In this document: positions 1 through 41,163 of the stretch, piece by piece
Layout: every line of letters starts with the position of its first letter
Position numbering within the stretch: the stretch's first letter is position 1
Assembly: GCA_031292215.1 (NCBI GenBank)
Contig: JARLHO010000080.1
Coordinates: forward strand, 1-41,163
DNA length: 41,163 bases
From: Syntrophobacteraceae bacterium
GTDB lineage: Bacteria > Desulfobacterota > Syntrophobacteria > Syntrophobacterales > Syntrophobacteraceae
Direction of reading: 5' to 3'
Program-made: the position numbers and the translations under genes
Notes under the pieces: generated by a model
The model's database searches: none
What the model saw: only the letters and a program-made list of their open reading frames with translations
Told to the model about the DNA's origin: nothing

Positions 1-34
1 CGATAGCCAATCCGAGGATGATTTTTTTGCTCAT
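1..34 (-). CDS. Small secreted peptide, N-terminal fragment (cut by window edge)
   Basis: The minus strand begins at an ATG at 34 and runs off the window; the visible residues are MSKKIILGLAI. This matches the start of the neighbouring peptide at 162-362 (MNRKIILGLAI) almost residue for residue, and the DNA is nearly identical as well. A Shine-Dalgarno AAGGAGA lies just upstream, at about 44-50, as in the neighbour. It is therefore a tandem paralogue, with the beginning of a Sec signal peptide. Function unknown; the rest of the protein is outside the window. Confidence 0.65.
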   Translation of the reverse strand, partial: MSKKIILGLAI

Positions 35-114
35 TTTCGTGTCTCCTTATCGTGAACCGGCAGCCGCCAATTCGATTATTCGAGTGTTATCCAAACGCCT
101 CATCGTAAGAAACC

Positions 115-155
115 GCGCGGTGTCCATCACAAGATGTCCCGGAGGGACACCGCGC
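115..155 (-). terminator. Stem-loop after the small peptide gene, probable weak terminator
   Basis: Perfect 11-bp inverted arms (115-125 and 145-155, GCGCGGTGTCC and its complement) enclose a 19-nt loop. The hairpin starts just past the stop codon of the minus-strand peptide gene, and the minus strand continues as GGTTTCTT, a poor U-tract. It may terminate or attenuate transcription between the two tandem peptide genes. Confidence 0.45.
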
Positions 156-161
156 AAATCC

Positions 162-362
162 CTAGTACCCAACCGAACCCATCTGCACCGGCGCCTGTGT
201 CGCCGAAACGTTTCCGTGGATGCCGGGAAGGCCGCAGGCAAAAGACCAGCAAGCGGGCTTGGCGAAATAAGGGCCGGTTGCGTTTTGGGCCTGCGCGTTC
301 ATGAAGACGCCGCTTACGAGCGTCAGGGCGATAGCCAATCCGAGGATGATTTTTCTATTCAT
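162..362 (-). CDS. Small secreted peptide, unknown function
   Basis: 66 residues. The first ~25 form a Sec signal peptide (basic NRK, hydrophobic IILGLAIALTLVSGVF, cleavage expected after AQA). The mature part is about 40 residues, rich in Ala, Gly and Pro, with two cysteines in CWSFAC that could form a small disulfide loop. The start is ATG at 362 with AAGGAGA six to seven bases upstream. A near-copy of its signal peptide begins at 34, so this is one of at least two tandem paralogues read on the minus strand. I do not recognise the family. Candidates are a secreted signalling or antimicrobial-like peptide or a small envelope protein; nothing in the sequence decides between them. Confidence 0.6.
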   Translation of the reverse strand: MNRKIILGLAIALTLVSGVFMNAQAQNATGPYFAKPACWSFACGLPGIHGNVSATQAPVQMGSVGY

Positions 363-450
363 TTTCTGTCTCCTTAACCTATAATCAGTAGATAAAAGTT
401 TCTAGTATTGCGTTCTCTTTGGTAAGGCACTAAAAACTTTGTTAGTCGCA

Positions 451-478
451 ACTTAAATATGCCCCTCCCCTCTGTCAA
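451..478 (-). promoter_or_regulatory. Possible promoter of the small peptide gene
   Basis: On the minus strand an exact -35 hexamer TTGACA (473-478) is followed by an AT-rich ATATTTAAGT (451-460). The spacing to the best -10 candidates is short (13-16 bp), so this is a weak prediction. It lies about 90 bp upstream of the ATG at 362. Confidence 0.25.
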
Positions 479-573
479 GGGCCTTTTTTAATATGAAAAC
501 GATATGGGCCGAAAGCAAAACCGCCGTGCTTCGGGAAAGGAGAAGAAGGTGCGCAAGAAATTGCCGCGGGGGG

Positions 574-838
574 GGGGGCGCCAATGTTGTTGAGTTAAGA
601 AGTCCCGAGCTTTTCCTGCCTGTTTGAACACCACTAATTCCCGGGAAAGGCGGGGCTCCAATATGATCGGAGATATCTTGATTGATGGTTCTGATCTGCG
701 ACCCCTCACCGGGTCGTCTCTTTCTTTCTTTTCCGGGGGTATCGGCCTTACGGCCTCAACCGCCCGGCTAATGGCTTTGATCCCTCCGGGATCACGATCG
801 TCGCTCCAGTCGCTTAACTCAACAACATTGGGGGGCGC
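574..838. mobile_element. MITE-like element with 18-bp terminal inverted repeats and 8-bp target duplication
   Basis: CAATGTTGTTGAGTTAAG at 582-599 and its exact reverse complement at 813-830 bound a 249-bp segment. The 8 bases outside each end are identical (GGGGGCGC at 574-581 and 831-838), as expected for a target-site duplication. No transposase frame survives inside: the longest open frame in the interval has no recognisable protein features. The ends resemble those I associate with IS4-group / ISAs1-like elements, which make duplications of about this size, but that family assignment is from memory. It is most likely a non-autonomous derivative mobilised in trans, or the residue of an internally deleted IS. 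The left duplication lies in an 11-base G run (568-578). Confidence 0.65.
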
Positions 839-1151
839 GCATTACCCACCGTCGGCCGTGGGTAACGGAGACTTCGGCGCACGGGCGCGGCCGCGCTCAA
901 AGCTAAAAACCAGTTTGGAGTTCATCGCCTCCTGATGGTATTATTTATCATTCGACAGCTATATTCGGCTCGAAGCGAACCGCCGATACAATCGATGAGG
1001 GATCGCGCCATTACAATCATGGTCGGGACTACATAAGGTTTTTCACAAGTTGAAAAATAATTCGGATAAAAAAACCGTTAAGCTCGTGAGGTGGGCCCCC
1101 CGGATTCTCGAATCCCCCCCCCGGGGTGGACCAATAAGCCGTTCCTCGGTC
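839..1151. other. Intergenic stretch without a recognisable gene
   Basis: No protein-like frame with a plausible start is seen. The stretch is partly AT-rich (930-1075) and ends in C- and G-runs with a small palindrome (about 1090-1130). It runs directly into the truncated 5' end of the next gene, so it may contain a deletion junction. Confidence 0.4.
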
Positions 1152-3533
1152 ATGAAGCCACCGGGGATTAGCGATGATGCGGTTGTCGTCATGGGTTGCG
1201 GGGACATAACGATGCGGAAGGGAGTCGATCTGTTCATTTCCGCGGCGTCGGCTCTAAAACACCTCTCGCCTTCACGCCGGTTCCGCTTCGTTTGGGTTGG
1301 AAAAGATACCGAATATCTCTACACACGCTACCTGGCCGAGCAGATCGAGCGTTGCGGGCTAACGGAAGCGGTGGAATTTATCGGCGAACCAGCCTCTTTT
1401 GATCGGGTCTGTGGATTGGCGGATATATTCTTTCTTAGCTCCCGGCTGGACCCGTTTCCAAAGGCAGCCATAAAGGCCATGCTAAATGGTCTGCCTGTTG
1501 TGTGTTTCGAAAATGGCTCGGCCACAGCCGAAATGCTCTCAAACCATGGCGATCTCCAAAAACTGGTTGCGCCCTATTTGGATGCCTATTCGGCAGCCGC
1601 AATAATCGATCTTTTGTGCACGGACACTTACTATCGCGCCGTTTCAAAAAGAGCTGTGCGCACTATGGCTCTTTCGGTCGATATCGACCGCTACTGCGAG
1701 CAGGTCGATTCGTTTACCAAAACCGTTTCGCTTCTCCCGGGGCGGCAGGAGCAGGATTTGGCTCCACGTGTTGGCGACAAGGGTTTTGTCGAGGGGCTTT
1801 GCCGGCGCGCGGGCGGGGAGGACAAGTCCGGCAATGGGCCGGCCGGGTGGCAAACACTGTACCGGCACTATGACCGCTCCTATCGGATATGGAAAAAGCA
1901 CCGGCAAACCGGCGCCGACAGGGAGCAAACGCTAAGGCTGATTGGCGAGCTTTGCGGTATTGGTTCTTTTTTTCTGCTCTATCCTCTCTACAAGTTGATA
2001 AAGCCCTGCATAAAGTTACAAAAAACATTATCTCGAAGATCTGTAAAGTCCCCCGGACGGGGCGCCAGGATTTACGATCCGTCAAAAAAGACTGTCTTGC
2101 TGGTTTCCCATGAGGCTTCGAAAACCGGGGCGCCCTTGATTGCATTCAACCTGCTCGAAAAATTCGCCTCGAAGTACAACGTCATCTCGGTGCTCCTTGG
2201 ACCCGGCAGCCTTGAGAGAGCTTTTAAGAGCTGCTCTGTTGCAACGCTTGGCCCCTTTAGCAACTCCGAGCGTTACTCCGCGGCCGTTCACGCCCCCATC
2301 TTTCGCCTCTGCCAACAGTTCTCGCCCTCCTTTGCCGTCGTAAACAGCCTCGAATCCAGGGAAGCGCTCGTTGCGCTAAGGAAGGCAGGGGTCCCATCCG
2401 TTCTGCTCGTTCATGAGTTTGCCTCTCTTTGGCAGGTGGATATGAAAAGAGTTGCCGCCGGCGCCTGCCAAATGGTCTTCCCCGCGCCCCTCGTTTGGCG
2501 CGATGCAGTGGGTATGTTCCCCCAAATCGCTTCTCGCCCGGTCAACATCATCCACCAGGGCCAGTGCAGAATTCCACTGGAATGGCTGCACGGCGAAACC
2601 TCCCGGGGCGAGGCAGAACACATAGCATCGCTTATGAGGCCGCTTGGGGCAAAGGATGACGCCGTTGTCGTCATGGGGTGCGGAACCATCGAAATGCGAA
2701 AAGGGGTCGATTTGTTCCTTGCCGCGGCAGACGCCCTCAAACGGCTCTCGCCGGCACTGCGGTTCCGCTTCGTTTGGGTCGGAAAAGAAATCGACCCGGT
2801 GTTTACACGATATCTGTCCGAACAGATCGAGCGTTGCGGTCTTACGGAGACGGTGAAATTTCTTGGAGAACTTAGCTCCGTGGATATGGCTTACCGCCTG
2901 GCGGATATCTTCTTCCTTAGCTCACGACTGGACCCGTTTCCAAACGTCGCCATCGAGGCAATGCTAAATGGTCTGCCCGTTGTCTGTTTCGAAAATGCTT
3001 CAGGTACCGCCGAAATGCTCTCGCGCCGCGACGATCTGAACAAACTGGTCGCGCCCCATATGGACGCCTATTCGGCAGCTCGGAAAATAGATCTTTTGTG
3101 TACGGACCATTGCTTTCGAGCCGCCGTAAAGACCGCTGTCCGCAACCTGGCGGTTTCCTTCGACAGGGACCGCTACTGCGATCAGATTGATTCCTTGGCC
3201 CAAAGGGCAACTCAAATCATGAGTCAGCAGCAAGAAGATGCGGCCACCATCACCCGCGATGAAACCTGTATGAGCGGCATGGACCGGCGCCTCAAGGGCC
3301 GAAAGGAAAAAGACGCGCTCATCCGGTCCTGGGTGTATGAGTGCGCCGGGTGCGAGGCGACTTCCTGCCCCTTCCCGGGCTTTGATCCCGAAATTTACCG
3401 CAAAGAACATCCCGAGCTAAACGAACCCCCTTTTGTCAATCCACTTGCCCATTTTCTCCGCAGCGGTCAACCACAGGGGCCGTGGTTGCTCACCCGGGAG
3501 CTCCATCGACAACCACGCTTTTCGCATTCTTGA
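1152..3533 (+). CDS. Tandem GT-B glycosyltransferase (GT4-like), 5'-truncated, with internal tail module
   Basis: About 793 residues from ATG 1152; a TTG at 1050 would add 34 unconvincing residues. Residues ~5-190 match residues ~510-690 closely (both contain DDAVVVMGCG, RKGVDLF, FFLSSRLDPFP and NGLPVVCFEN). This is the nucleotide-sugar-binding C-terminal half of a GT-B glycosyltransferase. Only the second copy has the matching acceptor half (from ~312, LLVSHEASKTGAP), so the first unit has lost its N-terminal domain and is probably not catalytic. Residues ~233-297, between the units, carry the LYPLYK...KP tail also found on the next two proteins. The C-terminus has FDPEIY...NPLAHFLRSG, a short motif recurrent in polysaccharide glycosyltransferases. 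A role in surface glycan assembly is inferred from family and neighbours; the sugar is unknown. No good Shine-Dalgarno precedes either start, consistent with a truncated gene. Confidence 0.75.
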   Translation: MKPPGISDDAVVVMGCGDITMRKGVDLFISAASALKHLSPSRRFRFVWVGKDTEYLYTRYLAEQIERCGLTEAVEFIGEPASFDRVCGLADIFFLSSRLDPFPKAAIKAMLNGLPVVCFENGSATAEMLSNHGDLQKLVAPYLDAYSAAAIIDLLCTDTYYRAVSKRAVRTMALSVDIDRYCEQVDSFTKTVSLLPGRQEQDLAPRVGDKGFVEGLCRRAGGEDKSGNGPAGWQTLYRHYDRSYRIWKKHRQTGADREQTLRLIGELCGIGSFFLLYPLYKLIKPCIKLQKTLSRRSVKSPGRGARIYDPSKKTVLLVSHEASKTGAPLIAFNLLEKFASKYNVISVLLGPGSLERAFKSCSVATLGPFSNSERYSAAVHAPIFRLCQQFSPSFAVVNSLESREALVALRKAGVPSVLLVHEFASLWQVDMKRVAAGACQMVFPAPLVWRDAVGMFPQIASRPVNIIHQGQCRIPLEWLHGETSRGEAEHIASLMRPLGAKDDAVVVMGCGTIEMRKGVDLFLAAADALKRLSPALRFRFVWVGKEIDPVFTRYLSEQIERCGLTETVKFLGELSSVDMAYRLADIFFLSSRLDPFPNVAIEAMLNGLPVVCFENASGTAEMLSRRDDLNKLVAPHMDAYSAARKIDLLCTDHCFRAAVKTAVRNLAVSFDRDRYCDQIDSLAQRATQIMSQQQEDAATITRDETCMSGMDRRLKGRKEKDALIRSWVYECAGCEATSCPFPGFDPEIYRKEHPELNEPPFVNPLAHFLRSGQPQGPWLLTRELHRQPRFSHS

Positions 3534-3665
3534 GCGGACCGCGATCATCGTGGATCAAACGGCCAGGAGAGGGCCATCCCGAGATTTGGGAAAAGCAGCG
3601 GAATCGGCGCCCCATCCCAAGGCAGCAGGAGGAACGAAAAAAACGGTGTCTGGCGAGGAGTGTTT

Positions 3666-5927
3666 GTGAAAATAAAAGGGCGCCTAAGGGGCGCGGTTTC
3701 TAAACTATTGCGCCGGCCTGCGCCCGCGGCGGCCCGGGGGGCGGATTCCTCTTCCGAGTGCTTTTCCAAACTCCTTCCACTGGCGCGGGTCGTCTCGTTT
3801 GACGTATTTGATACCGTACTGCTCCGAAAAACCAGATGTCCCACCGACGTCTTCTTATACATGGAAAGCGAGGCGCGAAATATTCTCGCCAATCCGGGGG
3901 CGCGGTTTCCCGAGCTTCGCATCCAGTCCGAGACCATTGCCAGACAGAGAGCTTTCACCCAACACGGCTACGATGACACAAACCTCGAAGAGATCTATTC
4001 TGTCCTACGGGAGCTGACGGGAATTGGCGATGACGCGTTGCGGGCTCTACTCGAGCTGGAACTGCGCTGCGAAGAACGGCTAATCTATGCAAACCCTTAT
4101 GCCGCAAGGCTCTGCAAGCTGGTCGAGGCACAAGGAAAGACCCTTGCTTTTACCTCGGACATGTACCTGCCTCGTTTCGCCGTAGCCCATTTGCTCGAAA
4201 CGAACGGGTTTTGCGCGCAAAACCTCCTGATTTCCTCCGAGACTCGGGTGACCAAGCATGGCGGCAAGCTCTTCGATCTGCTCGTAGGCAGATTCGGAGG
4301 CGACCCGGGAAAGATTTTGCACACCGGAGATAATGAATGGTCGGATTTCGAGCGAGCCCGGCAAAGAGGGCTTACGTCCCTGCACTGGCAGCCCCAACCC
4401 GAACAGCTCCCCTTTGTGGATCAAATCGCCTCTTGCGCGCCCGATTGGGACCGCGACCTTTCCTCCAGCATCTATGCCGGCCTGGCGCGAAAACGAAGGC
4501 TTAGCCATCCGGTCGTTGGGACCGGGGCCTCGGACTTTTGGAAAGCGATCGGATATGAGGTTATCGGCCCGCTATATTTATCATTTGTCTCCTGGACCAT
4601 AAAACAAGCCCAAGACCTTGATGTGGATAAACTTTTCTTCCTGGCTCGAGATGGCTATTACTTAATCAAGGTATTCGACATCCTTAAAGAGCGCTGGAAG
4701 TTCGCCATAAACGCAGATTACCTGTATGCTTCCCGTCGTCTACTAAATGTGCCAAGAATCACTTCGATCGATGAAGAGGCGCTCTCTTTTTTGACCGAAC
4801 CCAATCCCTGGATGTCGCTTGGCGACTTTTTGGAAAGAATTGGACTCGATCCGGCCCTCTATTGCGAGCGCCTCTGCGATTTCGGCTTTACTTCCCCGGA
4901 CCAGTTGCTCACCTCCGCGCAGGGTTTTGTATCCGAGAAAGTGCGCGAGAATACGCGCGCTTTGATAAAGAGCCTTGGCGGCGATATTTTGGCCCTCGCA
5001 GCCAGGGAACGATCGAGACTGTTGTCCTATTTTTCCGATATCTCTTTGACTCCGGGCAAGGCAGCCCTGGTAGACATCGGCTGGCAAGCCTCCTCGATCA
5101 GGTCGCTTCGTGACTTGTTAAATCTTAGTGGCAATGAGCCGGGCCTGCATGGGCTCTATTTTTCGACATGGCGATTTGCCGAAAGCGTCCTGCTCTCGGG
5201 TTGTCCCCTGCGGTCTTTTTACGTACACCTGGATCGTCCGAGACATCGAGCCCATCTGATTTGCGAAGGCGTTGAACTGCTGGAGGCCTTTTTTTGCGCC
5301 CCGCACCCCTCGGTTGTGGGGCTTAAGAAAAGCAACGGCCGCTGGCGCCCGCTCTATGGCGAAAAAGAGCTGGGTGACACGCAGCAGCGAAACTTGGACG
5401 TAGCCAAAGAGGCCGCGTTGGAATTCGTGGTCGAGGCGACGGATTTGGCGCGGGATTGCGATTTTGGCCAACCGCCGTTTGCCTACCTCGACACCGTGCT
5501 GGAAAGAATACTGGGCCATCCGTTGCCGCATGAAGCGCGCATCCTGGGGGAGCTTTCGCACCGGAACAGTTTTGGAGGCAGCGCCCTGCCGCGCCATATC
5601 GCGAAAGCGCCTGCGAAAGAAAAGCGAGAAAACGTCGCCACATTGCGCGAAGCCTACGAGCGCAGTTACTGGAAAACCGGGTTCCTGGCCCAGCTTACGG
5701 GAAAGGAAAAACGGCTTCTTAAAAGAGAGCAACGCGTCCGTTGGGATGCTTATGACAATGCCTACCACTTCTGGAAGGAGTATAAGAGAAAGCGGCTGAG
5801 TCGGCATGAAGCGGTAAAGATCATCGATGACCGGTATGGCCTGCGTTTATTCATTGCGCTGTACCCGCTCTATAAAATCGTAAAGCCTTTTAAAAAATTG
5901 ATGAAATTTTTTAAAAAAATGGCTTGA
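3666..5927 (+). CDS. HAD-superfamily protein of the COG5610 type with C-terminal tail module
   Basis: 753 residues from GTG 3666. GAGGAG at 3655-3660 lies five bases upstream; the GTG at 3660 overlaps that site and is rejected. Residues ~40-235 are a HAD domain: motif I FDVFDT (Asp46; the residue two positions on is Phe, not the Asp of classical phosphatases), motif II FTSDMYLP, and motif III/IV GDNEWSDFERA. The middle part (FFLARDGYY, YASRRLLNVP, VDIGWQASS) is typical of the long COG5610 proteins found in capsule and O-antigen clusters. Residues 692-753 are the AYDNAYHFW...LYPLYK...KPFKKL tail shared with neighbouring glycosyltransferases, ending in a very basic stretch. The likely role is a hydrolase or transfer step in surface polysaccharide synthesis, at the cytoplasmic face. 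The substrate cannot be read from sequence. Residues 1-690 are close to the second half of the fusion protein at 7328-10372. Confidence 0.8.
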   Translation: MKIKGRLRGAVSKLLRRPAPAAARGADSSSECFSKLLPLARVVSFDVFDTVLLRKTRCPTDVFLYMESEARNILANPGARFPELRIQSETIARQRAFTQHGYDDTNLEEIYSVLRELTGIGDDALRALLELELRCEERLIYANPYAARLCKLVEAQGKTLAFTSDMYLPRFAVAHLLETNGFCAQNLLISSETRVTKHGGKLFDLLVGRFGGDPGKILHTGDNEWSDFERARQRGLTSLHWQPQPEQLPFVDQIASCAPDWDRDLSSSIYAGLARKRRLSHPVVGTGASDFWKAIGYEVIGPLYLSFVSWTIKQAQDLDVDKLFFLARDGYYLIKVFDILKERWKFAINADYLYASRRLLNVPRITSIDEEALSFLTEPNPWMSLGDFLERIGLDPALYCERLCDFGFTSPDQLLTSAQGFVSEKVRENTRALIKSLGGDILALAARERSRLLSYFSDISLTPGKAALVDIGWQASSIRSLRDLLNLSGNEPGLHGLYFSTWRFAESVLLSGCPLRSFYVHLDRPRHRAHLICEGVELLEAFFCAPHPSVVGLKKSNGRWRPLYGEKELGDTQQRNLDVAKEAALEFVVEATDLARDCDFGQPPFAYLDTVLERILGHPLPHEARILGELSHRNSFGGSALPRHIAKAPAKEKRENVATLREAYERSYWKTGFLAQLTGKEKRLLKREQRVRWDAYDNAYHFWKEYKRKRLSRHEAVKIIDDRYGLRLFIALYPLYKIVKPFKKLMKFFKKMA

Positions 5928-5993
5928 ATCAAATGATGCGGGAAAGGGATTGAATGAAGCACCAAAGCCGGTTATCATGGCCATTCATCCTAA

Positions 5994-6167
5994 TTGGGCG
6001 CAAAGCCCCGGGCGCTTTACACGCAAACATTTTACGAGACCCTGTACCTAATCCGGAGCCAAACCGATCGGATCAACCTTGAACGCTACCCCGGCAAAAA
6101 AAACCATCTCACCAAGACCGAGGAGTTCAAACAGTCTATAACCCTTGTGGACGTGGGGGGAATTTAA
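5994..6167 (+). other. Short protein-like open frame, possible gene remnant
   Basis: A 57-codon frame is open from TTG 5994 to TAA 6165-6167, just before the GT2 gene. Its translation looks protein-like (ALYTQTFYETLYLIR, then TEEFKQSITLVDVGG), but there is no clear ribosome site and I cannot name a family. It may be the 3' end of a gene lost when this cluster rearranged, or it may be chance. Confidence 0.25.
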
Positions 6168-6169
6168 GA

Positions 6170-7231
6170 GTGTCTGCCGCCATCTCGCGAATTTGCGTGG
6201 TCACAAGGACAAAAGATCGGCCTCTTACGTTGAAGCGAGCTATTGAGTCCGTACTAAAACAGACCTTTGAGGATTGGTTGCACATCATTGTAAACGACGG
6301 TGGAAACGCGGCTGCTTTGGACTCCGTCGTCTCGCCCTGCCTTAGCCGTTATCGCGGACGTCTAAGGATCATCGATAACGAGGTATCTTCGGGTATGCAA
6401 AATGCCTCGAACTGCGCCATTAGACAGACAGACAGCGAATATATCGCCATCCATGACGATGACGACTCCTGGGCGGAAACGTTTCTATCCCAATGTTGCC
6501 GATATCTCGATTCCACCGGTCCTGCGGGCATCATTCAAGGGGTTGTCACTCAATCGGTCTGGGTCTTTGAACAGATCGATAAACACGGCAATATCGTGGA
6601 GCTAAGGCGGGAAGATTATTTTCCCTTCAAAAACGTCAACCTGTTTGAACTGGCGGGCAGAAATATTTTTCCTCCCATCGCTTTTGTCTATAGAAGACGG
6701 GTCCATGACCATATCGGCCTATTCGATCAACAGTTTAACTATCTTGGAGACTGGGACTTTAACATCAGATTCGCCAGCAAATTCGACATCGGAGTCATCG
6801 ATCGGCCATTGGCGTTTTATCACTGGCGCCATGGGGTATCCGGGTCCGGTTATGGCAACACGGTGACCGATGAAGTAGAAGAGCATCGAAAACTTGCCAA
6901 TATGTTACGCAATCACTACCTGCGCCTGGATTTGGAAAGAGGCGGGGTCGGATTGGGTTTCCTTATCAATATATCCGATAAATTGGCCCAACTGGCAGAA
7001 AGGGAGGAAAAAGAGCTTATCAAGAGATATAGTGTAATCGATTGGAATGCATATGACAACGCCTATCATTTCTGGAGAGAGTACAAAAAGGGGCGCATTG
7101 TTAAACACAAGGCATTCAAGATAATCGATGAAATGTATGGGCTTACTCGTTTCCTTACGCTGTACCCCCTCTACAAAGTACTAAAGCCTTTTAGAAAACT
7201 GATAAGATTTTTGAAAAAAAAGACGGCTTAA
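6170..7231 (+). CDS. Family 2 glycosyltransferase with C-terminal tail module
   Basis: 353 residues from GTG 6170 (MSAAISRICVVTRTKDRP). The GT-A fold signature is clear: the N-terminal VVTRTKDRPLTLKRAIESVL, then VNDGG, then a metal-binding acidic cluster HDDDDSW near residue 100, and an acceptor-side GDWDFNIRF. It should transfer a sugar from a nucleotide donor to a growing surface glycan on the cytoplasmic side; donor and acceptor are unknown. Residues 291-353 are the same tail as on the HAD protein upstream (AYDNAYHFW, KIID, LYPLYK, KPFRKL, basic end). Residues 1-~280 are about three-quarters identical by eye to the N-terminus of the next gene, showing a recent duplication. The upstream SD (GGGGGGAA) is weak. 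Confidence 0.85.
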   Translation: MSAAISRICVVTRTKDRPLTLKRAIESVLKQTFEDWLHIIVNDGGNAAALDSVVSPCLSRYRGRLRIIDNEVSSGMQNASNCAIRQTDSEYIAIHDDDDSWAETFLSQCCRYLDSTGPAGIIQGVVTQSVWVFEQIDKHGNIVELRREDYFPFKNVNLFELAGRNIFPPIAFVYRRRVHDHIGLFDQQFNYLGDWDFNIRFASKFDIGVIDRPLAFYHWRHGVSGSGYGNTVTDEVEEHRKLANMLRNHYLRLDLERGGVGLGFLINISDKLAQLAEREEKELIKRYSVIDWNAYDNAYHFWREYKKGRIVKHKAFKIIDEMYGLTRFLTLYPLYKVLKPFRKLIRFLKKKTA

Positions 7232-7327
7232 GTCCCTTTCCAGCATATGGGCAAAACGACGGGACGGCGTTCGGGAAACTATCGGGAAGGTGTATTGGAT
7301 TACTCTTGCAAGACATGGGAGGAAGAA

Positions 7328-10300
7328 ATGTCTGCGGCCATCTCACGAGTCTGCGTGGTCACCAGGACAAAAGATCGCCCCCTGATGGTAAAGCGAGCCA
7401 TGGAGTCCGTACTCAACCAGACCTTTGAGCACTGGGGGCACATCATTGTAAATGACGGTGGGGACGCGCTGACTTTGGGGTCTGTGGTATCCCCGTATCT
7501 GGGCCGCTACCGCGGGCGGCTTAAGATTATCCACAACGAGACTTCCCCGGGCATGCAAAACGGCTCCAATTGCGCCATTTCCAGTACGGACAGCGAATAT
7601 ATAGCGATCCATGACGATGACGACTCCTGGGCCGAAACGTTTTTGGCGGAATCTGTCGGATACCTCGATTCCCTTGGCCCCGCCGATACTACTCAGGGAG
7701 TCGCTACCCAATCGGTCCGGGTCTTTGAGGAGATCGATAAATACGGCGCCATAGTAGAGCTCGACCGACAAGACTATTTCCCCTTCAAGGAAATCGGCCT
7801 CTTTGACCTTGCCGGCAAAAATGTCTTCCCCCCTATCGCCTTTGTCTACCGAAGAAAGGTCCACGACCATATCGGTTTGTTCGATCAACAATTTAACTAT
7901 CTGGGAGACTGGGACTTTAACATCAGATTTTTGAGCAAATTCGACATCGGAGTAATCGATCGGAAACTGGCTTTTTATCACTGGCGCCACAAGGGAGCGG
8001 GATCAAATTACGGCAACACGGTGACCGACGAAGTCGAGGAGCACCAAAGACTAGCCCTTAAGTTACGCAATCACTACCTGCGTCAGGATTTGGAAAAAGG
8101 CAGGGTTGGACTGGGTTTTGTGATGAATCTATCCGAAAAGTCCTCCCGGCAGCTATCCATGCTCCGGGATTTAGAGCGGCAAACAGATACCGCGTTTAAA
8201 AAACTCAACTATCTCGAGACGATGGCCGGCCACTTCGCAAGAATAACCGGGGACCTCAGGAGATTTTACTCCCTTAAAGTTTCTTTCTATAAGGCAAGAA
8301 AAAGAGTAAAGGAACGCGTCCTGGGCGCTTTTTCCCATCCCGGGCGACACCCGGCAGGGCAGGCAGGGTCGCCGCGGCCCGCTTTAGACCAAAAGCTCCT
8401 CGACAAGCTGCTTTTGTCCGCACAGGTCGTATCCTTCGATGTGTTTGACACCGTACTTTTGCGAAAAACCAAATGCCCGATCGATGTCTTTTTGTACATG
8501 CAAGGCCAGGCCCGCGCGATTTTGGGAAACCCCAGGGCACAGTTTCCCGAGCTTCGCGTCAATGCCGAGAGGATCTCCCGCCAAAGAGCCTTGGAGCAAC
8601 ACGGCTACGGCGACACAAACCTCGAAGAGATCTACTGCGTCCTGCGGGAGCTGACGGGGGTAGACGACAGCGCGTTACACGCTCTTAAGGAACTCGAAAT
8701 TTGCTCGGAAAAAAGGCTTATCTACCCGAACCCGGAGGCGGTCAAGCTGTGCGACATGGCCCTTTCCCTGGGCAAAACCGTCACCTTTACCTCGGACATG
8801 TATCTGCCCGAGTCCCTTGTCGCCCAGTTGCTGGAAGAAAACGGGTTTTGCGCCGAAAACCTGCTGATTTCCTCAAAGACGCGGGTGACAAAGCATAGCG
8901 GCGAGCTCTTCGACCTGGTCGTAGACAAATTCGGAGGAGATCCGGGAAAGATTTTGCACATAGGCGATAATGAATTGTCCGATTTCGAGCGCGCCAGGAC
9001 CAGGGGACTCCAGTCGTTTCATTTTCGGCCTCAACCCGGGCAACTCCCCTTTGTGGACCAAATCGCCTCGTATGCCGGCAACTGGGTTTGCGACCTGCCC
9101 TCCAGCATCTATACGGGTTTAGCGCGAAAGCGAAGGCTTAGCCACCCGGTGGAAGACACCGCCTCGGTTTCGGATTTATGGAAATCCATCGGCTACGAAG
9201 TGGTGGGACCCCTTTATTTGTCGTTTGTCGCCTGGGTTGTGCGCGAAGCAAAGAAATTGGATATTGAAAAACTCTTTTTCCTGGCAAGGGACGGGTACTA
9301 CCCGATCAAAGTATTCGATATCGTAAAAGAGCGTTGGAATCTGGCAATGGATGCGCGCTACACGTATGCTTCCCGTCGTTTGCTAAATGTACCCGGGATA
9401 CGAGCGATCGATGCGGATGCCCTTGCGTTTTTGACCGAGCCCAATCCCTGCATGATGCTAAAGGACTTCTTTCAACGGATCGGACTCGATCCGGCCCCCT
9501 ATTCCAACCGCTTCCACGACTTCGGGTTCACCTCCTCGGACCAGTTGCTAACTACCCCGGGCGGCGCGTTCGTATCCCCCCTGGCCCGCGATAACATGAG
9601 GAAACTGATCCAAAACGTTTCCGGCGACATTTTGGCCAAAGCAGCCGACGAACGCTCGAGGCTCCTGTCGTATTTGGCCGAGGCCGGCATCGCATCGGGT
9701 AGCGCGGCCATCGTCGATATCGGCTGGCAAGCTTCATCGATCAAGTCCTTTCGGGACCTGTTAGGTCTCAATGGGTGCAAGCACGGCCTGTACGGGCTCT
9801 ATTTTTCGACATGGCGATTCGCCCTGGGACCAATGAACTCGGGTTGCCCGGTGCAATCCTTTTACGTGCACCTGGATAAACCCGACCATCGCGCCGATCT
9901 GATTCGAGAAGGCGTCGAAGTACTGGAGGCTTTTTTTGGCGCTCCGCATCCCTCAGTGGTGGGGCTTGAGAAAAGCGAGGGGGGCTTTCGCCCGCTCTAT
10001 GGCGAAAAAGAACTAGACGATACGCAGCAGCAATACTTGGAGCTGGCCAGGGAGGCGGCCCTCGAATTTGTCCTCGATGCCTGCGAACTGATAACGGAGC
10101 TGGATTCGACCACGCCGGCCCATGGCTATCTAGACACGGTCCTCGAAAGAATACTGTGCCACCCTCGCCCCCGGGAAGCGCACGCCCTGGGGCAGATTTC
10201 CCATCGCAATACCTTTGGTGGATACGGACCGCTGCGCTATATTGCCAAAGTGCCCTCGGGTAAGGACCGCAAAAAGCCCCGGGCTTTGCGCGAAGCTTAT

Positions 10301-10372
10301 GAGCGGTGCTTCTGGAAAAAGGGGTTTTTGGCCCAGCTTACCGAAAAAGAAAAAAAGCTCCCGGGTCTATGA
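7328..10372 (+). CDS. GT2 glycosyltransferase fused to HAD/COG5610 protein
   Basis: 1014 residues from ATG 7328. GGAGGAA sits five to seven bases upstream, and the protein then begins MSAAISRV exactly like its paralogue; an ATG at 7247 adds 27 unsupported residues. Residues 1-~280 are a GT2 domain (TRTKDRP, HDDDDSW, GDWDFNIRF) homologous to the gene at 6170. A basic linker follows (~285-355), then a HAD domain with FDVFDT at Asp371, FTSDMYLP and GDNELSDFERA, and the rest of the COG5610 region, homologous to the gene at 3666. The two neighbouring single-domain genes are thus repeated here as one polypeptide, in the opposite order. The protein stops at AQLTEKEKKLPGL, just where the upstream HAD protein continues into its tail, so the shared tail is missing. 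Function: probable bifunctional enzyme of surface glycan synthesis. Confidence 0.85.
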   Translation: MSAAISRVCVVTRTKDRPLMVKRAMESVLNQTFEHWGHIIVNDGGDALTLGSVVSPYLGRYRGRLKIIHNETSPGMQNGSNCAISSTDSEYIAIHDDDDSWAETFLAESVGYLDSLGPADTTQGVATQSVRVFEEIDKYGAIVELDRQDYFPFKEIGLFDLAGKNVFPPIAFVYRRKVHDHIGLFDQQFNYLGDWDFNIRFLSKFDIGVIDRKLAFYHWRHKGAGSNYGNTVTDEVEEHQRLALKLRNHYLRQDLEKGRVGLGFVMNLSEKSSRQLSMLRDLERQTDTAFKKLNYLETMAGHFARITGDLRRFYSLKVSFYKARKRVKERVLGAFSHPGRHPAGQAGSPRPALDQKLLDKLLLSAQVVSFDVFDTVLLRKTKCPIDVFLYMQGQARAILGNPRAQFPELRVNAERISRQRALEQHGYGDTNLEEIYCVLRELTGVDDSALHALKELEICSEKRLIYPNPEAVKLCDMALSLGKTVTFTSDMYLPESLVAQLLEENGFCAENLLISSKTRVTKHSGELFDLVVDKFGGDPGKILHIGDNELSDFERARTRGLQSFHFRPQPGQLPFVDQIASYAGNWVCDLPSSIYTGLARKRRLSHPVEDTASVSDLWKSIGYEVVGPLYLSFVAWVVREAKKLDIEKLFFLARDGYYPIKVFDIVKERWNLAMDARYTYASRRLLNVPGIRAIDADALAFLTEPNPCMMLKDFFQRIGLDPAPYSNRFHDFGFTSSDQLLTTPGGAFVSPLARDNMRKLIQNVSGDILAKAADERSRLLSYLAEAGIASGSAAIVDIGWQASSIKSFRDLLGLNGCKHGLYGLYFSTWRFALGPMNSGCPVQSFYVHLDKPDHRADLIREGVEVLEAFFGAPHPSVVGLEKSEGGFRPLYGEKELDDTQQQYLELAREAALEFVLDACELITELDSTTPAHGYLDTVLERILCHPRPREAHALGQISHRNTFGGYGPLRYIAKVPSGKDRKKPRALREAYERCFWKKGFLAQLTEKEKKLPGL

Positions 10373-10407
10373 CCGCTTAAACGATACAAAACATTTTGGA
10401 TTCAATC

Positions 10408-11406
10408 ATGGGCCGTAGTAATTCAAACCAACCAGGCAATTTGTTATTGTATTCCTTGATATCTTTTCGAGACATCATTGAACCAATCCTCACACTCTCC
10501 CGGCCGGGTTCGGTTTGCGAAATTGGAGTCGAAAAAGGTTTATTTACCGACTTTCTCATCAAATATTGTACCGCTTCAAACTGCAGGTATACTGGTATAG
10601 ATCCTTCCATCGAAAAAGATGTGATGGAAAAATTACCTGGTGAACACGTAGTTTTTTTAAAGGATCGATCGATCGACGCTCTTAGGACGCTGGAGCGCCA
10701 TGATATCTATTTCATTGACGGAGATCACAACTACTATACGGTAACAAATGAATTGCTCTTGATCCTGAAACACCCGGATCGCGCTCCGCTCATTTTTCTC
10801 CATGATGTAGGATGGCCATGGGGCAGAAGGGATCAATATTGCTCACCCGAAAACATCCCGACTCGCTACAGGCGCCCCAGCTCCTCGGAACGCGGCGTGG
10901 CGCCTGGCGAGGAAAATCTTCAGCCCGAAGCGGGGTTCCGCGGCGCCGAAAGCGATTACGGCTACGCCGCGGCAGTTAAGGAAGGCGGACCGTGTAACGG
11001 CGTGTTGACGGCCGTAGAGGATGCGATCGAAGAAACGGAAAGCGATTGCAAGCTAATTGTAGTACCCGCGATTTTCGGTCTTGGGATACTGTATTTTCCT
11101 CATGCATGCGGCCCGGAGCTTTTGCAATATCTGAGACGATTATCGGACAGCATGTCTTTACTTGGCAATCTGATGCAACAGATGGAAACAAATCGCATCG
11201 ATTTATTTCTACAATACCTTAAACATAATAAGCAGCTCGTAGCTAAACATGACATATATAAATCCACTGAATCGGCTTATAATGATTTACTAAATCAATA
11301 TCATGACCTGTTGCAGAAGTACCAGGAACTGCACGGTGCTTATAAGGATTTATTTTCTGCCTATGAAGATCTTAGAGCCTATTGCGTTCACCTGGAAGAT
11401 CGTTAA
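10408..11406 (+). CDS. Class I SAM-dependent methyltransferase-like protein with heptad-repeat C-terminus
   Basis: 332 residues from ATG 10408; a TTG at 10396 is an alternative and neither has a good SD. The N-terminal ~220 residues fit a Rossmann methyltransferase of the Methyltransf_24 kind: CEIGVEKGLFTDFL (SAM-binding loop), YTGIDPS, and YFIDGDHNYYTV, the usual post-motif acidic turn. A GC-rich insertion (about residues 150-195) separates LHDVGWPWGRRD from the last strand. Residues 291-325 are five consecutive seven-residue units of the form Y-x-(D/E)-L-x-x-x, a regular amphipathic helix or coiled coil suited to oligomerisation or docking. The gene is visibly more AT-rich at both ends than its neighbours, which suggests separate acquisition. 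A sugar or glycan methylation role is inferred from context only. Confidence 0.7.
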   Translation: MGRSNSNQPGNLLLYSLISFRDIIEPILTLSRPGSVCEIGVEKGLFTDFLIKYCTASNCRYTGIDPSIEKDVMEKLPGEHVVFLKDRSIDALRTLERHDIYFIDGDHNYYTVTNELLLILKHPDRAPLIFLHDVGWPWGRRDQYCSPENIPTRYRRPSSSERGVAPGEENLQPEAGFRGAESDYGYAAAVKEGGPCNGVLTAVEDAIEETESDCKLIVVPAIFGLGILYFPHACGPELLQYLRRLSDSMSLLGNLMQQMETNRIDLFLQYLKHNKQLVAKHDIYKSTESAYNDLLNQYHDLLQKYQELHGAYKDLFSAYEDLRAYCVHLEDR

Positions 11407-11680
11407 TGGCGACAACCCGCCTCGGATAGAGGAGCGCGCTACAGCGTCCGGGGCCGTCGGGCTTTCGGGGGGCGCGAAGAGCGTCCACCGTTTGGTTGCA
11501 CAAAACCGGGCGGATAACTCATTATCAAATACCATCAGCTAAAAGTTAATTTGCAAATGGTTTATAGTTTATGGGGGTGCTGGGCTTTTTTCCCGTCGGC
11601 ACTCCATGCCGAGGTGTATGGGCGAGGTTTTTTGAGGACCGGAATAGACACGGTAAATCCATGCAAACGAGTAGCTGTTT

Positions 11681-13450
11681 ATGAAAAGATTTCTTAGCGC
11701 AATACTTGTCAAATTAGGCATTGATAAAGACCACTTGCGGCAAATGGTCGAGCTGATCGAACCGCACTGGAAAAAGCTTGCCCTTTCGGTCTTATGCATG
11801 GTGGGAGTGGGTTGGGCCGTAGCCGGCACGGCATATTTGATTCGACCGGTCCTGGACCAGATATTTGTTAAAAAAGACGATGCCATGCTCAAATTACTGC
11901 CCCTTGCCGTCCTGGTGCTCGTTACCGTCAAGGGAATGTGTCTTTGGGGCAACTCCTACCTCACGGCCTTTGTCGGCCAATCGGTTGTGGCCGAAATCCG
12001 CAGGAAACTCCACGATCATATACAGATGCTCCCCCTTGCTTTTTTCGACAATAACAAGATCGGCGACCTCATGTCCCGGATGTTAAACGACGTGGATTTT
12101 CTCCAAAACACTGCAACCGACACCCTTACCGGGCTTGTGCGGGACGGTTTTAGCGCCATCGGCCTTCTCTATGTCGTTTTCTATCAAAATTGGCGCCTTG
12201 CCCTGATTGCGCTCGTCCTTCTCCCGGCCGGGTTCTATCCTCTTTTCAAGATAACGAGTGTGATTCGGGAACTTGCCAGGAAGGGGCTTGCCTATATGGC
12301 CGAAATCACCATTCGCCTCCACGAGTCCCTTGGAAGCATTCGAATCGTCAAGGCATTCGGGATGGAGGACTACGAAAAAAAGCGTTTCCAGGAAGTAAAC
12401 GATCTTAACCTCAAATTTTCGATCAAGATAGCTTCGATCACGGCGCTTTCTTCCCCGATCATGGAGTTTCTGGGCGGCTTGGTTATCGTTTTCACCGTAT
12501 GGTACGGCGGATGGAGCGTCATACACGGAAAGACGACACCCGGGGCCTTCTTCTCGTTTATAGCCGCCCTGCTCATGCTCTATGAGCCGGTAAAGAGAAT
12601 AAACAAGACGATCGGGATGCTGCCGGTGGGTTTTATGGCTGCCTCGCGTGTTTTTGACATAATGAAGGCGCCCCGGGAGGTCACAGACCATGAGGGCGCC
12701 CTGGAGCCGGCGTCAATAAGCCGCACCATCGAGTTTAGAAAAGTGTGCTTTTCCTACGGCGGCGACCGGGTGCTAAACGATATCAACTTTACGGCTCACG
12801 TGGGCGAGGTGATCGCGCTGGTGGGAATGAGCGGGGCGGGAAAGACAACGCTCGTAAATCTCATCCCGCGCTTCTACGACGTGACCCAAGGGGCGATATT
12901 TATCGACGGGGTGGATATCCGCGAGTTCAAGTTGTCTGCTCTGCGCTCGCTTATCGGCATGGTCACCCAGCAATCCATTCTCTTTAACGACACTGTCCGA
13001 AACAATATCGCCTACGGCGACATAGCCAAGGGCGAAGAGCAAATAATCGCCGCGGCCAAGGCGGCAAACGCTTATGATTTCATTATGAAATTGCCTCTGG
13101 GGTTAGACACTCACATAGGAGATCAGGGCATCCGGCTCTCCGGCGGGGAGAGGCAGCGACTCTGTATCGCCCGTGCGCTTTTAAAAAACGCCCCGGTCCT
13201 TATCCTCGACGAGGCCACATCCTCTCTGGACAGCGGATCGGAAAGCGAGGTCCAAAGCGCTCTCGATAACCTCATGGTCGGCAGAACGACCTTTGTCATC
13301 GCCCATCGGCTTTCCACCATACGCAATGCCGACCGCATCTTTGCGCTAACCGATGGAATGATCCTTGAGGAAGGCCGCCATGACGAGCTTTTGAGAAGGG
13401 GAGGCGAGTACAGCCGCCTCTACGAACTCCAGTTTGCACATCTTCAGTAG
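11681..13450 (+). CDS. msbA: MsbA-type lipid A / lipid-linked glycan ABC exporter
   Basis: 589 residues, the usual length of a fused TMD-NBD half-transporter. The N-terminal ~320 residues hold about six membrane helices (for example LALSVLCMVGVGWAVAGTAYL, FLGGLVIVFTVWYGGWSVI). The ATPase domain has Walker A GMSGAGKTT near residue 382, a Q-loop (VTQQSILF), the signature LSGGERQ near 486, Walker B VLILDEATS near 506, and H-loop VIAHRLST. As a homodimer it would flip lipid A core or a lipid-linked saccharide from the inner to the outer leaflet of the inner membrane. Its place at the end of a glycosyltransferase cluster suggests it exports that cluster's product. A dedicated glycolipid exporter of the same family is an alternative. 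The 274 bp before it carry no gene; SD is weak (ACGAG). Confidence 0.85.
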   Translation: MKRFLSAILVKLGIDKDHLRQMVELIEPHWKKLALSVLCMVGVGWAVAGTAYLIRPVLDQIFVKKDDAMLKLLPLAVLVLVTVKGMCLWGNSYLTAFVGQSVVAEIRRKLHDHIQMLPLAFFDNNKIGDLMSRMLNDVDFLQNTATDTLTGLVRDGFSAIGLLYVVFYQNWRLALIALVLLPAGFYPLFKITSVIRELARKGLAYMAEITIRLHESLGSIRIVKAFGMEDYEKKRFQEVNDLNLKFSIKIASITALSSPIMEFLGGLVIVFTVWYGGWSVIHGKTTPGAFFSFIAALLMLYEPVKRINKTIGMLPVGFMAASRVFDIMKAPREVTDHEGALEPASISRTIEFRKVCFSYGGDRVLNDINFTAHVGEVIALVGMSGAGKTTLVNLIPRFYDVTQGAIFIDGVDIREFKLSALRSLIGMVTQQSILFNDTVRNNIAYGDIAKGEEQIIAAAKAANAYDFIMKLPLGLDTHIGDQGIRLSGGERQRLCIARALLKNAPVLILDEATSSLDSGSESEVQSALDNLMVGRTTFVIAHRLSTIRNADRIFALTDGMILEEGRHDELLRRGGEYSRLYELQFAHLQ

Positions 13451-13613
13451 AGGGGCCTCGGGGACGGGTGAAAACCGAAAAACCCATGCGAACCGGCACG
13501 CATACCAAGTTGCGTGCAACAGGCGTTCGACTCTTACGCAGACCCCGGATACAATTTGCCGGCCCCCTGGGCAAAATCGTGCAGGAAGGGGCGTGTCCGG
13601 GAAAGCCTCAATC

Positions 13614-13658
13614 AAAACGGACATGGCCCGGCGATGCCTGGCGCCATGTCCGTTTTTT
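13614..13658. terminator. Bidirectional intrinsic terminator between convergent genes
   Basis: A perfect 14-bp stem AAAACGGACATGGC (13614-13627) pairs with 13643-13656, followed by a T run on the plus strand and preceded by an A run, which serves as the T run on the minus strand. The 15-nt loop can pair further. It lies between the end of msbA (+) and the end of the minus-strand exported protein, and can stop transcription from both sides. Confidence 0.85.
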
Positions 13659-13696
13659 GGTCTTTAAAGCCCGTTAAGGCATCACTTCGTCTTTTC

Positions 13697-15412
13697 TCAA
13701 TAATACAACCAATCCCCCCCGCCGGTTAAATCCACGAAACTCCTCGCCGATTGTCCGGCGCCCTGCGCCGGCACTGAATACCAGAGCCAATGGCTGTTAC
13801 TCGCCCTGTAGAGATAGGGATAAACCGATGCGCTTGTCCACCAGAAGTCGCCGTTTTTGCCCATCGCCGGGTCGTAAAACCAGAGGCTATCCGTTGAGCT
13901 CCCATATACATAGAGCCAGCCAAGCGTTTCGTGGTAAATCCAGCCGGTATTGGGTATCGGTGCGAACTCCCCGAACCAGTTGAGCCAAAACCACCCGCTG
14001 CCGAGGTTATAGTTGTTTTGCCACAAGGATCGGAGCTTGTTGGCAACCACGATTTTATAGTTGCTGCCCGAACCGGTTGCCCCGGCCCCTGTCATGACTG
14101 TTTTGCTCGCATCCATTACCAGGTTGACATTGTTGGTACAAGTGCTCCCGGAGGGCTGATTCCGGGCGCAGGTGACCGCCCCGGTCGAGGAATCGATGGC
14201 CAGGATTCCGCTGCCTGCGCTGGTTGTACCGTCGCTGTTATTTTGGGTGTTCGCATAGGAGCCGTCGCTGCTTATTTGAAAAACCATCCTCCTCCACGTG
14301 CCGTCGGTGCGCAGTTGAGCTACACCCCAATTTCCGGCAAGGTCGCCCAGGGAATAGGCGCCGCTATTTCTGGTCAGAATGTGGAGTTGGATAGCGCTGC
14401 TGGAATAGCTTGTAAATCCGGGGGCGACGGTCATGCCGGAGTCCAAAAACCAATCGCCGACACCGCCGCTCTGTCCGCAACCGGACGTGCAGTTAAAGCT
14501 CATCAGCCCGTTTGATGCCAGGGACAAAGCGCCTGAAATTTGACCCGATTTCGTGGGGTCGCTAAGTGTAACGCCGGCAACCATGTTCGTGCCGGTTACC
14601 GTGATGCTGTCCTGCTCCCAGGAGTCGCCGCTATTGTTTGTCACTATCTTCAGCCCCTGGCCGTTCCATGGGCCGGGCAGGTCGGCATTCGAATACCCCG
14701 ACCCCTCTTTGACGCCGACATTTAGATAGGATGTACCGCTGCCGCCGTTTATCGTTGCCGTGCACGCCATGACCGAAGCGGTCTCATTTGCGTAGCACAG
14801 GAAATGTTGCAGGTTATCGGATGGAGAGCAGGTGGACCGAATCCCGGAGGGGAAAGGCCATGCGGAACAGGCGAACGAAGGGTAGTTGCTGCCATAGCTG
14901 TCGCTGCAGCTCATGGCGAATGTTCCGTCGGCTTGAAAGGTGTCCGTGCATTTCTGTCCAAGCGGGGATTCCGCGCCCGTAGTCATGGCGCTAAAATTCC
15001 ACGTGCCGGCATAGGCGGAGGTAGGCGTAGCGGAGGGCGTAACGCTGTTTGACCGGCTGGACTCCACGCTGGTCCCGCCTAGAGAGTTTGTCGCCTTTAC
15101 CGTAAACTCATAGGCCTGGCCGTTGGCTAACCCTGTCACCACGTGATCTTGCGTAGTCGAACCTGCGTTGGTGTCATTGGCGGCGGCGTAGACCGAAGTG
15201 GCGCCGTTGACGTTTACGGTGTAAGCTGTGACGGTGCAGCCGGTGATGGAGCTTCCATTGTCCCCGGCCGGGACCAGGAAGTGCACTGCCGCGCTCTGGT
15301 TTCCAGGCGCCGCCTCAACGTTTGCCGGAGGGCTTTGAGCCGCTAACGCGCGGGTTGCAAGCGCGACGCAGCCCACCATGAGGCATAGGGAAAAAAACCG
15401 TCTGTGTTTCAT
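13697..15412 (-). CDS. Exported fibronectin type III protein with W-rich C-terminal module
   Basis: 571 residues. ATG at 15412 is preceded by a strong SD (GAGGAGG). Residues 1-~25 are a signal peptide (FFSLCLMVGCVALATRALAA). Residues ~28-125 are a fibronectin type III domain (PPANVEAAPGNQSAAVHFLVPA, VTGLANGQAYEFTVKATNSLG). The central ~330 residues are Ser/Thr/Gly-rich beta-type sequence with paired cysteines and no family I recognise. Residues ~463-571 are the Trp/Tyr-rich module (NLGSGW, GWIYHETLGWLY, LWFYDP, FWWTSASVYPYLYRAS, FVDLTGG). The same module ends the propeller protein at 18780 and the sedolisin at 38526. The protein probably acts outside the inner membrane, at the cell surface or secreted. 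It is convergent with msbA and monocistronic. Confidence 0.75.
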   Translation of the reverse strand: MKHRRFFSLCLMVGCVALATRALAAQSPPANVEAAPGNQSAAVHFLVPAGDNGSSITGCTVTAYTVNVNGATSVYAAANDTNAGSTTQDHVVTGLANGQAYEFTVKATNSLGGTSVESSRSNSVTPSATPTSAYAGTWNFSAMTTGAESPLGQKCTDTFQADGTFAMSCSDSYGSNYPSFACSAWPFPSGIRSTCSPSDNLQHFLCYANETASVMACTATINGGSGTSYLNVGVKEGSGYSNADLPGPWNGQGLKIVTNNSGDSWEQDSITVTGTNMVAGVTLSDPTKSGQISGALSLASNGLMSFNCTSGCGQSGGVGDWFLDSGMTVAPGFTSYSSSAIQLHILTRNSGAYSLGDLAGNWGVAQLRTDGTWRRMVFQISSDGSYANTQNNSDGTTSAGSGILAIDSSTGAVTCARNQPSGSTCTNNVNLVMDASKTVMTGAGATGSGSNYKIVVANKLRSLWQNNYNLGSGWFWLNWFGEFAPIPNTGWIYHETLGWLYVYGSSTDSLWFYDPAMGKNGDFWWTSASVYPYLYRASNSHWLWYSVPAQGAGQSARSFVDLTGGGDWLYY

Positions 15413-15503
15413 AGAAATTCCTCCTCTTTTGAATGGGTGTCGAACAAAAAAGGGAAACGGCTATTTGGCAAAAACGGATCGAAATCCGGCATCTCGGTTA
15501 ATA

Positions 15504-15560
15504 AAGGCGCCTAGCTCCGGCAAATCCGGGTATTTAGCCCGGCCGCAAAGAACGCGCCTT
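15504..15560. other. Nested stem-loop in the leader of the exported protein
   Basis: A 7-bp outer stem (AAGGCGC at 15504-15510 with GCGCCTT at 15554-15560) encloses an inner stem CCGGG/CCCGG (15526-15530 with 15538-15542). The plus strand carries GGCAAA and CCGCAAAG around the inner stem, reminiscent of a GEMM-type aptamer, but the rest of that consensus is absent. Read on the minus strand, the outer stem ends in GCGCCTTTATT and could attenuate transcription into the gene at 13697-15412. Confidence 0.3.
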
Positions 15561-15751
15561 CTTCCAATTCATCGTAAGGCAGGCGAAAAGTCGGCTTCGA
15601 TCACCCTCCCGTTTCCCGGCGCCGAAAGTATAAACTCATCACGAGGGATGCCCGGGCGATTCCGATAATGGATATGCTATGGGTGTTACGTCTGGCAGTG
15701 AAAGTTGTCTGTATTGAAGCGCCCCCAAAGGATGAAATATTTCCGACCGGT

Positions 15752-15779
15752 CCCCGCCAGGTTGCAGGCGGGGGTTTTT
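15752..15779 (+). terminator. Intrinsic terminator without an obvious upstream gene
   Basis: CCCCGCC (15752-15758), an 8-nt loop, GGCGGGG (15767-15773), then G and TTTTT. This is a textbook plus-strand terminator, yet no plus-strand coding gene precedes it within this intergenic region. It may end a small RNA or antisense transcript. Confidence 0.7.
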
Positions 15780-16065
15780 CAGTCTTTTTCATCCCATGGG
15801 AGATTTTTTATTTCGCTATTTATGAATCGTCAATAGCTATTTTTTGCGCGAAGCTATCAGGCGTACGCCAGGAAAGTTCCATTTCCTTGAATTGGCAGGT
15901 AAATACACTACATTAGAAAATAGTTATTCGTAAGTTGCACATAGTGAAAAAGTTGTTGCAGCAACCCCACTGTTGGATCGGCAACCGAATCCGGCCCCGT
16001 CGTCTTGGGGAAGGGGGACAAGCGGTGAGCTGGAATGGCCCCTTGCCCCCCCGCCGGCAGCTCTA

Positions 16066-16293
16066 CTAACTGACCTCTCGTAATTTCAGCGTCTCCTTCT
16101 CGGCTTCGAGTATTCGGAGCATATCGGGCTCGCATCCGGGGGCGATCGCTATGGAAACCAGCCCAATGGCTGAGTCCTCAGTCGATACGACAGCAAGCCC
16201 GGGGTAGGCTTCGGTTATGAACCTCAGATAGTGAATCTGGCGCCGGTCGATCAGGTACCGGCGTACAGTGCATAGTTCCCTTGGGTTTTTCAG
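16066..16293 (-). CDS. DUF4911-type small conserved protein, probable CTG start
   Basis: About 75 residues in the favoured version. The core VRRYLIDRRQIHYLRFITEAYPGL followed by AVVSTED and IAPGCEPDM matches what I know of DUF4911, a short alpha-beta family common in deltaproteobacteria and of unknown function. The frame is open back to an ATG at 16356, but AAAAGGAG at 16301-16308 sits exactly seven bases before a CTG (16293-16291). Homology also begins right after that codon, so a CTG start is the best reading; the ATG version would add 21 poorly conserved residues. The gene is divergent from the one at 16379, with the shared control region between. Confidence 0.65.
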   Translation of the reverse strand: MKNPRELCTVRRYLIDRRQIHYLRFITEAYPGLAVVSTEDSAIGLVSIAIAPGCEPDMLRILEAEKETLKLREVS

Positions 16294-16378
16294 AGTTTTT
16301 CTCCTTTTCCTTGAGCCGCTTGTATGATAGCAAATAAGGTTTTGAAAAGAAAACACGCGATAACGGAGATAACCTCAA

Positions 16379-17788
16379 ATGCGAGAACACGCCTCGATTG
16401 TAAAAGTCGGTCCGCTTGTTTTCCTGGCAGTGATTTTTACGGTTTGCGTATGCAGCCCTGTGGAGTCGGCCCGGGCCGACTCCAAGGCCTATTTCAGCAG
16501 CGGGCAGGCCGTTTTTGATCCGCAAAACCAGGCGAAGAGCCGGCAGCAGGCAATTAAAGATTTCATGACCCGGGGACTTATCCAGGCGATAGCCTCCTTT
16601 CTTGATCCGGACCAGATGGGCGCGCAATTTGACAAACTCCAAAAAAGCGTTCTTGCCGGACCCCAAAAATATGTGAATACGTACCAGCTCTTCTCCGAAA
16701 AGCAAATAGGCGGAGAATTCCAGGTGGTCGGCAAGGTAACGGTCTCGATGGACATCCTTAAAAAAGATCTGGAGAAATTGGGAGCGGTGGGCTCGAAAAA
16801 TCCTCCCGCTCCTCCCCTGCCGGCGACGCCGCCCGCGGCTGCCGCCCCCCCTCCTGCCGCGGCCTTAGCTCCACGGCCCGCAGCCGGGTCTACCGGCCAA
16901 CCCGCGCGAGAGAAAAAGCCCCAACCGCCTGTGTCCCCACCCGTTGCGGTCACGCCGGCAGGCCCCGGCCCCAATGTCGCGGCCCCGGCTTCCCGGGGGA
17001 TTCGTCCCACCAAAAAGGAGGTCCTGTGGGCCGTTGTGGAAAAATGGGACGAGAAATGGCTGCTTCCAACCGACAGCGGCGATATTCGCTGCATTTTTGC
17101 GCGCAGCATCGCCAAAGAAATGGACGGTTTTGGCTTTTCGATCCTCCTTGCGCAGCCGGGGGCGGTCGAGATGGATAACGACGGCAATATCCCGCCTTAC
17201 CAGGCTGTCTCGCTCGCCGGGGAACTGGGAGTAAAGAATGTGGTTGTCGGCAAGGTGTCCTACATCGTGGATCGCCAAAACCGGGAGGTCTCGCTCCAAG
17301 CCGACCTGAGGGTGATACGATCGGGCAAGGGGCAGACGGGTGTCCAAATTCGAAAGACCTTGAGCATGGAGGACCTGTCAAACCAGGCCGGAGCGCTCGA
17401 GCTTGCCCGCAGGATCGCTCCCCGATTGAGCGGTTTGCTTGGCGGCCCCGAGGCGTTGGTGGAAAGTGGCGGACCGGGCTCCGCTCAGTTCCCCGCCCAT
17501 CTTGGAAAACTCGTGCTTCATCTGGGCTCGCTCCAGTATCCCCACTGGAGCGAATTGGAAACAATCCTTCGCCGGCAGTTTCAAGACATGCACGTCGACG
17601 ACCTCCAGATCGGGCCCACCGAGACTGTGATAACCCTTGATAAAGTCGATGGCGGATACCTTCTGAAATTAAACGGAACCCGTCTTCCGAGCGGAGTCGC
17701 GTTACAAATCGATTCCTATTCGACACAGGCCGCAACTATGAACATATCGTTTGTATCTCCCGTAAAGGTCCAGGCCCAACCGAAATGA
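16379..17788 (+). CDS. Periplasmic protein with Pro/Ala-rich linker, unknown function
   Basis: 469 residues from ATG 16379 (GGAG ten bases upstream). A signal peptide covers ~1-34 (GPLVFLAVIFTVCVCSPVESARA). The N-terminal domain (~35-135) has QQAIKDFMTRGLIQAIASFLDPDQM and ends in a short strand-rich stretch FQVVGKVTVSMDILKKDL; this layout recalls FlgT-like periplasmic domains but is not a firm match. A Pro/Ala linker covers ~140-205. A C-terminal alpha-beta part (~210-469) contains AGELGVKNVVVGKVSYIV and repeated strand motifs. The cysteine in the signal region is not in a clean lipobox. The gene overlaps the pgsA-like gene by four bases (ATGA), so the two are translated together and perhaps share an envelope role. 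I do not recognise a named family. Confidence 0.65.
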   Translation: MREHASIVKVGPLVFLAVIFTVCVCSPVESARADSKAYFSSGQAVFDPQNQAKSRQQAIKDFMTRGLIQAIASFLDPDQMGAQFDKLQKSVLAGPQKYVNTYQLFSEKQIGGEFQVVGKVTVSMDILKKDLEKLGAVGSKNPPAPPLPATPPAAAAPPPAAALAPRPAAGSTGQPAREKKPQPPVSPPVAVTPAGPGPNVAAPASRGIRPTKKEVLWAVVEKWDEKWLLPTDSGDIRCIFARSIAKEMDGFGFSILLAQPGAVEMDNDGNIPPYQAVSLAGELGVKNVVVGKVSYIVDRQNREVSLQADLRVIRSGKGQTGVQIRKTLSMEDLSNQAGALELARRIAPRLSGLLGGPEALVESGGPGSAQFPAHLGKLVLHLGSLQYPHWSELETILRRQFQDMHVDDLQIGPTETVITLDKVDGGYLLKLNGTRLPSGVALQIDSYSTQAATMNISFVSPVKVQAQPK

Positions 17789-18333
17789 ATATACCCAACA
17801 TCCTTACGCTGGCCCGCATTTTCCTTACCCCCCTGCTTGTCTGGCTGCTGCTTGGCGATCATGTGGCATGGGGTTTCTGTGTCTTTGTTTGCGCGGGCTT
17901 TACCGATGCCCTCGATGGACTCCTTGCCCGGGTCCTCAATCAGAAAAGCCGGCTGGGCTCTTATCTGGACCCGCTTGCCGACAAGCTGCTCCTGGTTACC
18001 TGCTTTCTTATCCTATGGAGGGTCCCCGTCCAGGGAATCAGCATTCCGCTCTGGCTGGTGTGTATCACGGTGGGCCGAGATATTTTGATTTTGTCCGGAT
18101 TTTCCCTCCTGCTGCTCTACAAGGTGAGATTCGAAATAAGGCCGCTGGTTTCAAGCAAGCTGACCACCCTTTTTCAACTGCTTACAATTTTTACCGTGCT
18201 CGGCAGATCGCTTTTCGCGCTTCCCCGGTGGACATACCCGATGCTCTTTATCATAACGGCGGTTTTCTCGGTTGTGAGCGGATGGCAGTACGTATCGATG
18301 GGAATGACCCTGAACAGGCTGCGTAAGAGATGA
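17785..18333 (+). CDS. pgsA: CDP-diacylglycerol--glycerol-3-phosphate 3-phosphatidyltransferase
   Basis: 182 residues, typical for the family. The CDP-alcohol phosphatidyltransferase signature is complete: Asp41, Asp44-Gly45, Ala48-Arg49, Gly58, Asp62 and Asp66 (D-x2-D-G-x2-A-R-x8-G-x3-D-x3-D), within TDALDG and SYLDPLADK. About five membrane helices follow the usual pattern. The enzyme displaces CMP from CDP-diacylglycerol with glycerol-3-phosphate to make phosphatidylglycerophosphate in the inner membrane, the first committed step to phosphatidylglycerol. Another CDP-alcohol transferase (for example cardiolipin-synthase-like) cannot be excluded from sequence. The start overlaps the preceding stop (ATGA at 17785), so it is translationally coupled. 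Confidence 0.85.
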   Translation: MNIPNILTLARIFLTPLLVWLLLGDHVAWGFCVFVCAGFTDALDGLLARVLNQKSRLGSYLDPLADKLLLVTCFLILWRVPVQGISIPLWLVCITVGRDILILSGFSLLLLYKVRFEIRPLVSSKLTTLFQLLTIFTVLGRSLFALPRWTYPMLFIITAVFSVVSGWQYVSMGMTLNRLRKR

Positions 18334-18779
18334 GGCAGGCGATGTTTGTACCGGTGTAATCGGCAAAACCCGAGGGACCTCGTTCCAGTCCCGGGAAGAG
18401 TTGGCTGAGCTTAGCGCGAAGAGTCCTTACCCCGCTTTTGCAAGCATGGGGCAGACCGCCCTCCCGATCCCCGAAACAATGAAGCGTGCTCCAAACGGGC
18501 GCAACCGGTTTCTGTGGAAAAACCCTACGGAATATTCGCAAATCTTCCGATTAACTTAACGCGCGGGCTTTCCCGTTACAATCGGGGTAGCGCCAATGCG
18601 TCCAACCCGCTCGAATATATTCGCTGCTTTGGAGGGCGAAGGCCCCCCGCCTCGTATTCTGCCCGAAGGCATGCAAGGAGGCTGGAAAGGGGAGCGTGTT
18701 TCGGAAAACCTATGGCGTCGATAAGCTGCGTCTGCACGGGCGGAGCAAAAATAACGACCGGCTACGAGAAGGAGAAGGC
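18334..18779. other. Intergenic region before the SBBP protein
   Basis: 446 bases with no protein-like frame and no RNA that I recognise. It contains several short GC-rich inverted segments and, at its 3' end, the ribosome site AAGGAG (18769-18774) of the next gene. An in-frame GTG at 18696 exists but has no SD, and the translation before 18780 is not signal-peptide-like. Confidence 0.45.
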
Positions 18780-21356
18780 GTGAGAAAGCGCATCCTGGCG
18801 ACACTACTTTATTTTTCCATCCCCGTACTTACAACCCTTTTTGTCTTCTTTGCCCCGAACAGTTCTCCGGCGGCCCTGGCCGGCGGCGGGAGGGCAATGG
18901 TCCATGGGCGACTGCCCCTTTATTTCATCGAAAACAGGGGCCAGGTGAACTCCCGGGCTAAATTTTATGAAACAGGCCCGGGACATACGACTTTTTTCAC
19001 CCGCAAAGGGGTTGTCCTGAGTCTTTGCCGGGGGGACGGCAAAGTCAACCGGAAAGGACAACTTGGGGCAAAACCGAGGGGTTTCCCCACCAGATCGCCC
19101 GCTGGAAGCGTAGCCGGCCACCAGTCGTCCTATCTATCGATCGGAATGGTCGGCATGAATAAAGACGTGCGCATACTTGCCGAGGATGCGCAGCCCGGCA
19201 AAGTCAACTACTTCAGAGGAAGCGACCCGCGCAAATGGCTAACCGCCATTCCAACCTATGGAGCGGTCCTCTATAAGAACGCCTATCCCGGAATCGATGT
19301 AAAATTTTACGGCAACAATCGACGACTCGAATACGACATCATTGTAGCGCCGGGGGCGGACCCCTCCAAAGTGAGGTTTACATATTCGGGGGCAAAAGAT
19401 GTGCATGTCACAGCGACAGGAGATCTCGCCATCGGGCTTGGCGGCGGCAGGCTGGTCTTTAAAAAGCCCTCCTTATATCAGAAGCTAAATGGCGAGAAGG
19501 TGTTAAGACAGGGCAAATTCGTCGTCCGGCGCGAAAAACTCGCGGCGGGCGCCTTACATGGCTCCACAGTCGCCCCGACGGGCGAAAAACTTTGGGCCTT
19601 CACCTGCAGTTTCAAGGTTTGCGCCTACGACCGAAAGCTTCCCCTGGTCATCGATCCGGTGATGCTCTACTCCACCTTCCTTGGAGGCTCGGCAAACGAC
19701 GAAGCCTACGGCATCGCCGTCGACAGCTCCGGCAACGCATACATGACCGGCGTTACGAACTCCATCGATTTTCCTACCCAAAATGTCGTCCAGTCGGGCT
19801 ATGCGGGCGGCACGAGCTACGGGGATGCTTTTGTGACGGAAATCGCAGCCGGTGGCCAGAGCCTGGTCTATTCCACCTACCTTGGCGGAACCGGAGACGA
19901 CATCGGTTACAGCATCGCCGTGGACGGCGCCGGCAACGCCTACGCTACCGGCTGGACAAATTCAAGCGATTTTCCAATAACCCCGAACGACATTCAGCCC
20001 TTCAACGGAGGAGGCTGGGACGCTTTCGTTACCGAAATCGCAGCCGGTGGCAAGACCCTGATCTACTCCACCTACCTTGGCGGCGCCGGGGATGACTACG
20101 GAACCCACATCGCCGTGGACGGCTCAGGCAACGCCTACGTTGCGGGAAGGACCTATTCAACCGATTTTCCCCACCCGAATGGTTTCCAATCGAGCCTTGC
20201 GGGAGAAGAAAACGCCTTTGTCGCCAAAATCGAATCCGGTGGAAAGAGTCTTCTCTACTCCACTTACCTCGGGGGAAACGGCTATGATGAGGCTTGGGCC
20301 ATCGCGGTGGACGGCTCAGGCAACGCCTATGTCGCGGGCCTTACGACCTCAACCAATTTTCCAACGGTAAAGCCTTTCCAGTCCGCATTCGGGGGCGGCA
20401 CTACCAACGGCACCGGGGACGCTTTTGTTGCCGAAATCGCAGCCGATGGCCAGAGTCTTGTCTATTCCACCTACCTTGGCGGCTCCGGAGATGACGCAGC
20501 TTACGGCATCGCCCTGGACAGCTCCCGCAACGTATATGTTACAGGCTCGACACAATCGAGCAATTTCCCACTCTCAAATGCCCTCCAGCCAAACTTTAAC
20601 GCAGCCACGAGCTACGGGGACGCATTTGTTGCGGAAATAGCGGCAAACGGCCAGAGCCTTACCTACTCCACTTACCTAGGAGGAACCGGAGATAACTCGG
20701 GCAACTCCATCGCAGTCGATGGCTCGGGCAACGCTTTCATTGCGGGAGCGACCAGCTCAGTGGATTTTCCGGTCGCAAACGCTCTCCAGTCCGCCAACCG
20801 GGGCGGCTACGACGCGTTTGTAGCCGAAATCACAGCCGGCGGCGCCAGCCTGGCTAAATCCACCTATCTAGGCGGAAGCGGCAATGACGCCGGATACGGC
20901 ATCGCCCTGGACAACTGGGACAACGCCTACGTTACAGGCACAACGGAGTCAAAAGACTTTCCCACCGCCAACGCTTATCAGCCTTCATTTGCGGGCGGGG
21001 GCGACGATGCCTTTTTGGCCGTAATCGCCGGACTGTGGGGGAACGCCACAAACCTCGGGAGCGGCTGGATGTCCCTTGGCTGGTTCGGCCGCTTCTACAC
21101 GAATGATTCTCCCTGGATCTACCACGAGAATCTGGGCTGGCTCCTTGCTTTCGGGACCTCGACCGACAACATCTGGTTCTACGACCCGTTGACGGGCAAT
21201 AACGGCGACTTCTGGTGGACAAGCGCCTCGGTTTATCCCTATCTCTACAGGGCGAGCAACGGCCATTGGTACTGGTATCTGGTCCCTGCGCAGGGAGCCC
21301 CGACAACCCCGCGGTGGTTTGTGGATTTGACCGATGGGCAATGGGTGAGTTATTGA
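18780..21356 (+). CDS. Exported SBBP-repeat beta-propeller protein with W-rich C-terminal module
   Basis: 858 residues from GTG 18780, chosen because AAGGAG ends five bases upstream and the protein then begins with a signal peptide (RKRILATLLYFSIPVLTTLF...PAALA). Residues ~40-300 are the N-terminal domain usual in SBBP proteins (FIENRGQVN, VNYFRGSDPRKWLT, YPGIDVKFYG, LEYDIIVAPGADPSKVRF). Seven SBBP repeats follow, each opening with YST(Y/F)LGG-x-x-x-D and containing IA(V/L)D-x-x-x-N-x-(Y/F) and (D/N)FP; the seventh has KST. They would form a beta-propeller or part of one. Residues ~752-858 are the Trp-rich module shared with the proteins at 13697 and 38526 (LGSGW, WIYHENLGWL, WFYDP, FWWTSASVYPYLYRAS, RWFVDLT). 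Probably surface-located or secreted; ligand unknown. Confidence 0.8.
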   Translation: MRKRILATLLYFSIPVLTTLFVFFAPNSSPAALAGGGRAMVHGRLPLYFIENRGQVNSRAKFYETGPGHTTFFTRKGVVLSLCRGDGKVNRKGQLGAKPRGFPTRSPAGSVAGHQSSYLSIGMVGMNKDVRILAEDAQPGKVNYFRGSDPRKWLTAIPTYGAVLYKNAYPGIDVKFYGNNRRLEYDIIVAPGADPSKVRFTYSGAKDVHVTATGDLAIGLGGGRLVFKKPSLYQKLNGEKVLRQGKFVVRREKLAAGALHGSTVAPTGEKLWAFTCSFKVCAYDRKLPLVIDPVMLYSTFLGGSANDEAYGIAVDSSGNAYMTGVTNSIDFPTQNVVQSGYAGGTSYGDAFVTEIAAGGQSLVYSTYLGGTGDDIGYSIAVDGAGNAYATGWTNSSDFPITPNDIQPFNGGGWDAFVTEIAAGGKTLIYSTYLGGAGDDYGTHIAVDGSGNAYVAGRTYSTDFPHPNGFQSSLAGEENAFVAKIESGGKSLLYSTYLGGNGYDEAWAIAVDGSGNAYVAGLTTSTNFPTVKPFQSAFGGGTTNGTGDAFVAEIAADGQSLVYSTYLGGSGDDAAYGIALDSSRNVYVTGSTQSSNFPLSNALQPNFNAATSYGDAFVAEIAANGQSLTYSTYLGGTGDNSGNSIAVDGSGNAFIAGATSSVDFPVANALQSANRGGYDAFVAEITAGGASLAKSTYLGGSGNDAGYGIALDNWDNAYVTGTTESKDFPTANAYQPSFAGGGDDAFLAVIAGLWGNATNLGSGWMSLGWFGRFYTNDSPWIYHENLGWLLAFGTSTDNIWFYDPLTGNNGDFWWTSASVYPYLYRASNGHWYWYLVPAQGAPTTPRWFVDLTDGQWVSY

Positions 21357-21388
21357 GCAAAACGTCTAATACAAGGACAGGTAAGACC

Positions 21389-22315
21389 ATGGATTCACCG
21401 CGCGCAGGAACCGCGAAAGAGACTATCAATCGTTTACCCGCTTCCCGGGGTGCGGACGCAAAGCCGACCAGGGGGCTCTATGACGAGGTGATGTCCGATA
21501 AGGTCTTCAAACGCCTAAGCGGCTTCATAAACGAATCGTGCGGCATCAAGTTGCCCGAGGCAAAAAAAACGATGCTCGAAGGCAGAATCCGAAAACGTTT
21601 GCGGGTTTTAAACATTGATTGCTTTGAAGACTACTGCGACCACATTTTTAATTCGGGAGGATCCGGTCAGGAATTGATTCACATGATCGATGTCGTTACT
21701 ACCAACAAGACCGATTTCTTTCGAGAACCGGACCACTTCGAATACCTCGCAAACATCGTTTTGCCCGATCTTGCCGGCAGAAACCGCTATGGCGCCGGGG
21801 AAAAACTAAATGTCTGGAGCGCCGGATGTTCGACCGGGGAAGAACCCTACACCCTGGCAATGATTTTAAACGAATCGTACGCCCGCAACCCGGGCTTGGA
21901 GTTTTCCATTCTTGCCACCGACATTTCGACAGCGGTATTGGAGAAAGCCCAAAAAGGCATCTACGAGGAACAAAAGGCCGACCCTATTCCCATGGCGCTT
22001 CGCAAAAAATATCTTTTGCGATCCAGGGACAAGGGCAAAGGGCTCATTCGGATCGCTCCTCAACTGCGGGCACAGGTAAAGTTTCGGCGTCTTAATTTCA
22101 TGGAAGACCAATACGGGATGCAGAAGTCCGTTGGAGTCATTTTCTGCCGCAATGTCATTATATATTTCGACCGGCCGACACAGGAGCAAATACTCAACCG
22201 CTTGTCGGGCTGCCTGGTAAGGGGCGGCTATTTGTTCATAGGCCACTCCGAGAGCCTTCACGCCATGGATCTGCCTCTTGCGCAAACCGCGGCCACGGTC
22301 TACAGAAAGCTATGA
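21389..22315 (+). CDS. cheR: Chemoreceptor glutamate methyltransferase CheR
   Basis: 308 residues from ATG 21389 (AAGGA upstream). An ATG at 21341 overlapping the previous gene is an alternative that would give a long, non-conserved lead. The N-terminal helical CheR domain is followed by VTTNKTDFFREPDHFEYL, then the SAM-binding WSAGCSTGEEPYTLAM, DIS near 190, FRRLNFM, and FCRNVIIYFDRPTQEQIL. All are hallmarks of CheR. It transfers methyl groups from SAM to glutamates on chemoreceptor cytoplasmic domains, setting adaptation. The first ~35 residues are extra and low-complexity. It is translationally coupled to cheD by a 4-base overlap; no receptor, cheA or cheW lies in the window. Confidence 0.9.
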   Translation: MDSPRAGTAKETINRLPASRGADAKPTRGLYDEVMSDKVFKRLSGFINESCGIKLPEAKKTMLEGRIRKRLRVLNIDCFEDYCDHIFNSGGSGQELIHMIDVVTTNKTDFFREPDHFEYLANIVLPDLAGRNRYGAGEKLNVWSAGCSTGEEPYTLAMILNESYARNPGLEFSILATDISTAVLEKAQKGIYEEQKADPIPMALRKKYLLRSRDKGKGLIRIAPQLRAQVKFRRLNFMEDQYGMQKSVGVIFCRNVIIYFDRPTQEQILNRLSGCLVRGGYLFIGHSESLHAMDLPLAQTAATVYRKL

Positions 22316-22887
22316 CAACAGACGATAAGACAGAAGAAATCAAAACCGTCAGCATACATGTTGGAGAATACCATGCCTGCAGGGGGGCCGCAATTATCGA
22401 AACCCTTCTTGGTTCCTGCGTTGCCGTCTGCCTCATCGATCCGGTCGAAAAAATCGGGGGCATGAACCATATTTTACTGCCCGGAGAGGCGACTATCGGC
22501 CGCTGCGATGCTGTTTCCCGCTATGCGGTAAACGCCATGGAACTGCTTATAAACAAGATCATGGCCCTTGGAGGCGACAGAAATCGGCTGCAGGCTAAAA
22601 TTTTTGGCGGGGCTCACGTTATCCCCTCCATTTCCTTGGAAAACGGCGTGGGAAGGAAAAACTCCAATTTCGTTCTCCAATTCCTTGAATTGGAACGAAT
22701 CCCCATTTTGAGTCGGGACCTCGGGGGAAAGGACACAAGAAGGATTTACTTTCGTAGCGATACGGGTGAAGTTTTGCTTAAGCGGATTCCTTTCATGAAA
22801 CGACCACCGATGGATATCCAGGAGCAAAAACTAAAACGGATACGAGACAAAGTCGAGAAAACAGGCGATGTAACCATTTTCGAATAG
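22312..22887 (+). CDS. cheD: Chemoreceptor glutamine deamidase CheD
   Basis: 191 residues. The catalytic motif is intact: Cys36 in TLLGSCVAVCL and His53 in GGMNHILLP, seventeen residues apart as in characterised CheD. AKIFGGAHVI follows. CheD converts specific receptor glutamines to glutamate, providing CheR and CheB substrates, and in some bacteria is pulled off receptors by CheC. It begins inside the cheR stop (ATGA), so cheR and cheD form an operon. The last ~30 residues are a charged extension. Confidence 0.92.
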   Translation: MTTDDKTEEIKTVSIHVGEYHACRGAAIIETLLGSCVAVCLIDPVEKIGGMNHILLPGEATIGRCDAVSRYAVNAMELLINKIMALGGDRNRLQAKIFGGAHVIPSISLENGVGRKNSNFVLQFLELERIPILSRDLGGKDTRRIYFRSDTGEVLLKRIPFMKRPPMDIQEQKLKRIRDKVEKTGDVTIFE

Positions 22888-22894
22888 TTCGCGG

Positions 22895-23171
22895 GCAAAA
22901 CCTTTGACAGGATTAACAGGATTAAGAATTTTGGCTATATCCGGGTTCTTTCCGAATCGAAGGGAAATGACTTCGAGTAAAACAAAATCCTGTTAATCCT
23001 GTCCAAAAAGCCTTTGTTTTTCGGGCGCGGGGGCGAAGAGCAAAACCTTTGACAGGATTAAGAATTTTGGCTCTATCCAGGTTCTTCCGGAATCCAAGGG
23101 AAATGACTTCGAGTAAAACAAAATCCTGTTAATCCTGTTAATCCTGTCCAAAAAGCCTTTGTTTTTCGGGC
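22895..23171. repeat. Two tandem copies of a 132-bp palindromic intergenic repeat
   Basis: Copy 1 (22895-23026) and copy 2 (23040-23171) are nearly identical, from GCAAAACCTTTGACAGG to CCTTTGTTTTTCGGGC. Each begins with GACAGGATTAA-type units and ends with their complements (TTAATCCTGT), so each can fold into a long hairpin. The copies differ in the number of AACAGGATT / AATCCTGTT sub-units (two on the left of copy 1, one on the left of copy 2; one versus two on the right). GACAGGATTAACAGGATT-type repeats are, from memory, dispersed in many environmental bacterial genomes. No coding frame is present. Confidence 0.75.
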
Positions 23172-23377
23172 CAACTACGTCGTTTCGAGGTCGATGGCGG
23201 GGTGGCGCCAAGAGAGTGTATCGTAATTGCCCCCCCGCAGATCGCTACGACACTGTCTCGATAGAGTCACCCTGCAGCCAAATGGCGCCAAGTCCGCTTA
23301 TGGCTGGATTTGAGCTTGACCCCCCGTTTTTTCCCCACTACCTTGACTAGTGGGAACCACAGGGGAGGATAGATGAC

Positions 23378-24781
23378 TTGGCGGATACGAGAATAGAAAC
23401 CGACAGCTTCGGTGAGGTTGAAGTACCGGCGGATAAATTGTGGGGCGCTCAAACCCAGCGTTCGCTCGAACATTTCAGCATCGGCGCCGATCTGATCCCA
23501 AGGGAGATGATCGCTGCCTATGCGATACTTAAAAAAGCCGCAGCCATCGTAAACCATGAGGGCGAAGGGCTTGCCGCAAAGCCCTTCGGGCTTATCGTGG
23601 AAGTCTGCGACGAAATCCTTTCCGGCCTCCATCGGGACATGTTCCCTCTGCACGTGTGGATGACCGGCAGCGGCACGCAGTTCAATATGAACGTAAACGA
23701 AGTGATCTCCAATCGCTGCTGCCAGCTCGCGGGAACCGCGCTCGGAAGCAAGACGCCCGTTCACCCCAACGATCACGTCAATATGGCCCAGTCGTCTAAC
23801 GATACGTTTCCTTCCGCCATGTGCATCGCTGCGGCGCTAAGCGTAAACCGCCGCCTCATCCCTGCGGTTCGGGCGCTATGCGATTCGATAGCAGAAAAGG
23901 CCCGGGAGTGGAAAGATATCATAAAGATCGGCCGCACCCACATGCAGGATGCCACCCCGCTCACCCTTGGCCAGGAATGGTCCGGCTATGAGGGGATGGT
24001 CGAAGACGCCCTCGGATGGATAGGCGACGCCACGAAGGGTCTCTACCGTCTTGCCCTGGGCGGAACGGCGGTGGGAACAGGCATCAACTCGCCCCCGGGC
24101 TTCGCGCAGGCCGCCGCGGCGCGCGTTGCCGATATCGCCGGCCTGCCGTTTGTAAGCGCGCCCAATAAGTTTACTGTCCAGGGCTCCCACGACGCCCTGG
24201 TCCAGCTGTCCGCAACGCTACGCACCCTGGCCGTATCGCTCTACAAGATCGCCAACGATATCCGGTTGCTCTCCTGCGGACCCAGAGCGGGTTTTGCCGA
24301 ACTCATCCTTCCCCAAAACGAGCCGGGCTCATCGATTATGCCCGGCAAGGTGAACCCCACGCAGGCCGAAGCCCTGACGATGATCGCCGTGCAGGTGATG
24401 GCAAACGACCTGGCAGTGGCGTTGGGGGGCGCGGGAGGCTATCTCGAGATGAACGTCTACAAGCCTCTGATGATCTTTAACATCATGAATTCGCTCACCC
24501 TGCTCTCCGACGGCTGTACAAATTTTCGCAGGTTCCTGGTGGAAGGCGTTAAGCCTAACCTTAAGAAAATCAACGAGTATGTCGAGCGCTCGCCGATGCT
24601 GGCGACTGCGCTTGCCCCGGTTATCGGGTATGACAAGGCGACAACGATCGCCCACTACGCAATGGATAACGACCTCACGCTACGGGAGGCGGCCCTGAAG
24701 CTCGGGTTGGTGACCGCAGAGGAGTTCGACCGCATAGTCGATCCCAAAAAGATGATCGGCCCGTATGTTGCGACCGGCTAA
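23378..24781 (+). CDS. fumC: Class II fumarate hydratase
   Basis: 467 residues from TTG 23378, placed nine bases after AGGGGAGG; an ATG at 23373 is in another frame and stops after seven codons. Family features: [12 protein letters not shown] near the start, [48 protein letters not shown], and the fumarase/aspartase signature [11 protein letters not shown] with its mobile active-site serine loop. The homotetramer interconverts fumarate and malate in the cytoplasm, in the TCA cycle or in fumarate/succinate-linked syntrophic metabolism. Length and motifs are complete. It is preceded by the repeat region and is probably transcribed alone. Confidence 0.95.
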
Positions 24782-24904
24782 GAGCCTGGCTGCGGCCGAT
24801 CCGGTGGAGCAGGACGCAACACATCGCAACAAACTGCGTTGAAGACCATTGATGGCAATCGAATTCATCCGGTTCTCAGGTCCCGCCACAAGATGGAGTC
24901 TAGA

Positions 24905-25480
24905 ATGGCTTACTCGTTCGAACTAAACGGACTGAGCGTAAAGACCGCCGACATCATTTGCACAAAGGACGGAGGAGGCCCTGACATTGCGGGTGTATTC
25001 TGGCGGCTGATCGGCATGCTTATTCCCGGCGATGTCAGTCATGTCGTTATGTACCTGGGCCCCGGTGGACGGTGCGTTGAGGCCGGCCCCAAGGGAGTCA
25101 TTTCCTTTGAGACCCCTTCCCTGTGGGACTCCTCCAGGACCTATGCGAATCGCGGCTTCCTCGACCAGCTCTACGGGGTCGCCTATCCCCTATCCGGACG
25201 AAATCTCAGTGTCGAGCAAGAGGAAGCGGTGCGGCAACGTGTTGCCCGATACTGCCTCGCGCAGGTCGGAAAACCCTATAACTTTAATTTTCTTAATTCC
25301 TCGACCGAGGACTCCTTTTATTGCAGCCAACTGGCGTACAGGGCCTACCTCAAAAACTCCATCGATCTCAATACCGGCAAGGGGGCGCCGGCAATTCCGG
25401 GAACCTCCGCCATCGTATTTCCCAGGGAGCTGTGGGAAAGTTGCGCCCACGTTCGCCCCCCGGGTGTAGAAAACCCGTAA
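24905..25480 (+). CDS. NlpC/P60-superfamily (YiiX-like) cysteine hydrolase
   Basis: 191 residues from ATG 24905 (GGAG six bases upstream); an upstream ATG at 24839 gives a non-conserved extension. The permuted papain-like pattern of YiiX/YebB-type proteins is visible: GDVSHVVMYLG with the likely catalytic His46, EAGPKGV, and GKPYNFNFL...FYCSQLAYRAYL with the likely nucleophile Cys140. Such proteins are thought to cleave amide or ester bonds in the envelope or in lipids, but the substrate here is unknown. No signal peptide is seen, so it is probably cytoplasmic or peripheral. It stands between fumC and tetR with no clear operon partner. Confidence 0.7.
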   Translation: MAYSFELNGLSVKTADIICTKDGGGPDIAGVFWRLIGMLIPGDVSHVVMYLGPGGRCVEAGPKGVISFETPSLWDSSRTYANRGFLDQLYGVAYPLSGRNLSVEQEEAVRQRVARYCLAQVGKPYNFNFLNSSTEDSFYCSQLAYRAYLKNSIDLNTGKGAPAIPGTSAIVFPRELWESCAHVRPPGVENP

Positions 25481-25558
25481 TCGCTCACCTATCGAGGCAA
25501 AGAGAACAGGAAGAAAAGCTCTTTTTGACAGAGCCTGCAGGGCCGCGTGATTTTCCAT

Positions 25559-25587
25559 TTAACATATCACATAATATGTAATATGTT
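25559..25587 (+). promoter_or_regulatory. Promoter overlapped by palindromic operator of the tetR gene
   Basis: TTAACA (25559-25564), a 17-bp spacer and TATGTT (25582-25587) make a good sigma-70 promoter. The same stretch is a nested palindrome: AACATAT (25561-25567) with ATATGTT (25581-25587), and inside it ACATAATATGT. Seven bases after the -10 lies the ATG at 25594, so the transcript may be leaderless, and no Shine-Dalgarno is visible. A TetR dimer bound here would block its own promoter. Confidence 0.6.
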
Positions 25588-25593
25588 ATCCCC

Positions 25594-26184
25594 ATGATGC
25601 GAGAAAAAATTAACAGAAAAGATCAACAGGCCCAAAACACCCGCCTAAAAATCGTGCGGGCCGCAGTGAAGCTCTTTGCCCGCCAGGGCTACCACAAGAC
25701 GACCATAAACGATCTTGCCCGGGCCATCGGTTTGACCTCGGGAGCTATCTTTTACCATTTTCCCAATAAAGAGGCCGTCCTGGGGGGAGTCGTGGATTGG
25801 TTGGAGCGCGGCATGCATGTCTATTCGGACATCGCCGACAATGCCGCGCAGGGTTCCCTTGCCATGGTCGAGGAGGTGCTGCGGGTAATGTGCAGCCACT
25901 TTAGCCGCAACCCCGAAGCGACGATATGCCTTGCGGCCCTGGCCACCGAACTTGCCGGCGCCGCTCACCCCATGGAGACCCGGCTGAAACAGATCTATAA
26001 GATCTTTGTAGACTCTTTGGCAAACAGGCTCAAAGACAATAAGAACGTCACAAATCCCGAGGCGGCATCGATCGCCTTTATCGGCGCAGTCCAGGGGATA
26101 GCCGTGCAGGGACTGCTCCGAGACGGGGAGCGGACAATCGATGAGCTTGCCGCGGGGTTTCTCAGCATGATGAACGGTTGGTGA
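25594..26184 (+). CDS. TetR-family transcriptional repressor
   Basis: 196 residues. The N-terminal helix-turn-helix (~10-55) is classic: RLKIVRAAVKLFARQGYHKTTINDLA, then GLTSGAIFYHFPNKEAVL. The C-terminal helical ligand domain (FSRNPEATICLAAL, AASIAFIGAVQGIAVQGL) is of the acyl-CoA-metabolism type in general shape, but the effector cannot be read. The start is ATG 25594 or 25597, immediately after the palindromic promoter, so autorepression is likely. It sits just upstream of the hbd-acyl-CoA dehydrogenase genes on the same strand and is the natural candidate to control them. Confidence 0.85.
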   Translation: MMREKINRKDQQAQNTRLKIVRAAVKLFARQGYHKTTINDLARAIGLTSGAIFYHFPNKEAVLGGVVDWLERGMHVYSDIADNAAQGSLAMVEEVLRVMCSHFSRNPEATICLAALATELAGAAHPMETRLKQIYKIFVDSLANRLKDNKNVTNPEAASIAFIGAVQGIAVQGLLRDGERTIDELAAGFLSMMNGW

Positions 26185-26295
26185 CTCGTGAGCGGCGCGC
26201 CGGCCGAAGGTTTCATGCAGTCGCGGTCACGTCCCTGGTTGTAGCCGAAATATTGGAGTGGAAAACGTTTTAAAACCTGAAAAGGAGAAGACTTT

Positions 26296-27147
26296 ATGCA
26301 AATCGGCAAAGTGTGTGTGCTGGGCGCGGGGATCATGGGCGCAGGTATTGCGCAGATGGGGGCTCAAGCGGGCTTTGAAGTCGCGTTGCGAGACATCGAG
26401 GACCGGTTCGTACATAACGGCATCGCCACCATCAAAAAAAACCTCGACCGCGCCGTTTCCAAGGGGAAAATGAATGGAGGCGCGGCTGAGGCGATTTTAG
26501 GGCGTATAACGGCCACAACCGATCTCCAGGTCGCGGCGGAGGGCGCCGATATTGTGATCGAAGCCATCCTGGAAGTAATGGAGATAAAAAAGCAAACCTA
26601 TCGGGAACTAGACGCGATTTGCTCGCCCGAGGCGATCTTTGCCTCCAACACCTCGGGGCTTTCCATTACCGAGATGGCCTCCGCAACCAGGCGGGCGAGC
26701 AAGTTCATCGGGATGCATTTTTTCAACCCCGTTCCCGTCATGCAACTGGTGGAGCTGATCCGGGGGTTTCTTACCTCCAATGAAACCTTTGATACCTGCA
26801 GGGCATTTGTTGAAAAGCTTGGCAAAAAACCGATCGAAATTAAGGAAGCCCCGGGCTTTGCAGTAAATCGGATCCTTTGCCCCATGCTAAACGAGGCGAT
26901 TTTTGCCCTGGCAGACGGCGTAGCCTCAGCCGCCGATATCGATCAATCCATGGTGCTGGGCGCAAACCACCCGATAGGCCCCCTGGCCCTTTCCGACATG
27001 ATAGGCCTCGATACGCTCCTCCATGTTCTAGACGGGCTTCACAAGGAATTCGGAGACGACAAATACCGGCCGGCGCCGCTTCTGCGAAAGATGGTGCGCG
27101 CGGGATACCTCGGGCGCAAGAGCGGCAACGGCTTCTACGACTATTAG
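26296..27147 (+). CDS. hbd: 3-hydroxybutyryl-CoA dehydrogenase (3-hydroxyacyl-CoA dehydrogenase)
   Basis: 283 residues from ATG 26296 with AAGGAG upstream. The Rossmann NAD(P) motif [20 protein letters not shown] is at residues ~8-27. Also present are [12 protein letters not shown], the conserved [13 protein letters not shown] (catalytic His region), and the C-terminal helical domain with GFAVNRIL and [16 protein letters not shown]. It oxidises (S)-3-hydroxybutyryl-CoA to acetoacetyl-CoA, or the reverse in butyrate formation. Together with the acyl-CoA dehydrogenase 60 bases downstream it covers two steps of short-chain beta-oxidation; the thiolase that should complete the series is decayed. 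Confidence 0.92.
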
Positions 27148-27206
27148 AGATAACACGGCAAACCGCCTACACATCGGATAATCCTCATAACGACATGGAG
27201 TGAGTC

Positions 27207-28364
27207 ATGCAGTACGGTCTAACCGAAGAACAGATACTGTTGCAGAACATGGTAAGACGCCTTGCCAAAGACAAGGTCGCCCCGGGCGCCGGAAAACGCG
27301 ATGAAACGGGAGATTTCGACTGGGCGATGGTTGAGCTCATGCGCGAAAACGGCCTCTACGGAATCGACTTTCCCGAGGAGTTCGGCGGCTCTCACGCGGG
27401 TATGCTGGCCTTTGCCATAGCCGTTGAGGAACTGGCAAAGGTTGACGCCGCCTGTTCGCTGCTGATCGCCGATCATGAACTGGGGGCGTTGCCCGTTCTT
27501 TTGGCGGCAAACCGCGAGCAGCGCGAAAAGTATCTGCCAAAGCTTTCAACCGGTGAGCACCTCGCGGCTTTTGGCCTGACCGAGGCCGCCGCCGGCTCCG
27601 ATGTCGCAAGGCTTCGCTGCCGCGCCAAAAAAGAGGGCGACTCCTATGTCCTAAACGGGAGCAAGACCTTTATCACCAATGGCGGCGTGGCCGATATCGT
27701 AACTGTTTACGCGGTCACCGACCCGGAAAAGCCTACTCATAAAAATGCCGGGGTCTTCATCGTCGAAAAAGGCGCCCCGGGGTTTACCATCGGCAAAAAA
27801 GAACACAAGATGGGTATCCGCTGGTCTGAGACCGTGGAGCTGGTTTTCGAAGATTGCCGCATCCCGGCAGAAAACATTTTGGGAAACGAAGGCGACGGCT
27901 TCCACATAATGATGAAAACGCTCGATTTTTCCCGGGCAGGCGTTGCCGCCCAGGCTCTGGGGATTGCCGCGGGGGCCCTCGAGTATGCGACCTCGTATGC
28001 CAAGGAGCGGATAACTTTTGGAAAACCGATAATCGAGCACCAGGGCATCGGGTTCAAACTGGCCGATATGGCCATGCGGACCGAGGCGGCGCGACAGTTG
28101 CTCTATAAGACCTGCGCCATGCTCCAGGAGCAGCCCAAGGACTTGAGCCGTCTTAGCCCCGAGCTGATTCGCCTGAGCTCGATGTCCAAGTGTTTTTGCT
28201 CCGATGTGGCGATGTGGGTGGCCACCGAAGCGGTTCAGGTGCTGGGGGGATACGGGTATATCCAGGAGTACCCGGTCGAGAGGATGATGCGGGACGCAAA
28301 GATTACCCAAATCTATGAGGGAAGCAACGAAGTCCAGCGCCTGGTAATCTCCAAGACCCTTTAG
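27207..28364 (+). CDS. Short-chain acyl-CoA dehydrogenase
   Basis: 385 residues from ATG 27207 (GGAG upstream), the standard length for a tetrameric FAD enzyme. Visible motifs: FGLTEAAAGSDVARLRCRA and FITNGG of the flavin-binding beta domain, GMRWSE-type GIRWSETVELVFEDC, ARQLLYKTC, and QVLGGYGYIQEYPVERMMRDAKI. The catalytic base Glu lies in QIYEGSNEVQRL. It would dehydrogenate butyryl-CoA or a related acyl-CoA to the enoyl-CoA, passing electrons to ETF. It lies in the same transcription unit as hbd. Exact chain length or branched specificity cannot be told by eye. No etfAB genes are in the window. Confidence 0.92.
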   Translation: MQYGLTEEQILLQNMVRRLAKDKVAPGAGKRDETGDFDWAMVELMRENGLYGIDFPEEFGGSHAGMLAFAIAVEELAKVDAACSLLIADHELGALPVLLAANREQREKYLPKLSTGEHLAAFGLTEAAAGSDVARLRCRAKKEGDSYVLNGSKTFITNGGVADIVTVYAVTDPEKPTHKNAGVFIVEKGAPGFTIGKKEHKMGIRWSETVELVFEDCRIPAENILGNEGDGFHIMMKTLDFSRAGVAAQALGIAAGALEYATSYAKERITFGKPIIEHQGIGFKLADMAMRTEAARQLLYKTCAMLQEQPKDLSRLSPELIRLSSMSKCFCSDVAMWVATEAVQVLGGYGYIQEYPVERMMRDAKITQIYEGSNEVQRLVISKTL

Positions 28365-28371
28365 CCCATCG

Positions 28372-28571
28372 GAGGTGGTGGTCGTTAGCGCGGCCCGCAC
28401 AGCTATTGGAAAATCGCAGGGACGCTATAAGGATGTCAAGGCCTAAAGACTTGCCGCCCATGTGATATTCCCTGCAGGCAGGGGTCGAGCAGATACAAAC
28501 CGGCAATGCCGGCGTCGCCCCCCGCGCCTGCAACGGAAAAGGCGCTCAAAAAAGCGGGAATGGCCCTAAAG
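28372..28571 (+). pseudogene. Decayed acetyl-CoA acetyltransferase (thiolase) gene
   Basis: Directly after the acyl-CoA dehydrogenase, GAG 28372 opens a frame reading EVVVVSAARTAIGK then a short GRYKDVKA stretch, the conserved N-terminus of thiolases. It hits TAA at 28444 and, in the same frame, resumes as LAAHVI, the next conserved block. A second frame then reads AGVEQIQTGNAG (from 28478). A third reads APATEKALKKAGM (from 28524), which fits a block from the C-terminal half (PATxKALxxAG). All three frames, an in-frame stop and the loss of nearly all of the ~390-residue protein show a deleted and degraded gene. The match is by recollected family motifs, not by search. Confidence 0.7.
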
Positions 28572-28710
28572 GCTCCCCTGCGAACGGGGAGTTGGGCTCG
28601 ACCGCGCCATAACGGCAGAGGTATCGGCCCGGGGACACCCGGATTTGAGGCCGATACGGCCGACACCTCCGGATGCTTCGCTTTTTGCCCGGTGGAAAGG
28701 GAGACATTTC

Positions 28711-29133
28711 TTGGGACTGGAAATTAGACTCGACTGCTCGGATGTGGACTGGGAAGTCGTTTCGGATATTCTCAAACGAGTCGGCATGGCCTATCACCAA
28801 CCGGACATGCACAAAAAAGCGTTCGAGAACAGCCACACCACAGTATTTGCATACCAGGACGGTGGACTGATCGGGTTTGGCAGGGCGATTTCCGATACCG
28901 CCTATCAGGCTGCAGTCTATGATGTCGCCGTTGTTCCCGAGTTCCAGGGGCAGGGGGTCGGAAAAACAATAATGACCAACATTTTGGCCCGTCTTGAGCA
29001 GTGCAGCGTCATTCTCTATGCCTCTCCGGGCAAAGAGGACTTCTACCGAAAACTCGGATGGCGAAAGATGAAAACAGCCATGGCCTTGTTCAAAGACCCG
29101 GAACAAAAAGCGCGGAAGGGCTTCACCGAATGA
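28711..29133 (+). CDS. GNAT-family N-acetyltransferase
   Basis: 140 residues from TTG 28711, seven bases after AAGGGAG; an in-frame ATG at 28645 adds 22 residues with no family character. The GNAT core is clear: AVYDVAVVPEFQGQGVGKTIM holds the Q-x-x-G-x-G acetyl-CoA pyrophosphate loop, followed by ILYASPGKEDFYRKLGWRK, the usual last strand-helix-strand. It should acetylate an amine on a small molecule or protein; the substrate is unknown. The gene follows the thiolase remnant. Confidence 0.8.
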   Translation: MGLEIRLDCSDVDWEVVSDILKRVGMAYHQPDMHKKAFENSHTTVFAYQDGGLIGFGRAISDTAYQAAVYDVAVVPEFQGQGVGKTIMTNILARLEQCSVILYASPGKEDFYRKLGWRKMKTAMALFKDPEQKARKGFTE

Positions 29134-29343
29134 AAGCCAAAAGCCCCCCGAAACGAGCAGGTCGGGCGCCAGGGGCGCCGAGTATCGTTTTCGATTGGGA
29201 CGGGGAATTGGCCTTGACTGTTTGCGCGCTCTGGTTTATGTACCGACTTGGTTGCAGCGTGACCTCAGATTGAGACCCTTTCTGCTTTTAGAGCTGCAAA
29301 TAAAAATCTGCGAGGGCCTACCGGACCTCGAAGGTTTTTTCTC

Positions 29344-29372
29344 AGCCCGCCAAAAGCGGGCTTTATCTTTTT
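29344..29372 (+). terminator. Intrinsic terminator
   Basis: AGCCCGC, loop CAAAA, GCGGGCT (29344-29362), then TTATCTTTTT. It probably ends the transcript running through the GNAT gene and lies just ahead of the small membrane protein gene. The ~210 bases between the GNAT stop and this hairpin hold no convincing gene and could include a small RNA. Confidence 0.75.
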
Positions 29373-29383
29373 AGGGAGAATAG

Positions 29384-29596
29384 ATGAACAAGGGCCTTTC
29401 GATAATCATGCTCTCGATTATCGGGGTAATCGTAATTTACGGCACGGTATGCCTTTTTCTGGGCAACTTCATTGGCGCCTATGCGACTTTCCCGTTCCTT
29501 ATAGTCTATTACGTCTGGGTCATAGCCATGAAACGCCGAAAAAGCCGGGAAGATACCGATGACCGGGACCCGGACGACTCTGACTCCGCCAAATGA
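29384..29596 (+). CDS. Small membrane protein with acidic tail
   Basis: 70 residues from ATG 29384 (AGGGAG upstream). Two hydrophobic helices cover about residues 5-27 and 29-49 (IIMLSIIGVIVIYGTVCLFLG and IGAYATFPFLIVYYVWVIAM). A basic MKRRK and a strongly acidic cytoplasmic tail (EDTDDRDPDDSDS) follow. Positive-inside placement puts both ends in the cytoplasm. I do not recognise a family. The gene stands alone between a terminator and rpiB. Confidence 0.6.
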   Translation: MNKGLSIIMLSIIGVIVIYGTVCLFLGNFIGAYATFPFLIVYYVWVIAMKRRKSREDTDDRDPDDSDSAK

Positions 29597-29973
29597 TCCC
29601 TTCGACTCCCGGCTCCGACACGACCGGTCCCGGCTGCTCTGAAAGCCGGCCATGGAGCGAGTCCATCGCGCCGAAGGCAGAGCCCTTTTGACCGGCCGTC
29701 GTCTCCCGGCCGGTCAAAAAAAGAGTTTATTCTCTCTGTGCCTCTGTGGTTTGATTCTGTATCCCTTGGTTTGATTCTGTATCTTTGTCGGCTGATTCCT
29801 ATTGCCCTATAAGGGCCGCTTTCGCCATAACATCGGCGCCCGGTTGCGAAATTATCCGAGATGAACGGAAAAGCTTGATTCGGAATAAAAAATAGTCCAA
29901 ATATGTACTCGGAAAAGTTAAAAAGGGTCGTATCGCTCTTTATCGTGTTGATTTTACAGAAGCGGGCGGGATT
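29597..29973. other. Intergenic region with a 12-bp inverted repeat
   Basis: 377 bases without a gene. TTTTGACCGGCC (29686-29697) and its complement (29708-29719) form a strong hairpin. It is followed by A rather than T on the plus strand, so it is not a standard terminator in that direction. Two partial direct repeats of GGTTTGATTCTGTAT occur near 29749 and 29768. The last ~100 bases are AT-rich and probably contain the rpiB promoter. Confidence 0.5.
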
Positions 29974-30411
29974 ATGAAAGTGTACGTTGGAGCCGACCAC
30001 GCGGGCTTCGAGCTAAAAGACTTCATCGCCTTAAGCCTTGGCAGGGCGGATGTTACGGTAGTAGATGTCGGGACCAATGGTCCGGATTCTGTCGATTACC
30101 CGGTCTATGCCTTTAAGGTTGCAAAGGCTGTGGCCGGTGGACAGGCCGAGCGCGGCATACTGGTGTGCGGCAGCGGGATCGGCATGTCCATTGCCGCCAA
30201 CCGGGTGGCGGGCGTGCGGGCGGTAAACGGCTGTGGCACGTTTGAAGCGCGCATGAGCCGCCGCCACAATGACAGTAACGTTTTGTGCCTTGGCGCCCGG
30301 TTTATCGGAGTTGACCTGGCACTCGAGATAGTGCGCGAATGGCTTGCCGAGCCCTTTGAAGGCGGCAGGCACAAAAGGCGCGTCGACCTTATGGATAATC
30401 CACCGGATTAG
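29974..30411 (+). CDS. rpiB: Ribose-5-phosphate isomerase B
   Basis: 145 residues, normal length. MKVYVGADHAGFELK at the start, then GILVCGSGIGMSIAANRVAGVRA (catalytic Cys near residue 65 and the phosphate-binding loop), and ARMSRRHNDSNVLCLGARFIG are diagnostic of the RpiB/LacAB family. It interconverts ribose-5-phosphate and ribulose-5-phosphate in the pentose phosphate pathway, as a cytoplasmic dimer. An allose-phosphate isomerase activity is possible but the context does not suggest it. It lies 105 bases before glyQ on the same strand. Confidence 0.92.
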   Translation: MKVYVGADHAGFELKDFIALSLGRADVTVVDVGTNGPDSVDYPVYAFKVAKAVAGGQAERGILVCGSGIGMSIAANRVAGVRAVNGCGTFEARMSRRHNDSNVLCLGARFIGVDLALEIVREWLAEPFEGGRHKRRVDLMDNPPD

Positions 30412-30516
30412 CGCCCATCCCCGAAGCCTCCCATGGGCCGGACCGGGTTTGGCCCTCTCCAAAAAGGGATGGGGGAATAATTTTGGCGGTTTGCATTTGA
30501 TTTATCTGGAGAAGAA

Positions 30517-31383
30517 ATGACATTCCAGGAACTTATCCTTGCCCTTAACAAGTTTTGGTCCGACAGGGGATGCCTGATCCAGCAGCCCTACGATCTCGAA
30601 GTCGGCGCGGGGACTTTCAATCCCGCAACCTTCCTTCGGGTGCTCGGGCCGGAGCCCTTTAGCGTCGCCTATGTGGAGCCCTCCCGGCGTCCAACCGACG
30701 GCCGGTACGGGGAAAACCCCAACCGGCTCCAGCATTACTACCAATACCAGGTTATTTTGAAACCTTCTCCTACAAACGCCCAGGAGTTATATCTCGAGAG
30801 CCTCAAAAGTTTTGGCGTCGATCCTTTGGATCACGACATCCGCTTTGTCGAAGACGACTGGGAATCCCCCACCCTCGGAGCCTCGGGCCTTGGTTGGGAA
30901 GTGTGGCTCGACGGGATGGAGATAACCCAGTTCACCTATTTTCAGCAAGTCGGAGGCATACCTCTTAGCCCGGTGAGCCTCGAACTCACGTACGGCCTGG
31001 AGCGAATCGCCATGTACCTGCAGGGGGTCAACTCGGTCTACGACCTCATCTGGAGCGGCAATGTCACCTATGGCGACGTTCACCACCAGGGGGAAGTCGA
31101 ATGGTCGCATTATAACTTCGAAGAAGCCGATGTGGACATGCTCCTCAAACTCTTCTCGATGTATGAGGCCGAATCGCTTCGCATGAACGAGCGCGGGCTG
31201 GTTCTGCCCAGCTACGACTATACCTTGAAATGTTCCCATGTGTTTAATCTACTCGATGCCAGGGGGGCGATAAGCGTTACCGAAAGGACCAACTATATCG
31301 CCAGGGTGAGGAACATGGCGCGAAGTGTCGCGCAAAGCTACTTCGCCCAGCGCGAGAAAATGGGCCACCCGCTCTTAAAGTAA
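30517..31383 (+). CDS. glyQ: Glycyl-tRNA synthetase alpha subunit
   Basis: 288 residues, full length. It starts [36 protein letters not shown]. Conserved class II aminoacylation blocks follow: [48 protein letters not shown] and [13 protein letters not shown]. The alpha subunit carries the catalytic core that activates glycine; the beta subunit, encoded 38 bases downstream, recognises tRNA-Gly. The bacterial alpha2beta2 type fits a Gram-negative host. The SD is GGAG before ATG 30517. Confidence 0.97.
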
Positions 31384-31420
31384 GCAGGTGGAACGATAGA
31401 AGCTAAAAAAAGGTGATTGG

Positions 31421-33496
31421 ATGGCTCAGACCCTATATATAGAGATCGGGACCGAAGAAATACCCGCGGGCTACATCCTGCCGGCCCTTGAGTGGATGTC
31501 GGCATGGATGGCGAAGTTCCTCGACGATAACCGCCTTACCCACGGCGAGCCTTCGGTCGCGGGAACGCCTCGAAGACTTGTGGTAAACATTCCCGGTGTG
31601 GCCAAATCCCAGCAGGCGGTGACTATCGAGGTCGTAGGCCCCCCGAAGAGCGCGGCCTTTGACGCCCAGGGCAAACCGACCAAAGCCGCCGAAGGTTTTG
31701 CCAAAGGACAGGGCGTACCTATCGGGGACATAGGTTTTAAGCTTACGCCAAAAGGCGAGTACCTTTGCGTTTTAAAGGAAGAGGCAGGACTTTTTGCCCG
31801 GGAAATAATTGAAAAGGCCCTCCCGGATTTTATCGCCAGGATTCCTTTTCCCAAATCCATGCACTGGTCCTCCTACTCCGTGACCTTTGCCCGGCCGATC
31901 CAGTGGATCGTCGCCATGCTGGGAGGCCAAACTCTCCAGTGCGCGTATGCCCACGTGACGAGCGGGAAAAAGTCCATGGGCCACCGGTTCATGAGTCCGG
32001 CGTGGATCGAGGTGGAAGACTTCGAGCGCCACCGGGAAAATCTCAGGAAAAACTACGTCATCCTAGACATTGCCGAAAGGCGCGAACTTATCCGCCAAGG
32101 GTCGGAAAGGGCTGCGGCCGAGGTTGGCGGAAAAATCCTGGCAGATGAGGAACTCCTGGATGAGGTGACCCAAATTGTCGAATTCCCTCAGCCGATTGTC
32201 GGGCGCTTTGAGGAAAAATACCTCGAACTTCCCCCTGAATTGCTGATAACCGTTATAAAGAAGCACCAGCGCTACTTTGCGGTAATAGGCGCCTCAGGGG
32301 CGCTACTCCCCTATTTTGTCACCATCTCCAACGTGGTCCCCCGGGACGCCTCCGTGGTTTCCGCCGGAAACGCGAGAGTGGTAAGGGCAAGGCTGGAAGA
32401 TGCCCGCTTTTACTACCGCGAAGATCAGAAGGTGCGCCTGGGCGACAGGGTCGAACATCTAAAGGGGGTGGTTTTCCACTCAAAGATCGGAACGAGCTTT
32501 GAGAAGATGGAGCGCTTTAGCGAACTGGCCTCCATGCTGGCCGAGCGAGTGGCCGCGGAGCGCTCGGACCAAATCCTTCGGGCCGCAAGGCTTTGCAAGG
32601 CAGACCTTGTGTCGGGCGTTGTGGGCGAATTCCCAGAACTCCAGGGGATAATGGGCAAGACCTACGCCCGCCTCCAAGGGGAACCCGAAGCGGTCTGCGA
32701 GGCGATCTGCGAACACTACCTGCCCAACCGGTCCGGAGGACCCGTTCCCCAACGCATCGAGGGGGCCGTGCTAAGCATCGCCGACAAGATCGACACCATC
32801 GCGGCCTGCTTTGGCGTAGGGCTTCTTCCCACCGGAACCACCGATCCCTTTGCCTTAAGGCGCCAGACCCTTGGAATAATCCGTATAGTGGTTGAAACGC
32901 CTCTTCGGATATCTCTTGGCGACCTTTTGGACAGGGCGCTCGAACTTTTATCCCATAAACTCACCCAACCCGCCCAAAACGTGAAAAAAGACATAACGGC
33001 TTTTTTCGAAGGTCGTCTTCACAATTTCCTGGCCTCTTCGGGTGAGGGGATAAGACCCGATGTAATCGATGCGGCCCTGGCGGCCGGCATAGACGATCTG
33101 CTCGAAGCCGTCCAAAGGACTGAGGCGCTCGCCCGCTTTACCGTAAGGCCTGATTTTAGCGCTCTCGCCGCAGCCATAAAACGCGTTGCAAACATCATCA
33201 AGACCCCCGAGACAGCGCCAGTCGACGCTTCGCTTTTCAAAGCCCCCGCCGAAGGGCTTCTTTTCGACCAACTCCTGAAGGCCGAAGTCGCGGCCGGCGC
33301 CCTGCTCGCCCGCTCGGATTTTTCCGCAGCCCTTGAGACCATGGCTAAACTCAAGCCGATGATCGACACATTTTTCGATTCGGTCCTGGTCATGGACCCC
33401 GACGAGTCGGTAAAGCGAAACCGGCTTGCCCTTCTTACGCGCATCCGCGCTTTCTTTGACCGCATGGCGGATTTTCGCAAAATTCAAACCTCCTGA
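31421..33496 (+). CDS. glyS: Glycyl-tRNA synthetase beta subunit
   Basis: 691 residues, full length. It starts MAQTLYIEIGTEEIPAGYI, the conserved GlyS N-terminus. Conserved blocks include TPRRLVV, FPKSMHW, RFMSP, ELLITVIKKHQRYFAV, VVRARLEDARFYYREDQ, ADLVSGVVGEFPELQGIMG and DKIDTIAACFGVGLLPTGTTDPFALRRQ. The C-terminal ~120 residues are a helical anticodon-binding (DALR-type) region. It binds tRNA-Gly and works with GlyQ. It is preceded by AAGGTGA and forms an operon with glyQ. Confidence 0.97.
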   Translation: MAQTLYIEIGTEEIPAGYILPALEWMSAWMAKFLDDNRLTHGEPSVAGTPRRLVVNIPGVAKSQQAVTIEVVGPPKSAAFDAQGKPTKAAEGFAKGQGVPIGDIGFKLTPKGEYLCVLKEEAGLFAREIIEKALPDFIARIPFPKSMHWSSYSVTFARPIQWIVAMLGGQTLQCAYAHVTSGKKSMGHRFMSPAWIEVEDFERHRENLRKNYVILDIAERRELIRQGSERAAAEVGGKILADEELLDEVTQIVEFPQPIVGRFEEKYLELPPELLITVIKKHQRYFAVIGASGALLPYFVTISNVVPRDASVVSAGNARVVRARLEDARFYYREDQKVRLGDRVEHLKGVVFHSKIGTSFEKMERFSELASMLAERVAAERSDQILRAARLCKADLVSGVVGEFPELQGIMGKTYARLQGEPEAVCEAICEHYLPNRSGGPVPQRIEGAVLSIADKIDTIAACFGVGLLPTGTTDPFALRRQTLGIIRIVVETPLRISLGDLLDRALELLSHKLTQPAQNVKKDITAFFEGRLHNFLASSGEGIRPDVIDAALAAGIDDLLEAVQRTEALARFTVRPDFSALAAAIKRVANIIKTPETAPVDASLFKAPAEGLLFDQLLKAEVAAGALLARSDFSAALETMAKLKPMIDTFFDSVLVMDPDESVKRNRLALLTRIRAFFDRMADFRKIQTS

Positions 33497-33540
33497 CTGG
33501 ATTTAAGGTCGACAAATAATTAGCTTCATTTGTGCCGGGC

Positions 33541-33564
33541 CCGGAAGAAAACGCTTTCTTCCGG
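33541..33564. other. Perfect 10-bp stem-loop after glyS
   Basis: CCGGAAGAAA (33541-33550), loop ACGC, then the exact complement (33555-33564), with further GC pairing outside. No T-tract follows, so it may be an RNA-stabilising hairpin or a factor-assisted terminator rather than an intrinsic one. Confidence 0.45.
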
Positions 33565-33679
33565 CTCGGGCCAAACGCGTACGGGTGCGCCCGGGCGCTC
33601 GCCCACCCGGGCAAGCTGTTTCGGGGCGCTGCTCATTAGAGCCAATGGGTGTCGATAGTCTTAAAGGAGGGGACCTGCA

Positions 33680-34102
33680 ATGCTCGATAAACGATCGCTG
33701 CATGCCAAGGTGCAGGAACAGGCCGATTGCTTCGCCAATACGGATCTGCTCGCTCAAATGGCCGGGCTGCCAAGGGAGCACGATTCCGAGGAGGGCGCCT
33801 TGAAGTGGCTTGCCCTGGCCGTTTTACATGGAATCGACAGAAACGCCGAGAAGATTTCTCTTCGCCTGGAGGCCGACGGGACGGTTTCGGTAACCGCAAA
33901 GTACCGCAAAACCGAACTGCCCAAACCTCCGGCGGCCATCGGACGAAAAGTCCTCGACGTGGTAAGAGACATTACCCACATAGAAAAGGATAAGGGACAG
34001 ATGCCGGTTGTGATCGGCATTCGCGACAGCAGCATAGAAGTGGAAATGAAGCTCGATCGCGGCGGCGACGGGGAGGAAGTCGTATTAAAGTTCCCCGAAT
34101 AG
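33680..34102 (+). CDS. Conserved-looking cytoplasmic protein, unknown function
   Basis: 140 residues from ATG 33680 with a strong SD (AAGGAGG, about ten bases upstream). No signal peptide or membrane segment. Composition is soluble alpha-beta: an N-terminal helical part (HAKVQEQADCFANTDLLAQMAG, LKWLALAVLHGID), then alternating strands (ISLRLEADGTVSVTAKYRKTELP, MPVVIGIRDSSIEVEMKLDRG). I do not recognise a family. It is downstream of glyS but separated by a 183-base gap with a hairpin, so it is probably its own unit. Confidence 0.6.
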   Translation: MLDKRSLHAKVQEQADCFANTDLLAQMAGLPREHDSEEGALKWLALAVLHGIDRNAEKISLRLEADGTVSVTAKYRKTELPKPPAAIGRKVLDVVRDITHIEKDKGQMPVVIGIRDSSIEVEMKLDRGGDGEEVVLKFPE

Positions 34103-34432
34103 AAGTGAGCGCATGCGCCGGGTAAGGTGAGAGGGGATGGCGGCCGACGCTCCCTCGGCTTTGCCCGGGAAACTTCAAATTTCATCCTCCCAAAAACCGC
34201 GTTCCAAGCACATGGCGGCTCCGCTTGAACGTATGCCTGTACAAGAGCGCGCCCTCTATCCTGCCGAGGCAATAGTGGTCTTACGTCAAGTTTTTTCGAA
34301 ATTCCCCGATGTTTGTTCCTGCTTGTAACAGGTTCGATAACAGTATAGACTTAAGTCCGTCCCATAAGTTGGCTATGGGGGAAAATATGGGCGCATTGCC
34401 CCCCTGACATTTTAAATAACGGAGGTGAAGTC

Positions 34433-34546
34433 ATGGGCAGGAACATGGATACGAAAAAGGATGAAAAAAAGAAGCCTGCCAAGTCCATGAAGGAAAAAAA
34501 GGCGGAAAAGAAGGCCAAAAAGCAGACCTCGTCGAGAGAAGCATGA
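34433..34546 (+). CDS. 37-residue lysine-rich microprotein
   Basis: A short gene of 37 codons plus TGA, preceded by an excellent SD GGAGGTGA (34421-34428). About two-fifths of residues are Lys (KKDEKKK, KEKKAEKKAKK), with Glu, Asp and Met and no hydrophobic core. It is likely an unstructured nucleic-acid- or ribosome-associated peptide. The strong ribosome site and clean frame are the only evidence that it is real. I know no family. Confidence 0.5.
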   Translation: MGRNMDTKKDEKKKPAKSMKEKKAEKKAKKQTSSREA

Positions 34547-35206
34547 AAAACCGCCCCCGGCGCGGACTTGCACGGCCAAAGAGTCCCCGCCGCGCCGAAC
34601 CCCGGGTGCTTTTCGCCGGATGACTTATCCTTTTCCTGTCTTAACCCGTCTTGTACTTGACGGTTATCCGCGAACTCCTCGGGGGGGTCGGGTCCGCCTG
34701 TGCATTCCCGGCCATAGTGTTTGACCCTTTCCTCCCCCCCCTCTTTATCCCTTCCCGAGTCCACCGACCCTTTTGTAAATACATTTGCCCGTCAAAGTGC
34801 AACTAAACGGTTACAGTGGATGGAAACTCAATGGCTCCACAAATGCGTTCAAGCAGCGGCCATTTACGTCTATCCTGCGGGATACGTCGCCAAACCGGTT
34901 GTAATTAATCTGGCATTGAAGTTGCAAAACCCTACATACTTTGCTAAGCAATCATTCATCCAAAACAATCCAAAGAAAGGAGGGGCCGGATTTAGACTGT
35001 CTCTATTATTGCCGTCTTTTGCAAAAAAAAGGTGAAACGTGTGTGGGAATTTCTTTTTCGGCGCCTTTAAAAATGCCGGAACTTTAATTACTTAAGGTTT
35101 TACTATCCACTAAATTGCATCTTTTTTCCCCACCGCCCAGCGCAAGTTTGCAATCGTCGGCAATGGACCACGGACAAATTGACAAGATCATTTCAAAGGA
35201 GAAGCT
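34547..35206. other. Long intergenic region before the YeiH-family gene
   Basis: 660 bases. A 104-codon frame (34721-35035) is open but has no SD and an unlikely composition. The second half is AT-rich and carries a sigma-54-like sequence at 34911-34926. An isolated SD-like AAAGGAGG near 34976-34983 has no frame after it. The true SD of the next gene (AAAGGAG) is at its end. Confidence 0.45.
34911..34926 (+). promoter_or_regulatory. Sigma-54-like promoter
   Basis: TGGCATTGAAGTTGCA keeps the invariant GG and GC with exactly ten bases between them (TGGCA-N6-TTGCA). This is close to the RpoN -24/-12 consensus. The next gene begins ~280 bases downstream, leaving a long leader. No enhancer site or RpoN activator was identified in the window. 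Confidence 0.35.
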
Positions 35207-36598
35207 ATGGCAAATCAGGCAAGTCCCGCGATGGCGGCGCCCGCTGCACCCGCCCCGATGGGATGGAGGGAACTCTATCTCAAGGAGGATTGGTGGGCGA
35301 TCTATCTGGGAATCGGTCTTATGGTGATGACCCTGGTCGCCTTCTGGATGGGCAGCAATGCCGTAAAGCTATTGTTTATCAATCCGGGAGGGGTCAAATG
35401 GACGACATTGGGACAGTTGCTGGCGCATTTTCAGCAAAACCTGAATCTATACCTGCTTCAGTGTTTATTCTGGATGGTTGTATTCGGAGTAACCACCAGC
35501 ATCATGGGGATCAAGCTCTCTAAGTTCATCCCGAGCTTCCTGTTCTTATATGTTCTATCGATCATCATGTTTTCGATCAGCGGCTGGGCAAATGCGGCCA
35601 GGTATAATCTCGAACCCCCGCTGGTGGCCCTCATCCTCGGATTGATCCTGGCCAATGTCGTTCCGCTGCCCAAGTGGCTGGACGCCGGTTTCCGGGTGGA
35701 ATACTTTATAAAGACAGGCATCGTGCTGCTGGGCGCGACTTTTCCGATCACCCTGATAGTAACCGCCGGACCTATCGCCCTGCTCCAGGCCACCATTATT
35801 TCCGTCACCACCTGCCTGATCATCTATTTCGTCGGCACAAGGGTGTTCGGATTGGACAAAAGGCTCGCTTCGGTCATCGGGGTGGGGGGGTCTGTCTGCG
35901 GCGTGTCGGCCTCCATGGCGATCGCGAGCTCGGTTAAGGCCAAAAAGGAAGACCTCTACACCTCGGTCACCCTGGTGGTGGTTTGGGCGCTGGTGATGAT
36001 CATCGTACTGCCGCTTGTTTCCAAGGCGCTCCACCTTGCCGCGGGCATCGCCGGCGCATGGATCGGCACCTCCGAATTCGCGGACGCCGCAGGCTTTGCC
36101 GCGGCCAGCGCCTATGGAAAGATGGCGGGCAATGAAAACGCCGCCATTCAGGGCTTTACGCTCATGAAGGTGATCGGCCGGGATATGTGGATAGGTATCT
36201 GGTCGTTTGTCTTCGCCATGATCGCCTGCTTGAAATGGGAAAAGGAAGAATGCGGCGTAAGGCCCAACGCCATGGAAATCTGGTGGCGTTTCCCAAAATT
36301 TGTCATCGGCTTTTTCCTGGCCACCCTCCTTATGACCATGGTCACCGCCGGGTACTCGACGGCCGCCTTCAACAGCACGGTAAAACCCAACCTGATCATG
36401 CCCCTGGTTTCCATAAGGTCGTGGACCTTTATTTTCTGCTTCCTTAGCATCGGCCTTACCACCCGGTTCAGGGAACTAAAGTCGGCAGGCTGGAAGCCCT
36501 TTGGCGCCTTCACAACCGGAGTAGCCGTAAACGTTTTGCTGGGATTTATCCTGTCAAACTACGTTTTTGGCGCCTACTGGTCTGCTTTGGGCAAATAG
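35207..36598 (+). CDS. YeiH-family (UPF0324) putative sulfate/sulfonate exporter
   Basis: 463 residues from ATG 35207 with AAAGGAG upstream. About ten to eleven membrane helices. Family-typical segments include LVALILGLILANVVPLP, FIKTGIVLLGATFPITLI and a glycine-serine signature SVIGVGGSVCGVSASMA, with IGLTTRFRELKSAGWKPF near the C-terminus. The N-terminus has an Ala/Pro-rich cytoplasmic stretch and two extra hydrophobic helices compared with the short E. coli form. Homologues are thought to export sulfate or related sulfur anions in sulfur-metabolising bacteria; the substrate here is not shown. A GC stem-loop follows the stop. Confidence 0.85.
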   Translation: MANQASPAMAAPAAPAPMGWRELYLKEDWWAIYLGIGLMVMTLVAFWMGSNAVKLLFINPGGVKWTTLGQLLAHFQQNLNLYLLQCLFWMVVFGVTTSIMGIKLSKFIPSFLFLYVLSIIMFSISGWANAARYNLEPPLVALILGLILANVVPLPKWLDAGFRVEYFIKTGIVLLGATFPITLIVTAGPIALLQATIISVTTCLIIYFVGTRVFGLDKRLASVIGVGGSVCGVSASMAIASSVKAKKEDLYTSVTLVVVWALVMIIVLPLVSKALHLAAGIAGAWIGTSEFADAAGFAAASAYGKMAGNENAAIQGFTLMKVIGRDMWIGIWSFVFAMIACLKWEKEECGVRPNAMEIWWRFPKFVIGFFLATLLMTMVTAGYSTAAFNSTVKPNLIMPLVSIRSWTFIFCFLSIGLTTRFRELKSAGWKPFGAFTTGVAVNVLLGFILSNYVFGAYWSALGK

Positions 36599-36607
36599 CT
36601 CTTTACG

Positions 36608-36639
36608 GGCGGGACCTCCGCTTGCGCGCCGGTCCCGCC
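36608..36639. other. GC stem-loop after the YeiH gene
   Basis: GGCGGGACC (36608-36616) pairs with GGTCCCGCC (36631-36639). It is followed by TGCAAAAAA, not by a T run, so it is a stabilising or factor-dependent hairpin at best. Confidence 0.4.
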
Positions 36640-36719
36640 TGCAAAAAACCCATGAAAAAGTGACCCGAAAAGATGCCGCGGACGCCGTTTCGATACAATC
36701 GGCCAAAGGAGCAGACGCG

Positions 36720-36950
36720 ATGGACGAAAAACCCCGATGTTTACAATGCAAACATTTTCGAAATTCTCCCCAATACCTGGAATCCATCTATAAGGGGCTA
36801 ACGGTTTTGAGTTCCGCCTACGCTTCGGTGCGAAGCGAAGACGGGATATGCGTGTTAAAAGACCTCATCCTTGCGGCTTACCAGCGCTGCGACCTTTTCG
36901 AGCCGATCGGCGGCCACAGCCTGGGCCTTGAGCCCGATCACAGCCGCTAA
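36720..36950 (+). CDS. Small cysteine-containing protein, possible metal-binding
   Basis: 76 residues from ATG 36720, eight bases after AAAGGAG. A CLQCKHF motif near the N-terminus plus a third Cys in GICVLKD and a fourth in YQRCDLFEP suggest a small zinc- or iron-binding fold of the C-x2-C...C...C type. No membrane segment or signal peptide. I do not recognise a family, and no functional partner is evident. A longer reading upstream to about 36567 lacks an SD. Confidence 0.6.
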   Translation: MDEKPRCLQCKHFRNSPQYLESIYKGLTVLSSAYASVRSEDGICVLKDLILAAYQRCDLFEPIGGHSLGLEPDHSR

Positions 36951-37119
36951 GTTTCTTTTGTCCCGCCTCCACCCCTTTGTCGACTAAATTCCCGCAGCAG
37001 ACGTCTTGGCATTTCGAATAGAGCGAATCCGTTTTGGAGAAAAACACTTTTATCCTGGTTATCCCTGGCGTCCCCCCCCCGTGGGCCGCTTAGGCCAAAC
37101 GAAAAGGAGGGCTTACAAG

Positions 37120-37899
37120 TTGGCCAATCGCAAGGTGATGGTAACTGTTGGGGTGGCGTTGCTGGTTATGGGACTCTCAGGCATTGGGCTCGTGCAAACC
37201 GGCGTTATCTTCCCGAAGGCGCCGGCCACAGAGCCCGTGCAAAAATCATCCGGCCCGCCCGCAGCGGCGGCGGAGCTACCCCCGGGCGCGCTGGAAAAGG
37301 CGCCAGGGCATGTGCCAATGGACAAATCCTTTCAACCCCCCCCTGCGGGGGTTGCCCGCAAACATCCGGAAAAAGCCGCGCCTTTCCAAAACAAAGTCCA
37401 AACCGCCTCCGGCGCCAAGGCCGCGCCCCATCGCGATGCAGCGCTAAAGGCGGTGCGGCGGTTTGCAATGACTGTCCACAATGAGGCCCACGCCAGCGAT
37501 GGGCGAAAGTCCCCGGGGTTAAAGCCGGCGAGAAGGCGCGCGCGAGCCCAGGTCGCCCACGGCCCCCGCCACGCCGCAGCCCACCCGTTTTACCCGATGC
37601 ACCCCGTAGTGATCCGGTTTACTTTCGATCCCGCGCGCAACCGCCCGTTTGGCGTGGCTTCACTCCATTTGGGCGACAGGGTGCGAGTAAAGATCCGGCA
37701 GGTCGGACAGGTGGGCCAACGGGTCTATTTCACTTTCTCAAGGGGTCTTAATTCGCCCCGGGGCGCGATCCTGGAGTTAAAGACAATGTATTCTTTCGAG
37801 CGTCCCGTAAATTTGCGGGGTGCTCCGGGCTATTATGTTATCCAGGTGCAAATCTACCCCGATAACCGGTGGCGGATCATGCCAAGGAGTTTAGTATGA
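37120..37899 (+). CDS. Membrane-anchored Pro/Ala-rich protein, unknown function
   Basis: 259 residues from TTG 37120, nine bases after AAGGAGG; an upstream ATG at 37006 would add 38 residues with no SD. One N-terminal helix (VMVTVGVALLVMGLSGIGLVQTGV) anchors it in the inner membrane. A Pro/Ala/Lys-rich periplasmic spacer (~30-165) follows, then a compact strand-rich domain (~170-259; PVVIRFTFDPARNRPFG, LGDRVRVKIRQVGQVGQRVYFTF, YYVIQVQIYP). The layout suggests a scaffold or envelope-spanning accessory factor. It overlaps the next gene by four bases, so the two are probably co-expressed partners. No family recognised. Confidence 0.55.
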   Translation: MANRKVMVTVGVALLVMGLSGIGLVQTGVIFPKAPATEPVQKSSGPPAAAAELPPGALEKAPGHVPMDKSFQPPPAGVARKHPEKAAPFQNKVQTASGAKAAPHRDAALKAVRRFAMTVHNEAHASDGRKSPGLKPARRRARAQVAHGPRHAAAHPFYPMHPVVIRFTFDPARNRPFGVASLHLGDRVRVKIRQVGQVGQRVYFTFSRGLNSPRGAILELKTMYSFERPVNLRGAPGYYVIQVQIYPDNRWRIMPRSLV

Positions 37900-38219
37900 C
37901 CCGGATGACCTTGACCATACTGTTTTCCTGCGCGGCCGCAGCCGGTCTGTGGCTGATCGCCCGTGGCCTTGGGGCGGGCTCCGGTCGCCGCGCCGGCTTG
38001 GCCCGATCGAAAAAACTGCCCCTGGGGTTTGCCGACTCCCCGGAACAACCTTTCGAATTCCTCGATCCGGACATGGGCCATGAAGGGCTCATGCACCGGC
38101 AAAAGGAGCGATTAGACCCCGCCCGCTACCGTCCCGAACCCATAAGTTCTGGGAAAAAAATCGCCGACAGGGTGCAGGTTGCCGGACAGGAAAATAAAGC
38201 ATCTAAAATCGATATTTGA
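37896..38219 (+). CDS. Small single-pass membrane protein, unknown function
   Basis: 107 residues from ATG 37896, six bases after AAGGAG and overlapping the preceding stop (ATGA). One N-terminal helix (MTLTILFSCAAAAGLWLIARGLG) is followed by a basic, Pro- and Gly-rich hydrophilic tail (SGRRAGLARSKKLP, FEFLDPDMGHEGLMH, ERLDPARYRPEP). It is probably co-translated with the anchored protein upstream, which has a similar layout. No family recognised. Confidence 0.55.
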   Translation: MTRMTLTILFSCAAAAGLWLIARGLGAGSGRRAGLARSKKLPLGFADSPEQPFEFLDPDMGHEGLMHRQKERLDPARYRPEPISSGKKIADRVQVAGQENKASKIDI

Positions 38220-38231
38220 CATCAATACTTA

Positions 38232-38413
38232 GGGCTTGTCCGTAAATAAACCTTTTAGGGATTGCGCCGGATTTTGAGACTGATTTGGTCGCGACGATTG
38301 AGCAAAACCGCAGGCGTAGCGGAGCTTTCGCCCTGGGATTTTGCGATTGAGGAGCGGCCAAAGCAGGCCAAAAGCCGGATGCAAGCGCAAAGGTTTTATT
38401 TACGGACAAGCCC
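38232..38413. mobile_element. MITE-like element with 19-bp inverted ends
   Basis: GGGCTTGTCCGTAAATAAA at 38232-38250 is repeated in inverse at the other end (38395-38413); the match continues (ACCTTT) with a one-base length difference. The 182-bp element is flanked by TTA on both sides, a possible 3-bp target duplication. No transposase frame lies inside. It sits in the 306-base gap between the small membrane gene and the sedolisin gene, close enough to influence the latter's transcription. Confidence 0.6.
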
Positions 38414-38525
38414 TTATAATGGGTTCGATTATCGATCGCCTTTTGCGCCTCTTTAGGCGCGTTCTTTGCACCAACTCTTGTCTCGACGATACCGAAACTT
38501 TGCACCAACCCACGGAGCCCGGACA

Positions 38526-40676
38526 ATGATAAAAAGAGCGCTGATCGTTGCCTTTGCAGTCGCTTGCATGGCCTTCCCGCCGACCGGCGCCTTTGCCGTG
38601 GGCAGTAAGAGGGTGGTTCTTCATGGAAACGTAAATCCAAGGGCAAATCCCGAGTTCGACCAGGGGACCTCGGACCCCTTTCTGCCGATGAATCAGAGGA
38701 TTCTTCTTTTAAAAATGGACCCGCAAAAGCAGGCCCAACTCGATCGGCTGGTTGCCGATCAGCAGGACTCCTCTTCTGCCAACTTTCACAAGTGGCTTAC
38801 TGCGGCCCAATTTGGCCAGAGGTTCGGAAGACGTCCCGAAGAGATCGCCACGGTAACAAACTGGCTTGTCTCCCAGGGGTTTACCATCGATTCCGTTTCA
38901 AAGTCCGCGACCATGATAAGCTTTTCGGGCACGGCGGCCGCTATCAACCGGGCCTTCGACGCCAACATGCACGACTACCGGGTTAACGGCCATCTGCGCC
39001 ACGCCAACTCCGTTGATCCGTCCATCCCGAGCGCTCTGGCAAATCTTGTGGCCGGGCCGGTTTCGCTTAGCACCTTCCCCCGAAAGCCGGCGCACGGCGC
39101 CGGCCGCCCGCTCTCGGTCGGGGGCGCAAAGGCAAGCTATACTTCCGGGGGCGCCGGTAATCTTTCCCCGGGCCACTATCTTTCCCCGGGTGACTTTGCG
39201 GCCGTCTACGATGTCAATAGCGTCTACGGCATGGGGTATACCGGCAGCGGCATAACTATCGCCATCGTTGGCCAGGCCCCGCCCGACACCTCCATGTGGG
39301 CCAAGTTCCAGACAACCTTTGGAGTCCCCTATAAAACGCCAACCGTAATAACGGCAGGAAAAGATACATTGACGGATGCCGGGACAGGAGACGTGGTGGA
39401 AAGCGACATCGACGTCGAGTGGGCCTCATCGGTTGCCCCGGCGGCCACCATCGATTATGTCACCTCGGCGATAAGTGACGGCGGAATCGATACCTCGGCC
39501 CAATACATCGTCGACAACAACCTGGCGCCGGTTATGAGCGTTAGCTACGACCTTTGCGAATCGGACCTGGGCTCGTCTGGAAACCAATACTATTCTCAAT
39601 TGTGGGAGCAGGCCGCAGCAGAAGGGATAACCGTCTTTGTCGCCTCGGGAGACTCCGGGGCATACGATTGCGTGGACAGAAGCGGCAATCCTACCGGAAC
39701 CAAGGCGGTTAACGGCATGGCCTCGACCCCTTACAATGTCGCCGTGGGCGGCACCTCTCTTAGCGATTCGACAAATTACTGGAGCGCGACCAACAGCGCC
39801 AAAGACGTCTCGGCCCTTAGCTCCATTCCCACGATACCCGAGGTGGCCTGGAACAACTATAGCTCGTTTGACCTCGAAGGGGCCTCGGGAGGCGGGGCCT
39901 CCACCGTTTACGCAAAGCCTTCGTGGCAGGTCTGCCCGGGCGTTCCAAACGACAGCAGGCGCGATCTGCCCGATGTCTCCCTAAATGCCGATCCCAACAA
40001 CGTCGGCTACCTGGTCTACACCTGCGACGACAACAACTCCCCATGCTCCCCCAGCTCTTACGGGCTGTGGGCTTACGGCGGGACTTCCTGCGCCTCCCCC
40101 TCTTTTGCAGCCATCATGGCGTTGATCGAACAAGGGCTGGGAGGGGCTCGCCAGGGCAACGCAAACACCGTTTTCTATCGACTCGGCAGCGCTCAATATA
40201 GCGGCACGAGCGCTTCGGACACTGTTTTTAACGACATCACCTCGGGCACAAACGGCTTTGTAGGCAGTGGCCTAAACCTTACGGGATACTCCTGCACAAC
40301 CGGCTACGACCGGGTGACGGGGCTTGGTTCGGTGGATGCAACCCACCTCCTGCTCGCCTACCAGGGGCTTGGAGGCCTTTGGACAGGCGCAACGGACGTG
40401 GGAAGCGGCTGGAAATTCCTGAGCTGGTTTGGCTACTTCTACACCGATAGCTATCCCTGGATTTACCACCAGAGCCTCGGATGGCTCTACCCCAGCGGAA
40501 CTTCCGCCGGCAGCATCTGGTTTTGGGACCAGGCAATGAACGACTACTGGTGGACCAGCCAGACGCTGTTTCCCTATATCTATAGAGCCGGCGACAACAC
40601 CTGGCTCTACTATCAAAAAGGTTCGAATCCACCCCTATTTTATAATTTCACAAAGAAAAGCTGGGTTAATAATTAG
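38526..40676 (+). CDS. Exported sedolisin (S53) serine protease with W-rich C-terminal module
   Basis: 716 residues from ATG 38526 (GGAG eight bases upstream). A signal peptide covers 1-~24 (RALIVAFAVACMAFPPTGAFA). An activation (pro-kumamolisin) domain covers ~30-185 with FHKWLTAAQFGQRFG. The catalytic domain spans ~220-610. The S53 triad is intact: Glu292 and Asp296 in VESDIDVEWA, the oxyanion Asp376 in SGDSGAYD, and Ser521 in GGTSCASPSF. The usual calcium-site end TGLGSVDA follows. Residues ~618-716 are the Trp-rich module also found at 13697 and 18780 (VGSGW, WIYHQSLGWLY, IWFWD, WWTSQTLFPYIYRA). Sedolisins are acid-active endopeptidases that self-cleave their propeptide. Here the protease probably works outside the cell, tethered or sorted by its C-terminal module. 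Confidence 0.88.
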   Translation: MIKRALIVAFAVACMAFPPTGAFAVGSKRVVLHGNVNPRANPEFDQGTSDPFLPMNQRILLLKMDPQKQAQLDRLVADQQDSSSANFHKWLTAAQFGQRFGRRPEEIATVTNWLVSQGFTIDSVSKSATMISFSGTAAAINRAFDANMHDYRVNGHLRHANSVDPSIPSALANLVAGPVSLSTFPRKPAHGAGRPLSVGGAKASYTSGGAGNLSPGHYLSPGDFAAVYDVNSVYGMGYTGSGITIAIVGQAPPDTSMWAKFQTTFGVPYKTPTVITAGKDTLTDAGTGDVVESDIDVEWASSVAPAATIDYVTSAISDGGIDTSAQYIVDNNLAPVMSVSYDLCESDLGSSGNQYYSQLWEQAAAEGITVFVASGDSGAYDCVDRSGNPTGTKAVNGMASTPYNVAVGGTSLSDSTNYWSATNSAKDVSALSSIPTIPEVAWNNYSSFDLEGASGGGASTVYAKPSWQVCPGVPNDSRRDLPDVSLNADPNNVGYLVYTCDDNNSPCSPSSYGLWAYGGTSCASPSFAAIMALIEQGLGGARQGNANTVFYRLGSAQYSGTSASDTVFNDITSGTNGFVGSGLNLTGYSCTTGYDRVTGLGSVDATHLLLAYQGLGGLWTGATDVGSGWKFLSWFGYFYTDSYPWIYHQSLGWLYPSGTSAGSIWFWDQAMNDYWWTSQTLFPYIYRAGDNTWLYYQKGSNPPLFYNFTKKSWVNN

Positions 40677-40691
40677 AGTGTCCTGTAGCTG

Positions 40692-40730
40692 CCCGCACCG
40701 GCTCTTCCTGAGCGGAAGAAGCCGGGCGGG
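40692..40730 (+). terminator. Long stem-loop after the sedolisin gene
   Basis: CCCGC-A-CCGGCT-C-TTCC pairs with GGAA-GA-AGCCGG-GCGGG around a 5-nt loop, starting 16 bases past the stop. Only AAGTTTGC follows, so the U-tract is poor. It probably acts as a transcript end or RNA-stabilising structure. Confidence 0.45.
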
Positions 40731-41163
40731 AAGTTTGCATCCCCGGTCCCAATCCCCGGGATATATAGCTTACAATTACCCACACATGCGCACACTTACC
40801 CCTTAGCGGAGACTCCCAAGAAAGGGGCTTGGCCTGATCGCCCCCCTTTTTTTGCAAAGGGGGGTTGGGGGGATTTCAGGTCTGTTCGTACAGCACGGAG
40901 TAAACTCCGTCCCCGTTCTTAAGGATATCGAGGTCGAAAAACCCGGGTGCTGAATAACCCAAAATCTTTTACTCTGCCGATAGAAAACCCGATCGTTGGG
41001 TTTTTCGCCTAGCTAAATCGTCGCTCATTTTTGACCGGCTCCTTGCCCCCCCCCCCCCCCCCAACCTGTGTATTGGACATGTTTTTAGTTTTTTATTCCA
41101 CCGGCCGAGAAAAACAAACCAACCCCCCCTAGCAAAAAAAAGGGGCGCGCTCGCGCCCACCCC
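40731..41163. other. Gene-poor window end with short repeats and a homopolymer tract
   Basis: No full gene. An inverted CCCCCCTTTTTTTGCAAAGGGGGG-type element lies near 40842-40866. A hairpin AAAACCC-7 nt-GGGTTTTT is at 40984-41005, and a C run of about 16 starts near 41047. On the minus strand, 40968-40876 reads as a 30-codon protein-like tail (GFFDLDILKNGDGVYS) that could be the end of a lost gene. None of these can be assigned a function. Confidence 0.4.

Follow-up and report, generated by a model that had tools for sequence, protein, structure and literature searches.

A basic helical tail recurs on different glycan-pathway enzymes within one genus of the Syntrophobacteraceae and may act as an assembly tag at the inner membrane

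Genes and tail copies in the window

The window, i.e., the whole stretch of 41,163 nucleotides from a Syntrophobacteraceae bacterium analysed here, carries a run of glycan genes near its start. Genes were called mechanically as ORFs and their starts are uncertain. This holds for the GT4 'double' protein (1050-3533, +), for which the coding start is a TTG and the open frame begins upstream. It consists of an N-truncated GT4 half, the tail and a full GT4, with Pfam matches (PF13692/PF00534) in two stretches. The identical architecture, likewise N-truncated, was found in another genome (G010, L063:2189-4579). The first half is probably not catalytic, since it is missing the N-terminal Rossmann domain and, within the DPFPNVAIEAM stretch, carries Lys at the position of the second half's Glu. 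The C-terminus of this protein (3380-3533) bears a FDPEIYRKEHPELN...PLAHFLRSGQ motif, which we take to be of a kind recurring at the ends of glycan enzymes.

The double protein is followed by a HAD phosphatase and phosphoribosyltransferase-like protein with a tail (3660-5927, +), a spacer without a clear gene (5928-6169), which may hold remnants of a deleted part, and a GT2 enzyme of type GT2-B with a tail (6170-7231, +; PF00535, E 5e-19). Further downstream lie a tail-less GT2-HAD/phosphoribosyltransferase fusion (7247-10372, +), which matches residues 2-274 of the GT2 enzyme and residues 4-686 of the HAD protein and ends there; a Methyltransf_24 protein (10396-11406, +; PF13578, E 6e-12) with a C-terminus rich in heptads, as judged by eye, and no tail; and an MsbA-like ABC exporter (11681-13450, +; PF00664 and PF00005), a recurrent neighbour of tail genes. 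A second common C-terminal module, of about 95 aromatic-rich residues (LGSGW...WIYHE.LGWL...WFYD...WWTS...YPYLYRA), was noticed on three different window proteins, all apparently secreted (13697-15412, -; 18696-21356, +; 38466-40676, +) and also at L063:7072-8853 and L065:7065-8459; it looks like a surface-anchoring or sorting end.

The original prediction held that three different enzymes share a tail, one diverged copy lying between the halves of the double glycosyltransferase, and this was borne out. A recurring tail of about 65 residues was found in frame at the expected positions: between the two GT4 halves (1848-2048, +; E 1.7e-27), at the C-terminus of the HAD/phosphoribosyltransferase protein (5727-5924, +; E 1.3e-29) and at the C-terminus of the GT2 enzyme (7031-7228, +; E 1.0e-29). 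The profile was built from 19 rows that include these three copies, and profile members match their own profile by construction, so the independent support comes from a single-sequence search, in which the GT4 copy as sole query matched the other two window copies at 4e-10 and 5e-9, and from the later finds in other families. The residue numbers given earlier for the HAD tail (692-753) were too low by two, as DNA 5739-5924 encodes residues 694-755 of the 3660-5927 ORF. A fourth full copy forms the C-terminus of a different GT2, of type GT2-A, encoded on a further contig of this genome (C61:69515-69715). Beside that GT2-A gene lies a decayed tail fragment (GRTRFVLGYPLYKLCKPL; C61:70594-70662), perhaps the remnant of a tandem copy. 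In a control of 172 proteins from related loci, the tail accounted for 176 of the 180 directed pairs with only their C-terminus in common, and its sharing is thus unlike that of ordinary C-termini at these loci. Together with the E-values, this control rules out plain chance or ordinary C-termini as the source of the likeness.

Identity of the HAD protein

The description of 3660-5927 as a HAD protein was correct in that a HAD phosphatase is present (PF00702 fell just below the cut-off), but it is not a plain HAD protein, since its two modules match Bcs3 and 7shg. In phmmer searches, residues 40-473 (P0001) aligned to residues 379-820 of Bcs3 (E 7e-23), the Haemophilus influenzae type b capsule polymerase, over its CrpP and CriT modules (PMC10299916, PMC11127046), and the protein also aligned to the ribofuranosyltransferase 7shg (E 7e-18); residues 384-992 of P0004 aligned to residues 26-630 of 7shg. 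The catalytic parts of both 3660-5927 and 7247-10372 align with HAD and phosphoribosyltransferase modules. From these alignments, 3660-5927 is a HAD phosphatase module followed by a CriT/gPRT module of the ribofuranosyltransferase type, and by homology it would transfer ribofuranose in a PRPP-dependent manner.

Fold, charge and conservation of the tail

In AlphaFold2 models based on seven sequences, the isolated tail (copy 2) formed helices at residues 8-22, 28-38, 41-46 and 48-67 (mean pLDDT 82.6), and in a model of the full GT2 enzyme the tail alone was confident (pLDDT 85-95 over residues 291-350) and the rest too poor to reveal how the tail packs on the enzyme. The prediction is thus of a helical module, about 65 residues long, that folds autonomously. 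The module is not an already catalogued domain. No Pfam family was matched by more than one of the 19 tail members (best E 0.034), NCBIfam and PHROGs gave no match over the tail, and no relative was found among PDB sequences. In the fold libraries the best Foldseek E was 5.3, and Z values of up to 3.5 on 19 chains in VIA are unremarkable for helices.

That the tail is basic with an amphipathic last helix, as had been proposed, was supported: net charge was +7 to +15 in all 20 copies, and in 18 of them the hydrophobic moment of the Lys/Arg-rich last helix was higher than in at least 97% of shuffled sequences. Purifying selection acts on the tail (pN/pS 0.21-0.40) with much the same strength as on the catalytic parts (0.26-0.34). 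Overall identity among the copies is about 30%, and Y14, W17, F43 and Y50 are invariant across 22 rows.

Host proteins and distribution

Seven host types were found in the genus, all of them glycan-pathway proteins: GT2-A, which also bears the tail beyond the genus; GT2-B and the HAD/phosphoribosyltransferase protein, both in the window; the GT4 double (window and L063); a GT-like protein without a Pfam match (L061, L066); Methyltransf_24 proteins of other genus members (L062, L064, L065), in which heptad-rich sequence precedes the tail and the order is methyltransferase-coiled coil-tail; and a class I methyltransferase (L062). The earlier statement that the tail sits on unrelated catalytic parts therefore extends to one homologous module on seven host types. 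The positions are C-terminal or inter-domain, the tail lying between domains in four of the 20 full-frame copies (the window GT4 double, L063, L065 and L069) and at or near the C-terminus in the others. One protein, L065:1958-5383, combines a methyltransferase, 14-residue heptad repeats, the tail, a GT4 and a GT2, and its domain order resembles that of ORF6 of Klebsiella pneumoniae O7.

The loci bearing the tail are glycan loci, containing glycosyltransferases, methyltransferases, epimerases, a sulfotransferase, and GT9-like and MsbA-like genes, and within the genomes searched the tail has so far been seen only in such loci. Homologues of the MsbA-like exporter are present in 6 or 7 of the 15 tail loci of the genus.

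By profile search, the tail was detected in 7 of the 11 genomes of the genus, with up to five copies each, and in none of 15 other genomes of the family. Absences, including those in the other four genomes of the genus, are soft since most of the genomes are fragmented and probably MAGs. Among 395 genomes from the phylum, the tail was found in three further families (G369, G160 and G232), and a class-wide search added one more occurrence (G470). Beyond the genus it was thus sporadic within the phylum and confined to the GT2-A subfamily; in G369 it is followed by a fused methyltransferase domain. The range was assessed within this phylum, other phyla being covered by a narrow motif scan of genome_contigs. 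GT2 proteins of rhizobial, roseobacter and Bacteroidota plasmids, which aligned along most of GT2-A, showed no significant tail. Weak matches in G036 (L047) and G093 (L051, in a ferritin-like frame) were judged to be chance. A viral origin or spread of the tail was rejected, as the scan of viral_contigs yielded no confirmed relative.

Origin of the tail and fission of a GT2-HAD gene

Sampled GT2-A relatives at 55-57% identity end in the tail following the GT-A core, a relative at 53% identity (L096) has a diverged tail, and GT2 relatives at 40% identity or less end differently, without a tail. Read most simply, the tail appears to belong to GT2-A as its usual C-terminal appendage and to have become attached to other enzymes inside the genus; the tail tree is too poorly resolved to give the direction of transfer. 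The possibility raised at the outset, that the tail is simply the end of a known glycosyltransferase fold, is thus correct as to a glycosyltransferase origin, but the appendage lies outside the GT-A core and is found in no library.

The HAD and GT2 genes of the window share a stretch as originally described, but it starts earlier than was thought, with DNA identity from about 5686 and 6984, so that the last codons of HAD-proper (5686-5726, +) are also present in the GT2 gene at about 6984-7030. This common DNA (69% identity) starts 242 and 248 nt before the gene ends. Its start precedes the tail by some 14-18 codons and falls in sequence that belongs to HAD-proper in the tail-less relatives; in G010, too, it falls inside HAD-proper. 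Both split GT2/HAD pairs (window and G010) carry the tail on both genes. The GT2-HAD fusions of four genomes (window 7247-10372, G001, G009 and G010), on the other hand, lack it at both junctions, each of them stopping near HAD residue 688. Moreover, the leader and first codons of the split HAD gene of G010 match those of the GT2 gene of the window (score 55; best of 2000 shuffles 26). The common 5' and 3' ends of the split genes fit a single fission, in which a GT2-HAD-tail gene was duplicated and then underwent complementary internal deletions.

Since the split forms group together in trees (HAD 100/99, GT2 83/77), the association of tail and fission represents one event only, and the common ends mean that the tails on both partners may have been inherited from a tailed ancestor, not selected for re-association. 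It is therefore no more than suggestive that the tail replaces the covalent link of the fused GT2-HAD protein. Recent local duplication, named in the original prediction as a case that would refute it, is the best explanation for the HAD/GT2 pair but does not account for the five other host types or the other genomes.

Possible function of the tail

The simplest explanation for a selected, basic and amphipathic module common to enzymes of a single kind of pathway is a localisation and assembly tag, for which the C-terminal region of WbdD and the helix bundle of Bcs3 are precedents. We consider it somewhat better than an even chance that the tail is a common tag docking the enzymes of one pathway at the inner membrane. 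It would have begun as the C-terminal appendage of a single GT2 subfamily and, in one genus, have become attached to a further six types of glycan-pathway protein. With its last helix, Lys/Arg-rich and amphipathic, it would rest on the inner membrane from the cytoplasmic side, at the site of growth of the lipid-linked acceptor, and would concentrate the enzymes there; the first three helices could possibly make tail-tail contacts or bind one partner. We infer membrane binding, a partner and co-localisation. Some observations count against this reading: several copies have a last helix with a Wimley-White sum that is close to zero or unfavourable, the Tyr, Trp, Phe, Pro and Lys positions are conserved more strictly than a bare amphipathic helix would require, and no tail was found in four of the 11 genomes of the genus, a soft absence in MAGs. 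A tentative further proposal is that the tail is a portable assembly domain, holding a multi-enzyme glycan machine together by tail-tail or tail-membrane contacts and dispensable when activities are fused.

The same residue-specific conservation (Y14, W17, F43 and Y50) would suit pure protein docking, with no role for the membrane, in which tails associate with one another or with a single scaffold, for instance the MsbA-like exporter or a coiled-coil methyltransferase. The compact predicted fold, the tail-less fused pairs and the MsbA-like gene in 6 or 7 of the 15 loci are in line with it. However, the basic amphipathic end in every copy suits a membrane better, and there appears to be no constant partner, as no MsbA-like homologue was seen near the tailed GT2-A genes of other families in the stretches read. 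We regard docking of this kind as rather unlikely.

The paralogue-rich loci and the common 5' leader and 3' end of the HAD and GT2-B genes, which fit duplication and complementary deletions, could also mean that a C-terminal piece of GT2 was spread passively by duplication or recombination, with no shared function. This is improbable given that the tail is under purifying selection like the catalytic parts, has kept invariant residues at about 30% overall identity, and has been kept on seven kinds of host, also where it lies between domains. Least probable, and much to be doubted, is a role in binding the glycan or glycolipid as it grows, like that proposed for the SH3b domain of Bcs3. All hosts could meet the same acceptor and the aromatics (Y, W) are invariant, but the fold is small and helical, no likeness to carbohydrate-binding domains was detected, and the hosts probably act at different steps.

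The gathering of soluble-looking glycan enzymes at the membrane is known for few systems, mostly through one scaffold protein. If the preferred reading, a tag docking enzymes at the inner membrane, is true, the presence of one transferable tag on enzymes of seven types would predict which of them work together. Such a tag would be a simple handle that can be deleted or swapped, and it could mark uncharacterised pathway members by sequence.

Comparison with known systems

Like the C-terminal helices of GT2 glycosyltransferases, the tail is C-terminal on one GT2 subfamily; GT2 proteins further removed from it (40% identity or less) have different ends, and the appendage is named in no library. 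The catalytic parts of 3660-5927 and 7247-10372 resemble CrpP/CriT, PRP/gPRT and 7shg, but no tail was matched in those chains, and the tail is a feature of 3660-5927. Bcs3 resembles 3660-5927 in having C-terminal amphipathic helices together with HAD phosphatase and PRPP-dependent ribofuranosyltransferase modules. A role in membrane association and/or protein contacts was suggested for its amphipathic helix bundle, CT-HB (PMC10299916), which, unlike the tail, comes after an SH3b domain. The tail profile gave no match at E 10 or less to the PDB chains of Bcs3, which may omit the bundle.

In WbdD of the Escherichia coli O9a and K. pneumoniae O3 O-antigen systems, the C-terminal region following the coiled coil provides a membrane helix and recruits the polymerase (PMC11231755, PMC3482155). 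Methyltransferase, coiled coil and tail occur here in the same order, an analogy of position only, and in the L065 methyltransferase-coiled coil-tail-GT4-GT2 protein the tail stands at the place of the WbdD membrane helix and of the site that recruits the polymerase (PMC11231755). However, WbdD is one scaffold that recruits others, whereas here one module is carried by many enzymes.
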